Positions 1-64,000 of a stretch of 64,000 nt of DNA are shown piece by piece. The notes beneath the pieces were generated by a model. That model was given only the letters and a program-made list of their open reading frames with translations, did not search any database and was not told the DNA's origin. Numbering within the stretch: the first letter of the stretch is position 1; each line of letters begins with the position of its first letter. A program made the position numbers and the translations under genes. Source of the DNA: Hirsutella rhossiliensis (Eukaryota; Ascomycota; Sordariomycetes; Hypocreales; Ophiocordycipitaceae); assembly GCF_020360975.1 (NCBI RefSeq), contig NW_025408685.1:930001-994000 (forward strand), in the 5' to 3' direction.

Positions 1-2297
1 CCTAGGGCGGGCGGAAAGGTACGCTCACAATTCTGCACAGCTCTGTACGCTTCCTTAAAAATCGGGTCCTTCTCGGCCGTCTCATCCCAGAGCTGTTGTA
101 GGTCCGCCTCCTCGAAGATCTTCATCTCCGGCAGAACGAACGGCTCTGAGAAATTAGAACTCGCCGCATTGATGCGTGCTCTTGTAGTCGCCGGGATCGC
201 ATCATCCGGTATCAGCTGTATCATCCTTCCCTGTTCTCGCTCGTCGTCGATGCCCTGTGGCTTGTCTTGTTCACGGCGGGACAACGCATCGGGCACGACG
301 GCCTCACTTCCCGGTCGATACTCGAGCTTGAAGTCGAACTGGGACAATTCGGCTGCCCAACGGCTCTGCCGTTCCGTGAGCTTCTGGCGTGTCATGAAAT
401 ACTCCAGGTTGCGGTGATCGGTGAGGATTGTGAATGAGCCGCAGCTTCTGAGCTCGGCACTCCAATTATCGAGGCATCTCATGATGGCGAGCATCTCCTT
501 GTCGTGGATTGGATAGTTGTACTCTGCTGGTGAAAGTCGTTTCGAGAAGAAGGCGCACGCGTGTCGACGTCCATCTTGGTCCTCTTGCGCCAGGACGCCT
601 CCCAATGCATAGCCTGAGCAGTCCGTCTCCAAGAATGTCTGCAGACTCGGGTCCCACTGCTTGAGCACGGGCGACTCACAAAATCGTCGCTTCAGTTCAT
701 GAAACGCCTCGTTCTCCGCCCGCCCCCAACAAAAGGCAGTTCCTTTCTTCAGCAGGGCGTCTAACGGCTGAGTGATCTTAGCGTAGTCGGGAATGAAGAT
801 CCTGTAGTAGTTGGCGAAGCCCAGGAAGCTTCTGACACCCTTCACCGTGGTAGGGGCTTCCCATTCGCGGATGGCGTGCTGCTTCTCGGGGTCGCACGCG
901 ATTCCCTTCCCTGCATTGACAATGAACCCAAGGTACTTGACCTCTTGTACTGAAAACTCGCACTTCGCTGGGTCTAGATGTAGGCCAGCGTCAGCGAGTG
1001 CTTGGAGAACCTTTCGCACCTTGGCCTCGTGATCGGCCTTTGAACCACTTGAGTAAATCAATACATCGTCTAGGTACGCCGTGACGAAATCATCCAGCCA
1101 CTCGCGCAACACACTGTTCATGTATCGTTGGAACGATGCCGGGGCGCCACTTAGGCCGAAGGGGCACACGAGCCACTCGTAGAGCCCGAACCTCGTGCGG
1201 AATGCCGTCTTCCATTCGTGCCCGGGGGCCATGCGGATTTTGTGGAAGGCGGCCACGACGTCCAACTTGGTAAACCACTTGGCCTTGGCCAAGTTCTGCA
1301 ACGTCTCGGCGATGAGTGGCAGCGGGTATCGGTCGCGCTTGGTGATTGCGTTCAGCGCCCGATAGTCACAGCAGAATCGCAGCCCTCCACTTGGCTTCCT
1401 CACGAACAGCACCGGCGCTGCGGCCGCCGAGCTACTCGCTCGGATGAACCCTCTATCCAAAGGTCTTTCAGGGTCTTTCGCAAGACCAACAACTCTTCGC
1501 GTGACATGTTGTAGAGCGGTCCCCATGGCAGGGGCGGCTCGTTGCCATTCTTGTCAGGCTGCAAGTTTACCTCGTGGTCCACACCTGGCCGGTGTGGCGG
1601 CAGCTTCATGGCCTCCTCTGGTGAAAACAGGTTGCGGAACTCTTTCAACACTTCCGCTGGAACCATCTTGCTCGGATCAACTGGCGGCTTCGGTTGAAGC
1701 GCTTTTCTATGTCTGCCAAGCTGATCGCTTGTATCGAGAACGCATCGCACGTCTGGCGTCTCTTTGCACGCCGGCACTCTGCCGTGAACACGGCTGCCGA
1801 CACAAGTCTTGCGCTTCGAATTGCGCGTACTTTGGCGGGCTCTTCCTGCCCCATGAGGCGTATCGTCACGCCTGCTCTTCCGTGGAACACTTGCCGCTTA
1901 GCAGCGTCGTACACGACCTGGTTCCTCTCCATCCAAGGCCGGCCAAGGAACATATCCTGGCCGAGGCTTGGGACGACGTACGCAAAGATGCGTTCGTCGA
2001 AACCGGCGGTCTCCACAACGACAGCCACAACTCCCGGCGACGTGACACTTTCTGAGGACTCGAGAATCCCCGATCTCTCGAGGCTTCGAATCAACGAGAG
2101 GATCCGAAACTTCCGGACGACCGCTTCGTCAATCACGGCATAGCAGTCACATCCACTATCGACTAGGACGCGTATAGGATTGCCTCTGTTGAGCCGTGCG
2201 TTAACGAGCACGGGTCGACTATTCATACGCGGCTTGAACGCCTCCCAGTCTTGGACATCTGCCTTCGAATGCCCCGGCGCCCGCTTTCGCACCGGGG
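1..2297 (-). pseudogene. Gypsy copy 1 pol (protease, RT, RNase H), frameshifted
   Basis: From high to low coordinates the minus strand encodes an aspartic protease with VLVDSGCDCY (about 2160), a linker, a reverse transcriptase (YLDDVLIYSSG near 1060) and the RNase H region (ETDCSGYALGG near 620). The frame breaks near 1458: copy 2 encodes LKDLLDRGFIRASSS here, while this copy reads into LKDLWIEGSS and stops. Loss of one base in a short A/G run explains the shift. Unlike copy 2, the protease stays in one frame with the upstream pol start. It is a dead gene. Confidence 0.9.
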
Positions 2298-3413
2298 CTA
2301 GTCTTTTCCCATCGGCTCGTCATCCCCACTGGATGTTGCGGCCGACTCCGAATCGTCATCGCTCGCATCCGGCTGCTTCACCCGGGCGGCTCCTGACCGT
2401 TTTTTCTTCGCTTCGCCAGGAAAGACCAAATGAGCTGGGCATTCCGCGACGAGATGACCCTTCCGGCCGCATCGGTAACAGCGGCGCTCGTTCTTGGGCG
2501 CCACATCTGCGTTGCGACGTTTCTTCGGCTCGTGACCTGTACGGTTGACATCTGCCATTTTGGTATCTCCGTCTGCGTCGCGGCCTCGACTATCATGGGT
2601 TGCACCACCGCTTCGAAGGGCGTTCCTTTCTCTACACCTTCTAGACCTGAGGACAGCCTTTGAAGAGATCGGACCCATTCCGAGTACGTGGAGCGAGTGG
2701 GCGCCGCGTAGACAGTTGCCAGTCGCAAGTCCGGACTCAGGGCGCCCTCCAGGTAGCTGATTTTGACTTCTTCCGGCCAGGTGGCGCCGCCGGAATCAGC
2801 GAGTTCTTTCTCGAAGCGAGGAGCAGTGTCGCAAAGCTTTCCTTGTCTCTTTGCCTCAAGGATCGCAATTTGTCCAGCGCGCGAGTCCTGGCGTTCGGGT
2901 CCCCGTAGCACTCTTCCAAATATTGGAGGTACTGGTCCGGATCTGAGTCTCCACCCTTCCTCCGGCTTCTACATACGCGATCGTCATTTGCTGAGGGGCA
3001 CCCCCTAGTCGCGCGTAAATGTAGGCGAACTGGTCCGCCTTATTCCCAATTACCCTTCCGTCTACGCGAAGCTTGTTCTTCATCTCGCTCAGCCAAGCGC
3101 GAAACTTGGATCGAACGCCCTCGAATCGCGGTGGGTCTGGGAGAGTCGGCCTAGTCTTCCGCAATGATGTGTCGACCAAACGATTCGGTTCATGCAGAGG
3201 TTCCGCTCTGCTCTCCGACTCGGTCCCCAAGGGCGTTGGTCTCGAGGTCGTCAGACTGTCTTGCAGCAGTTGAATCTGCTCGCGCGTGGCGTCGCGATCG
3301 GCATCGCGGTCGGCACGCAAACTTTGCAACTGTTCAGCCATCTGGCTCATCATCTGCATGAGGAGCTGGGAGGTCCGCTCCGGGGAGCTCCCGTCTGCAA
3401 GGGTTGAGTCCAT
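2298..3413 (-). pseudogene. Gypsy copy 1 gag, frameshifted
   Basis: This is a capsid/nucleocapsid polyprotein starting at the ATG at 3413, 20 bases inside the LTR. The N-terminal part carries a short coiled-coil-like stretch (MQMMSQMAEQLQSLRADRD). The C-terminal part has one CCHC zinc knuckle (CYRCGRKGHLVAEC, about 2445-2490). Compared with the intact 370-aa gag at 45082-46194, the frame is broken near 2850-2900, and a second break lies near 2650. Gag ends at a stop at 2298 and pol follows in the -1 frame, as in copy 2, so a -1 frameshift between gag and pol is a family property. Confidence 0.88.
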
Positions 3414-3421
3414 CGGTAGTG

Positions 3422-3432
3422 AGCTCTAGATA
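3422..3432 (-). other. Self-priming primer-binding site of Gypsy copy 1
   Basis: The 11 bases next to the LTR, AGCTCTAGATA on the plus strand, are the exact reverse complement of 3485-3495 (TATCTAGAGCT) inside the LTR. No match to a tRNA 3' end is evident. The same 11-base relation exists in copy 2 with a different base pair at one position. Confidence 0.75.
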
Positions 3433-3669
3433 TGTAAGAGGCTGGCCCGGAGTTTGTTCAACAAGCAGGTGCCTATGTGTTGTCTATCTAGAGCTGAGGA
3501 GGAAAGGAAGCTGAACTCGAGGCGTAGCCTCGAGTGCGAGCTTATATTACCCTTCACAGAATGTTCTCGCAGCTTCCGGGTCCGCGGAGCGGGGCCGGTG
3601 CTGCCACCCGAGCACGACCCACCGGACCCGGTACAACCGGGTCCACCAAGCCGGGCACAGCCCGTGACA
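3433..3669 (-). repeat. Gypsy copy 1 5' LTR (237 bp)
   Basis: It begins TGTA and ends GACA on the plus strand and aligns along its length with the 231-bp LTRs of copy 2, with scattered substitutions and small indels. It contains the same short palindromes (CTCGAGGC...GCCTCGAG and ACCCGGT...ACCGGGT). Its divergence from the copy 2 LTR shows this insertion is older or from another subfamily. Confidence 0.9.
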
Positions 3670-4104
3670 GCAACAGAGAGATCACCGCGGACACGAGAGG
3701 AGGAAAATGAGGAGAGCGCTTCAGACGATGCAGTAGGCCTAGACCTGCTCCAGCAAGCCCGGAAACGTCGTCAGAGGCTTGCTGCCGTCGCAGCATCAGG
3801 CACGCGCAGAAAGAAACGGGCAAGACTGACCTCTGAGCTTGACGAGTTTATGGCTAGGACCACTAAGGCTGATCTAAAAGTCGAGGATCCTCTGGAATGG
3901 TGGGTATGCCATGCACCAGACTACCCAGTCCTGTCCAAAATGGCCTTCGACTTATTTAGTTGTCCCGCTATGAGCGCTGAGTGCGAACGCGTTTTTTCAC
4001 AGACGAAGAAGGTTATTACGGATGAACGCAATCGCCTCAGTTCAGATACGGTGGCGGCTATTGAATGCCAAAAGCATTTGCTTCGATCCGGAATGTTAGC
4101 ATAG
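3670..4104 (+). pseudogene. hAT transposase C-terminal fragment
   Basis: The frame encodes the C-terminal dimerisation domain of a hAT transposase: DPLEWW, YPVLSKMAFDLFSCPAMSAECERVFS, then ITDERNRLSSDTVAAIECQKHLLR. The stop is at 4102-4104. The N-terminal two thirds are missing from the window because Gypsy copy 1 is inserted directly upstream; they may lie left of base 1. The basic stretch RKRRQRLAA...RRKKRAR precedes the domain. A degenerate second copy of the last part follows at about 4230-4290. Confidence 0.85.
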
Positions 4105-4502
4105 CTCAGACAGGTATCTGCCATTGGTAGTTATCGTTATGGCCGACCACCCTCAGCCTGGTGATTGCCGTCCATGATATCTCACCCTTACCCCCGGGCA
4201 TGTTCAACTCGGCTTGCAAACAGATGCGCCATCACAATCGAACGGAATCGCCTCTGTTCAGATGATACGGTAGCGATTGAATGTCAAAATCACTCGGTCG
4301 GAGGCCATTAGTTAGGTTATCAGAAGGTGAAGTACACCCACACCAAATATATTAGGCGGGGTACATACCGTCGAGTAATATCAACCAACCAAGAAAGGTA
4401 ACGCTCTTCGTCAAGTAAACCAAGTCAAGCAAAGGGGTCCGGTCAACCAAGTCAAGTAGAGGGGTCAAATTTTGCTTTACTTGGTTGTTGGACACACTGG
4501 AC
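4105..4502. other. Non-coding hAT debris with short repeats
   Basis: No gene is visible. Bases 4230-4290 repeat, in damaged form, the end of the hAT frame just upstream (AATCGCCTC.GTTCAGAT and GCGATTGAATGTCAAAA). At 4400-4470 the motif ACCAAGTCAAG recurs (AAACCAAGTCAAGCAAAGGGG, then CAACCAAGTCAAGTAGAGGGG). Confidence 0.5.
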
Positions 4503-4799
4503 ATGACGCAAAGTCGCCTTGGAGACATCACTGCCTTTTTGGCCAATGAATCTCTGGTCTCCAAGAAACGCAAGGCGACGGCGGAGGAAGATGCTCTCGA
4601 CCAAACCACATTCCGCGAGCTTTATTGTCGTTACGTAGTAGCTTGCAGTCTCCCATTCACCCATGTTGAGCATTCGGCTTTTCGCGACTTTATACAGTAT
4701 ATTCGTCCGGCGGCTAATGATCTTCTTCCGCTTACTGCTGAACTACATCTACAGTACTTATCAGTAATGACATGTCAGCAAAAGCAACGGCGTTATTGA
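4503..4799 (+). pseudogene. hAT transposase N-terminal fragment
   Basis: A short frame starting MTQSRLGDITAFL encodes the region near the N-terminus of hAT transposases, with FRELYCRYVVACSLPFTHVEHSAFRDFIQYIRP. This matches the usual 'LPF..vE...Fr.li..l.P' segment. It lacks the zinc finger and the catalytic core and stops at 4799. It lies downstream of the C-terminal fragment at 3670-4104, so the two are not parts of one collinear copy. Confidence 0.65.
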
Positions 4800-4973
4800 T
4801 TAATGATATAAACCGCTGTCGGGCCCACCAAATCGGCCGGGACGTGCCGTCGCCTTCGGTGGGCTCGACAGTGGGGGCGGGCACAGCCCGCTAAGTACAG
4901 TGTACTTGCCTGGGGCGCACCTGCATGCCCATTCAGCTGAGACGCAACTGGCCAGGGTTCATCCACATGACCT

Positions 4974-5504
4974 CCCCTCGTGGCGTAGTGGTCATACGCT
5001 TTGGAGGCCGCCCTCGTGGCGGAGTCGGTTCGAATCCGGCCGGGGGCACGACCTTTGGGGGGAGGTCGAGACCGGCAGACTAGCCCATCCTGCCTTACCA
5101 AATGGGGAACACAGTCTCTAGGGACCTGGGTCATCCCTAGCGGGGGCGCTCCCGTCATTTTACCGCCGCCTCGAAGCACCCGTGTGGGCGACATCACACG
5201 CATGCGGACGACCTCGCCCGACGGTCGAAAATCCTTGGGCCGCCTGCGCAGCGCGTCAGCCACGCAACCAACACCTCAACAACGCCGCAAACTCTCAACG
5301 TCACCGAGTCCAACCCCTACGATATACACCAACCACGATAGGCGACAAGATGCTCAACGTTGAAAGACATACGCGGAGACAAGATGGTAGAATACGGGTT
5401 TTCATCCCGGGCTTCGGCTATAGGGTTTTTCCTGTATTGGTAACGAATAGAGGCTCTAGGGCTACGGCCGGCTAGTGTAATAAACTACTACTACTACTAC
5501 TACT
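4974..5504 (+). repeat. tRNA-derived SINE-like element
   Basis: The head has Pol III internal promoter boxes: A box TGGCGTAGTGG at 4981-4991 and B box GGTTCGAATCC at 5027-5037. A D-arm (GCGT/ACGC) and a T-arm (GTCGG/CCGGC) can be drawn, and CCCCTCG at the start pairs imperfectly with CGGGGGC near 5042-5048. About 430 bp of non-coding body follow, then a simple triplet tail, (ACT)7, at 5484-5504. This head-body-tail layout is that of a SINE rather than a functional tRNA. I do not see a convincing target-site duplication. Confidence 0.6.
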
Positions 5505-6536
5505 AGATTCATCAGCTTAGCACGTCCTTTGCCCCGTCAGGGGCTTCAGCTTTAAGCTCCCGGACGCTCAATAATTATAGGTTATAGGTTATAGGTTATG
5601 TATGAACAACCTATTTGCATTGTTGCAGCGGCCATGGTTGGTAGTGGCAGCGGCGAAACCGCGATTTGCCGTTGATGTTGAAGTTCACAAAGTTCAACAC
5701 GGCCATAAGCCAAACTCCCACGGACCTCAGCTCAGATGTCCATTGTGAGACAGTGCCAGCTGCCAATCAGGCAGCGGCCACAGTAGCGGGGTTGGCTGAC
5801 CTGCCACAGGCTACCGACAGAGATGCGCGGGGTACGATCGCTGGGAGGGAAGAGAACAAGACAACGGCCCATTGCGAGACATGGATTGCTTCCCATTCGT
5901 CACAGTAGTTTTGTATGAGACAATTATTAGCTGGTCACAGCGACTGCCCGGCATGTGCGTTTCATGAACTGGGTATCACTGCAGTGGCACAACAGGATCG
6001 TGATGCCCGAGTCGATTGACGCCGGCTCTTTCTCCTCCCATTATGACGACACATGCTCTAACGCAGAAGGGCCATGGCGTCTGCGCAGGGAAGATATAAC
6101 ACCGTTTCCATAGATTGATATCCGACACCATGTCAGGCCGCCAGTTGCACATGCACTTACGGCAATCCTGCTTCGAACTTGTCAGTCGTAAGGCATCGCC
6201 GGCCTAATGACCTCGTGGCAACGGGGTTTCCATGCCTCCTCGGGTCTGCAGGTGAACGAGGCACAGTATAGACTGGTTTACGATCTAGGAAGTCTCTGTT
6301 CATGCACATGATCGCTTCGTCTTGCAACGCAGTGGTCGCTGGGCTATATGTCCCGGCGTTCCTGATGTCGCATCAAGACTCGGCAAGGTTGCAGGTGTGT
6401 GCAAAACATGTTCGCCGGGGTCTGCAAGCCCGGCCCCTTGACACGTCACGAACTGAGCACGCAGTCTCAGTACATGACGCACGCAACCACCCATTAACGC
6501 TTTCATGTGGGGATGGGGTTGCAGGCAGTTGCTATG
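5505..6536. other. Intergenic, no gene seen
   Basis: No frame here resembles a known family. A 7-bp tandem repeat (TTATAGG, about 3.5 units) lies at 5574-5598. Confidence 0.4.
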
Positions 6537-6665
6537 TCTATATATCGTGATATGTTCAGCTCACTTTCTGTCCCTACCACTAATCCGATGTCTATTGTCA
6601 TTTAGACGTGCACTTTCTCTCCTCCTTTCTCGCCAACTTCGTTCTCGCTTACTCCCTTAGTGAAA
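6537..6665 (+). promoter_or_regulatory. Putative fungal promoter of the peptide synthetase
   Basis: A TATA-like run (CTATATATC, 6538-6546) is followed by a long pyrimidine-rich stretch (TTTCTCTCCTCCTTTCTCGCC, about 6612-6632) and the ATG at 6666. This is the usual layout of filamentous fungal core promoters. It implies that, if the gene is of foreign origin, it acquired a fungal promoter. Confidence 0.4.
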
Positions 6666-8357
6666 ATGGCTTTCATGGATGAGCTTGGAGCGACATCTGT
6701 TCACCAGAGTCACCACCGCCCCACTTACGCCGACTACGCGGCAATGCACGATAACACATTGCCACATTTGCCTTGGGAGCTTTACCGACGCTGGAAGATC
6801 TATGACAAGGCGACTGCTGTCATTTCTAGCAACGGTGAGCACATCAGCTACAGCCGGCTAGCGTGGGATGTAGAACGCAAATACACCGCGCTCAGCAAAG
6901 ACAACCTCCAAGCGGGGGATGTAGTCACATTGAGAGGTGACATGTGCGTGGATATGATTGCCACAGTTGTAGCCTGCTGGCTAAGAGGGCTGATAGTGGC
7001 CCTGCTTGACGAGAACCTCCCAGAGGTTCGCCGACGAAGGCTGCTAGACATTGTTGCACCGAGCCTCGTAATCGGCCATGATGAAGGTGCCGAAGGTCTC
7101 CCTAACGCCCAACACCGCACATATCATGGAATGACTGGCGTGTCAGAGCCTATTCGAAGCGCGGTGGCGGTTGATGCAGCATATATCGTATTCACATCTG
7201 GCAGCACTGGCGACCCTAAGCCGATCTTGGGTTCACATCAGGCACTAGCACACTTCATTTGCTGGCAGAGCCGGGAATTCGCCATCGGGAGGCATGACCG
7301 TTTCGCTCAGTTAGCGGCTCTCGGCTTTGATGTCATCTATCGTTCGGTGTTCACTCCGTTGTTTTCCGGCGCACAACTCTGGATCCCGCCATATACTGTC
7401 AGCGATGGGGAACTGGTGCTGAAGTGGCTGTGTCACCATCGAATCAACGCGCTGCACATAGTGCCTTGCATCATCAAAGCCTGGCTGTCTTTGTGTACGA
7501 CAATGGCCCTGCCCAATCTGCGATGGATCTTCAGCGCTGGCGAGACGTTACACGGCAAGGTGCTGCAGGATATTTGTCGGCAATGGGGCTTCTCTGGCCA
7601 GCTCGTTAACCTTTACGGACCCAGTGAAACCACACTGGCAAAATGTTTCTACCGCTGCAACCCAGCGGATGCCGTACGCGGCGTCATGCCCGTTGGCGGA
7701 CCATTGCCGAATACTGAAGTTTGGGTCATGGATGGTCAACGCCGCTGTGCACCCGGCGAACACGGTGAGGTGGTTATCCGCACCCCGTATCGCTCATTGG
7801 GCTATCTATCTGCCCCGGGGCTCGTGGCAAACAACATGTTCCGGTCCACGCCAAATATGCAGCATTCAAACGACCAATTGTACTTTACAGGCGATTTGGG
7901 GCACTACGACGAACACGGGCTACTGTATTTGCATGGCCGCTTGGACGACCAGATTAAGATCAACGGAGTGCGTATGGAACCTGGAGAGCTAGAAACTTTT
8001 CTGCATCGCTTACCGCAGGTCGAGGCGGCGGCAGTCTGCCATCACGATGGTCTGGTTGCTTATCTGGCCGCGCCCGAATCCTTGTCCGTCCATGAGGTCA
8101 ACCGACAGCTCAGCCGAACCTTTCCCGCCGTTATGCGGCCACGGGTGATAATAACACACCGACACTTGCATTATCGCTGCAAGGCGCCAACTCCGATCTG
8201 TGGACAGTGCGGCCAACCGGGCCATTCTGCGTCGACCTGCACCTCCGACGTTTTTAAGTGTGCAGCGTGCGGTGGAAAAGGAGCACACAAAGCTACAGAT
8301 CCTGGGTGCCCGGTGTATCGCCGGGAACTCGCCAAGTTACGACCGACACCTTACTAA
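6666..8357 (+). CDS. NRPS 5' portion: loading adenylation domain, truncated, fused to LINE zinc knuckles
   Basis: The A domain activates an amino acid with ATP. Counting from the ATG at 6666, core motifs are A3 YIVFTSGSTG (173-182), A4 GFDVIYR (Asp222, equivalent to the amino-binding Asp235 of GrsA), A5 NLYGPSETT (about 315), A7 GDLGHYDEHG (about 409) and A8 KINGVRMEPGE (about 431). The pocket read by eye is D-V-R-H-F-A-L-L-A, which I cannot assign; Arg at the position equivalent to 239 is unusual. After residue 499 the frame enters the inserted LINE and adds about 65 residues with two CCHC-like knuckles (CGQCGQPGHSASTC, then CAACGGKGAHKATDPGC), stopping at 8357. The A10 lysine needed for adenylation is lost. 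An in-frame GTG lies 6 bases upstream of the ATG; the ATG is preferred in a fungus. Confidence 0.85.
   Translation: MAFMDELGATSVHQSHHRPTYADYAAMHDNTLPHLPWELYRRWKIYDKATAVISSNGEHISYSRLAWDVERKYTALSKDNLQAGDVVTLRGDMCVDMIATVVACWLRGLIVALLDENLPEVRRRRLLDIVAPSLVIGHDEGAEGLPNAQHRTYHGMTGVSEPIRSAVAVDAAYIVFTSGSTGDPKPILGSHQALAHFICWQSREFAIGRHDRFAQLAALGFDVIYRSVFTPLFSGAQLWIPPYTVSDGELVLKWLCHHRINALHIVPCIIKAWLSLCTTMALPNLRWIFSAGETLHGKVLQDICRQWGFSGQLVNLYGPSETTLAKCFYRCNPADAVRGVMPVGGPLPNTEVWVMDGQRRCAPGEHGEVVIRTPYRSLGYLSAPGLVANNMFRSTPNMQHSNDQLYFTGDLGHYDEHGLLYLHGRLDDQIKINGVRMEPGELETFLHRLPQVEAAAVCHHDGLVAYLAAPESLSVHEVNRQLSRTFPAVMRPRVIITHRHLHYRCKAPTPICGQCGQPGHSASTCTSDVFKCAACGGKGAHKATDPGCPVYRRELAKLRPTPY
8151..8163. repeat. 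Left target-site duplication of the LINE in the NRPS
   Basis: ATAACACACCGAC, exact match to 8711-8723. It encodes part of the ITHR segment before motif A10. Confidence 0.95.
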
Positions 8358-8710
8358 CATACATCCTCTGTCTTAACCTTTCTTTTCAGCACAAACCCTC
8401 TACCTATACCTGTGGTTGCCCCACAGCTGGTAGGTTAGCTACACCGGACGGCTAAAGGCAGGTGGACTCTTCGTCAAATGCGGCGGAGGAGAGTGGTCTG
8501 TACCTCATCAGACAGGCTCCAGAATTGGAAAGGGACAGGTCAAATGAGCAAGAGACGGATTGAAGGATGTAAGAGAAATTTAGGCATTAGATCGGGACGA
8601 ATTCCTTGGGCTCGGAACCGAGTATTGGACAACTCTAGATTAGGCTTAGCGAGTCTGACGCAGTGCCTCTGACTATCGTCAATGGCGAAATAAACATCAT
8701 CATCATCATC
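8164..8710 (+). mobile_element. Truncated Tad-like LINE fragment inserted in the NRPS gene
   Basis: The 547-bp insert opens inside a LINE ORF1 C-terminus (three zinc-knuckle-like Cys/His clusters, stop at 8357), continues with about 330 bp of 3' non-coding sequence and ends in a (CAT)n simple tail at 8696-8710. It is 5' truncated, tailed and flanked by a 13-bp duplication, the signature of target-primed reverse transcription. The knuckle sequence differs from the LINE ORF1 copies at 16031 and 24245, so it is a separate family. No ORF2 is present, so the parent was itself an ORF1-only or internally deleted element. Confidence 0.9.
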
Positions 8711-8723
8711 ATAACACACCGAC
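8711..8723. repeat. Right target-site duplication of the LINE in the NRPS
   Basis: ATAACACACCGAC, exact match to 8151-8163, directly after the (CAT)n tail. The NRPS frame resumes here with THRLPTNANGKVDR, the A10 motif of domain A1. Confidence 0.95.
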
Positions 8724-11700
8724 TTCCTACAAATGCCAACGGCAAGGTCGACCGCCTGGCGCTGAAAAGCTTATCAAAGCAGTCAGCCATTGTGCGGTCT
8801 GACATGGGCCCCCGTGGCAAGACGGAAACACTCATGGCGCAACTATGGCAGAAGCATCTGGAATTGGAGGCGGTCGTTGCGCGCGACGACGATTTCTTCT
8901 TGCTTGGCGGCAACTCCATTTCCGCCATCATCATGGGTGCGGAGCTGAACCGACGGACTGGTAAACAAGTCCCGCTGAAGGGTCTCTTCCAGTTTAGTCG
9001 GTTAGAAGACTTCTGCCACTACGTGGACGGTATCGAATGTCGCAGCATGCCCTCGGAAAATGGTGTCATCAGCCACGACGAAGCTAGCGCCCATCACCCA
9101 TTTGGCCTGACAGATGTTCAACTCGCGTACCTGATCGGCCGGGATTCTGCCTTTGAGCTGGGTGGTGTGAGCACACACAACTATCGCGAAGATCGCTTTG
9201 CCTGGCTGGATGTTGCGCTACTGACTCGGTGCGTCAACCAGCTGGTGCGTCGACACTCAGCCCTGCGTACCGTTTACTCACTGGAACGCTTTCAACGCGT
9301 GCTGGCGGAGACGCCGTTGATACAGATCGCCGTTCAGGACGTGAGTCTTGATTCACCAGAACGTCAGAGGGATGCCCTATTGCTCTGGCGTCGAGAACTA
9401 GAGCGGCAGATGTTCGATACCACAACCTTCCCGTTATTTGAATGGCGAGTGACGCAATATCAAAACCACTGCGTGCTGCACTTCAGTTACGACGTGCTGA
9501 TTATGGACGCACGAAGCATGCGCATCTTCATGAGTGAGCTGAACGAGCTATACCGCTGTCCGGAGCAAGCTTTGCCGCCGTTGAGCATCACCTTTCGGGA
9601 CTATCAACTGGCCCACGAACAGCTGAAAACAACGCCACGCTACCGAGACGATCGACGATACTGGTATGACCGCCTGCCGGAACTCCCGTACGGGCCATCG
9701 TTAGCCACAGCCTGGCGCCCAGGTCGTGGAGGCTCCCAGGACTTCAAACGTCAGAGCTTCCGTCTAGACCCAAAAGTCTGGAAATGTTTGCAGGAGCGAA
9801 CTCGCCGGGAAAAAATATCCATGACAGTGCCCTTCCTGGCTCTTTACGGACAGGTACTGGCGCGTTGGAGCTCCGAGGAGCATTTCCTTATCAATCTCAC
9901 CTTGTTCCAGCGCGAAGACGTGCACCCAGACACGCAGAATCTGGTGGGCGACTTCACCGTACTTTCCTTGTTCGAGTACCGCCAGCGCCAAGAACCGGTT
10001 CGGCAGTTGCTGCGAGACATCCAGGAAAGGCTTTGGGACGACTTGTCGCATACGCTATTCACCGGCGTGGAGGTTCAGTCGGCTCTGGCACGGCATAACC
10101 AACACCAAGGTGGCAAGCTCATTGCCCCAGTGGTTTTTACCAGCATGTTGGGCTTCCCGCACAGCGACGTCGGCTTTCTCACGGATGAGTATCGGGGCTG
10201 TGACTATGCTAGGACGCAAACTTCGCAGGTGTGGCTGGATAATAACCTCTACGAAAGAGACGGCTCTTTGGTGGTTGAGTGGGACTACGTCTGCCAACTT
10301 TTCGACGAGCAACAGATAAGCGATATGTTGGAAGCTTACCAACTGGCCATCGTCTCACTTGCCAACGGCGATTGGGACAAGCCGCTGCACATTCCTCTCC
10401 CTGCCGCTGATGAGCTGCTGCTGCGCCAGTACAATGACACGGCCTGTTCGGACTGCATGATGCCGGCCACGTTGCATGAACAGTTTTTAGTATCTGCCGA
10501 GAGGTTTCCGGACGCTCCTGCTGTGGTTGCGGCGAGTGGTGGCCAGACGACTACTTATCGACAGATCGGGGCAAGAGCTGCGCAGCTGGCACATCGACTT
10601 CAATCATCCGGCGTCTCCCGAGGAGAACGGGTCATGATTTGTGCAGAAAAGGGACCCTGGCTGGTGTTCGGCGCTCTTGGCATCCTGATGGCGGGCGCGG
10701 TGTTTGTCCCCGTCAATGTGCAGTTGCCGGTCGGACGCCTCCGCGCCATCATTTTGCAGGCGGGGATCCGCCATCTTGTTATTACCAAGCAGCAATTACG
10801 TCGCCTGTCACAGCATAAAGAAATTGCCGTTGAGGTTGGCATTACCATTACGTTCCACGACGTGTCAAACTGCAACGCGCTGGCCGAATTCGACACCGTG
10901 CCGCCTGCCGTCAGCGTAGCAATGAATGACCCTGCGTACGTCATTTTCACATCCGGCTCTACAGGCAGACCAAAGGGGGTGTGCATTTCGCACGGCGGTG
11001 TATTGAACACTCTGCGAGATATCAATATGCGTCTGGCGCTGACGTCGGATGACCGCACGCTTTGCCTGTCCAATATCAGCTTCGATCTGGCGATTTACGA
11101 CGTCTTCGGGCCCTTAATGCTGGGTGGAGCGGTCGTCATGCCGGCGGAGCGCGCACTAGATCGACCAGACGCCCTGATACAAGTGCTGGATGATTGTGAC
11201 GTCTCTGTTTACAACAGTGCTCCGGCCGTGATGGCGCTTCTCGTACAGTCCGCTGGTGGAGGCCGACATGGCAGAGTGCGTCACGTCTTGCTGAGCGGCG
11301 ACTTCATCCCGCTCGACTTGCCCGAGCGTATCAGGAAGATATTTCCAGCGGCGAAACTGCTCAGCTTAGGCGGGGCAACGGAGGGAAGTATTTGGTCTAT
11401 CTGTTACTCATTGACCCTGGTCGAGAAGCACTGGACCAGCATCCCCTATGGCAAGCCACTGCTCAATCAGCAGGTTTGGATCCTAGACGCAGCCCGCAAT
11501 CCCTGTCCTGTCGGCGTTGCCGGCGAGATCTATCTGGCCGGCTGCGGTGTGGCGCTGGGTTATGAAGCCGATGCCGAGAAGACGGCAGCGTTTTTCGGAC
11601 AGTTGCCTGACGGGCAGCGCTATTACCGCACCGGGGACCAGGGCATAATGCACCGAGCAGGCTACGTTGAGATCCTCGGGCGCCTGGACAACCAGGTGAA

Positions 11701-14101
11701 AATTAATGGCTTCCGCATCGAACTGGGCGAAATTGACAGCGTGCTTCAGAGTCACTCTGCAGTGCAAACCTCGCTTTCACGAGTCATCGCCCACGGCGAA
11801 GCGTCAGCCCAGAAGTACCTAGTGTCTTACGTCGTGCCGCTGGTGTTTGATCGCCTGGCATTTAAGCTGGAGAAGCGTGGGATAAGAAATGGATTAAATG
11901 CCTCGGGAACTGTCATGGACTTGAAGCCGCTCACGCCACAGACGATCCTGTCTGACGCTGCCCAACGAGCGCTGGTCCGCAAGAGCTATCGCCACTACCA
12001 GGCGAACCACCAACTAACGCTGGAAGTCCTGCAGCCGTTGATCCATACTACGGTGCAGACTGCAAATAGCAAACATCGTCTGCGCATGTCTCCGGCAACG
12101 CTGTGGGCGGAGCTTGCGGTATTGCTGACGCCTCTGCGTGCTTTCAAGCATCGGATAGAAGGCTTGAACAAGTACATCTATCCTTCTGCAGGAGGACTTT
12201 ATCCTGTGAGAGCTTACGTGACGGTCTCCCGCGCTTGGAGCGGGTGCGGGGGCCATTACTATTACCACCCGGAGAACCACGCACTGATGCAGCTTGTAAG
12301 CGGCCCCGAACTGCTGCCGGAAACGGGAATTTACCTGCATCTCAGTACGTTTCTGCCAGCAATTGAGCCGGAGTATCATGAATATGCGCTGGTCTACAGC
12401 AGTCTCGAAGCAGGAGGGATGCTGGCGCTGCTGGCAGATTTTGGCCGCCTGAGTCCTGTAGCGCCGCTGCCCGTTGCAATCTGCTCTGAAGATGAATTAT
12501 GCTTGGCAAGCTATTGGTTGGATGAAGAAGGGGGCATAGACATGCCCTTACAGCTGCCCGATCATACGCTGCTCTTACTCAAAACTACAGCCGGCTGGGG
12601 TGGCTACTGCTTCCAGGAAAGGCAGTTCCAACGCTGCGGCGATATCCCACTCAACTTCAAATTTGGCCAGGATGAGGACAATGACGCCATCATCAATCAG
12701 GCCTCGGCGCTACTGCTGCTACCGCCGACAATACCGACACTGGAACAGGGGCGTCTCGTGCAGCGCATTAGCGAGAATCTGCTGACGTCTTCATTGGGCA
12801 GTTGTGTATTGGGTCAAGTCAAGCTGGAGGATCAACTACTTGCCTATACAAGGGGCCGCAACTTCCCCGCAGCGCTAGCTATCGGCAAGATACCAACCGA
12901 CGACATGGCCAACGGCGACATAGAAAACATCAACGTCACGAGGACATTGTCTGATGAGTTGCGGGCCCATTTACAGCGGCAGCTCCCTACCTACATGGTA
13001 CCTGATGAGATTATATGCGTGCCGACTTTGCCATTAACGGCCAACGGCAAGGTAGATGTGAAGGCGTTGCCGCACCCACCGTCGCTGTTGAACGGCAACG
13101 ATGAAAGTTGCCCTCCAGGAGACCAGTATGAGGAATCCCTGCAGGCATTGTGGACCGAGGTACTGCAGGCTGGACCTAGAGGTAATGTTCATGCCGATTT
13201 TTTTGTTCACGGTGGCAATTCGTTCGATGCGATCTTGCTTGCTATGAGAATCAGCAAACGTTTTGTGCGCAAGGTGGCAACCGCATTTGTCTACAAACAC
13301 CGCACCATCGCGCAGCAGGCCAAAGCAATTGTCCAGTGCGTGCTCCAACCGGCACTTGATCACATCGAGCTGAATGAGGCGAAGCATTCCAAGCGGCTAG
13401 TACTTTTCTCGCCATCGGACAGCGGCGCAGAAGCCTATTATGCGCTGGCCCAGGCATTGGCTAACGACGTCAACGTGATTGGTATCAACAATTTCTTCAT
13501 CAACTACCCCGAGAAGGTGACCGCAGATTGGTCTGTGGCACTTGATTTCTATTGTCGGCAGACAGAAGATGTCGTGCAGCAGGCGCCAGAGGCTCCAGTC
13601 TGGCTTGGCGGCTGGTCCATGGGCGGCAACATCGCAGTGGCGGTAGCCGAGAGACTAGCGGGATGTCCGCAAATCCGCTCGCAGCTTATCATCTTCGACT
13701 CTCTCCCGGGTTACAGTCCCGCAGAGCGTGAAGTTAGGGAAAACACCACCGACGTATGGAGCCCATATCACCCAGATAACATCACCTATCGTCAGTTCGC
13801 GATGGCTGGCGATTCGCGACGCCGTTATTACCATTATGTGGATTGCCTTTTCGACCATTTGAGCGCCATGCAGGTCGAGCGTTGCCGCCATAAGTTACTG
13901 TTGGTCAAGTGCCTCGAGCCTTTGGGCCATTATCGTTCGGATGAGCCGGATAACGGCTGGGGTAGGATTGCAAATGATGTCGTGGTATATGCCGTGAAGG
14001 CTCACCATTATAATCTAATGATTGAGAAAACGGCAATTGAAGAGGTGGCTTCAATTGTGCGGCGGGTACTGTACCAAGGACCTTGCTTCGAAATCATGTG
14101 A
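8711..14101 (+). CDS. NRPS 3' portion: PCP-Cy-A(Cys)/Ox-PCP-TE
   Basis: Residues are counted from 8663, where the open frame begins inside the LINE tail. In order: A10 of module 1 (LPTNANGKVDR, about 21), PCP1 with phosphopantetheine Ser85 in LLGGNSIS, and a heterocyclization domain (about 143-590) with D277VLIMD282 replacing the HHxxxDG of condensation domains and QTSQVWLDNN near its end. A2 (about 603-1085) has YVIFTSGSTG at 759 and SFDLAIYDVF at 806-815. Its pocket reads D-L-Y-N-L-S-L-I-W, the known cysteine code. A SagB/McbC-type FMN oxidase (about 1100-1380, YPSAGGLYPVRAYV at 1173) sits before A10 of A2 (LPLTANGKVDV, about 1457). PCP2 has Ser1520 (HGGNSFDAI) and the TE has GWSMGG (Ser1652). 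The stop is TGA 14099-14101. The frame has no start codon or promoter of its own since the LINE inserted. Confidence 0.93.
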   Translation: MTHRLPTNANGKVDRLALKSLSKQSAIVRSDMGPRGKTETLMAQLWQKHLELEAVVARDDDFFLLGGNSISAIIMGAELNRRTGKQVPLKGLFQFSRLEDFCHYVDGIECRSMPSENGVISHDEASAHHPFGLTDVQLAYLIGRDSAFELGGVSTHNYREDRFAWLDVALLTRCVNQLVRRHSALRTVYSLERFQRVLAETPLIQIAVQDVSLDSPERQRDALLLWRRELERQMFDTTTFPLFEWRVTQYQNHCVLHFSYDVLIMDARSMRIFMSELNELYRCPEQALPPLSITFRDYQLAHEQLKTTPRYRDDRRYWYDRLPELPYGPSLATAWRPGRGGSQDFKRQSFRLDPKVWKCLQERTRREKISMTVPFLALYGQVLARWSSEEHFLINLTLFQREDVHPDTQNLVGDFTVLSLFEYRQRQEPVRQLLRDIQERLWDDLSHTLFTGVEVQSALARHNQHQGGKLIAPVVFTSMLGFPHSDVGFLTDEYRGCDYARTQTSQVWLDNNLYERDGSLVVEWDYVCQLFDEQQISDMLEAYQLAIVSLANGDWDKPLHIPLPAADELLLRQYNDTACSDCMMPATLHEQFLVSAERFPDAPAVVAASGGQTTTYRQIGARAAQLAHRLQSSGVSRGERVMICAEKGPWLVFGALGILMAGAVFVPVNVQLPVGRLRAIILQAGIRHLVITKQQLRRLSQHKEIAVEVGITITFHDVSNCNALAEFDTVPPAVSVAMNDPAYVIFTSGSTGRPKGVCISHGGVLNTLRDINMRLALTSDDRTLCLSNISFDLAIYDVFGPLMLGGAVVMPAERALDRPDALIQVLDDCDVSVYNSAPAVMALLVQSAGGGRHGRVRHVLLSGDFIPLDLPERIRKIFPAAKLLSLGGATEGSIWSICYSLTLVEKHWTSIPYGKPLLNQQVWILDAARNPCPVGVAGEIYLAGCGVALGYEADAEKTAAFFGQLPDGQRYYRTGDQGIMHRAGYVEILGRLDNQVKINGFRIELGEIDSVLQSHSAVQTSLSRVIAHGEASAQKYLVSYVVPLVFDRLAFKLEKRGIRNGLNASGTVMDLKPLTPQTILSDAAQRALVRKSYRHYQANHQLTLEVLQPLIHTTVQTANSKHRLRMSPATLWAELAVLLTPLRAFKHRIEGLNKYIYPSAGGLYPVRAYVTVSRAWSGCGGHYYYHPENHALMQLVSGPELLPETGIYLHLSTFLPAIEPEYHEYALVYSSLEAGGMLALLADFGRLSPVAPLPVAICSEDELCLASYWLDEEGGIDMPLQLPDHTLLLLKTTAGWGGYCFQERQFQRCGDIPLNFKFGQDEDNDAIINQASALLLLPPTIPTLEQGRLVQRISENLLTSSLGSCVLGQVKLEDQLLAYTRGRNFPAALAIGKIPTDDMANGDIENINVTRTLSDELRAHLQRQLPTYMVPDEIICVPTLPLTANGKVDVKALPHPPSLLNGNDESCPPGDQYEESLQALWTEVLQAGPRGNVHADFFVHGGNSFDAILLAMRISKRFVRKVATAFVYKHRTIAQQAKAIVQCVLQPALDHIELNEAKHSKRLVLFSPSDSGAEAYYALAQALANDVNVIGINNFFINYPEKVTADWSVALDFYCRQTEDVVQQAPEAPVWLGGWSMGGNIAVAVAERLAGCPQIRSQLIIFDSLPGYSPAEREVRENTTDVWSPYHPDNITYRQFAMAGDSRRRYYHYVDCLFDHLSAMQVERCRHKLLLVKCLEPLGHYRSDEPDNGWGRIANDVVVYAVKAHHYNLMIEKTAIEEVASIVRRVLYQGPCFEIM

Positions 14102-14298
14102 GAGCAAAGAGTCCGTTGCTTGTACGGGAGTATATTCTAAGCAATACATTCGCGCAAGCCGAACCACTTCGCTATATACTCCTCGTATTGGCGCCGTGTG
14201 GCTTGTGTGTCCCAATCTCTCGCGAAGGAGAGAGCAAAAGTGGGCATAAACGGGGATAAAGGGACTTTTTGAAGGTCGAGTATCGTACGATCAGATAT

Positions 14299-14730
14299 TG
14301 TGTTAATACCTCTCCCCCCCGGTTGCCTCCTTTCCCGTCTACACAGCCCCTTTTATATCCCTCCAAGCTTCTCCCAAGTTGATATCCCGTTTTCAGGTAT
14401 AGTATACATTCTATCAGGAAGAGGGCACTTCTTGCCACTTACTGAAGGCCACGTAAGTCATCTACGTCAGCAGCATCAGCTCCATCTCCCCGATCGAATA
14501 GCTCTTCTAGCTATGAGATCGATAGTTCAGTCTCTCGAGGTCCCCGAGCCAGTAATAGCTATGCCGGACTCCTTAAAGGGTCCCCGTTCGAATAGGAGAT
14601 CCTCCGGACCCCTCAGTGGTCCAGGAAGAAGAAAGAACAGTCTGCAGACTTCCCTTCTTACCTGGTTTCAAGCTGTATTACCTAGAGAGACCTAGAGACC
14701 TCAACTCGTTCGGACCTTCTTCTCGACACA
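14299..14730. repeat. Probable solo Copia-type LTR
   Basis: A 432-bp segment opens TGTGTTAATACC and closes CTTCTTCTCGACACA. The last 16 bases equal the outer end of the Copia LTR at 33826-34054 (CCTTCTTCTCGACACA). An internal part (TATATCCCT..GATATCCC.TTTTCAG..TATAG) is shared with 19690-19780. No coding sequence adjoins it and I could not find a 5-bp duplication, so it may be a solo LTR from recombination or a decayed copy. Confidence 0.5.
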
Positions 14731-15460
14731 ATCTGACAGATTGGTTAGGAAGCATATCCACCTGCTGGCAGGGGTCTCGTTCTTATTTCGGTTCATTAGC
14801 CGCGTATTCTTGCAGGAACAACCGACATTTGTCAATGATATCTCATATTTCACCCCATCTCTAAAGTAGCCCGCAGATTTCCAGTCATTAGCAGTAAGAT
14901 GCTTCTCGCCGAGCCCGAAGCATAGCTCACTGTCTTCATTCAACCCATATAACGGTACCAAGCGTAGCGGCGCGACCATTGTTAGTTTGCATCATCGCGA
15001 AGACCAAGCTAGTCTATTCTCACGCCCTCGTCGATCCGAAGCTTTACCACGGCGACTACATCTGCGACCTGGCCAGAGGCCCATTTCACCAGTCTTGCGG
15101 AACCGCAATGCAATCGAGGAATGGACGAATCATATTGGGAATTCCGGCAGACGCGAATCTTTGTCGACGACAGTTTCCACAGCCATGGTCCCCGGCACCT
15201 GTTTAACCCTGTTCTCCCAGGTCCCGACAAATCGAAAGCGCGGTTTTAACAGTGCCGGCAATGACACTGCAAGCAGGGCCCTCATTCAGTCTCCCTTGGA
15301 CTTCCTACTGGCGCTCAAAATGGCTAAGCATTGCTCACACGACATGGAGTCATGGACAGCCATCACCAAACTTAGAAGGCCGAAGGTGCCTCTGCATGCT
15401 TCGCATCGTGTGCAATATACAGATTAGGGTGGAAGCCCTTTGACCTTTATCCATAGTAGC
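14731..15460. other. Intergenic, no gene seen
   Basis: Short overlapping frames on both strands have no recognisable motif. The stretch separates the solo LTR from the MFS exon. Confidence 0.4.
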
Positions 15461-15772
15461 TCAACATCGCCCTAGAGACTCATGAAGGGTGTGTCGCCGC
15501 ACTAGCGAGATGCATGCCAGAGCCAGCACCGCCACGCCGAGCAGCGTAAGCCAAACCGCACGGAATGCTTCCATGAATGAGTCCATAACGCCATCGTACC
15601 AACCCATGGGAAGCGACTTAAGCGCCTCCAAAGAGTTCCGGATGCGCCGGATCTCTTCAGCAGCGTCTGATTCTTCGCCAAATCGTCGCCATAGTTGCGT
15701 TGTCAGGACATTCTGGTACACTGCCGAGGCAGCGGTAACTCCGACGGTCCCACCAATGCCTCTTGCAAGATC
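15461..15772 (-). pseudogene. Last exon of an MFS drug/toxin exporter (fragment)
   Basis: On the minus strand a candidate 3' splice site (branch ACTGAC, acceptor GCTAG) is followed by DLARGIGGTVGVTAASAVYQNVL, the conserved segment of fungal DHA14-type MFS pumps. A last membrane helix (AVWLTLLGVAVLALACISLV) and RRHTLHESLGRC, stop at 15461, complete it. Upstream exons would lie above 15772, but a 27-bp duplication and LINE copy 1 (from 15966) occupy that space and no further helices can be read with confidence. Fungal metabolite genes are often paired with such exporters; it lies 1.4 kb from the NRPS end and converges with it. The link is inference. Confidence 0.7.
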
Positions 15773-15834
15773 TAGCAAACGTCAGTCGCTGTGGGACTAA
15801 GGAAGTGTTGTTTTCCCCACATGTTGCGGAAGTG

Positions 15835-15888
15835 ACAGCATGGTGAGAATGGTCTACCGCTACAGCATGGTGAGAATGGTCTACCGCT
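15835..15888. repeat. 27-bp direct duplication
   Basis: Two exact tandem copies of a 27-bp unit beginning ACAGCATGGTGAGAATGG, within what may be an intron or upstream part of the broken MFS gene. Confidence 0.9.
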
Positions 15889-15965
15889 GAACCAAAGATA
15901 GACCAGAAAAAGGGAACCAATATTACAGACATACATACACCGACATTGGCTGAGGAAAGGAGACG

Positions 15966-17410
15966 GGGGATCCGACGAACTCGACAAGAAGCCTGAAGCG
16001 AACGCCAGCTAGGCATTGAGGGGCCTCATCATGGAGACGCCGGCTGAGGCCGTGATCATGGTGGGGCGAAGCGCGTCGCCTGCGTCGACACCCGCGAAAA
16101 GATCGACACGCGTCGTGAGGCCAAGCACCAAAATTCGAGAAGCCGCGCGACAGCCCGACGATCTGGCGGAGGAGACAACACGCGCAACTAGGCTTGCAAC
16201 GCGCATTGCCTCGGACGATGTCGCCATCAGTGACGCGACTGAGCGGCGCAAAGTTGCCAGCAGCAGCAGTGGCGCGAACGAAGGCCGAACCATGCTCCAG
16301 AAAGTTCTCGAACTCTTGAGCGAGTCACGTCAAGAAACGCAAAAGCTCAGGCGAGCGATAGTTGCGCAAAACGAGATCATATCCAAGCAACAGCAGATGA
16401 TCCAGGAAATGGATCAACAAGGGAAAGAGATGAGAGATGAGCTTCGTCACATCCGAGCGCAGTTAGAGACCCTGGCTACGCCCGCATCTTCTCTGCAGAG
16501 CAGTCCGCAGATGTCGTATGCGAGCGCTGCAGGGTCATCGCCGACGATCCAGACAATGAACCGGGGCACCGTACCAGCAGCTAAATCGGCACGAACAGCC
16601 GTCAGCGATAGTCTCTACTGTACGGTGGACACATCACGAGTCGAAGAAGCGAACAGGTGCCAGACGCAGATCGGCAACATCCGAAAGGCCATAGAGAGCG
16701 ACATGAGAAAGAGTCAGAGGCAGGAGACTTGGAAATGCGCAGCGGTCGTGACAGACGCTCGAAACCCCGACCGGATCAAAATTTTATGCAGAGACCAAAC
16801 CGAGTTGAAGCAGGTCAAGGAAGCAGCGCAGAAGACGGTAACTTCGGGAGCCAGGGTACTGAGAGATCAGCTTTACCCTGTCAAAGTCGACAACACCAAG
16901 CGTACCGCAGTGCTGGACGCCGAAGGCAACGTTCTGCCGGGCGCAGCTGAGGCGCTCGGAGCCGAGAATTACGTCACGATTGCCAAGATCACCTGGCTTA
17001 GCAACAGAGAGAAAGCCAAAGCGTACGGGTCAATGGTGATCTATGTCACTAAAGAGAGTGACGCGCAAAGACTTCTGGACGGCGTGTGGTTCGATGTTGC
17101 GGGAGAGTCCGCCTGCACCAATGTTTTTGAACGCCGCGTAGGACCGATTCAGTGCTTCAACTGTCAAGAGATGGGACACAAGGCGTTTTCATGCAAGAAG
17201 CCGCAAAGATGTGGCAGATGCGCGAAAGCAGAACATCACCACAGAGAATGCAAGGAGACAGTGCCAAAGTGCGTGCCCTGCGGTGGACCACACGAATCGT
17301 ACAGCCGGAACTGTCGGGCGCGGAACCCTGGGGATGAGACGCAGGCAGCGTCTGGCCCTTCGGGCTAAGCAGCGGAAGCGAGAATCCACTTAGGATCGAT
17401 TATGGCACTA
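15966..17410 (+). mobile_element. Tad-like LINE copy 1: 5' end plus ORF1 only
   Basis: It shares GGGGATCCGACGAACTCGAC onward with copy 2 (from 24180) at well over 95% identity by eye, through ORF1 to ATTATGGCACTA at 17410, where the two part abruptly. LINEs normally lose their 5' end; this copy keeps 5' and ORF1 but lacks ORF2 and a 3' tail, so it was cut after insertion or descends from a rearranged parent. Confidence 0.88.
16031..17368 (+). CDS. LINE ORF1 (Gag-like RNA-binding protein)
   Basis: Intact 445-aa frame from the ATG at 16031. A basic, Ala/Arg-rich N-terminus is followed by a coiled-coil stretch (about 90-145, QKVLELLSESRQETQKLRR then MIQEMDQQGKEMRDELRHI), a central RNA-recognition-like region, and three C-terminal zinc knuckles: CFNCQEMGHKAFSC, CGRCAKAEHHHREC and CVPCGGPHESYSRNC. 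ORF1 proteins of the Tad clade bind element RNA in the nucleoprotein particle. No enzymatic domain is present. Confidence 0.88.
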   Translation: METPAEAVIMVGRSASPASTPAKRSTRVVRPSTKIREAARQPDDLAEETTRATRLATRIASDDVAISDATERRKVASSSSGANEGRTMLQKVLELLSESRQETQKLRRAIVAQNEIISKQQQMIQEMDQQGKEMRDELRHIRAQLETLATPASSLQSSPQMSYASAAGSSPTIQTMNRGTVPAAKSARTAVSDSLYCTVDTSRVEEANRCQTQIGNIRKAIESDMRKSQRQETWKCAAVVTDARNPDRIKILCRDQTELKQVKEAAQKTVTSGARVLRDQLYPVKVDNTKRTAVLDAEGNVLPGAAEALGAENYVTIAKITWLSNREKAKAYGSMVIYVTKESDAQRLLDGVWFDVAGESACTNVFERRVGPIQCFNCQEMGHKAFSCKKPQRCGRCAKAEHHHRECKETVPKCVPCGGPHESYSRNCRARNPGDETQAASGPSG

Positions 17411-17442
17411 CCCGTTGGTCAAGGTGTGGGGCCCACAGCAGC

Positions 17443-17509
17443 CCAACTAAGTGTCTTCGCCACTTAGTTGGCCCAAAAAATCCGGCACAGCCCAAAAAAT
17501 CCGGCACAG
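17443..17509. repeat. 11-bp stem hairpin plus 19-bp tandem duplication
   Basis: CCAACTAAGTG and CACTTAGTTGG (17443-17471) form a perfect stem around the 7-base loop TCTTCGC. Two exact copies of CCCAAAAAATCCGGCACAG follow at 17472-17490 and 17491-17509. This may be the end of a DNA transposon whose transposase remnant follows on the minus strand; I see no partner end. Confidence 0.6.
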
Positions 17510-17802
17510 CAGCCCCCTCAATTTGGGGTGTAAAATCAAGGGAATTTCTACGCTTCGCTTCATGGTGCCGTCAATGCGACTTCAAATAGCTAAATTTTAC
17601 ATGTGATTAATAGCTGCGGATCACGTAAAGACGCAAATGACAACGAAAAAAGAAAAAAAGCACGTCTTTGGGCCTATTTAGGAGCTGCCGCCGTCCAGTC
17701 GAAGAGATAAGAAGACCGTGTTTGTGAGTCCAAATAGACGTATTATGTAGTAATTTCGCCTTTTGTGCGTCTCTGAAAGCTATTTTATCCATATCTGTGT
17801 TC

Positions 17803-18462
17803 CTAGAGCGTCTGCTGTATCTTGTTGTACGATCGGGTGCGCGGTCGAGGGCATGGTGTACCGACTACCGCTTCAACCGCTGCTAACGGCGGCGAGGAAG
17901 GTATATTCTCTTGCGTATCGAGGAAACTGTCCTCGTCCTCATCATCGGCGCCATCCTCACTGTGTTTGTCAAGATCGAGGCCTGTGAAATAGACGGTATC
18001 GTCACTGCCGGGCAACGACGACATATCTGTAAGTGGGCGAGGTCGGGTCGTTGCGCGCGCCCTGATATCTCTGGCGGAGTTATTTCTCTTCGTGGTATCG
18101 TAGAAAAAGGAATCCTTGGATGGTTCTTTGAGCTCCCGCATGAGGGTATCGCAACTTTGCTCCAGGGTGTAGAACTCAACGTCTCGTCCCGTAAACGCTA
18201 GCCAGGGCTTGAAGTTCAATGTCTTGACTCTGCCATTGACTAACTGCTTCTTCCCGACTTTATAGTCTTCTCGGATCTTCTGCATCTCTCCACGAACTCG
18301 TTTAAGATGCATCCTTATCTCCTGGCTATGCAAGAAAGCCCAGAAAGCTGTCGAGGATAGCCCCGACCTACGGAAGAAGGTTGAAGAGATCCGGGCAAGC
18401 CAGAAAGATTGGAAATAGCAACCAACGGCCCGGGTTCGAGGAAGGATAGTTGGGACGGCCAA
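17803..18462 (-). pseudogene. Possible C-terminal remnant of a pogo-type transposase
   Basis: The minus-strand frame reads KIREDYKVGKKQLVNGRVKTLNFKPWLAF..., then acidic, Ser-rich sequence (DGADDEDEDSFLDTQENI) and stops at 17803. The layout resembles the C-terminal extension at 27705-28241 of the pogo element at 27460-30044: a short basic helical part followed by an acidic tail near the element end. The catalytic region is absent and the upstream boundary is lost against the Copia fragment. Family assignment is by resemblance only. Confidence 0.35.
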
Positions 18463-19612
18463 TCCGGCTTTCGTCTACCCAGCCGGGTCATCGGCCGCAG
18501 CATCGGAATACCCGCTCCGCCTATCTGCGATCCTTGACTCAGGAGCTTCCCTTCACGTGTGTAACACACTCAGCCGATTCCGGTCATTCAGAAAGGCCCA
18601 GAAAGACTACCTAATCACAGGGGAATCAGAAGTCCGGATTGAGGGGTACGGCAGGGTTAATTTCACGATGACCTTACCGGACGGATCATTCCAAATACTT
18701 CGGCTGAAAAAGGGAGCTTACGGCCCAAGCTTTTCAACGAGCTTGATTTCCTTCCAAACCCTACGAGATGAAGGAATCTATTGGGACACCTTCTCGGAGC
18801 CTACAAGGCTAGTACGGCGGAACCAAACGATAGGGATTCTTCAAAGGAAATACCGTCAATTCGTCCTGGAATTCAGGCCAACAGCAGAAGCGGAGACCGT
18901 CAATTTCGACACAGTCTTCCAAGCAACAAAATCTCGAAGGGCCGGGACCAAAGACCCTCGCCCGGCCAGCCAAGGAGACGGCAACCTCTGGCACGCCCGC
19001 CTCGGTCACCCGGGCCCACTGGCCCTCCACAAGCTAGGCCTTCGGAACGGGGTTCGAATCAAGGGGCCAAAGACTGTGGAGTGCGAATTCTGTGCTCAGG
19101 GGAAGGCCAGGAAACAAATTTCCCGCAGACCCCCTGACCGGGAAAGAAATAGCCCTTGTCACGAGATTTGGATCGACTGGACCGACCTTTCCGCAGACCA
19201 CGAAGACTTCGTCCGTGTGATGTTTATCACAGACGCCTTTACAGGAATGGTTTTCCCCTATTTTATGCGGACCTACCAAGAGAAGCATAATTGGGCTGTG
19301 TTGAGGGATTTTGTCCATTGGATGAAAGACCGATACGGCTTCGAAGTGAAGATCGTACGCTCAGATGGGGAGCTCTTTACGAAGAAGATCACAGCCTGGT
19401 TACGACAGAAGGGCATTTCAGCGGAAAGATCGGCTTCAAACACCCAATCCCAGAATGGAGGGGCCGAAAGATCGGGAGGCCTTTCTATAGAAAGAGGCAG
19501 GGTAATGAGAATCGCTTCAAGGCTCCCGCATAACCTCTGGAAAGAGATCGTGGAAGCCGCATGTTATCTTCGAAATCGAACTCCAAGAGAGCCGTCTCAC
19601 GAAGAGAGCATG
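18446..19612 (+). pseudogene. Copia retrotransposon fragment: protease and integrase
   Basis: The frame covers a protease with DSGAS (Asp at 18536), a GAG-pre-integrase domain with LWHARLGHPGP, a zinc-binding CEFCAQGKARKQ and the integrase core: D in WIDWTDLSADHEDFVRVMFITDAF, D in IVRSDGELFTKK, E in SASNTQSQNGGAERSGG. Gag upstream and RT/RNase H downstream are missing. At about 19612 the frame runs into LTR-like sequence. It cannot move by itself. The RT half at 34133-36214 could derive from the same family but is not contiguous. Confidence 0.88.
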
Positions 19613-19627
19613 CAAGTGAGCATTGAT

Positions 19628-20075
19628 TGTTTTAATAATAGGTGGTTTTTTTTTGTGTTCCGTCGTGTCTGTCCCTCTTGCAATGCCCTCTTCTAGGCTC
19701 CCTATTTATATCCCTTGGTTCCCTATTGATATCCCCTTTTCAGTTGTATAGGTACAATATCTAGGAGGCTGGGCTCCTTTCCCAGCCCCCTTTGCATACT
19801 GACTTTCCCTAGTCGCCGAGGGTTCTTTCAGCTTCCCCCGTATATGCAGTCTCTCTACAGCCTATGTGGCTGCCTAATGCGGTCTCCTAATAGCCTTCTG
19901 CAGCCTCAGAACTCTCTACAGGCTGCCTTTCGATCTAGCCTGTCGGGGCCCTTAGCTGTATACCCCTTATGGTCACCTCGAGCTCAAGATCTCAGACTTG
20001 CTTCGCGACAAGCCGAGGGTCCAAATTGTTGCGATTGAACTTACTTCTATTCAATTCTGTCTGACAGCTCTCAAC
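19628..20075. repeat. LTR-like sequence after the Copia fragment
   Basis: It begins TGTTTTAATAATAGG right after the truncated integrase and shares an ordered set of short blocks (TATATCCCT, GATATCCC, TTTTCAG, TATAGGTA) with the solo LTR at 14299-14730. Its right border is unclear; CTCAACA near 20075 is a possible end. Two hairpins follow: ATAGTGGCAC/GTGCCACTAT (20086-20109, 4-base loop) and CTTGGTC/GACCAAG (about 20149-20171). Confidence 0.4.
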
Positions 20076-20109
20076 ATATATATACATAGTGGCACGTCCG
20101 TGCCACTAT

Positions 20110-21007
20110 CCAGTGACTCACCACTTGTAAGTGCTGCCTAAACATGTCTTGGTCCATATCTCAGACCAAGTCAACACTCGTGCCCCAGCGCAACCCCCAC
20201 GGAGCGCACCAGTGATAGCCATGGAATCCTATGTCGCGCTCCTTTCCGATATGTCGCTTTCTTGTCCATGATGAGGAGCCGCCCGTCGCTCAGCTGCTGA
20301 ATGTTCGATATGGTCTGGTGCATTGGAATGGGCACCACTAGCCACTCTTGGGAGAGCCGTGGAACAGCTCTCAGGAATGGTATCACGGGAGAAGGTCGAA
20401 GAATAGTTGCAGAGAGAACATCTCCAGGTCTGACAATTCGGACATGGCGTATCGAGGGCGGCGGAAAACCACCCCGAGCTGCAGTGACACTATGGGACAT
20501 GGGGTCAGTTATCCAATTTCAAGGTATTCCTAACAAGCGAGCATACACACTGCCAGTATTCGCCTCTCATGGTGCGTACGTACGGGAGCGAGCGATGATG
20601 CCCATTGCTCCGAGTTACGACACCCACTGGAAGACGGGCGGTAAATATACCCCGTGCCAGGGGGTTGGCACTGGTCGCAGCGGCTGCGCCGCAGCTGAGC
20701 CCCCAGCGTCCTGCCGTTGGTCATACGTAATGGGAACCGGTCCAGGTAGTGTGCTTGGGACTCGAACCCCTTCAGTGGTTCAGCCAAAGCCTCATTCGCC
20801 CCTGTGCAACCAGTTGGCGAGTTGGCCGTGAGGAGTCGGCATAAAGCGTGTATAGACTAGGGGAATGCTTACGTTCAATAGAGGACCCGTTAAATACTTT
20901 TCAGAATATATGATGCTGGTTCAATGTCCAGTTTGACCACGTCCCGGCTTTCGAGGCGAAGCAACTATTCCACAAGCTTGCATGTAGCCAAGACGGAAAG
21001 TGGTTGG

Positions 21008-21063
<56 letters not shown>

Positions 21064-21702
21064 GCAAGGCAACTCGCCGGCAAACACGCGTGAGAAATCA
21101 GCAGTGCGGCACCGCCTTCCCGCCCCCAGTCATGCAGTGCAGTAAGTAACATCGGCACCGGGAGGTCAGGCGGGCTGTGTGGGGCCGATTCCCCGGCACA
21201 TCGCCGTTGCTCGACAACCCGCGGGTCTCTGATGAGAAATGAATCAACGGCTGCTGGTTCAGTTCGGTCTCCGGTAATACATGCTTGTGCCGCATGCAGA
21301 TCAGCACTTGAGCGTCAAAGACTTGAAAAAGCAGCTGGTAGCAGTTAGAAATACCCGCCTCGAATCAGCCCTGCAGGGCCAAACCAACCGACCGCCACTC
21401 CATCCCATCCCGCGCTTGCAGCCCGTCAACCTCACACCGTTGCCCGATTTCAGCTCGCTGCAAGGTGTCAGACACATTTGCACACCTCACAACTATATAT
21501 TTAGGCTCGCTGCTACGTGTCAGACGGTGAGGGGCTTATGTCGCCCAAGCTAAAGGGCTAAATAATGTTCAAGCGCTCCCTGTATGTATTTCCCTGCTTC
21601 AAGCGTCTGGGGTTTTTACCGTACTGTCAAGTCTTTCTTGCCCCGCTACTGCCATTCTCCAAGAAACAGATTTTAACCGCCTGATACCAATCTCTCAGTG
21701 CC
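20110..21702. other. Intergenic; contains (CA)26 microsatellite
   Basis: No supported gene. A perfect (CA)26 run occupies 21009-21060. Overlapping frames at 20171-20831 on both strands lack recognisable domains. The last 100 bp would hold the promoter of the HET gene. Confidence 0.5.
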
Positions 21703-23979
21703 TTGGCCATGCTCTGCAAAGTATGCAAAGATGGCCTCGAGGGCATGATGGACCCAAACCGCAGCAATTGGCTTGCACTCAAAAACGATTTTCCCAGCGA
21801 ATGTTTTGATGACCCAGGTACCAAGTGGGGAGAACTCTCAAATCGGATTTCCGAGCCACAAAAACTCCCGGATCAAGGCCCGGGGCCGGAAGACGTCTCG
21901 GGTATGTCCGTTTCAAGTTCATTATGCATCATGGAAGCCGCTGAGATAGTAGGCATCGATGCATTCGTCAGTCGGCGTGCCAACGAGTACGTTTACGGTC
22001 ATCACAAAACTGCCGCGTCTTTCTTTGCGTCGCAGCAAGAAGGATGCCTCACGTGTAATCGATTTTCCCCGCATAGGGGTGAGTACCGAAATCTGAAGAC
22101 CCAGGAGCTGGGCTACTTTTCAGTCTTCACCGTGGACTGGGAGGAGGGTCATGGGACTCCGGAGAAGCTACATATGGTAGTTATCTATAGATCATCATGT
22201 GTAGGATTTGAATTGGTCCCCGTTGGAGGTATGTCCAGACACACAATATTGTCAAACTTGAATCCTCCCCAGTAATTCTGACAAGGTGATACAGATCCTA
22301 GATACGATGGAAAGCTTAACTATGAGCTGGGCCCATCCAATCATGGCCCAAAAACTTGGTCTCTAATTGAGACTTGGATGACTACCTGTCTTGAGTCCCA
22401 CAGTCAATGCGGGAAGCCAAACGCATCCGACTTGTATAAACCTACTCGCCTGCTAAAGCTGGACTTGACGCACACTCCGCATACTTTCCGCTTGGTGCGA
22501 GGTCGCGAGTGCCCCCCGGGGTCTCGGTATGTTGGCTTGAGCTACTGTTGGGGCCCAAGGCACCCTGACGGGGAGCTGCTTCTTGTCGCATCCACCATCC
22601 AGGAACTGAGCCAGGAGCAGCCAATCGACATTTTGCCCAAAACCTTCAGAGATGCCATGACTGTCACTCAACATTTCAAGGTAAACTACATCTGGATCGA
22701 TCGGCTCTGTATCTTTCAAGACTCGGCCGAAGACTGGCGGGTGGAAGCTTCATTGATGCACGACGTGTACAGGAACGCATATTTTGGTATTTCTGCGCTC
22801 GGTGCAAAAGATTCCAACGGAGGCTGCTTCTTTGAGCGCGATCCATCGCATGTAGCGCCGGCTGTTGTTCGCCTCAAACTCCAGGCAGATGGCGTCGAGA
22901 AGGCTTTCAGATTCGACCTCGAGCAAGGTTGGGCGTGGCGTCTATCTTTCGAGAGGGAGCCTCTAGTCCAACGATCGTGGGTGGTTCAAGAGCGACTTCT
23001 CTCTCCTCGAACCTTACACTTTGGACGCAAGCAGGTGTTTTGGGAATGTAGGGAAGCAAGCTGCTGTGAGTCGCACCCTGAGGGCGTTTATTGCCTGAGA
23101 AACAACTACACCGGAGAAGAAAAAGAAGAGGGAATAAAAACGAGCCAGAAGCCACAGCACCATGCCCATCTTTGGAAGCAGTTACTCGACACGCCAGGTC
23201 GGCGATATGTCCGCGATGCGTATGAGCAGCTCTTTGTCGACTGGAATTTTCTCGTCAACTATTATGCGAGCCGGGCACTCACTATAGCTAGCGACAAACT
23301 TGTTGCCATTTCTGGACTGGCCAAAGACATGAAAGCCAGGCTCCAACAGTTGAAGCCAGGTCCGCATCGCTATCTAGCTGGTCTTTGGGAAGAAACCCTC
23401 ATGGACTCAATCGATTGGAGTATGATGGATTTCGCTACGAGACCCTTGGAGTACCGGGCACCATCGTGGGCCTGGGCATGCCTCGATGGCCCACTAAGCC
23501 TGCTTGCCACTGGCAGCTCCGCAGGCGAGCACGTCATGGTCTTTGCGTCCATGGTGTCGGTCGAAATGGGTCATGTCGGGAACGACAATACCGGTGAGGT
23601 CGAGAGTGGCGTCCTGACCTTGGTCGGTCCATGTGCAAGAGTACAGGTCGGTCAAAAGTCACAATTCGTCAAAAGGGACAAGGCCATTGAAGAATTTCGA
23701 AGCCCTGACGATCCATATCGCGTCAAGAAATATGACGGCATGCCCGACATGACAGCTAGATTCGATACTCGGAACGATGTCGTGGACGAAGCCCTCGTCA
23801 TATGGGTGAAAGCCAGGGCGGCGGGTATGGGAAGGTGGTGGAACTCTGGTCTTGCGCTCAGATGTGTGGAGAAAAACAAGTTTCAAAGGCTGGGACTGGT
23901 ATCCGGCTATTTTGACAGCAAGGACGACGCTCGAGGCTTGATTGAGTGGTTTCCACGGAAGCAGGTAAATATTGTCTAG
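21703..23979 (+). CDS. HET-domain (heterokaryon incompatibility) protein
   Basis: Two exons, 21703-22228 and 22295-23979, give 736 residues. The 66-bp intron has donor GTATGT, branch CTGAC and acceptor ACAG, and the frame is kept. The HET domain starts about residue 215 with YVGLSYCWG, then ILPKTFRDAMTVTQHFKVNYIWIDRLCIFQDSAEDW, MHDVYRNAYFGISA and GGCFFERD, all standard blocks. A later WVVQERLLSPRTLHFG is the usual post-domain segment. The N-terminal LCKVCKDGLEGM and the linker IETWMTTCLESHSQCG are typical of this class. HET proteins trigger cell death after fusion of incompatible hyphae and vary between strains. The gene appears intact; LINE copy 2 begins 177 bp downstream. Confidence 0.93.
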
Positions 23980-24143
23980 GCACGGAGGCACCAGAGCAGT
24001 GACGCAGGAACGATGGAAGTACCCGTAGGCTTGGCCCACGGGTAACAACCCCGGCGGCGGCGGGGCTCGGCGTTGGGGAGTGAGACTACGGCAGGCTACC
24101 CGTGCCACGCCCCACTTATTTCGCGTTCGTTCCTCACCAGCTC

Positions 24144-24156
24144 CATAATCAGCTCA
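24144..24156. repeat. Left candidate TSD of LINE copy 2
   Basis: CATAATCAGCTCA, exact match to 25878-25890. Confidence 0.75.
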
Positions 24157-25877
24157 GAAACCCAGGTGACGCGGAAACCGGGGATCCGACGAACTCGACA
24201 AGAAGCCTGAAGCGAACGCCAGCTAGGCATTGAGGGGCCTCATCATGGAGACGCCGGCTGAGGCCGTGAATATGGTGGGGCGAAGCGCGTCGCCTGCGTC
24301 GACACCCGCGAAAAGATCGACACGCGTCGTGAGGCCAAGCACCAAAATTCGAGAAGCCGCGCGACAGCCCGACGATCTGGCGGAGAAGACAACACGCGCA
24401 ACTAGGCTTGCAACGCGCATTGCCTCGGACGATGTCGCCATCAGTGACGCGACTGAGCGGCGCAAAGTTGCCAGCAGCAGCGGTGGCGCGAACGAAGGCC
24501 GAGCCATGCTCCAGAAAGTTCTCGAACTCTTGAGCGAGTCACGTCAAGAAACGCAAAGCTCAGCCGAGCGATAGATGCGCAAAACGAGATCATATCAAGC
24601 AACAGCAGATGATCCAGGAAATGGATCAACAAGGGAAAGAGATGAGAGATGAGCTTCGTCACATCCGAGCGCAGTTAGAGACCCTGGCGCCCGCATCTTC
24701 TCTGCAGAGCAGTCCGCAGATGTCGTATGCGAGCGCTGCAGGGTCATCGCCGACGATCCAGACAATGAACCGGGGCACCGTACCAGCAGCTAAATCGGCA
24801 CGAACAGCCGTCAGCGATAGTCTCTACTGTACGGTGGACACATCACGAGTCGAAGAAGCGAACAGGTGCCAGACGCAGATCGGCAACATCCGAAAGGCCA
24901 TAGAGAGCGACATGAGAAAGAGTCAGAGGCAGGAGACTTGGAAATGCGCAGCGGTCGTGACAGACGCTCGAAACCCCGACCGGATCAAAATTTTATGCAG
25001 AGACCAAACCGAGTTGAAGCAGGTCAAGGAAGCAGCGCAGAAGACGGTAACTTCGGGAGCCAGGGTACTGAGAGATCAGCTTTACCCTGTCAAAGTCGAC
25101 AACACCAAGCGTACCGCAGTGCTGGACGCCGAAGGCAACGTTCTGCCGGGCGCAGCTGAGGCGCTCGGAGCCGAGAATTACGTCACGATTGCCAAGATCA
25201 CCTGGCTTAGCAACAGAGAGAAAGCCAAAGCGTACGGGTCAATGGTGATCTATGTCACTAAAGAGAGTGACGCGCAAAGACTTCTGGACGGCGTGTGGTT
25301 CGATGTTGCGGGAGAGTCCGCCTGCACCAATGTTTTTGAACGCCGCGTAGGACCGATTCAGTGCTTCAACTGTCAAGAGATGGGACACAAGGCGTTTTCA
25401 TGCAAGAAGCCGCAAAGATGTGGCAGATGCGCGAAAGCAGAACATCACCACAGAGAATGCAAGGAGACAGTGCCAAAGTGCGTGCCCTGCGGTGGACCAC
25501 ACGAATCGTACAGCCGGAACTGTCGGGCGCGGAACCCTGGGGATGAGACGCAGGCAGCGTCTGGCCCTTCGGGATAAGCAGCGGAAGTGAGAATCCACTT
25601 AGGATCGATTATGGCACTAACCTTCAACAATACTAACACACAGGTATTCGACTTCGATTTCGACAGACCGCGCTTCAGCTGCTGAAGGTAGGACGCTGAA
25701 CACTTGGAGAAATTGGCCTTCAAGCAGGCCTGTCACGGAGCGAGTAGCGGCGAGGTTGGTGTAGCGTATGCTAACCCGTGGGGCTTAAGGTGTTACGCAT
25801 TAATGTATTGAAATGTCAGTAGCTTTTACGTCTAAGGCCCTATAGGAGAAATCCTCCGGGTGAAATACACATACATA
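24157..25877 (+). mobile_element. LINE copy 2: internally deleted, ORF1 plus 3' UTR, 13-bp TSD
   Basis: The segment holds the 5' end, ORF1 (24245-25577), the first few codons after ATGGCACTAA (25611) and then directly the LINE 3' region (25620-25877). The latter matches 31390-31630 of copy 3 (CAGACCGCGCTTCAG, GGTAGGACGCTGAACACTTGG, CTCCGGG) and ends in (ACAT)n. ORF2 is absent. CATAATCAGCTCA occurs at 24144-24156 and 25878-25890, consistent with a target duplication. The element seems to be a non-autonomous derivative that was moved by retrotransposition. Confidence 0.82.
24245..25577 (+). pseudogene. LINE ORF1, copy 2, one frameshift
   Basis: Nearly identical to the ORF1 at 16031-17368, with the same coiled coil and three zinc knuckles. 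One A is missing from the run in CGCAAAAGCTC near 24556, which breaks the frame between residues about 104 and 120; an alanine-threonine dipeptide (CTACG) near residue 150 is also shortened. Downstream the frame is open to 25577. Confidence 0.88.
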
Positions 25878-25890
25878 CATAATCAGCTCA
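25878..25890. repeat. Right candidate TSD of LINE copy 2
   Basis: CATAATCAGCTCA, directly after the (ACAT)n tail; the same bases read NQL in the frame of LINE copy 3. Confidence 0.7.
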
Positions 25891-27459
25891 TGCGGGTGGT
25901 CACCAAGGTGCTGCACGATCTGACACCCCGGGCACAGCCGCCGCCTTACGCGAAACGATGGTGGACGAAGGACCTTACACGACTGCGGCGGACATACACG
26001 TACTGGCGCAATCAAGCGAGGGCACAGCGACGAGCCGGCCAGTCACGGCCGGATCTGGAGCAACGCGCCAAGGAGGCTGCCAAGAGTACCACGACAACTT
26101 GCGGAGACAGAAAAGGCCCATTGGGATGACTTCGTCACGGACGAGAGCAACATCTGGAAGGCAGTCAAGTATGTGAAGTCTGGTACGGAGATGACAGATG
26201 ACAAGGTGCCGCCGTTGAAGAGAGCCGACGGCTCGATCACCGAAGGCAAGGGCGAGCAAGCAGAGGAGCTCCTAAGCACCTTCTTCCCGCCTCTGCCAAC
26301 GAGGATCGAGCCGGAGGGTGAACGTTCGCAAAGAGAAGAGATAGCCATGCCGGACCTCACCTTGCAAGAGATTGAGGATAAGGTGATGGCGGCGAAGCCT
26401 TGGAAAGCGCCTGGGGAGGACGGTCTTCCTGCGATGGTTTGGAAGAAGCTCTGGCACGTGGTCAAGGTCCGGTGTGGACGCTTTTCGACTCATCGCTCCG
26501 AGAGGGCGTGGTGCCTCATCAATGGCGAACGGCCAAGATCATTCCCTTGAGGAAACCTGGTAAAGGAGATTATACCTTGGCCAAGGCGTGGCGACCGATC
26601 TCTCTCTGTCGACCCTTGGCAAGATTCTGGAAGCAGTCGTAGCAGAACGCATCAGCTACGCAGTTGAGGCCCATGGGCTTTTGCCCGCGAACCACTTCGG
26701 CGCTAGGAAACGCAGATCGGCAGACCAAGCACTAGTGCTTCTGCAGGAGCGGATCTACAAGGCGTGGAGAATGGGCAGAGTGCTAAGCCTCATCAGCTTT
26801 GACGTTAAAGGGGCATACAATGGAGTGTGCAAAGAGCGGCTGCTTGACAGGATGAGAGCAAGGGGCATCCCGGACAGATTGGTCGTCTGGATGGACGCAT
26901 TCTGCTCGGAACGGACCGCGTCGGTGGTTGTCAACGGGCACACATCCGAGCAACAAACCCTGCCGCAGGCCGGCCTACCCCAGGGATCCCCTCTGTCGCC
27001 AGTGGCTTTTCTTTTCTTCAACGCAGACCTGGTGCAAAGACGGATCAGTAACAATGGCGGCTCCATCGCCTTCGTGGACGATTACTCTGCCTGGGTCACG
27101 GGGCCAACGGCAGAGTCAAACAGAGATGGTATTCAATCGATTATCGATGAGGCGCTTGATTGGGAGAAGCGCAGCGGCGCCACATTTGAAGCAGAGAAGA
27201 CATCCGTCATCCACTTCACACGCATCGCGGAGCGCGACAGCGACCTGCCTCTCATCATCAAAGGAAACGATGTCAAGCCGAAGAGCAACGTGAAGCTGTT
27301 GGGAGTCATCATGGACAAAGCGCTTCGCTTCAAAGAGCACATCGCCAGAGCAGCCGCCAAGGGGCTGGCCGCGGCCATGTGCTTGAAACGACTGAAGATG
27401 GCCTCGCCACGGATGGCGAGGCAACTGTTCGTAGCGACGGTGGCGCCAGCCATGGACTA
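25891..27459 (+). pseudogene. LINE ORF2, reverse transcriptase part
   Basis: The sequence preceding the RT (QPPPYAKRWWTKDLTRLRR) is followed by the RT fingers (KPWKAPGEDGLPAMVWK) and palm. ISFDVKGAYNGV, GLPQGSPLSPVAFLFF and FVDDYSAWV (27075-27100, catalytic DD) are present. At least two frameshifts lie before 26600 (near 26130 and 26560), so it is not translatable as one protein. The open part runs to the pogo insertion at an Asp-Tyr codon pair (27455-27459). Confidence 0.88.
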
Positions 27460-30044
27460 CTAGGGGGGCCTAAAAGTCGGCCAAATCCCCGTCCCCGATC
27501 CTCAGGGACGGGGGGGCCACTGACCGGGAAAAAGGACGCTGACACGGAAAACCTCGGTACCTTCATCCCACACTGTTTTACTAAGAAACTAAGGTTCTCT
27601 ACTCCCCCTTGTTTGATGCATACATTTCCCTCACCAAGCGGCAGCATTTAATTGTCCGAAATATCGGCAGATGCATAAGAGAGCGACACCTTAGTATTTT
27701 GAAGCTATATTCTGCATACAATTGTACTTTCATCGATCTCTGGACCTTTATCCTCATCGACAGCCTTAGAATCATTGCTAGAAGATTCATCAATGTCGTT
27801 CAATGGTATGTCAACGCCGTCAGCTTCCAGAGATAGCACCTTACGGCTCCTTGTGCGCTCTTTGTGCTCTAATATCACCAAGTCTGCCGCCTCGTGTACA
27901 GCGGCGTGATCGTACTCATGATGATAAGTGAGGCTGTCGTAGAACTTGCGTTTGTACGATAATTCCCGGAAGGTGCGCCAACGATAACAAAGCCACTCGG
28001 TGCTATTGAGATGCACCCGCCGGTCGCCCTTAGTCCAGCCTCCTTGGAGCCGCATTTGCGAGGTCCTCGTCTCTTTGATGCTATTCCGAACGGTCCCTCT
28101 GACGTCACGAAGCCATCGTCGTAAGTAGGCAGCTTCATCTCGTGCCTCCTTCTTCTTCATCCGGCGTTGTTCCTCTGCCTTGGCACCCAGTCTGTTATAT
28201 TCGTCTCGTGCGACCCGGACTCTCGCGTCGTAGACACTCAAGGGCCGTATTTCCCTATAACTCGTGTCTTCTCCTTGAGGGCCGCGCGGCTAAGCTGCTT
28301 TTCCTTAACACGGCGCATCTCATCTGTAGCTATAATGCCATTGAGAGCGAGGGTATTCGCAGCCTTGCGTGCCTTTAAATGTACGTGCGAGACTGACGGC
28401 GTCAGCGGCACCTCGGAAAGAATAGAGACTTCCAATCGCAGGTTCACGTAGTCATTATATCGTCGAATGACGGAGAGATCGAGTTTTGGTGTAGTGACGC
28501 TATTCCAATCGATTTGGCGGATCGTCGGGGGCGTTCCGCTCGTCAAGCCTTGCGGCGATCGTTGAGGCGTGGAGGGTTCGATTACTTGGTCGAAGTTGCC
28601 TTCCTGGATGAAGCCGGGAAGATCTCGCTTATCTACTTCTTTCGTAAGCGATGATAACGCATCTTGGAGGTTATCGAGAACCATCGACGGCTTGTGTGGG
28701 AAAAGACCGCACTTCTCCCACGCCGAGAGGATCGTATGCTTCTTGAACGTTCGATTGCGAATCTCTTGAAGATGGTACGGGAAGAGCTCGATATCGTGAT
28801 CGTGACAAAAATGCACGATTTCACTAGTATGGTGGTTATCGCAGCCATCCACCAAAAGAACGCGTGTTTCCCCCGGGTTTGAAGGCCGTGTCAGTCGCTC
28901 GAAATGTTCTGCCCATTCGATGGCGATGATATCATTAGTATACCCCTTTGGGCTCATTGCAATGACTGTATCGCCGTCCAGTGCATTCTCAACCCATCTA
29001 ACAGGAATCTGAACTCCTGGGAGGACCAGGAACGAGGGAATACTCGTCCCTGCAACAGATATAGCTTCAATCGCGGTTACAGAGACAGTCTCGTGAGAAT
29101 CCGAAAGAACGGGCTTCTCAATGTCGTTAAAAGTCCAGAGGAAGGTGCCCTTATTTAGATAGCCAACCATGAAGCCCGTCTCGTCAAAATTCCAGATATT
29201 TTCGCGCCGGATATCGTGCCTCGTGATGAAATTCGACCAGTCTTGGAAGAATGCCTCGACACAAGCTCGGTCTTGCATCGCCTTTCGCTTAACGTCTCGT
29301 GAAGCTGCTTTCCGGCGATGGAAATACCGTCCCCATCGCTTCATGAAACGCTGGGCCCATTTCTGTGATGCCGTGCCTCCCCAGCCTTTTGCCTTCAGAA
29401 TGGCGTTGGCGTGTTGTTGAAGGGCGCGCCCCTGGATATGGTGCCCCTGAGCGATGCGGCGATGTGCCCAGCAAAGCACTTCTTGCTCTTCTTCCGACCC
29501 CAGTAGCGTAGCATTCCCGCCATTCTCAGAAACTGGATGATGCCCTTGAATGCGTGATCTCAGGCGCTTGTACGGCACGCCCAATGCATCAGAGGCTGCC
29601 TTCATCGTACGGTAAAAACCTTCGACAAAGAGCTCCGATGCCGCAACAGTGCGAGCTTCGAGATTCTCTTGACCATGCCGCGCGAAATTGGGTTTATTCG
29701 TCTCAGAATCAATCCATTTTTGCATAGCAGTAGGTTCAGAGCTTGAGGAGGCCATAGCGAAAATCTCGTCGAAATTGCAGCTCCAATCCGTTTGCTAGCC
29801 ATTCTCATCATCTTCGTCATCGTATATGGTTTTGTTGCATAGCTTATCTAATGGAAGTGCGGAGATGATATTGAATAATCAAGGATATGCTGTTAAGAAT
29901 GGAAACTTCAGGTTTGCGTGCACTAAGGTACATTTCTATGTACCTTGATTTCTTTTCCGTGTCAGCGTCCTTTTTCCCGGTCAGTGGCCCCCCCGTCCCT
30001 GAGGATCGGGGACGGGGATTTGGCCGACTTTTAGGCCCCCCTAG
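27460..30044 (-). mobile_element. pogo/Fot1-type transposon 1 (2,585 bp), TA duplication, 92-bp TIRs
   Basis: Terminal inverted repeats of 92 bp, identical by eye, lie at 27460-27551 and 29953-30044, starting CTAGGGGGGCCTAAAAGTCG. TA dinucleotides at 27458-27459 and 30045-30046 are the target duplication; removing the element restores the LINE reading frame across the site. Each TIR holds a 9-bp hairpin (CCCCGTCCC/GGGACGGGG). The transposase lies on the minus strand. A separate copy of the right end occurs at 33446-33671. Confidence 0.95.
27705..29755 (-). pseudogene. pogo transposase, lacking the third catalytic residue
   Basis: The frame from 29755 has a psq/CENP-B-like DNA-binding N-terminus (FYRTMKAASDALGVPYKRLRSRI; WAQRFMKRW) and a DDE_1 catalytic domain. 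The first Asp is in NFDETGF (about 29170-29190), the second in LLVDGCDNHH (about 28845-28870). After LFPYHLQ it jumps to NRTFKKHTILSAWEKCGLFPHKP, omitting the region that normally carries LLQPLD and about 50 residues more, so the third Asp is deleted. A frameshift near 28240 separates the C-terminal extension (27705-28241, basic then acidic). The protein cannot catalyse transposition. Confidence 0.88.
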
Positions 30045-30046
30045 TA

Positions 30047-31378
30047 TGCCTCAAACGTGTGGTCGCACGCGTGCGGGGTGAAAGAAGCGGCGTGGATTGG
30101 CAGGGCCCAGCGAATCGGAGCCCAGGCTGTCACGGGAGGCTTTCGCACAGTGGCAACGGCAGTGGCCGAGGCCGAGGCCGGCGTGCAATCGTTCCGAGAA
30201 CGGCATGCTCAAGCGGCAGCGAAATTCTGGATAAGGATGCGGACGCTCCCGAAGACGCATCCTCTGACATCGTTGAGGCTCAAGCTGAACAGGAGGTATG
30301 CGTCGCCAATGCAGAAGCTCGCCTCGGCGATGGGAAGACTAGATACCAAACGCCTGGAAGTCATCCACGAGTTCGCACTGGCGCCGTGGGACGAACGAGT
30401 GCAGGCAACGTACGAGGCAGACCGAGCGGAGGTGCTGAAGTCGGATGACCCGGAGGACATCACTATCGCGACGTCCAGCTCGCAAAGGAAAGGCAAGGTC
30501 GGGTTGGGAGGCGTCGTTCGGGATGCTTCCCGTGACAGCGCAGACGAGGTGCTGGCCAGCTACTCCGTCACCCTTGGCTCCAGTGATGAGCAGAATGCCT
30601 ACACAGCAGGACTCGAGGCAATCGCCATGGCCCTGAGGTGTGTACCTCTAGGTCTTCATGACCGACAGCTCACAGTTGTGACAAGCAACCGCGCTGTCCT
30701 GCAAGTCATCGGGCGACCGCGGCAGCAGTCTGGTCAGTGCACGATACGGGCGATATACGGATCTGTTGAGTATCTTGCGAAAAGAGGCTGCAGAGTCAGA
30801 CTTCGTTGGGTGCCTGCAAAGAATGAGGAGTTCACCCTTGGGCCACTGGCCAAAATGCAGGCGAAAAGAGCGACGCGAGATGAATGCATCGCTGAACCGG
30901 CAACGTTTCAGGCAAGAGCAACGACGTTACGACTGCTGCTCAACGAACACACTCGCGTTCGTCAGATCCCAGAAAGGGTTGAAAGCACTCAAAGCGCATC
31001 GATAAAGCATTGCCGGGCAAGCACACCCGCAAGATGTACGACGAGCTAACTAGAAAGGAATCTGAAGTGTTGGTACAACTTCGAACTGGCAAATCACGAC
31101 TGAATGGCTACCTTCGCAAAATCGGGGCAGAGGAATCGGATGACTGCACCTGCGGACAGTCGGCGGAAACGGTGGAACATTTCCTCTTTCGATGCAGAAG
31201 ATGGACGGTACAACGAGAAATCATGCTTCGATATGCTCGCGGAAAGATGGGAAACCTGTCTTTCTTCCTAGGAGGCAAGGCAGAGTCAGACGACGACAAG
31301 TGGCAACCTGATATTGGGGCTGTGCGTGCGACGATACAGTTCGCATTGGCGACAAAACGCTTCAGTATGGACCGTTAA
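30047..31378 (+). pseudogene. LINE ORF2, C-terminal part with RNase H and zinc-binding tail
   Basis: It continues the RT directly (ASNVWSHACGVKEAAWIGRAQ), then an RNase H-like domain (VGLGGVVRDASRD, NAYTAGLEAIAMAL, VVTSNRAVLQVI) and the usual C-terminal CTCGQSAETVEHFLFRC. A frameshift near 31010-31040 separates RNase H from the tail. The RNase H active-site acidic residues are partly changed (VTSNRAV where D is usual). Confidence 0.85.
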
Positions 31379-31679
31379 CGGGCCATGTACTGATCAAGAA
31401 CAACCATACTAACACAACAGCCTTCAACTTGGCAGACCGCGCTTCAGTCGCTGAAGGTAGGACGCTGAACACTTGGAGAAACTGACCTTCAAGTAGGCCT
31501 GTCATGTCACAGCGAACGAGGCTGGAAACAGATGAAAAGAAGCGTGGGGCTTGGGGTGAGATGGAACAATGTACAGTAGGTAAGTAGCTTAGCGTAGTGG
31601 CTCTATGGGGGAACCCTCCGGGCGCAATACAAAAAAAAAAAAAAAAAAAAGCTGGTGCTGGACACCACAGTAGCCAGTA

Positions 31680-33443
31680 CACCGCAATAGCCAGAATTTT
31701 CACCGTCTAACTTCAATCACCTACACTTCAACCAGATCACAATCCTTTGACTTGCAGAGATGGAAGCACGTATCCAAGAAGCTCTTCGATATATTGAACA
31801 TTTTTCTGGTGCGAAGGTGGCCACGGTTGCTCGGGAATTCGGCGTACCACGCAATCGATTGCGATACCGCCTTGAAGGCCGTCCTCCCAAAACAGGCAGA
31901 CCAGCCACGAATTTGAAGCTATCGCGACCAGAAGAGGCGGCTTTGTGTTACATCGATCGCCTTGACAATATCAACCTTGCGGTACGCCCAGAGTTCGTCA
32001 CCGATGCGGCAAATCACATCTTGCATCAGCGATCTGGTCAAGCCGATCTCGTTATTGGTAGCAGGTGGACTTCTCGCTTTCTCAAACGTCACGGCTACTT
32101 CAAGAAGCTTCAAAGAAGCTCCACTCAGAACGTCAAGCCTCCGAAGACCTCACCCGCGTCAATCAGTATTTCCAGAGCCTCCACAAGGTCATCCAAGAGA
32201 AGGTATACCCCTGAAGATATCTGGAATATGGACGAGACCGGATTTCGGATCGGAGTTGGCAAAGATCAATTGGTCGTCACTAAACGAAAGAGAGCCCATT
32301 ATTTTGCTATCCCTGAGAACAGGAGTCTGCCACTGCGATCGAGGCTATCTCGGCTGGTGGAGCTTTCATTCCCGCTTTCTTAATCCTATCTGGACAGATG
32401 CACATGACCTCATGGTATCAGATACCTGGTCTAGATCCCGATACAGCTATCCGACCTACATCGACCGGCTACTCAAACGACGAAATTAGTCTGGAATGGC
32501 TTCAACATTTTGACAAGCATTCGGCAAAGACCTCGAGAAGCTCGAAGCGTCTGCTAATTCTCGATGGCCATGGCTCCCACCACACAAGGCAATTCATTCA
32601 GTATTGCGACGAACACGGCATCATTCCATTCGGTATGCCCCCGAATCTCACGCATCTACTCCAGCCTCTGGATGTTGTGGTATTCCAGCCATTGAAGCAC
32701 TACCACGCCAAAGCGCTGGAAGTTATGGTTCGAGACGGCCTTGTCAATATAACCAAACTCGAATTTCTTTCCTGCATTCAGCAAGTACGATCACAAGCCT
32801 TCAGACAAAATACTATTCGCTCTGCATTCCGAAAAACGGGAATCTGGCCACCGAATCCACAAGCGGTACTCCAGCTGCTGGAGGCTCGTCAGACGAAAAA
32901 GACGCCCACTCCTCCCCCCAATTTAGAACCACTCTTCACCATTCGAGACGCCACTGACTCTTCGGCAAATAAACAAAGTAGCTGATAAACTCGAGATCGT
33001 ACTCCAAGAAGACGAAGACCTAAATCCCGAATTTTCTCGCGATTTGGGTCGCTTTATTCGGGGATCGCTATCTCTGGCTACCGAACTTGTGCAGACCAAA
33101 AGAGATCTGGGAAGGACTAAAATGGCCGAACGCATCCAACAACAACGTAAGGCGATGAGAAACACGCAATTGCAATCGGGAGGGGTTTGACGGTAGCCCA
33201 AGGGCGTGAAATGGTGCAGAAAAGGGAGGAAGACCAAATCGCTAAGGCTAGAAAGGTGATCGAGGCCGCGGAGTTGAAGGCACGCAGCGCACGCAGGCGA
33301 TGGTTTGAAGAGGCAGCAAAAAAGGCTCGTAAATGGAGGGCATCTGGAAGGCTGCCCAGGGTGGAAATATGCGATTCTGAGCGCGGAACGCGGTGGCTGA
33401 AGCGATTTTAGTTGGAGGAGTCGAAAATCTGGCTATTGCGGTG
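31680..33443 (+). mobile_element. pogo-type transposon 2 (1,764 bp)
   Basis: Short TIRs CACCGCAATAGCCAGA (31680-31695) and TCTGGCTATTGCGGTG (33428-33443) are flanked by TA at 31678-31679 and 33444-33445. The element sits 27 bp after the LINE poly(A) and its right TA is immediately followed by the CTAGGGGG end of a transposon-1 fragment. Confidence 0.9.
31760..33411 (+). pseudogene. pogo-type transposase of transposon 2, frameshifted
   Basis: It starts MEARIQEALRYIEHFSGAKVATVAREF, a psq-type helix-turn-helix, followed by a CENP-B-like part (WTSRFLKRHGYFKK). All three DDE motifs are present: NMDETGF (about 32230), LLILDGHGSH (about 32555) and HLLQPLDVVVF (about 32655), then RSAFRKTGIWPPNP. The frame is broken near 32330-32400 and near 32985; a Lys/Arg-rich C-terminal helix (REMVQKREEDQIAKARKV) ends at 33411. 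Confidence 0.88.
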
Positions 33444-33445
33444 TA

Positions 33446-33671
33446 CTAGGGGGGCCTAAAAGTCGGCCAAATCCCCGTCCCCGATCCTCAGGGACGGGGG
33501 GGCCACTGACCGGGAAAAAGGACGCTCACACGGAAAAGAAATCAAGGTACATAGAAATGTACCTTAGTGCACGCAAAACTGAAGTTTCCATTCTTAACAG
33601 CATATCCTTGATTATTCAATATCATCTCCGCACTTCCATTAGATAACCTTAAGCTATGCAACAACACCATA
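33446..33671 (-). mobile_element. End fragment of pogo transposon 1 family
   Basis: It repeats, in inverted orientation, the right end of transposon 1 (29830-30044): the 92-bp TIR and then AAGAAATCAAGGTACATAG and about 115 further bases. It starts exactly at the TA shared with transposon 2. At 33670-33671 another TA is followed by the end of a third pogo family. Confidence 0.9.
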
Positions 33672-33820
33672 ACGTAATCTACCCCCTTCCTGGTCACACC
33701 CCCTACCTGCTCAAAAATTCTCCACCCAAGCGACCCGCACCTCATGGCGAGACAGGCCGACCACCATGACGGAAATTCTCACGAAGAGAGTAGCAGTTCA
33801 AAGGGCATAATTATTTTAGG
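33672..33820 (+). mobile_element. End fragment of pogo transposon 3 family
   Basis: It begins ACGTAATCTACCCCCTTCC after TA and matches the TIR of the element at 52890-54989, including the transposase start (ATGGCGAGACAGGCCGACCA, encoding MARQADHHDG). It is cut off by the Copia LTR. The TA target corresponds to CCATATACG in the intact transposon 1, so this element had inserted into a transposon-1 copy. Confidence 0.8.
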
Positions 33821-33825
33821 GTGCA

Positions 33826-34054
33826 TGTGTTCTCCGCCTTTCTTCTCCCTGTCTGCTGTACCATTCTCCCATTTATGCCTCTTGCTCTCTCTTCTTCAGT
33901 CTTCCATCTCCTTCCTTGCTGACTTACTAATGCATAGGCACCCTCTCTCCGCGTCAGCTTGCCACGTCATCCCACTTTCATCCTGTCTCGTCCCTACACC
34001 TTCAGCTAGCTATCAGGCTTCAGGACCAAGTCTTAGACCCTTCTTCTCGACACA
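33826..34054 (-). repeat. Copia 3' LTR (229 bp)
   Basis: The ends are TGTGT..GACACA. On the minus strand it is preceded by the polypurine tract CTAAGGGGG, as expected at the pol-LTR border. GTGCA precedes its outer end. The other LTR is not in the window. Confidence 0.65.
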
Positions 34055-34132
34055 CCCCCTTAGCTGTTGCCTATCCCTAGCAGAGGGAACAGATACAACC
34101 AGACTTGCAAGGGCAACCTCAGTTGAGCCGGG

Positions 34133-36214
34133 CTAGTGTTCGTGTAGGTCGTGAGACGGCCTCATTCGGTGTTCCCTACAGTCCTTGATCTTGTCCTTCA
34201 GCTCCTCCAGCCTAGCCTCCAGTTTCAACCTTTCACCAATCTCTTCAAGCCCAATCAGCCGAAGGAATTCCGCTAGCTTCTGCTTTGGGAGAGCTTTTGT
34301 CAACCCATCGGCTCGCATTTCAGCTGTTGGAACCCAACGAGGGCGTATTCTGCTTCCTTGCACTTCCTGACGTAGCCAGTGTTGGTGTATATCAACATGC
34401 CGTAGCCTGGTTGACAACTTCGGACTTCCTTCTTCTAGGAGCCTTATAGTCTGCGTGTTATCGCACTCGACTACCAACGGCGACGGGATTTGTAGTTGCA
34501 AAGAACGGAGCAGTCTGCTGAGGAAGATGGCTTCCTTTGATGCTTCTGAAAGAGCGAGCAGCTCTGCCTCTGTGCTTGATGTAGCCACAGTAGCTTGCTT
34601 TGATGCTCTCCATGCGACAGATCCTCCAAACAGGGTCATGACATATCCCTGGGAGCTCTTCCTATCGACTGAATTGTCTGCAAATGAGGAATCACTTGAA
34701 CAGAGGAAAATCTCTGCTGCAGCCGGCTTTCTGCTACCCCTTTTTCTGCTTCCGGTACTTCCGAGGCGTAGACCATATGATCGTGTGGCATAGAGGTATA
34801 GGATCACTCTGTCTGCTGCCTTTTGATGTGTCGGGCCTGGATTCTGATTGAAGCGGGCTAGTCGGGAGACTGCAAAAGCGATATCTGGTCTTGTTGAAAT
34901 TGCTGAGAATAAGAGGGATCCGACCTTCTGAAGGTAGCTATGCTTGTCTTGGTCTCTTGCTTGGATCTGTTCTGAAAGGAGCTCTTCGTTGGTGGCCATC
35001 GGGGTGCTAGGAAGCTTTATGCCTAGTTTGTCCGGTACATACTTATGAGCGATCTTGTCGATATAGGCATCTTGCGTCAGCCAAATCGTCCGACTAGGTC
35101 GGTGCCTAAGGATACGGATCCCCAAGAACCACTTTGGTTCCCCTAGTATGCTCATCTTGTATCGTTGCTGCAGGCCGGATATAGCTTCCGTGGCGACTTG
35201 CTGGTCCTTTTTTCGATAGGCCCAGATGATGTCGTCGACATAGAAGAAGACGATGACGGCTCCTTTCATCATGACGCATGGTTCCTGGGGGACTGTCTTG
35301 CAGCCTAGATTCTCGAGGGATGCCGTGAGATGCTGTTGCCAAAGAAGGGGGGGACGGCGAAGTCCATAGAGGGCTTTTCGTAGCCGTAGAACTTTACCCC
35401 TCCTCTCAAAGCCAGGTGGCATCTTCATAAAAACGACTTCTTCTTCCTCAAGAGGGCAATTTACAAATGCGTTGATCGCGTCCATCTGGTCAAGCTCAAG
35501 GTCGTATTCAGCTGCTAGAGCCATCAGGGTCCGGAATGACATCCCTGCTAACGTTGTGGCTCTAGTCGGAAGGTCTCCTTTTTCTTGCTGGTTCCCACAG
35601 ACCACAAGGCGGGCTTTGCACTTCCGAAGGATCCCGTGTTTGTCAGTCTTGTACACAAAGACCCATTGACATCCAAGAACCTGTTGTCCTCGGGCTTTCT
35701 TCCGAGGAACTTCCTCAAAGGACCCCATCTCTTCGTGTGAGGCTAGGTGGTCTCTTTGGGCTTGCATGAATTCCTCTTTGAATGGGTGCCTTTGGAGCTG
35801 CTTCTGGTTCATTGGTGGATCCGGGAGATCTCTCTTGTGCATCTTCTTCGGGGTCGGTCTGAATTGCCTGCCTGCTGTGAAAGCTCCATGGCATCCGTCT
35901 TCAACAGGGGTAGGAATAAAATCAGCGAATCGGTCAAACAACTGGTCTTCCTGGTCTATCCCTGTCTGGTCCGATGCTTCTCGTGCTTTCGAAGCAACCG
36001 CGGACCACAGCCCGAAAGAGGAGGAAGGCGCATGATCCCACCCGACGATATGTGCAATGAGGTGGTCAAAGCTGCGCCTTGGGGATTCTCGGAATGGTTT
36101 GCTGGAGCTCGCGTCCCGACCAAGGCAGCCCGTCCCAATCTCGTGTAGAAAGTGAAGGAGCGTAGGCACCCCCCCCCCTTTGTCTCGGTTCCCATGTTTC
36201 TCCTTTTCTTGCAA
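34133..36214 (-). CDS. Copia pol, reverse transcriptase and RNase H (5' truncated)
   Basis: A 693-codon open frame. RT: CQWVFVYKTDKHGILRKCKARLVVCG, DQMDAINAFVNC, KALYGLRRPPLLW and YVDDI (about 35235). Copia-type RNase H: FLCSSDSSFADNSVDRKSSQGY, STEAELLALSEA, CDNTQTIRLLEEG, HVDIHQHWLRQEV and the terminal PADGLTK-like MRADGLTKALPK. The N-terminal 120 residues are a linker; integrase, protease and gag are missing upstream. The open frame suggests it was truncated recently. Confidence 0.9.
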   Translation of the reverse strand: MQEKEKHGNRDKGGGVPTLLHFLHEIGTGCLGRDASSSKPFRESPRRSFDHLIAHIVGWDHAPSSSFGLWSAVASKAREASDQTGIDQEDQLFDRFADFIPTPVEDGCHGAFTAGRQFRPTPKKMHKRDLPDPPMNQKQLQRHPFKEEFMQAQRDHLASHEEMGSFEEVPRKKARGQQVLGCQWVFVYKTDKHGILRKCKARLVVCGNQQEKGDLPTRATTLAGMSFRTLMALAAEYDLELDQMDAINAFVNCPLEEEEVVFMKMPPGFERRGKVLRLRKALYGLRRPPLLWQQHLTASLENLGCKTVPQEPCVMMKGAVIVFFYVDDIIWAYRKKDQQVATEAISGLQQRYKMSILGEPKWFLGIRILRHRPSRTIWLTQDAYIDKIAHKYVPDKLGIKLPSTPMATNEELLSEQIQARDQDKHSYLQKVGSLLFSAISTRPDIAFAVSRLARFNQNPGPTHQKAADRVILYLYATRSYGLRLGSTGSRKRGSRKPAAAEIFLCSSDSSFADNSVDRKSSQGYVMTLFGGSVAWRASKQATVATSSTEAELLALSEASKEAIFLSRLLRSLQLQIPSPLVVECDNTQTIRLLEEGSPKLSTRLRHVDIHQHWLRQEVQGSRIRPRWVPTAEMRADGLTKALPKQKLAEFLRLIGLEEIGERLKLEARLEELKDKIKDCREHRMRPSHDLHEH

Positions 36215-36267
36215 CTCTCTGAAAGCCAGCAGACGCCAAACGATCTAACAAGTCCCTTTTGCCCGCC

Positions 36268-36903
36268 ATGTCTACTGACTCTCCCTCGACAATACAAGGG
36301 AATATGAGTTCCACCGAATCGACTGCCTGTGGACAAACTGGCCATCTTCGTGCTCTCGATATGCTTATTCGTCCTGCTTCGCCTACATCAGAATTTTCGG
36401 ATACTGAAGGTCAATATAACGACGTAAGTCGTCGAGACAAAAATGCGCAAGACGAGATTGCAGGGTCACCTACGGCGAATACACAGCCTGTGTTCGCACC
36501 TAGCGATCTTGAAGATGGTGGTCACTGTTCCTCTTACGACGATGGCAAGGAGAATCGTCCTCCTGCTGGGCTTGCTTTTCGAGTCGCTGTATCCGACACC
36601 CGTTATCGAGTAGAAGCCAGCGGTACCGTCGATAACAGACAAGACAGACAGGTTGAAATGGAATTCGACCTCCCTCTCTGCGAGCCTGTCAGCATTACCA
36701 TCAGCCTTTCTAAGTCTTCTCCTTCGGGCGCGTCTCGACACACCAGGCAATTCAAGCGGAGAGACTATGACGGGAACTCGAGGAGTGTGGATACAGAATT
36801 TCGAGCGTCTGAACGAAGATGGCAGAACCATGGGCAGGGGCACAAGCGACAGCGGATTCACAAATCTCGGAAGAGCAAGCGACTAGTCGTAGAGGAGTTT
36901 TGA
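36268..36903 (+). CDS. Hypothetical protein, 211 aa
   Basis: The frame starts MSTDSPSTIQGNMSS and ends VVEEF. The N-terminal half is Ser/Thr/Asp-rich and probably disordered, a middle part (LAFRVAVSDTRYRVEASG) has beta character, and the C-terminus is very basic with KRQRIHKSRKSKR, a nuclear-localisation-like stretch. I do not recognise a family. It abuts the broken end of the Copia element, so it may be a host gene fragment or a piece of a transposon. An in-frame TTG at 36259 precedes the ATG. Confidence 0.35.
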   Translation: MSTDSPSTIQGNMSSTESTACGQTGHLRALDMLIRPASPTSEFSDTEGQYNDVSRRDKNAQDEIAGSPTANTQPVFAPSDLEDGGHCSSYDDGKENRPPAGLAFRVAVSDTRYRVEASGTVDNRQDRQVEMEFDLPLCEPVSITISLSKSSPSGASRHTRQFKRRDYDGNSRSVDTEFRASERRWQNHGQGHKRQRIHKSRKSKRLVVEEF

Positions 36904-37745
36904 GTTCTCCTATCTTCACCAGCTATTAGAATGGTAGTAGCCCCTAGATACATCCTCTAAGAAACGTTTACTCCACAAGCTGGCATTTACATCCTCGCTC
37001 GCCTTCATACTGCCCTCGGGTCACCGAATCATGCGATTCTTGTCGATGATTCAAGACGGCGTCGGTTGTGAGCGCCCTTGCCGCCTTTCAACACGAGTCC
37101 AAGTCTAAGTGAGTCGGTCAACTCGGTCGTGAGCACACTGCGGCGAGTCGTTTGTGGCGAAATAACTACCCGGGCTTCCCGCAGTCGCATGTTGACTTGA
37201 GCATGCTGAAAATTGAATCGAGGCTCCTCGCTAAATCCCTTTTCTGAGGTTGACTGTTGCTTTCTTACTCTCCACCATAAGCGTGATGAGTGATTGCCGC
37301 TGCCTTTCCCTATGTTAGGGTGTCGTAGGCCGGAACAGCCCCCACTTCATGCTTGGCTCGCCGCTTTGACTGCCATCAGAACTGTAGTCGTTCACGGCGA
37401 GCTCGTCGCGCATCCAACTCGGAAGGATTACTGTAAGGCGCACACAACTAGACAGAGAGTGAGGAACGGGGGTCAATCATTCAATTCATTGATCTCTGAA
37501 GATCCCATAAAATCCCGAGAATAGGCACCCTTCTTATATCATAGCATCCTCCGTTTCCTGACGGCCTACTCCGAGACATCCCGGAGGTATTCCTTTTCCA
37601 AGCGCGTGACAATTACTTGGAGCATTTGCACGACCTGAATGCAGCATATGCATGTGGCCCAAACTTGAGACGCTTAAATCTAAGGAATTGGCGGTAGACG
37701 GAGGGCGTACAGTGATGGAACCACCGTCTGTTTGATTCAGTGCCC
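36904..37745. other. Intergenic, no gene seen
   Basis: Short frames only. CAATTCATTGATCTCTGAAGA at about 37480-37505 recurs as CAATTGTTGATCTCTGAAGA near 47812-47832. Confidence 0.4.
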
Positions 37746-38647
37746 TCAGGATAACACAAGGTGCTCCGTCGACCGTTCAGTACCGGGGTCTGTCACCGCA
37801 GACAGCTGCACCTCTCTGTCGACCCGTTTCCTCTGGTGCTCTCTCATTATACTGTCCAGAGGTACTGCTGGCACAATTAAAATCGCCAGACAAAGTCCAC
37901 ACTGACTTCCAAACTGGTGTCTCACCCAACCAGTCACAGAACATATCAGGAGCACAGATGATGCTAGGAACACCAATCCGCTCACTGCCCCAAGCCACGG
38001 CATCCCTGGTTTGACGTCGGCTGCTCTGGCTGAAGCTGGTTAGAGTGCCGGTCAAAACGACGGAAAGACTGTGTCTTCCTCCATATTGCCATAACCATAA
38101 TAACGGTAACAAAGTGAGACACCATTGGAGCAGCCCACCAGTATTCGACGCCGGATAGCGGGAATTGCCAGACGGTCGCCCCAATAAAGGGAAGGTGAAA
38201 GACTAATGCTAGTCCAAAAATGATGATTCTCGCCTTGGAGGGGTCAGGCTCAACGGCGCTACAAAAATAGGCGTAAATCAAGGGATCGGCAACTTGAATA
38301 AGCTGGAAACAGTGAGTATATCGGGGACATAACTAGACGGGTTGGAATAGGAGTACCTCGATGGTGTCGACGCATAACATCGTGACTCCTTTCCAGGCCG
38401 TGAAGAAAGGGTAGGCAAGGACGCTCGGTAAGAGTGCATTTCTCGCACTGCCGAACAAAGAGGCAAATATTAATCCGGATCCCAAGAAGAGAGAAGCCGT
38501 AGAAATCAACGCCCAAGTTCGCCTACGCGAAGCTTCTCGAGGCTTGACTCTGATCATCCAGTACAGGTAGGGCGCCAGAAAGACCGTCGTCACGGCAAAC
38601 ATGACACCAGCCTCGATAACCTCCTTGATGGTAATCTCGTCATGCAT
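37746..38647 (-). CDS. Predicted polytopic membrane protein, about 263 aa
   Basis: Minus-strand exons are 38647-38357, 38302-38062 and 38005-37746. The first intron (54 bp, donor GTACTC, branch ACTCAC, acceptor TTCCAG) keeps frame. The second (38006-38061) is needed to join the frames and has a weak GTCGTT donor, so a frameshift is the alternative. About seven hydrophobic segments are visible, for example VMFAVTTVFLAPYLYWMI, ALISTASLFLGSGLIFA, IIIFGLALVFHLPFIGA, MVSHFVTVIMVMAIW and AVSGLVFLASSVLLI. The tail is charged (REHQRKRVDREVQ). Function unknown. Confidence 0.5.
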
Positions 38648-38649
38648 GT

Positions 38650-40443
38650 CGACATTTGACAACCTTTAATGGTGGAGAGAGTGGGACTGGGACCTGGTGT
38701 GATGAGAAGGCATATGAGCATCGGATTCTTAAGTCATAGCAGCAAATATTAGTACATAGCAAGTAACGCTCAGGTAAAAAGAGCCGCAGTACATTATCCT
38801 GTCTTTTTACAAACAGGACGACATACCTAGAGTAAGATGGTAATTGGGTGTTTTGTGCATAATAAGGTTACGCCATCATCGCCTTGGGGTTGGGCTACAC
38901 TCCGCTACAGTTGGTATGATGACTTGCATATATGAAGCATATGAGCTTTCTCCACATTAAAACAGCCTGGTCAGAGTAGGGTGGGTGGAATGGCACGTCT
39001 TCAACTGGTCAATGCGGTTGGCTCACAGTTACGAGGCCATCCAGTATCTCGGCATCACCAGCAGTGCATACAACCTGGTTCATGCACTCTAGCTTGCATG
39101 CGTCTAAGCACTACTTGAACAGGGGTCGGAACGCTATGGACCGGCACAGGAGGGCAACGTGTCCAGGGGCCGTGACGATACCATGAGCTCTCTGGTGGAG
39201 ATGGACCAAACAAGGATGGTCAAAGGCACGGCAAAAGGTGTCGTTGCTCCATTTTACCTTGAGATTCTTAGGGCAACGGGAAGCGTGTCTCTCAGTTGTG
39301 ACAATTCCGCAAGATGAGCTTCGTGCTTGCAAGCAGAGCCAAGAACTTGGCTCTCTCCTGGTCGGCCTTATCGAGGCCATTGGTCCTGAGCGTCAAGAAA
39401 AGGCAGGAATTTCAGGCGGGAAGGGAAGGATCAGAGAATAGATATCTGAGATTAGAAAAGGTAATTAGTTACTGGGCAATTCCTTCGGCTTTTTCGTCTC
39501 TTCAAGAATCATCTCCATCGCCCTTTCTAAAAGTGCTCTACCCTTATCGCTGTCCAACTCATCAACAGAACACGGTTCTTGACCATCCATAAAAACCGCG
39601 CTCGCACCGCAACTCGCCAATTTGACAAATCTTCTGGACTCTTCCTGCCATGCTTCGCGCATACCTATTTCCATTTCGGCGCTGATGCTCCTGAAAACCG
39701 GAATGTCCACTCCTCACCCAACCTGGACGGCCCCAAAATATCTATCCTCACTGAGCTTTCGACAATACCAGTAACGTAGTAGAGATGATTTATCTCTGAG
39801 GTCGTGGAAATTGTGGTGGAGTCTTTGTGAGGGTCTTGCATACACCTCTTGCAACTTTCGGTGATGATCTGAAAGGGTTGAACTCCCAGTCGGCACGGCT
39901 GGTCATGATTGCACTTCTTTTGATCAACATCGTCGAGGTGACCGCACCTCATCGAGCCTTGAGTGACAATATGAGATGCCATTATAGAAGACCTGTGAAC
40001 GGTGATGACTACCGGTTTGTCTATGCATGCGCCATTCGATGCCTTATATCATGATGATGATGCAGGGTTAAAAGCCACTCCACTCAATCCACTAGTGAAT
40101 TCCACTGCTAATCCACTGGCTTTTTTCAGTGGTTGGCCAATCCACTGAATCAGCTTACATCCGTCGTGGGTGGGTTGGTCGGCGTCCTTCTTGAGAACGA
40201 TGTGACATCGACGCAATCTGCATTTACAGTTACTGAGGCGATGATGAGGAAGGGCGCCAGTCCCAAAGTGGACTTTTTCAGAGCTGAGAAAAGTCCACTT
40301 CGGGACTAGCGTTAGATGCCGCAACTTACCTCATGTGAGAGCCCCCGCACTTCCCAGCCTCAAGTGTCGCTCCCTCCCTCTCACCTCAAGCCTCGAGGCT
40401 CCTTAAGCTACTCCCTCCAAATCCTCCAAGTAACGAGTTCAAA
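38650..40443. other. Intergenic; degenerate frames and a TCCACT-rich segment
   Basis: No gene I can support. Two overlapping minus-strand frames (39465-39982) might be a decayed gene. From 40074 to 40310 the hexamer TCCACT or its complement appears seven times. Confidence 0.4.
40259..40307. repeat. Long inverted repeat (about 20-bp stem)
   Basis: AGTCCCAAAGTGGACTTTTT pairs with AAAAGTCCACTTCGGGACT around a short centre (CAGAGCTGAG), with one mismatch. It lies 140 bp upstream of the gene at 40444. Confidence 0.8.
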
Positions 40444-41036
40444 ATGGGCCAATATTCGAGCGTAAATCCCCATGAGCTTAATACTGGAATAGTGAGTTGA
40501 ACTAAGGAGAACCTATTCGTGTGCTGACAAAACTTAGATAATTGAGTTCTTCAATACTGTCTGGCCAAAACTCGATGAAGATATCAAAATGCTTGTTCTC
40601 CATCAACTAAGGGCAAAAGAGCCTCAGAACTTTGAACCCAACCCTCCCTCATCATCTTCCTCTTCAGCATGCAGACCATTGCCCGAAGGCTTTCACTCTC
40701 TGAGAACTAGGGCTCCACCTCCCGAGCCTGTGCCTCCCCACAATCCCATTGCCAAATCCCCGACATTTACCCCGTTGCCTGAAGTAGTTAAGCTACACTT
40801 CGCCAAGTCCTGTCAAGATCCAGCAAAGTTCTTTGACCAGTCTGATAATGGGGAGACACCGACAAACCCTTTTCAGTGTGGAGCTTACCTGGCTCTTGTC
40901 CAGAACAAAAACATTGCGTGGATCGGACATATCCAGTTAAGATTCCTAACAGTTGGCTTTCATGAGCTAGAACTACACCTTAGGGAGACTTGCCAGAAGT
41001 TACAACCTAATCGGTGGGTTAGAAGAGAGCTAACTA

Positions 41037-41267
41037 TGTAAAAGGCTGGCCCGGAGTTTGTTCAACTAGCAGGTGCCTATGTGTTGTCTATCTAAAGCTA
41101 AGGAGGAAAGAAAGGAGAACTCGAGGCGAAGCCTCGAGTGCGAACTTATATCGCGTATCGTAGAATGTTCTCGTAGCGGCCGGCTCCGCAGAGCGGGGCC
41201 GGTGGCGGAATATGACCATCCGGACCCGGTACAACCGGGTCCACCATGCCGGGCACAGCCCGTGACA
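41037..41267 (-). repeat. Gypsy copy 2 3' LTR
   Basis: 231 bp, TGTAAAAGG to CCGTGACA on the plus strand; no difference seen from 46214-46444. It contains an 8-bp palindrome CTCGAGGC/GCCTCGAG. Confidence 0.97.
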
Positions 41268-44200
41268 TTACCCCCCTTCTCCCCTCCGACCGGCCCGTCC
41301 GCGGCGCGGCTCTCGTGCTCTTGTGAGCGTCTCGTAATTCTCCCTAGGGCCATCATTGGTCTTGATTGGCCCGTACTTGTCCTCGAACGCCTTCATCGCA
41401 ATCGTTCCTTGCAACCATTCGACTGGTTCCCAAGTTGGCTCTGCGTAGCCCGTCCATCGCACTAGCGCTTGCCTGAACTCTCCTCGCCCTCGCTTCTTCC
41501 ATCTTGCGCAAAGTACCTCATCGACATCCCAGAGTTCTTCACCAGTCTCGTCGTGTATTGGCGGGGGCTGTGCGTCGTCTACCTTTTGGCCAGGTGCAGG
41601 GTCTTGGTGGGCTCGCCGGAGGAGGTCGACGTGGAAACGGGGGTGGATCGAGCCAGGTACGTCAAGCTCGACGACGTGCGAACTAATTACCTTCGTGACT
41701 GTGTACTTGTGATGCAGCCAGTCGAGTTTCTTACACGGCCGTGGCGATCTGTAGTTTGCCATCGAGAGCCACACCTTGTCGCCAACTTCAAAACGCTCCG
41801 CAGGCTGTCGCTTTTTGTTGGCAGCCTCCTCTTGCTGTTGCTGCGAGGCGGCCATCACTGCTTGCATGTACTCGTTGACCTCCTGCAGGCGACTGAGTAG
41901 GCTATCTGCCTTTCCCTCTTCTCGATCCCTAGGTGCCTCTTCCGATTCTTGAACGCTTATGGGATCGACGTGATAACCATGCTCAGCGAAAAAGGGGCTG
42001 ATCTTGGTCGCCGCCGACTCGCGGTTGTTGAGAGCCAGTTGTGCGGCGGGTAGGAGCTCTCCCCAATCGTCCTGTACGTATGACACGTAGGCTCTCAAGT
42101 AGGCCTCGATCTCCTGGTTCATCCTCTCTGGTCCCCCATCGGTCTGCGGATGATACGCCGTGCTGAGCCGCTGCGATATACCCGCCAGTTGGCAGAATCT
42201 CTTCCAAAATCGGCTCAACCAGTTGCTTCCGCGGTCGCTGACAATTGACCGTGGCATCCCGTGGAACCTATAATGACACTGGAGAAAGCGCTGCGCACAC
42301 GTCTCGGCTTCCATGGTGTCCATTACCTCTAGAGTCACGGCTTTCGTCAATCTGTCCACGATCACCCAAAGGTACTTTGCCTTGCTTAGTCCGGTAGGCG
42401 GCAGGTCTGTGATGAAGTCCATGGACAAGTGGCTCCGTGGTCGATCTGGAATTGACAAAGGTTTGAGAAATCCTCTTTTTGACTGGCGCCAGATGTGTGC
42501 TCGGCCGCAGGTGTCGCAATTGGCCACAAACCGGCGAACGATCTGGGACTGCCCGGGCCAGTAGAAGCGGCGTGCCACAATGGCCAGCGTGCCTTCCCTA
42601 CCGGGATGACCGGTCGCAACAGAGTCATGCGACTGCTGCACAATACGAATTCTCAACCGGTCCTTTTCGGCTTCTTCTTGGTTGCCCTTCTCCCCGGATC
42701 CGCCCGGCACCCAGATGCGGTCTCTGAATGTCAGCCTCTTACCTGCGTCGATGGCACACTCCGATATCTGGACCTTCAAGCCCAGCGCAGGAGGGAAAAC
42801 ACGTTCATGGTCTTGTACCGCCTTGTAAGCCGCCTGGAATATCGAATCCTTCTCTACTGTCTCGTTCCAGAGCTGTTGAAAGCTTGCTTCTTCGAAGACC
42901 TTCATCTCCGGCAACACGGCTGCTTCCGAGCCGTCTGGGCCGGTTGCGTTGATGCGTGTCCTTGTCGACGTAGGGATCGCGCTGTCTGGTATCAGCTGAA
43001 TGATCCTTCCTTGCTCGCGATCGTCGTCGATGCCTTGAGGCTTGTCTTGCTCGCGGCGCGACAGCGCATCTGGCACAACGGCCTGGCATCCGGGTCGATA
43101 CTCGAGCTTGAAGTCGAATTGAGACAATTCACCAGCCCATCGACTTTGCCGTTCCGTGAGCTTTTGGCGCGTCATAAAATACTCCAAGTTGCGGTGATCT
43201 GTCAGGATGGTGAATGGGCCGCAGCTCCTGAGCTCAGCGCTCCAGTTGTCGAGGCATCTCATGATGGCAAGCATCTCCTTGTCGTGAATGGGGTAGTTGT
43301 ACTCCGCTGGCGAAAGTCGCTTCGAAAAGAAGGCGCATGCGTGTCGGCGCCCATCTGGGCCTTCCTGGGACAGGACGCCCCCCAATGCGTAGCCCGAGCA
43401 ATCCGTCTCTAAGAAGGTCGGGAGACTCGGGTCCCACTGCTTGAGCACAGGCGACTCGCAAAATCGTCGCTTCAGTTCCTGAAACGCCTCGCTCTCCGAC
43501 CGTCCCCAAAGAAAGACAGTTCCTTTCTTAAGCAGGGCGTCTAGAGACTGCGTGATCTTGGCATAGTCGGGAATGAAGATCCGGTAATAGTTGGCGAAGC
43601 CCAGAAAGCTTCTGACACCCTTCACCGTGGTCGGGGCCTCCCATTCGCGGATGGCACGCTGCTTCTCGGGGTCGCAGGCGATTCCTTTCCCTGCGTTGAC
43701 GATGAACCCAAGGTATTTGACCTCTTGTACCGAAAACTCGCACTTCGCTGGGTCTAGATGCAGCCCAGCGTCGGCGAGTGCTTGGAGAACTCGTCGCACC
43801 TTAGCCTCATGATCCGCCTTCGAACCACTCGAGTAGATCAGCACATCATCCAGGTATGCTGTGACAAAGTCGTCCAGCCACTCGCGCAACACACTGTTCA
43901 TGTATCGTTGGAATGATGCCGGGGCGCCGCTCAGGCCGAAAGGGCACACGAGCCACTCGTAGAGCCCAAACCTCGTGCGAAATGCGGTCTTTCCCTCATG
44001 TCCCGGAGCCATGCGGATCTTATGGAAGGCGGCCACCACGTCCAACTTGGTAAACCACTTAGCCTTGGCCAGATTCTGTAGGGTCTCCGCGATGAGGGGC
44101 AGTGGATATCGGTCGCGCTTGGTGATTGCATTCAGCGCTCGATAGTCGCAGCAAAATCGCAGCCCTCCATTCGGCTTTCGCACGAACAGCACCGGCGCGG

Positions 44201-45064
44201 CAGCCGCTGAGCTACTCGCTCGGATGAACCCTCTGTCCAAAAGGTCCTTCAGGGTCTTTCGCAAGACCAACAACTCTTCGCGTGACATGTTGTAAAGCGG
44301 TCCCCAGGGCAGGGGCGGCTCGTTCCCATTCTTGTCAGGCTGCAAGTTTACCTCGTGGTCCACACCTGGCCGGTGTGGCGGCAGCTTCATGGCCTCCTCT
44401 GGTGAAAACAGGTGGCGGAACTCGTTCAACACTTCCGCTGGAACCATCTTGCTCGGATCAACTGGCGGCTTCGGTTGAAGCGCCTTTTCTATGTCTGCCA
44501 AGCTGATCGCTCGTATCGAGAACGCGTCGCACGTCTGGCGTCTCTTTGCACGCCGGCACTCCGCCGTGAACACGGCTGCCGACACAAGTCTTGCGCTCCG
44601 AATTGCGCGTACTTTGGCGGGCTCTTCCTGCCCTACGAGGCGTACCGTCACGCCTGCTCTTCCGTGGTACACTTGCCGCTTAGCAGCGTCGTACACGACC
44701 TGGTTCCTCTCCATCCAAGGCCGGCCAAGGAACATATCCTGGCCGAGGCTTGGGACGACGTACGCAAAGATGCGTTCGTCAAAACCGGCGGTCTCGACAA
44801 CGACAGCCACAACTCCCGGCGACGTGACACTTTCTGAGGACTCCGAGAATCCCCCGATCTCTCGAGACTTCGAATCGACGAGAGGAATCCGAAACTTTGG
44901 ACGATCGATTCGTCAATCACGGTATAGCAGTCACATCCACTGTCGACTAGAACGCGTATCGGATTACCTCTGTTGAGCCGTGCATTAACGAGCACGGGTC
45001 GACTATTCATACGCGACTTGAACGCCTTCCAGTCATGGATATCTGCCTTCGAAGGCCCCGGCGC
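41268..45064 (-). pseudogene. Gypsy copy 2 pol, intact after the protease N-terminus, frameshifted within it
   Basis: The 1,180-codon open frame from 44810 holds the end of the protease, RT (FRTRFGLYEW, YLDDVLIYSSG), RNase H (ETDCSGYALGG, TDHRNLEYF), an integrase with an HHCC finger (GHPGREGTL.., CDTCGRAHI), D,D,E core (MDFITDLPPTG, IVSDRGSNW, HPQTDGGPERMNQ) and a chromodomain (VDEVLCARWKKRGRGEF, RWTGYAEPTWEPVEWL). The protease active site VLVDSGCDCY lies in another frame (to 45010). Compared with copy 1, this copy has small insertions around 44842-44905 with a net gain of two bases, which separate active site and remainder. The element therefore probably depended on a helper or was damaged after insertion. 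Confidence 0.88.
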
Positions 45065-45081
45065 CCGCTTTCGCGCCGGGG

Positions 45082-46194
45082 CTAGTCTTTTCCCATCGGC
45101 TCGTCATCCCCACTGGATGTTGCAGCCGATTTTGAATCATCGCTAGTATCCGGCCGCTTCACGCAGGCGGTCGTAGGCCGATCTTTCTTCGCTTCGCCAG
45201 GGAAGACCAAATGAGCTGGGCATTCCGCGACGAGATGACCCTTCCGGCCGCATCGATAACAGCGGCGCTCGTTCTTGGGCGCCGCATCTGCGTTGCGACG
45301 TTTCTTCGGCTCATGACTAGTACGGTTGACATCTGCCATCTTGGTATCTCCGTCTGCGTCGCGGCCTCGACTATCGTGAGTTGCACCCCGCTTCGAAGGG
45401 CGTTCCTTTTCCACACATTCTAGACCTGAGGACAGCCTCTGAAGAGATTGGACCCATTCCGAGTACGTGGAGCGAGTGGGCGCCGCGTAGACAGTTGCCA
45501 GTCGCAACTCCGGACTCAGGGCGCCCTCCAGGTAGCTGATTTTGACTTCTTCCGGCCAGGTAGCGCCGCCGGAATCAGCGAGTTCTTTCTCGAAGCGAGG
45601 AAGCAGTGTCGCGAAGCTTTCCTTATCTCTTTGCCTCAAGGATCGTAATTTTTCCAGCGCGCGAGTCCTGGCGTTCGGGTCCCCATAGCACTCTTCCAAA
45701 TATTGGAGGTACTGGTCCGGATCTGAGTCTCCACCCCTTCCTCCGGCTTCTACATACGCGATCGTCATTTGCTGAGGGGCACCCCCTAACCGCGCGTAAA
45801 TGTAGGCGAACTGGTCCGCCTTACTCCCAATTACCCTTCCGTCTACACGAAGCTTGTTCTTCATCTCGCTCAGCCAAGCGCGAAACTTGGATCGAGCGCC
45901 CTCGAATCGCGGTGGGTCTGGGAGAGTCGGCCTGGTCTTCCGCAATGATGTGTCGACCAAACGATTCGGTTCATGCAGAGGTTCCGCTCTGCTCTCCGAC
46001 TCGGTCCCTAAGGGCGTTGGCCTCGAGGACGTCAGACTGTCTTGCAGCAGTTGAATCTGCTCGCGCGTGGCGTCGCGATCGGCATCGCGGTCGGCACGCA
46101 AACTTTGCATCTGCTCAGCCATCTGGCTCATCATCTGCATGAGGAGCCGGGAGGTCCGCTCCGGGGAGCTCTCGTCGGCAAAGGTTGAATCCAT
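45082..46194 (-). CDS. Gypsy copy 2 gag, 370 aa
   Basis: Intact frame. Coiled-coil-like N-terminus (LLMQMMSQMAEQMQSLRADRD), retrotransposon-gag core (ARSKFRAWLSEMKNKLRVDG, YLEECYGDPNARTRALEKLRSL, EEVKISYLEGALSPELRL) and one CCHC zinc knuckle CYRCGRKGHLVAEC near residue 305, with an acidic tail. It assembles the particle and binds element RNA. It ends 5' of pol, which lies in the -1 frame. Confidence 0.92.
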   Translation of the reverse strand: MDSTFADESSPERTSRLLMQMMSQMAEQMQSLRADRDADRDATREQIQLLQDSLTSSRPTPLGTESESRAEPLHEPNRLVDTSLRKTRPTLPDPPRFEGARSKFRAWLSEMKNKLRVDGRVIGSKADQFAYIYARLGGAPQQMTIAYVEAGGRGGDSDPDQYLQYLEECYGDPNARTRALEKLRSLRQRDKESFATLLPRFEKELADSGGATWPEEVKISYLEGALSPELRLATVYAAPTRSTYSEWVQSLQRLSSGLECVEKERPSKRGATHDSRGRDADGDTKMADVNRTSHEPKKRRNADAAPKNERRCYRCGRKGHLVAECPAHLVFPGEAKKDRPTTACVKRPDTSDDSKSAATSSGDDEPMGKD

Positions 46195-46202
46195 CGGTAG
46201 TG

Positions 46203-46213
46203 AGCTTTAGATA
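46203..46213 (-). other. Self-priming primer-binding site of Gypsy copy 2
   Basis: AGCTTTAGATA, directly inside the 5' LTR, is the exact complement of TATCTAAAGCT at 46266-46276 in the LTR. Complementarity is exactly 11 bases, the length known for the Tf1 self-primer. Confidence 0.8.
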
Positions 46214-46444
46214 TGTAAAAGGCTGGCCCGGAGTTTGTTCAACTAGCAGGTGCCTATGTGTTGTCTATCTAAAGCTAAGGAGGAAAGAAAGGAGAACTCG
46301 AGGCGAAGCCTCGAGTGCGAACTTATATCGCGTATCGTAGAATGTTCTCGTAGCGGCCGGCTCCGCAGAGCGGGGCCGGTGGCGGAATATGACCATCCGG
46401 ACCCGGTACAACCGGGTCCACCATGCCGGGCACAGCCCGTGACA
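46214..46444 (-). repeat. Gypsy copy 2 5' LTR
   Basis: 231 bp, same as 41037-41267. If self-priming applies, the transcript would start near 46276 (minus strand), making 46277-46444 U3. Confidence 0.97.
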
Positions 46445-47343
46445 AACTAACATGGCTCAAACATGGCAGCCAAATCGGCCAGAGGATGAAGTGAAAAAGG
46501 AAGTCATAGACTTCTTAAGCTGGGGGAGACGTTACCACCAGTTCATGACAGAACTCTCAACGGCAGCAGTGGCGCGACTCCGCCCTGACAATCGGACTGA
46601 GTATGTATTCAACGCCATCACCTACTTATTCTAACTTGACGATAGCTATGAAAAAAACGTTCCATTATGTGGAAACCGACGTAAAGAGTACATCGAGAAA
46701 CTCAAGGCACTCAAAATCACAGAAAAGGACGATATTGATCCAGTTGCTGAGAGTATACGAGTATGGACACACTCTCAATTCTTATTGTGCTATAGTCAAA
46801 CAAAGAATTCGGGACATAGTAAGTTAGGTCCCACGTAACACATTCATGCGAGTTATAATTTGTTTATACACTAAACCTCCGCTTTCAGAGGACACGCTAC
46901 GGAGATCCCTCAAACGCAAATTGCCCCAAACAGTCACCTCGAATCCGACGCAAGATAAACTGCAAAAGATAAGAAAGTCTGGAGTTGAGAGTCCTGCCCG
47001 ACTAGTTCAACCAAGGCCTTCTACTGCTATACAACCCATTTGCTTCACAATCCAGCAAACGGATCTGGTTACGCTCGCAGATACTCCGCCGCTTACACTT
47101 CGCCCGTTCGATAACGAGACCAATGTCACGGGAGAGTCTGCATCTCATCAAACAATTCTTTCCGCTCATAATGAGAGGCCAACAACATCTAGCATACCAC
47201 AAAATTTTAATATTGACTTCAATACCCTCAGTGCTGACGGCGTTTTTACTGGCGCCCCCGCTATAGAGGTGGATGTCAATGCTCTGGATCCTGATGATGT
47301 TTTGACTCGGTCTGCTCTTATCGATGTTGATTTCAACGTATTG

Positions 47344-47571
47344 GATCCCGATGCTGTGATGGCTCAGTCCCCTCTTATCGACGTGGATTTCAATATTCTG
47401 GATCCCGATGCTGTGATGGCTCAGTCCCCTCTTATCGACGTGGATTTCAATATTCTGGATCCCGATGCTGTGATGGCTCAGTCCCCTCTTATCGACGTGG
47501 ATTTCAATATTCTGGATCCCGATGCTGTGATGGCTCAGTCCCCTCTTATCGACGTGGATTTCAATATTCTT
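47344..47571 (+). repeat. 57-bp coding minisatellite, four near-identical units
   Basis: Units at 47344-47400, 47401-47457, 47458-47514 and 47515-47571 encode DPDAVMAQSPLIDVDFNIL; the four differ only in the last base of the fourth. Two diverged units precede (47230-47343, DPDDVLTRSALIDVDFNVL and an older form). Confidence 0.95.
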
Positions 47572-47664
47572 GATCCTGATGCTCTGATGCAGCCGTTGAG
47601 TGCAGAATATAACTCCCCGGAACCTGGTGCTGCACCAGAACTGATCTTTAACCCCGCATGTTAG

Positions 47665-48055
47665 AGCTAGACCAACTACAAAGTTCATAGACCCAGCCTT
47701 CGGCCTCAATTCCTGGGACGGATCCTTGGACACCGACTTTCCAGGAATAGCTGATGGGATATATGCAAGGAGCATAAACACGAAAACGGGGTATGAAGAA
47801 GGGGCCCAATGATTCAATTGTTGATCTCTGAAGAGCTTCTATAGCGACGAAGAAGCTGCCATCAAGGACACACCTAGCCCTTAACTGCCGCAATAGCAAG
47901 GTCAGCCATCACAAATAATCAGCCAGCCACCTGCCACAATCCAAAATTTTAGGCGCGCAACAGCATACTTCGGTGAGTTCTAAAAACTGTCCTTAACTGC
48001 CTTCAACAAGGTCTCGTTAAACAGTGAGAATTAGACAGTGTCATCCACTGGCTAA
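47665..48055. other. Intergenic, no gene seen
   Basis: Space between two convergent genes; no motif of note. Confidence 0.4.
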
Positions 48056-48522
48056 CTATTCCTTGACTACCCAGATCCAAAGCAGGCACAATACTTTGTC
48101 TTTCTCAACGTGAACTGTAGCCGGCTGAGATATTTGCACTTTCTGTTTACGATCCAGTGGAATATTCCCATGTCCAAACTGAATCGAACACCCTTCACTG
48201 GTGTGAATTGGAATGATCTCGCTCGGCGTGTTCGTAAGTCTATACTGCCTCGGGCCAGCAATTCTGAAAATAGAAACTGCCGTACTCTGAAGTTGTCAGG
48301 ACCAAATTAAAGTAAATAATATGATGGACTAACCTTCTCGCTAAATTTGCTGATAATTAGGCTGCGCAAGTCCTTGTGTGTACCACGTTCTAACCCCTCA
48401 TAGTCAGTTTTCCTCCATTGCGCATCATTCACTTCCAGCCAACGGCAAAGCTCGTCGACATTCGCCTGCTCCACAGCCTGGAGTGGTCTATGCTGAGGAT
48501 GGTTTTCCTCCGTGGCGCTCAT
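48056..48522 (-). CDS. Hypothetical two-exon protein, 139 aa
   Basis: Exons 48522-48334 and 48286-48056, joined by a 47-bp intron (donor GTTAGT, branch CCTGAC, acceptor TTCAG) with frame kept. The N-terminal half is helical and charged (VDELCRWLEVNDAQWRKTDY); the C-terminal half looks beta-rich (RQYRLTNTPSEIIPIHTS, VQISQPATVHVEKDKVLCL). I do not recognise it. It converges with the gene ending at 47664. Confidence 0.45.
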
Positions 48523-50578
48523 GTGACCGATCAGAAGGGCACGTTCAAGTAAGGTGTCTTAAGGGGCACGGCTATGAAATATGAAATGTATGCGTGGTTT
48601 GGCGAATGCCAATCTTCAGGATAATTTTTAGGCCGCGGGGTGGCTGCCTGAAAATAGCTGACGGCCAATCAGCCCCACGCGTGATTACGTCGGTCCGAAC
48701 ATGCAGCACGTCGTGCCATGACGCCATAGCGGAGGCAATCTGCTTATGCCTCGCATCGAGGGATTTTCCACTCCGCCCTCCGCACAAGCCACATGGCACA
48801 AGGTGCTCCTGCTCGAACCTCCTCGCATCAATCGCGCCGCTTTTCGTTCTCATTAAAGTAATAAGCGGTCCTGTTTACCTATGTTTCTGTCTGACTTTTA
48901 CGCCGGCCAACTCCTTTAGGGAAACAAGTACGCGATCAGCCGGGCAGCCGGGCCAGCCAGGGCTTAGTTCAACGAAATAACGCATCTTCAAAACTTGAGC
49001 TTAATGCGTAGAAATGACGTTGTCAGATAGAATAGGCTTACAAGATGTACCAAGAATGCTCCTTAAGGGAGGTGCCCCTATTTTGCGTGGCCCAGTGGTT
49101 GATCTGTTGTTTGACAGACGTTAACAACCTTCGCCTGTCTATGCCCGATGCGAATAGCTTCACTTGATAAGTTACGTGTCAGACTGTGCAGCCCAAAGAG
49201 GAAGCCTGTACAGTGAGCTACGCTGAATGGCCAATGCAACAGCCCCCTATTTCTCTTCCTCCGACCGGCAAGGCGGATGGCGCCGTGCCCACATGCACAG
49301 GGACTTCTTCCAAAACAGCAGAGGGCGCAGAACAGGCTCCCTCTCAGTCCGAGGGATGTCTCAATACCCATTAACACGGGGCTTATCCCCTTAGCTGTAA
49401 GGAAGTATGCAACATCGGTCTTTCCGTTTGTGCCTACGTAGTGCTTCCACTGTGCTCTCGACCACCGTTCAACAGTACGCGCTGATGGGGCGTAAGGTAT
49501 ATAGGCCCTGAGAATTGGCGCACCTAATTATACAGTATCGGTAATCCAAGAGCCGCAGCAAGAGCATTAATCTACAGACTCGCTCTCGTCTTAAGTAATT
49601 AATTACGTATTGGCTACCTACGACGCGGAAGCTACAGACACAGTAGATGTACAGACGAGCAGCTAACTAGCTACAATTTTCGAGGAAGCGTTTCACTCTT
49701 AAGCATGCGGCGTGAAGCCCTACGCCCTTGAAGTCTATATTGTAGAAGAGTATAAGCAAAGAATGGTGTCGCCCTGCCAGATATAGCCAGCGCCGGACGC
49801 CAGGGAGTCCACAGTGCAGAAGTTAAGGTGGACATTGAGGTCGAATTTTCACGTAGATACACCGCATCAAGCGGTTATGAGATGCGGACACGTCTTGCGG
49901 ACGTCGCCGCCAATAGTGAGGATGATCGCCTTCAGGAAAGCCTGTCGATCGCCACAAGCAGCTCGCAGCCATTATTTTCGATGTTGTCCACCTAGCGTAC
50001 GCTGTAAAAAGCGACGGCAGTGTTGCGGTGCCTCTCACTAAACGTGCACCGCCGCTTTACTTACGATAGAAGCATCACAACTTGTCAATGAGGGGCTTGC
50101 GCGACTAGAACGCCTGCCGCGCCATAAACCAGCGTAGGGGCTGGTTGAGGTTTTGAGGGACCTGGGACTGTTCTTACAACGCGTAAAAATTACTTGAGAA
50201 CGAGATATACGACTAACCACAGGCTTTCCGTGGGAAGCATGCACCACCCCCCCCCCCCCCAAGAGTTTGTTAGCAGAGTAAGTTCGCGGAGCACGAGTCG
50301 CGTTGGAAATTTTAAACCGTCACGAGGCTCATATCGCCCTGCAACGCAAGGCGTTGCGGAGAACATAACTTAACGGCTAATATCTCACCTGAAAGTGCAG
50401 TTCGGAACTGCTTGCTGTATGTGTTAGCTTCATGGAGTCAGGAGGTTGGCCAGGAGTATTTGAATCCCGGCCACTCACACACTCGTAACTCGGACAGGGT
50501 AGGGGATGATGTTTTGGCAGCCGCTTTTTGCATCGACTAGATGCGCAATTGCAGCTTAAAGGGTTCATAGAATGGATG
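48523..50578. other. Intergenic, no gene supported
   Basis: Only short overlapping frames. A run of 14 C lies at 50247-50260. A minus-strand frame (48572-48853) has a CGLCG cluster followed by RHKQIA but no further support. Confidence 0.4.
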
Positions 50579-50586
50579 TATAAAAG
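50579..50586 (+). promoter_or_regulatory. TATA box of the small Cys-rich gene
   Basis: TATAAAAG, 113 bases upstream of the ATG at 50699, followed by a CT-rich leader. Confidence 0.6.
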
Positions 50587-50698
50587 GGCTTCTTCATCTC
50601 TTCTATCTTACTCCAAAGCAGCCAAAGCTTGCTCTTCACTCCATCTTTACATCCAAGTTTTCACTAGTCACCGCGAACGAATCGTCTGTTACTTCGTC

Positions 50699-50958
50699 AT
50701 GGCGCCCTGCCCCAACTGTGGACGAAAGAGAGACGGTCTTCCAGGCAAATGCCGGTTCGATCAGCTTGCACATGCGCCAACGGGATGATGACATGCCCTC
50801 GTTGCAATGGAGAAGGCATTCACTTTGATCGACGACAAGGACAAATTGAGGATTGCCGTGGTTGTAACATGAGCGGCGTCGTCCGCCACGCTCAATGTGA
50901 CGGAACTGGCTACGTCTGGACATACGTCACTTGCACTGCTAGCACGCACCGTCGCTAA
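50699..50958 (+). CDS. Small DnaJ-type Cys-rich zinc-finger protein, apparent frameshift
   Basis: The start MAPCPNCGRKRDG is preceded by a good TATA box. About 45 bases later the recognisable sequence continues in another frame: CTCANGMMTCPRCNGEGIHFD, CRGCNMSGVV and AQCDGTGYV. These are CxxCxGxG-type repeats as in the zinc-binding domain of DnaJ, but no J domain is present. The total would be about 85 residues, stop at 50956-50958. The frame change near 50745 has no intron signals, so it is either a base error or an inactivating lesion; a start at the ATG at 50749 would give a 69-residue protein with three repeats. Confidence 0.5.
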
Positions 50959-51186
50959 TGCTCTGCCCACGTTGCTTCCCTGCCGGCATTTTCGGTACAG
51001 CTTTAAAGAATTGAGATGGACTGGACGGGGGGTAGCTGGTTGGAAGTAGGAGAATTTGACAAGGTTTCTGCTCAAAGAAAGAGCTATCCCTCTCGGCAAT
51101 AGGCCAAGTTGAGTTCCAGGAGGCAGTACTTGAGTACATGCAGTTTCGTACATGTATTCATAAGGTCGAAGATGAACTATGTCTGT

Positions 51187-52106
51187 TCACCTACCAGCGC
51201 CTAGCCTAAGAAGAAATTGACCACGCTCCAAGTCTCCATACACATAGGCCTTTGACTCGGCAGGAAAGGTGCCATCAGCTACCCAGAGATTAATGAGGTC
51301 CTGCATAGGTTCTAGTTCATGGCGCTCTAGCATCTCAAGACTGATTGCTGTTAGAAGGAAGTGGCTAAAACAGCTATTTAGCTGCTTCTCAAGGCACAAA
51401 TGAAAGAAGGGATCAATAAAATGGCTCCAATAGAGATGAGCATAAATGCGGAACATTTGACGAAAAACTACCTTGCAGGTAATAGCAAACTGCTCTGGGA
51501 ACCCGCTTCGGATGCCTAACCATCTCTCGTCGCCCAGGCAGGGATTGACCGAATACCTAGGGTCGAATGCAGATGATGTGCCAGACGGATCGGTCGGAAA
51601 GATGGCGATGTTGTTGATCTTTGCAGATATCCATCGCTGCAAATGTGTTATGCATTCGTGGGCCGGGAGCTCTACAGGCTTCTGCTCCTCGTCGAGCCAA
51701 GTGTAGGAGTGATTCCTGCATCCATAGTTGTAAGCTTTAGGACAGATAAATAGGCAACAAGTAGACCTACTGTCCAGCCGACATCTTGGGGCAAGTAGCC
51801 GGTTTGCAGATGGAGGCGCCACGGTGCTCCTGGCCCTCTTTATCATGAACAAGGCGCACGAAACTCCACAATAGTTGGTAATGCTCAACCACTAGGGAAG
51901 GAGGATACAGTCAGATGGTGATACATGTTGTAGTATATCATTGATCCGATCGTATAGACGTTACCCTGATGTGCGACCCATTCTCCCGGCTCAACAGTCT
52001 TCGGGCGGGCACTAAGAGTCGTCAAGTTTCCTCGGACAATGTGTTTGGCGTGGGAAGGATCGAGCCATAAAGGCAGTGTACGAGACAGGTCTTGAGATTG
52101 AGCCAT
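51187..52106 (-). CDS. MOB kinase activator family protein, 263 aa
   Basis: Exons 52106-51965, 51891-51771 and 51715-51187. Introns of 73 bp (GTAACG..CTGAC..CCCTAG) and 55 bp (GTAGGT..CTTACAAC..TGCAG) keep frame. Order: HIVRGNLTTLS, EPGEWVAHQ, the zinc half-site CKPATC leading into CPKMSAG, YTWLDEE, a helix with HLQRWISAKINNIAIFPT, then RQMFRIYAHLYWSHF with the two zinc His (HxxxxH), and LNSCFSHFLLTAISLEMLERHELEPMQDLI. MOB proteins activate NDR/LATS kinases in mitotic exit and polarity control. An insertion of about 20 residues (GTSSAFDPRYSVNPCLGDERW) lies between FPTD and the phenylalanine-containing segment; the assignment to a MOB1 or MOB2 class is open. Confidence 0.88.
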
Positions 52107-52489
52107 CGCGTCCAGGCCAGCGGTGTGGATCCTTTCCTTCGCTTGGTTCCACTGAGACGGGCGAAGAGTTTTTGGTGGAGATGAAGTGCGAGAGACGCTT
52201 GTTTAAATACATCTACTTACTGTGCGCATTCGGGGAGTAGGGGCAGGTCAGGTGACCCTAGATCAGCCATTCCAATATCGAAGCGAATCCCAATAAAGTG
52301 GGGGTGGACACGAGTAGCACCTACATTTTATGTAGACTCGCGGGGCTGACGTGACTCATCAAGCAAAACTGGGAAGGGCAAGACGGATCAACATTCGGAC
52401 CGTAACGGTTCTCCTTTGAAAAGGCGTGACTGCGTAAATGTGCCCACATTACCTACTCGCGCATTGAAATCGACCTCGCCACAGACCAA

Positions 52490-52758
52490 GCTTGTTGAGC
52501 CTCAAGAGAGGCTTGGATCTCGACGGCAACTGCCCTAACGCGCTCTCGCATCGCACCACCGAAGGCGGTATCCGACACCCCATCGACACCGGCGAGTTCA
52601 CCTGCCTGGTGGACTACGTCAGAATCCATATCAAGACTGCAAGGCGCTGGACGGCCGGGGCAAGGTTGGGGCGACAGGGATACTCTTTAAGCTAGAGCTG
52701 GCGCCGTACGGCTACACATTCGTCGGCAAGGGAACGCTGTCGGATCATCTATACATGA
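52490..52758 (+). pseudogene. Kinase-like protein N-terminal fragment
   Basis: RGLDLDGNCPNALSHRT and RHPIDTGEFTCLVDY, then in a shifted frame DCKALDGRGKVGATGILFKLEL and YGYTFVGKGTLSDHLYM. This order resembles the N-terminus of a large fungal kinase-like family with 'CPN..HR', 'Gx.GaxFKl' and 'GYTvVGKGT' blocks, as I remember it. One frameshift lies near 52620 and the homology ends at 52758. It is a truncated relic next to pogo element 3. Confidence 0.55.
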
Positions 52759-52889
52759 CAGACAGTGAGACTACTCACAAAGATTTTTTATTACCTCAGC
52801 AGTGCTCAGGCCATTTTAATAGGAGTCTAACCGTTTTAGGTCGAAGTATATTTGGTCGAGGAGCGCATGTGACTTACCGATTAGGTATA

Positions 52890-54989
52890 ACGTAATCCAC
52901 CCCCTTCCCGGTCAGACCCCCTACTCGGTCAGAAAAATTCCCCACCGCCGCGACCCACACTTATGGCAAGACAAACCGAGCACAATAACCACGACATATT
53001 TACTCCAAGAGACAAGTAACTCGATTTAGGACTATCTATTACACGTACGGGCAGTGTGTTCAAAAGACCTACATTTACTACACCGTGGTGGTGCACGCTG
53101 TCTTGGGACACTTAGCTTCTCTTCTATCTGTCGTTGGACCCGCTCCTCTTCTTCCCGCCGTCGCTTGGCCCGCTCATCTTCCTTTGCTCTCTGTTTCTTG
53201 ACCCGCTCCTCTTCCTTTTCTCGCCGTAGCTTGAACCATTCCTCGTTCTCTTGTCGCCGTCGCTCGGCCCGCTCTTCTTCTTCTTGTCGTCGCTTGGCCC
53301 GCTCCTCGTCCTTCTCTCGCCGGCGCTTGGTCCTCTCCTCTTCCTCCACTCTCCGTCGCTTAACCCGCTCTTCTTCTTCTTCTCTCCGTCGCTTTATCCT
53401 AGCCGTGCCTCTGCAACCGATAGAGTACCGCCGTCGCCAATGTATTCACGGCGCTTTTCTTTTCTCTGCTTTCGCCGCTGGTTTTCTGACCGAAGTTGCC
53501 GGTTTTCGTCGGCAAGGAGGGCGGCGCCATGCATGGCCATTTGACATCCTTTGATAAGCTGGTTGATAGATTGTGAGACTGGCGAGTCTGGATTTTGTGG
53601 CCGGCGTTGAAGAAGGCTTTCGGCGTGAGTGATAAGCTGGTTGACGTTATACGGAGTCTTGGCTGCTTCCAGGCTCTTGTTGGGGCTTGGGGTATTCTTG
53701 TCGCCGTGATCGTTACCAACTTTGTCAACCTGAACTTGTAACCGCGATAATACCTTGTTTGGGTCGAACGGAAAGAGGCCTGTTGCCATAAATCCGCTTC
53801 GGATATTCGACGGCGAAAGTGCTTGTCGGCGAGCCTCTAAGTATATAGGAAGGAAGTCCTGCTTGTCGATATGATGGATCCCAGCGAGCATTTTCTCTTG
53901 AACCTTCCGGCCATATATTGTTTTCAACGGCGAAAAGCACCCGACATCAAGGGCTGCAAGAGATGTGAGGAATGTGCAGGCATTTGGAGTACCACAATGG
54001 AATTGGCCGTACAGTACTTGTCAAATTCCGGCGTGACGTGGCTACCGTGCCCGTCGAGAATAAGAAGTCGATGCGTACCAACCGTACGGCGCCGTGTATT
54101 CGGATCAAAGACTTCCTTTAGCCAATTCAAAGCAAGGTCGTCGGAAGTCCAGCCGTTCTCACTAACGGCGATATGCCAGTCATCGGGCACTCCTGATTCG
54201 TACCAGCTTGCTTGGTGTAACTTGCCCTGGAAGATAACCTTCGCCGGTAAAGCCCAACCTTGGCAATTGATAGACTCGATCACAGTAACCCATTCGCGAT
54301 TTCCAGGCTGCGTGAGTATTGCCCGACCTCGCCGGTCAGACCGGGTAAGGACTCTCGCCGTTGTGGCGACTCCCATTTGAAACCCCGTCTCATCAAAGTT
54401 ATAGACATCCTCGTCAAGAATCCCCCATTTCTGTTTCGTCGCCGCGACTCGATCGTACCATCCTTGGATCTTTTGGGGGTCTTCGCATTTGGCGCGTTGA
54501 TAATCGTATCGGCGAGAGTACTTTGCCTTGATTTCGCCGTGGCGGCCAACAAACTTCCGCACCCAGTTCTCCCCGACAGGATCTTTGCCTCGCTCGGAAA
54601 GCAATAAGTTGGCCATCCGACGAGTGTAAGCCACTGTCGGCGGCATTCCTCGCTCGTCCATCGACAAGATCCATTGTACCAGGGCAGTCTCTTCCGTCGC
54701 CGTCAACTTTAGGTTGTTCACCTGAGCGTCGCGTCGGCGAATGACACCGCGCAGCCGATCAGATACTGTCGATTGAGGACGTCGTATGCGGCCGCTGCCT
54801 TGCGGGTACTTTCGAATTGGCCCTGCTGATAGGCCCTGACGGCGAGCAGGACCCGTTCTTCGCGTGGAACCAATTGGTCTCCCGTCGCCGTCATTGTGCT
54901 CGGTTTGTCTTGCCATAAGTGTGGGTCGCGGCGGTGGGGAATTTTTCTGACCGAGTAGGGGGTCTGACCGGGAAGGGGGTGGATTACGT
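52890..54989 (-). mobile_element. pogo-type transposon 3 (2,100 bp), TA duplication, 97-bp TIRs
   Basis: Inverted repeats of about 97 bp at 52890-52986 and 54893-54989 start ACGTAATCCACCCCCTTCCC; they match exactly by eye. TA at 52888-52889 and 54990-54991 is the duplication. The transposase ATG lies inside the right TIR, so its first eight codons (MARQTEHN) are also present in the left TIR. A fragment of the same family is at 33672-33820. Confidence 0.95.
53032..54916 (-). pseudogene. pogo-type transposase with coiled coil and CCHC tail, two frameshifts
   Basis: CENP-B-like DNA-binding part (AYTRRMANLLLSERGKDPVGENWVRKFVGRH), then a DDE_1 core: NFDETGF (about 54385), LLILDGHGSH (about 54050). 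The frame breaks at HLLQPL, one base before the third Asp, near 53955, by loss of one base. The next frame carries the rest of the core (LSPSNIRSGFMATGLFPFDPNKV). A second frameshift near 53400-53430 leads into a Glu/Arg-rich coiled coil (EEEERTKRRREKDEERAKRR) and a terminal zinc knuckle CSKCRSFEHTARTC. A CCHC knuckle is not typical of Fot1-type transposases. Confidence 0.88.
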
Positions 54990-54991
54990 TA

Positions 54992-55373
54992 GTCCGCTCC
55001 GGTGGCGTAGTCACGACCAGGATGGCCTGAGCTCTGCTGAGGTAAGATGAACGGACCGAGGCATGTCATCACTGTATCGGAAAAACTCGGCCCGATTTAC
55101 AGTCTGGCTGTGCTGTAGTTAGTCACCAAACCGCTTTCCGTTCCAGATTGCAAATTCCTTCGCGTTTCCCGACGCATTACAACTTCCACCGAGCTCCTGA
55201 TTCCGCATTGTCGAAGCCTTCGCGCTGTATCATACTCGCTGGTGATTTCCGCTGAGTCTGTCAATCATAGGTTTCTTGCCGCGTCGTTACGCCTTCTACG
55301 CATTGCCGGATTAAATGGCTAGTCTCTCGGAACACGATCGCCACATCATCGCGCGCCCCTTGGGCAGCTCTCT
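54992..55373. other. Upstream region of the FunK1 gene
   Basis: No gene. An ATG at 55315 opens a frame that does not fit the kinase frame; an unrecognised short first exon is possible. Confidence 0.35.
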
Positions 55374-57716
55374 GTGCCACCTCAGGAAGCTACTTCAGGA
55401 TGCAGAGCAGTCCTATGCATCAATTTCCCACTCCATGGTGACACTACCAATGACTCCAAAGGGCTGCAAAAGGCGATATCACGACTGCTGACTGCCTTGA
55501 TGGGGCACGAGACAGCTCTTGATCTCCACTCACCACTGAGCAATCGAAACGTTGCATCCGAACTCGCGTCTATTTTAGGGCATCTTCGTCAAGAGCATTT
55601 CGACTACGGTCTCTTCTTTCCACTGGCTAAACTCGTCATTCAAAAGGCGTCCGACTCTGAAACCTGGAGCGCTGTGCTTGATCTCATCACCACTCTCACC
55701 CGAGTAACACCTCCTGCAAGCGTTCCTGCGGTATTCGACAGCACGCCCATTTCCCATTCTTCCGCATCCCAGCAAGGTGTCGAACAGACACGTGACGTGG
55801 TGGAAAAAAAAGTATTCGAGGAGATAAGACTCTGCACATATCGCGATGTGGAAGGATTTTTTGAGAAATACTTCGAGGGGAAAGACTGGACACGCCGTGC
55901 TTTGGACATCTACGAGGAAATGAAGGACCGTCACGTCGATGGCAAGTGGACCGATATTCCTGACCCGCCCGTACAGGCTGAAGTTCTAGACTGGTGGTTT
56001 CGATTCCACGAAGACTTCTGCTCAGAGGAACGACGCCGCTACTATTCGACCACGAGCCCGAAGGACCTTGTCGGTGCTGAAGCTCAGCGACAAATTGATC
56101 TCTTTGTCAAGCGAAAGAATGGGCAGCCGCCAGACGCCGCGCACGACTGGAGAGATGTTGACGTTATCGGTGAGCTCAAGGCGTCCAATAACAACAAAAA
56201 GGCGACGCTTCTCCAGCTCGGCCGATACGTGCGAGACGTTTTCTCCTGCCAACCGACACGTCGGTACGTTCACGCGTTTACAATCTGCGGGCGCGAAATG
56301 GAGGTCTGGGTATTTGACCGCTCAGGATGTTACAGCCCTGGTGCGTTCGATATCCATGAAAAGCCCGAACGGTTCATCCAGGTGATCGCCGGTTACACGA
56401 TGATGAATGACGAAGAACTGGGATTGGATATATTTACAGATCGGGATGGCGACGGTCGTCTGATACACATTGAGCAGGATGGGGCTTCAGGCAGGAAGAG
56501 GATGCGATTGGACTCGCAGCCTTTCACCCATCAACGAGCAATCGTCTGCCGCGGGACTTCTTGCTACCTCACGAAGCCTTCGGACGCCGAGGATTGGAGT
56601 TGTGTCGCCAAGCTTTCGTGGACGTCCGACAGGCGAAAGCCAGAGGCAGACTTTCTCAGACTGGCGCAACAGAGAGGAGTCGAGGGTATTGCTAAGTTGG
56701 TCGGCCATCGTCACATAACCAGCATCAATGAGATGCGAGCAGGCTTGACATTTACAAAGCCTTACTCCTTTCGAGGCCTTCCAAGCACTGTGTCGACTTT
56801 TTCGCAGTCTTTTTCCCGGTCTCAGCCTCCCACTGCCCTTTCTCGGTCAACCAGCGAGCTTCCTGGCTTGAGCGTCGCTGACAGGCCGCTGAGAAAGCGC
56901 AAGTCGGTTGATGTCGGCCAAAAACCCTCTAAGCGATCAATATCCAGCAGTCAAAGGTTTGGCCAAGGGCAGGATGAGGTTACGTACGATGTGGAGGAAG
57001 TGCAGGGGACGAGTCTGCTAGCTCCCACCAACGGACCCTATGATAATCGAGTTTTTCGATGTCTGGTGATCTCCCCAGCTGGCCGGGCGATTCACAAGCA
57101 CAAGAAAATATCGGAGCTTCTCGGGGCGCTCCGTGACGCCATCAAAGCACACAGGTCCCTGTACCTCAAAGGCAACATCCTGCACCGGGACATTTCCGAG
57201 AACAACATCATCATCACCGACAGCAAAACGACTGGTCACATGGGCATGCTGATTGACCTGGACCTTGCCAGAGAACTGGGCAGCGGGCGCAGCGGGGCGC
57301 GCTGTCGCACTGGCACGATGGAGTTCATGGCAATTGAGGTCCTGCAAGGGATCTCTCACACCTATCGGCATGATCTCGAATCATTCTTGTATGTGCTTAT
57401 CTGGCAGTGCGCGCGTCGTGGCTGGGGTAGCAAGTGGCCGAAAGAAACTCTGATAACAAATGGTACACTGGCAGCTACAGAGAAATTGCGCACGCTAAAC
57501 GAGGAGACATGGGTGTTGATGGGTTTGAAGATATTCTAGAAGAGTTTTCACCTCATTTCGACTGTGTTAAGTCACTCTGCAGAGAAATGCGAGGATTTTG
57601 TTTCCTTACAGGGGGGGTCTGTTCGTTGGGACACCCAAGGACCCGGAGATTCTTTACGAGCCGATTATCAAAGCCTTCGGCAAGGCTATTGATGATATCA
57701 TGGCTATGGAAGGATA
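55374..57716 (+). pseudogene. Fungal-type protein kinase (FunK1), C-terminus frameshifted
   Basis: The open frame 55374-57539 has the N-terminal FunK1 region (LLTALMGHETALDLHSPL, DWWFRFHEDFC, DVDVIGELKASN, YVRDVFSCQPTRRYVHAFTICGREMEVWVFDRSG) and the kinase C-lobe: NILHRDISENNIII (catalytic Asp), MLIDLDLARE in place of DFG, and GTMEFMAIEVL, HDLESFLYVLIW. After GWGSKWPKE the family sequence continues in another frame (KWYTGSYREIAHAKRGDMGVDGFEDIL) and, after a second shift near 57610, in a third (VGTPKDPEILYEPIIKAFG). Introns do not explain the shifts. The only start in frame is GTG at 55374; a missing first exon is likely. Kinase activity may persist because the breaks lie after the C-lobe core. 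Confidence 0.82.
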
Positions 57717-57899
57717 AGGTAGTGTCTACTATTATATATATAATGCGGTACACCTGCTAAAACATGTCTGCTCCTCAGTTGGTGGTGGGGAGTTTCGCTA
57801 GGTAATCAAGCAATGGTACTCTGCGCATCTGCGTCACTATACCGTCGCAAGCGATCACGGAAAATTTCAAGCTTCTGTTGCAGCGCGTCAGCCTGCCTG

Positions 57900-58275
57900 A
57901 CATCGGCAGATTACTGGCACTCGTTGGCCCTTCGTTACGAGTGACCGGCAATCTGAGCCGGGCGGTTACTGGCCACTTTGCCACGACGCTTGATTGGTTA
58001 CTGGCAATCATGGCTGGGCGGTTACCGACAGCACATAGCTACCATCAGCAAGCGCCCAGAGGTTACCGGAGCCTATAGGCTGCCGGCAATCTCTGCCTGG
58101 CAGTTACCAGCACCTTTGCAATCCAGATGCTTGGTTACTGGTTACGAGCCGTTCTTCAGATCACCGTTACTGGTAACATGTGAGCCATTAGCCACCGGCC
58201 TTAAACTCGTGCCTGGGCGGTTACCGGCAAGTCCCGTCTCTTGCGTTGCGCGATTACCGGTACCCTACGACGCGC
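57900..58275. repeat. Degenerate repeat of TTAC(C/T)GG motifs
   Basis: GGTTACCGG or GGTTACTGG-like cores recur about nine times, often within GGGCGGTTACTGGCAA-like context (57958, 57996, 58019, 58217). Spacing is irregular, mostly 20-60 bp. No coding explanation is evident. Confidence 0.6.
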
Positions 58276-58861
58276 TATTGGGCCGACAAATACATAGCAC
58301 TCAGGTGCCCAAACATAGCTGCGCCTACTGAGTGGAAGGTCCCAATCTCTGGCCTCGGCTAGTCCCCGAGTTGGCATACTCTCCAAGCACCACTCGCAGA
58401 ATCCCCTCAATTCCCTTTGCGACGGATCTTCGTTGCCATCACTGGGAGGCAAAGAGGGGTCATGCAATTGAGCAAGCCAATTTTTGCCTGATTAGACGAT
58501 ATAATAGTGGTCAAGAGCGAATGCTAAGAGAGGGATTAAGCTCCTCGTGGACTTGCCAAGCTGTTCGTGTTTTGTTGCCATGGTGTCCGCGCAGGGCATC
58601 AGGCGCTCGGTCATGAAGGCGTCACCGATTCGGTGACACCATGATCCCAGATGAGAGAAATGTGGCTCCAGCATGGCTTTCCTGACCGTACGCGAAGCGC
58701 CCGCGCGAGCAGAAGAAAAGTACTACACGAGCCTGTTATTGGGCTAACAGCCCCGTTGACTCTATTCAAGAAACCCTTGCTGTTGAATTCTCTCATTCAT
58801 TCCTGATAAATGTGGCGGAGGGGGGTCGGGGTTATTGGGGTCCTTTTGCCAGTCTCGCTTT
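58276..58861. other. Intergenic, no gene seen
   Basis: Nothing recognisable between the repeat region and the 3' end of the chromodomain-like gene. Confidence 0.35.
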
Positions 58862-59749
58862 CTACTCAGATTCGGTATCCATGTCGACATGGCCAGATCG
58901 TCCCATCTCCTTTTCCCACGATACCTGACCAAACTCATCCACTATGAGCTCTTCGGCCTCTTCCAATGCCCGCTTGCCCCGGAGATCGTCAATAGACACC
59001 CAGGTTGGCTTCCAAATGACCTTGTATTCGATGGATCCGTTCCATGCCTTTCGTACCTCCCCCAAACGTAAGAACTCATATTCCTGACTGCTACACGTCG
59101 CAATGCGCTTCTTTTGGATACGGTTTAAAGCAGTGGTAGCTGGGCGTGGCGTAACGTTCCTCTTCCGCTGGCTTCGGCGGGGTTGGGTTACCCCGGACTG
59201 TTCACAGATTGCGATCGCTTCGGAAAGCGCCTGGTGCTGAGGCTCTGGGCAAAGAGACTCAAGAGTTCCGTTCTCTGCAAAAAGTTGTGAGTAGTGCAAG
59301 TGCAGGTCTCAGGCATGGGAACTCGTGCTACCTTGACGTGCCGAAATGCTGCGTCTACGTGGCTCAATTTGCTCGCTGATGACCCTTTCATACTCGGAGA
59401 AAAGAATTTGAAGACGATTGGCGTCCATGGCTGGGCCCGTGACGGGTGTTGGGGATTGCATGAGGGATGGGGGTGATCTCCCCCCCCCCGTCTCTGGGTT
59501 CGTCGACTTGGTGACAGGAACGCCAGATTCAACGTCGGGGGTCTCATAACCAGGCTCCGAGATAGTCTGGCTGGATTTGTCAGTACTTCCCATTTCGCTG
59601 CTGGAGCCAGAGTCGCTGTTCCTCGAACTGGTTGGCGAAGGAGATACATTCGAGCAAGGGAAGTTCCACGTGACAGCAGATTGATTCGATGAATGATCTC
59701 GACCGGGAGAGGGCCAGCGGTATGTCTTCTTCAGAGTCATACGGTCCAT
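58862..59749 (-). CDS. Chromodomain-like protein, 276 aa
   Basis: Exons 59749-59332 and 59274-58862; the 57-bp intron has donor GTAGCA, branch CTCAC and acceptor TGCAG, and phases fit. The N-terminal 140 residues are Ser/Pro-rich and disordered. After basic sequence (RRSQRKRNVTPRPATT) comes EYEFLRLGEVRKAWNGSIEYKVIWKPTWVSIDDLRGKRALEEAEELIVDE, which follows a chromodomain: EY, a V.WK core and a C-terminal helix. No transposon domain is linked. A function in chromatin binding is inference. The start ATG at 59749 is preferred to an in-frame GTG at 59755. Confidence 0.6.
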
Positions 59750-61808
59750 CTTCACAGTCGTCCTAGGAAATAAAAGCTTGGAAGAGAATGGTTAGATGGC
59801 GAGGAATTCGGCGGATCCATGGCCTTTTTATGGACAAGTCCACCCATCCATGGCCGTAGCTGGATGAGAAAGAAGGGGAACACCAGGCCCAACTTTGCCG
59901 AAGTCATGGCCGTGACGTGTCAGTGCCCCCTCCTCTCCAAGGCACAGCCTTCCCACCCATCTTGGATGTCGTGGGCGGCAAGTGACAAGCCGGCAAGGCC
60001 AACAGGCCCCCCCTGTACTTTTTCCACTTTCCACTCTTTCGGGTCTCAACTCTCACTGGCCACCGGCCCCCTCTTCCTTCACAAACCTCGCTTACTCTGT
60101 TCCCCTTGAGTTGAGGGATCGCAAAGCTGCAGCGGAGGAGGGGGCCAAGCACCCAATCTCAGAGCGCTCCGGACAAGCCGCTGGTCCAGGGCTTCAGGCA
60201 AGATCACCGGACCACCTAACCAACGAACGTCATTTTGGGACAACCAATAGTCGGGCGCTCAGGCACGCGCCGTGGCGCGGAAAGCTGCGCACCCGAAACT
60301 CGTACGATTCGGCGCAGCCTGCGAGATTGAGGAAGGATCCTCCGACCTTCATGGGGCCACAGGAATAACCTAGGGTGGACGAAGACAGAGATAGCATCGA
60401 GCCACGAATCACAACATCGAGGTATGGCGTGCGCCGCGATTGTGGTCGCAGATTGCGGGGCCCATGTCGGCGGCATTCTTATCGGAGGACGGCCAGTTGC
60501 TGTGATGCCCAATCGAGGAGGCTTCAACAGCCAACCCCGAAGCAGGCCAGTGTTCCATCGGTGGTCGTCTCGGGCGCGCCGAGGGACTTTTTATGGAGCT
60601 AACGGAGACGGTGGGAGGTCAGCTGGCCTGATCTCTGCATATGTTCATATGCAGTATGCCTTGCGAAGGCAAGGCAGACTTTGCCACGTCATCCGATTCC
60701 AGAACAGCGAGCAATCGCAGCGGAAGCCTGTGGATCATCGCGGGCATGACGACCGCCAGGTCACGCAGGATCTAAGGATCGAAAGGGTAGTCGTGGTCAC
60801 GTCAAACTGTTGTTAAAAGTATTGAGGGCGACGGCCAGGCGAAAACTCGTCCACATCAGCGAGTGAATGCCCCTTAGCTTCAGGGCGCTGAAGAAGCAAG
60901 AGTAGCCCCTTCCCTCCCCCTTGGTCAAGGCGAAAGACCGAAGGGACCAAAGGCGCGGCTAAGGAAGCGGACACGCAGAATCCGGGGCGTCAGGAACTCA
61001 GCTGAACATACAGATAAGGAGCCCGGGGGGGCAGTGTGAGCGGGGCATACCTAGGTCAAGTAAAGGAGGGGGCTTTGCATCAAACATGGCCGGCCGGCAG
61101 GGGATGGCGGTGAGAGAGAGAGGAAAGAAAAGGAGCGTCGGGGTTGAAGGGGGGAGGGAGTGTGGGTGTTCTTATAGCAATCCCTCATGCAGCAATGGGC
61201 CGAAAGGAGATGGGGTTTGCCTAAAGCGGAAGGCGGTGGGGGGCGGCGGGGAATTTGCAACGACCGACTTTACGGGGCAGATCCAACAGTCCAAAGCCAT
61301 GATCAAGCTTCCTGTGCATTCTCGTAGCCAGTAAGCGCTGCTTGCATCTCTGGTGGCTGAATCAAGGAGCTGACGGAAGCTCGGCACAGTAGTTGGGTGG
61401 CGAATGGGCGCAAGAGTCGTGATGAAAGTGGTGATGTTCGTAAGTGACTATTGGTCCTTTTTTTGGACTCGGCCGGCAATGTGAGCACAGATCATCGATG
61501 ACCAGGCTCTGGCGTCCACACCGAGCTCGAAAATAGCAGTATAAAAGCCCCGAGTCCGATTCGAGTTTTGCAGGTCCGAACTCGAGCCCTTTGGCAGTTC
61601 TTACAAATAAAGAGAAGCTCCAGTCGAGACAGCATTTTGACGAATTCGATCTCGACGGCAGGGCACGAGATAATACGACCCGCCACCAGCTACATAGCGG
61701 GCTACACCGTTCGTGTTTATACCGCGAGAGGACGCTTTGCTTCACTGTATCGTGGCGGGAAATGGCTGCAGCATGAATTGGAGCGGAGTGTTCGCTTTTT
61801 GTTCGTCA
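59750..61808. other. Long intergenic region
   Basis: No gene supported in 2 kb. Frames up to 130 codons are present on both strands but show no family motif and overlap one another. Confidence 0.4.
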
Positions 61809-61816
61809 TATAAAAG
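61809..61816 (+). promoter_or_regulatory. TATA box of the patatin-like gene
   Basis: TATAAAAG, 45 bases before the ATG at 61861. Confidence 0.55.
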
Positions 61817-61860
61817 AACGCTTAGCCTCAGTTCACAAATCTAGTAAATCGTTGCAGAAT

Positions 61861-63999
61861 ATGTCCTGCAAGCACAGCTCCTGGTTACGACTCGTGCGGA
61901 AAGAGGGCGAAGTGAAGCTTCAAGCCACGAACCGACCTGATTGTCTCATCGAATCGCTGCGCGACCCTGATGTTGAGACACCGAGTCTTATCCTCCTGGT
62001 AGGCAACCGAGCTAAGGCCAGGGCGCTGAAGCAATTGGGGTTAGACACTTGGGAGGGGAGCGGACACCGTGGCCACGGGGAAGTTCACCTTTTCTTGTCG
62101 ACAGCGTGCAAGCGGAATCCAAGACCCTTGCTGCTAGCGGAGACGGACATTCCGTCCCACAATCGACTCCAAAGCTCTGGCCAGCCTCAACGATGTCATG
62201 AGACCATCGAATACAGCTTACCGATGAACGACGAGAATGGTTCTCTGAAATATGCTTGCCTGGCTGCTGGCGTCCATTATCGCATACTGTTTCCTTTCTC
62301 AGACGTCGTATGTCTATTCACCGACGATCTTGGCGGCATCGCAGATGCAGTTCAGCAGATCTCGCGTTGGATCGACAAAGGACAGCCCTCTACGCCTTAT
62401 ATTCTACCCCATATCCTTCTGGTTACAGAGAAGGAACTAGGTGTACACGAGTATACCGAGTTCCAAGATCTTTTGCGGTCTCAAAACTCCATGGATCCCT
62501 ACAACCGTTGCAAGAAAATCCGCCTCGTAGGTCTTTCTACATGGGTAAGGCTAAGAAGAAGCCGAACCTATCATCATACTAGCTGGGATCAATTCAAGAA
62601 CGAGCTATATAGCTCTGTCATTGACATGCAGAAATCGCGTGGTTGCAATCACATGTTGTTCTCTGCGACGCACCTCGCACGCCTTGTGCACTGCGCCGCC
62701 AAACAGCAATTAAGTCAACTAGAGCCATTCGACTTCGTAAGAAGCTCTCGCTCAAATAACACGGTGCCCGAGAAACTATCGACCTATTTGAAAGACTTCC
62801 TCGGGAGATTTGATTCTCTAGAGAATCTGAAGAATTTCGCCATACCGGTCCTGGCCTCCAGCTTCATACTGGATCAGTATGTACCGCGAATGCATGGTAA
62901 GCCTTTATTATGTCGCTCCCCAAGGCTGTTTCACGGTTTGCGCCTGAGCTAAGCGATACCCCTAGCCTTTAAGCCACAATTGATCTTTGCCGCATTGTAC
63001 AGGCAAACATGCATCAGTGTATGCAGGGAGGCTGTTCTTGCTCATCAAAATTCCTTGCATCTGGTTTTACCTTCTTCGTTCGCCACTCTTGTGGAAAAAG
63101 AGCTACTCTCTCAATTTGAATCGTACCTGTCTTATGGCAAGCCTGCTGCAACTTTCCATCGCGAGCAACTGGCGCGGTTTCGACAAGACTGGATACGGTT
63201 TTATTCCGAAGATACATGTTTCAGCTGTCTCTTTCGGCGTCCGATGTACAAGCTACCTTGTGGTCACCTCGTGTGCCTGAATTGCCTGAAGGTCTTTGGC
63301 CATAAAGATGACAGCAAGCTATACCTTTACTCTTGTCTCTTGTGTGGGATGGACAGCTTAGGTTTTCGAATAACGATCAAACCAGACACAGCATCAGTCC
63401 GTGTTCTGAGCATAGATGGGGGAGGGACTCGTGCGCGCATACCTTTAACCTTCCTCCAGGAAATACATAACTCCGTCAGGCTGCCATACCCGTCCAAAAC
63501 CACTTCGAGGTTGCCTACGGAACTAGCTCAGGTACAGTACTGCCGTTCTACCGCTCGCGCAACAGAAGCTTATCAAACCAGGGGCCATCAGCGTTTGCGG
63601 ACTTTTCATCAACGGTTGGCCAATAGAAGATTGCATAGCTTCTTCTGAAGCGATAGCGAAGTTAGCCTTCAGGCCTCGGGTGTGTCTCAACTTCCTCTAG
63701 CATGGCTTCCTCCTATTCGTGTCTTTTGGCAGATTCTGCTATCCCTAGCATATGACTGCAGGTATCCTGCTCGAGGACTAGAGAAAGCATTGCAACAGCT
63801 TTTCGGCACGAAGCGCGGCATTTTAGATCAATCAGCAGCAACGGAGATGGGACAGTTTGTTGGCATGCCAGTAACAGCAACTGGCGATGCCAGTACATAT
63901 ATCGTTACCAACTATAACGGTGTTGGGAACAGTGATGAAAGGGCCGGTACGTTCGTTCCTAGTGTACGGCGCCGCGGATCGATCCGCGCTTGGCGCTGA
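61861..63999 (+). pseudogene. Patatin-like phospholipase with RING-like finger, damaged, runs off window
   Basis: Exon 1 is 61861-62896; a 69-bp intron (GTAAGC..CTAAG..CCTAG) leads to exon 2 from 62966. The N-terminal 345 residues are characteristic of a fungal patatin class but of unknown role. Exon 2 has LYRQTCISVCREAV, a RING-like cluster (CFSCLFRRPMYKLPCGHLVCLNCLKVFG..CLLCG) and the patatin start VLSIDGGGTRARIPLTFLQEI, where the oxyanion Gly after the Arg is replaced by Ala. After LPYP the frame shifts by one near 63493; then FEVAYGTSSG (catalytic Ser), a 50-bp intron (63532-63581), GAISVCGLFINGW, and a stop at 63685-63687. Similarity resumes with LLSLAYDCRYPARGLEKALQQLFG to the window end. 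Such proteins hydrolyse lipids and sometimes act in fungal incompatibility. Confidence 0.8.
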
Positions 64000-64000
64000 T

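What the first reader, a model, noticed from the sequence alone, without database searches (positions are those of the whole stretch)
8711..14101. Fungal genome carries a bacterial-style Cy-A(Cys)-Ox-PCP-TE thiazole-forming module
The Cy domain has DVLIMD, the A2 pocket reads D-L-Y-N-L-S-L-I-W (established cysteine code), and a SagB-type oxidase with YPSAGGLYP is embedded before A10. Together with loading module A-PCP this predicts an aminoacyl-thiazole carboxylic acid. Heterocyclization plus embedded oxidase is common in bacterial NRPSs and rarely described in fungi.
Basis: partly seen in the sequence, partly recalled or inferred. Interest (0 to 1): 0.88.

Follow-up and report, generated by a model that had tools for sequence, protein, structure and literature searches.

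The report
Bacterial thiazole synthetase inside a fungus
A nematode-parasitic fungus carries a large enzyme gene for making a sulphur-containing ring (thiazole) that most likely came from bacteria related to Serratia and is shorter than the bacterial version, and in this strain a recently inserted jumping gene has broken its first part.

Summary
The finding holds. Window 6666-14101 encodes A1-PCP-Cy-A2(Cys)-Ox-PCP-TE. The host is Hirsutella rhossiliensis. Nine A2 pocket residues (DLYNLSLIW) equal those of bacillamide synthetase BmdB. Cy keeps DVLIMD. The embedded oxidase models as a two-half nitroreductase-like fold.

The gene looks bacterial in origin. ORF 8711-14101 is 67% identical over 1788 columns to a Serratia quinivorans NRPS, and A1 is 63%. 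The genome's other A domains reach 35% (two short scraps apart). A degenerate second copy carries the fungal RIP signature.

Two things are new to the reading. (1) The two-module form nests inside three-module forms. PCP-C-A was lost at or near the repeated NANGKVD (A10) motif, so A1 now feeds the second carrier. (2) This allele is broken: a 547-bp 5'-truncated LINE-like copy with a 13-bp target-site duplication separates A1 from its A10 lysine and carrier.

Likely product of the unbroken form: an aminoacyl-thiazole acid. A1 (DVRHFALLA) has no assigned substrate. Expression and product are unknown.

The parts
6666..8147 (+). Loading adenylation domain A1 from its first ATG up to just before the insertion; pocket DVRHFALLA
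   Evidence: PF00501 E 2.8e-50 on the frame read from 6663; 63.0% identical to the N-terminal A domain of P0237 over 473 columns; pocket read (position numbering recalled); ATG at 6666
8151..8163 (+). Left copy of the 13-bp target-site duplication
   Evidence: exact repeat of 8711-8723
8164..8710 (+). 5'-truncated LINE-like retroelement fragment with CCHC knuckles and an ATC-rich tail; brings an in-frame stop at 8355-8357
   Evidence: 42 matches in the own genome, itself and some fragments included; five other copies run on upstream, this one does not; sequence
8711..8723 (+). Right copy of the 13-bp target-site duplication
8732..8755 (+). A10 motif NANGKVDR of the loading A domain, now cut off from it
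8837..9025 (+). Carrier protein PCP1, derived from the second carrier of the three-module bacterial form
   Evidence: PP-binding, residues 43-105; 57 of 79 identical to the second PCP of P0237, 9 of 47 to its first
9206..10342 (+). Heterocyclization (Cy) domain; DVLIMD at 9491-9508, Thr and Asp of APVVFTS / QVWLDN kept
   Evidence: PF00668; BmdB Cy E 5.5e-67; motifs; conserved
10493..11716 (+). Cysteine adenylation domain A2 up to motif A8; pocket DLYNLSLIW
   Evidence: PF00501 E 7.9e-82; alignment to BmdB
11843..12940 (+). Embedded FMN oxidase (Ox) between A8 and A10 (limits approximate); RKSYR at 11978, YPSAGGLYP at 12179-12205
13043..13066 (+). A10 motif NGKVDVKA of A2, after the oxidase
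13109..13330 (+). Carrier protein PCP2 (serine in HGGNSFDA, 13208-13231; limits approximate)
   Evidence: second PP-binding stretch counted (position not printed there)
13394..14098 (+). Thioesterase; GGWSMGG at 13607-13630, Asp near 13694, His near 14000
   Evidence: PF00975 E 2.7e-9, residues 1562-1680; triad aligned

Best explanation
This is a thiazole-forming NRPS gene that an ancestor of Hirsutella rhossiliensis took up from a Serratia-like bacterium, now broken in this strain. Mechanism of the unbroken form: A1 activates amino acid X and loads it on PCP1. A2 loads cysteine on PCP2. Cy joins X to Cys and cyclodehydrates it to a thiazoline. The FMN oxidase embedded in A2 oxidises it to a thiazole. 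TE releases an X-thiazole-4-carboxylate. Shown here: domain order, motifs, A2 pocket, bacterial relatives, nested tree, loss of one module, RIP-eroded second copy, LINE-like insertion. Inferred: each reaction, the release mode, direction of transfer, and that this allele makes no product because A1 has lost its A10 lysine and its covalent carrier. Unknown: X, the product, expression, and when the module was lost relative to the transfer.
For: 67% identity over 1788 columns to S. quinivorans P0237; A1 63%; nested tree. In the own genome the Cy domain has 1 match, and no other A domain comes close to A1. The gene sits between frames that look like fungal retroelements and holds a retroelement fragment with 41 other matches in the same genome, some of them partial. 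A second degenerate copy shows CpA mutated at 126 of 161 sites against 15 of 125 CpC and 21 of 121 CpT, taking the window as the older state. dN/dS 0.22 over 286 codons between the copies fits past selection for function. Pocket and catalytic residues are kept. Ox fold.
Against: No product, transcript or enzyme assay. The hosts of P0002, P0003, P0011, P0078, P0236, P0238 and P0239 are unnamed, so direction and number of transfers rest on the named rows (Serratia, Neisseriaceae MAG, Pseudomonadota MAG, Thiotrichales). The tree is midpoint-drawn, 15 of its rows differ in letter make-up, and the fork joining P0237 has 93/92 only; the 10-row oxidase tree does not recover the two-module clade. No close relative was found in the GTDB species contigs (two peptide patterns, 28 loci, best 39%) or in 392 genomes drawn from the family of the Xenorhabdus hominickii genome (14 with a weak match, best E 1.1e-15 at 29%), so the donor lineage is thinly sampled. 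GC3 of the gene (0.60 for A1, 0.63 for the rest) is like that of seven host frames (0.59-0.68), so composition gives no independent sign of transfer.
Confidence: 0.8

Rival explanations
1. The gene still works in this strain as two pieces or by splicing: ORF 6606-8357 gives an A1 lacking A10, the downstream ORF starts at the ATG at 8804 and gives PCP-Cy-A-Ox-PCP-TE, or an intron removes the insert.
For: Downstream ORF is intact from 8804 on, with the catalytic residues checked. The NCBI gene model P0001 splices across the region.
Against: A1 without the A10 lysine should adenylate poorly (recalled). P0001 also leaves out parts of A2, Ox, the A10-PCP region and TE that are open and conserved here, so its introns look like prediction artefacts. 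The insert is young (best copies 99.8% identical), so an open frame downstream proves little.
Confidence: 0.1
2. An old, vertically inherited fungal gene, or one passed from fungi to Serratia.
For: Duplication, RIP erosion and dN/dS 0.22 show the family has lived in the fungus for some time. Rows with unnamed hosts could be fungal.
Against: The fungal row nests inside three-module rows, with bacterial MAGs outside. Near-full matches of other A domains in the same genome reach 35% only.
Confidence: 0.05
3. Bacterial contamination or an assembly chimera.
For: No introns needed; only one near-complete copy.
Against: A host retroelement lies inside the gene. Degenerate pieces, partly with fungal RIP mutations, lie on the 12-Mb contig C1. 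The same region is in the NCBI Hirsutella record on a 1.08-Mb contig.
Confidence: 0.01
4. The ring is not a thiazole: the oxidase is inactive or does another reaction, and the product is a thiazoline, for instance a metal chelator.
For: Several named hits of the Cy search are siderophore-type synthetases (MbtB-like, yersiniabactin-like). The general-base tyrosine of BmdC was not located here.
Against: FMN-binding RKSxR and YPSA are kept in relatives; fold like azoline oxidases BmdC, ThcOx, McbC over the first half.
Confidence: 0.12

Closest known systems
Serratia quinivorans NRPS P0237 ('Tyrocidine synthase III', 3280 aa)
   Same: 67% identity over 1788 columns; same A1 pocket, Cys pocket, Cy, embedded Ox, TE
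   Different: Has one more module: A-PCP-C-A-PCP-Cy-A-Ox-PCP-TE. The fungal form lacks its PCP1-C-A stretch and is broken by a retroelement fragment
Bacillamide synthetase BmdB with oxidase BmdC (PDB 7ly4, 7ly7)
   Same: Cy and A2 align over 898 query residues, E 1.3e-165; nine pocket residues equal
   Different: There the oxidase is a separate protein that dimerises (PMC8795117: start of abstract, passages); here it is embedded, and the chain ends in TE
Embedded-oxidase NRPSs (EpoB, indigoidine synthetase IndC)
   Same: Ox inserted in the A domain; for IndC a pseudodimeric insert is suggested (passages of PMC8795117). The model here matches the 487-residue 3eo7 over residues 1-351
   Different: Different products and neighbouring domains; neither Ox domain was aligned here
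Secondary-metabolism genes of bacterial origin in eukaryotes: Basidiobolus (PMC7466969), bdelloid rotifers (PMC11258130); a bacterial-like KS domain in Gigaspora (PMC7732545)
   Same: Synthetase-type genes or domains of bacterial origin in eukaryote genomes (listings and passages)
   Different: The terms 'heterocycl' and 'thiazol' had no hits in those three texts; here a near-complete synthetase has a close named bacterial relative

Membership tests
Cy (heterocyclization) domain | DxxxxD in place of the C-domain His motif (PMC1894796 passage) | tested here: met
   DVLIMD at 9491-9508; both Asp in 14 of 14 relatives that cover them, P0078 does not
Cy (heterocyclization) domain | Thr and Asp needed for cyclodehydration (recalled for BmdB) | tested here: met
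   Thr of APVVFTS and Asp of QVWLDN, kept in 15 of 15 relatives
Cysteine-activating A domain | Pocket code DLYNLSLIW | tested here: met
   Equal to BmdB at the aligned positions; equal in 14 of 15 relatives, P0074 has F for the fifth residue. Activity not testable here
NRPS thiazoline oxidase (Ox) | FMN-phosphate and ring contacts Arg145, Arg146, Ser147, Arg149 of BmdC (PMC8795117 passage) | tested here: met
   RKSYR at 11978, Lys for the second Arg; the Arg, Ser and last Arg in 15 of 15 relatives, with Arg for Lys in P0011 and P0078. Equivalence to BmdC judged by eye; the alignment is shifted there
NRPS thiazoline oxidase (Ox) | Nitroreductase-type fold | tested here: met
NRPS thiazoline oxidase (Ox) | Active-site tyrosine (Tyr260 of BmdC) | not tested
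   Outside the sequence alignment; no superposition read residue by residue
Type I thioesterase | Ser-Asp-His triad | tested here: met
   Ser, Asp, His present and kept in 14 of 14 relatives that cover them, P0040 does not; which Asp and His act is recalled from the family
Bacillamide synthetases | Oxidase as a separate protein in a three-protein system (abstract start) | tested here: not met
   Oxidase embedded, TE at the end
Gene of bacterial origin in a fungus | Nested among bacterial rows and set in a fungal chromosome | tested here: met
   several rows unnamed
Gene of bacterial origin in a fungus | Absent from other fungi | tested here: inconclusive
   Only 120 of 339 hits listed and many unnamed; no fungal genome set to search

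The most novel reading that the evidence does not exclude
The two-module rows (window, P0002, P0003, P0011, with the fragment P0078) are all eukaryotic, from one transfer of a three-module Serratia-type thiazole synthetase that then lost a whole module at the A10 motif. The result would be a eukaryotic family of shortened bacterial assembly lines with a new, smaller thiazole product, kept under selection, duplicated, and only lately lost in this strain.
Probability: 0.3. Interest if true: 0.75.

Novelty: new variant of a known kind. Interest (0 to 1): 0.62.

Why it matters
It gives a clear case of a near-complete heterocycle-forming bacterial assembly line in a fungus with a named bacterial relative, and suggests a natural way to shorten such enzymes: deletion between repeated A10 motifs that keeps the carrier-Cy pair together. 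The RIP-eroded copy and the fresh LINE-like insertion record how fungal genome defence and transposons undo acquired chemistry. The fungus attacks nematodes, and a Serratia strain of this species group was isolated from a nematode (PMC6113876), so a shared habitat is a testable setting for the transfer.

Tried and rejected
Viral contigs: 81 stretches matched a pattern, none encoded a relative. Plasmids: 2475 records matched, all under 60% identity. GTDB species contigs: 101 stretches matched two peptide patterns, 28 loci, best 39%. 392 genomes drawn from the family of the Xenorhabdus hominickii genome: 14 with a weak Ox match. So the close bacterial relatives are either not among the genomes held or were missed. 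The one genome without a match says nothing by itself. I considered reading the A1 substrate from DVRHFALLA; no assignment is made, as I know no matching code. I considered composition as evidence of transfer and dropped it (GC3 like host frames; those frames come from methyltransferase-domain loci and their kind was not checked). An early script for the duplication found nothing and ended in an error; one search repeated it in upper case. Papers: ten searches showed no report of a Cy or thiazole NRPS of bacterial origin in Hirsutella or another fungus. Lists were cut (20 of 40, 20 of 99, 20 of 27, 20 of 38, 15 of 24 and 10 of 13 papers shown). Besides listings I saw passages of eleven papers; none was read whole. 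Absence in this open library does not show absence in print.

Rows dropped: the tree uses the window and 18 of the 352 proteins held, chosen by score, coverage and presence of the oxidase; P0001 was left out as the same gene. Long outgroup branches (P0143, P0106, P0074, P0128) are placed unsurely. P0078 and P0040 are fragments, so their module number is unknown.

Full report
What is there. The region 6666-14101 (+) is one NRPS gene split in two frames. ORF 6606-8357 holds a loading A domain (first ATG 6666) and ORF 8639-14101 holds PCP-Cy-A-Ox-PCP-TE. The Cy domain is closest to bacillamide synthetase Cy (5t3e, E 5.5e-67), then EpoB and Irp2. Over Cy-A2, BmdB aligns at E 1.3e-165. The nine pocket residues of A2 read DLYNLSLIW; the same letters stand in BmdB at the aligned positions and in 14 of 15 relatives. 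Position numbering of the pocket, and cysteine as the substrate of BmdB A2, are recalled. In the window the PCP serines, Cy Asp/Asp/Thr/Asp, A2 A10 lysine, Ox RKSxR and TE Ser/Asp/His are present.

Whose genome. The same protein region is in NCBI under Hirsutella rhossiliensis (P0001, 100% over the query stretch), a fungus of Ophiocordycipitaceae that parasitises nematodes (PMC4507137, start of abstract). The window is 930001-994000 of contig C19 in an 81.8-Mb, 40-contig assembly. Frames around the gene are mostly retroelement- and transposase-like by eye.

Where the gene came from. The nearest named bacterial protein is S. quinivorans P0237 (3280 aa): 67% over 1788 columns for the downstream ORF and 63.0% over 473 for A1. 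In the own genome the Cy domain has 1 match. For A1 there are 71 matches, itself and the gene's own A2 included; the others reach at most 35%, apart from two scraps of 55 and 60 residues at 36% and 42%. In a 19-row tree the window pairs with P0002 (100/100). The window, P0002, P0003 and P0011, with the fragment P0078, form a clade (100/100); P0236 joins them at 100/100, P0237 at 93/92, and P0238 and P0239 complete a 100/100 group. Neisseriaceae (P0015), Pseudomonadota (P0040) and Thiotrichales (P0266) rows lie outside. P0003 was scanned as two-module and P0237 and P0239 as three-module; P0002, P0011, P0236 and P0238 are judged by length and match positions. The oxidase-only tree of 10 rows keeps window, P0002 and the C1 copy together (100/99) but leaves P0003 unresolved and sets P0011/P0078 apart, so the two-module clade rests on the longer alignment. 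P0011 and P0078 sit on a long branch (0.93). Direction bacteria to fungus is the simplest reading.

Loss of a module. P0237 has three AMP-binding, two Condensation and three PP-binding stretches. The window's first PCP matches the second PCP of P0237 at 57 of 79 and the first at 9 of 47; P0002, P0003 and P0011 behave alike, and the same holds against P0236 and P0239 (P0238 showed only two NGK-D sites). So A1 is joined to the carrier that stands before Cy, and the join lies at or near the repeated LPxNANGKVD motif. The A1 pocket DVRHFALLA is the same in 7 of 11 relatives and begins DVRN in the other 4, so the starter amino acid is probably unchanged while the product is one residue shorter.

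The break. ATAACACACCGAC occurs at 8151-8163 and 8711-8723, 560 bp apart, which accounts for the frame difference. Between them lie 547 bp with CCHC knuckles, a stop and an ATC-rich tail. The genome search lists 42 matches including this one, some of them fragments. Of ten copies fetched, seven on the plus strand were compared upstream: five share 200 bp at 95-100% identity, the window copy and L064 do not; three on the other strand were not compared. The best copies are 99.8% identical. This looks like a young 5'-truncated non-LTR insertion. It parts A1 from its A10 lysine and carrier. Intact relatives exist (P0002, 2288 aa: A1 86.6%, Cy 89.3%, A2 92.6%, Ox 82.8%, PCP-TE 89.6%).

A second, decayed copy. 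C1:269211-270085 matches residues 942-1235 (76-88%) and C1:273898-274884 matches 1234-1558 with many stops. A further piece, residues 1563-1785, lies at C1:654643-655310. That all belong to one former copy is inferred from their complementary ranges. DNA sampled beside the inner ends is AT-rich; most of the roughly 380 kb between was not read. In the decayed part 222 of 320 differences are C>T or G>A, at CpA in 126 of 161 sites, CpG 60 of 120, CpC 15 of 125, CpT 21 of 121 (the window taken as the older state). This is the mark of RIP, which is reported as supported in H. minnesotensis (PMC4255773 passages). Over 286 codons of the undecayed part dN is 0.104 and dS 0.476, ratio 0.22. The family has therefore lived in the fungus, was probably under selection, and was duplicated or taken up twice.

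How it most likely worked. X on PCP1 is joined by Cy to Cys on PCP2, cyclised to a thiazoline, oxidised by FMN-Ox to a thiazole and released by TE. Steps after domain and motif identification are inference from BmdB/BmdC and EpoB chemistry. In this strain the line probably stands still for want of a working loading module.

Ecology, as an idea only. Serratia grimesii BXF1, earlier named S. [quoted passage not shown] H. rhossiliensis parasitises nematodes. Contact on nematodes is plausible and untested. For S. quinivorans NFX21 most NRP clusters have low similarity to known ones (PMC13074693 passages); whether P0237 is among them was not checked.

Verdict. The enzyme kind is known and transfer of bacterial synthetase genes to eukaryotes is known. 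A heterocycle-forming line with embedded oxidase, shortened by one module, in a fungus, was not met in the searches made (lists partly cut).

Noticed in passing
G000 C1:269211-274884 and C1:654643-655310 (L013, L014, L075): A second copy of the same NRPS, broken into pieces, one with strong RIP-type mutations; its 3' piece lies about 380 kb away, with AT-rich DNA beside both inner ends.
   Followed up: partly
window 8164-8710 and 41 other matches in G000: A very young, multi-copy LINE-like family with CCHC knuckles and ATC-rich tail; at least five other copies are longer at the 5' end.
   Followed up: partly
P0001 (NCBI model of this locus): The public gene model starts inside A1 and leaves out open, conserved parts of A2, Ox, the A10-PCP region and TE; its introns look like prediction artefacts.
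   Followed up: partly
window 3-2319, 16013-27463, 28238-36244, 41268-46206, 53394-54988: Frames that look by eye like Gypsy, Copia and LINE retroelements and DDE transposases lie around the gene.
   Followed up: no
window 22282-23979 and 55323-57539: Frames resembling a HET-domain protein and a fungal FunK1-like kinase (by eye, not searched).
   Followed up: no
window 46828-47664: A frame with several near-identical 19-residue repeats (DVDFNILDPDAVMAQSPLI).
   Followed up: no
A1 pocket, window 7323-7640: Pocket DVRHFALLA is unchanged from Serratia to the fungus but has no substrate assigned.
   Followed up: partly
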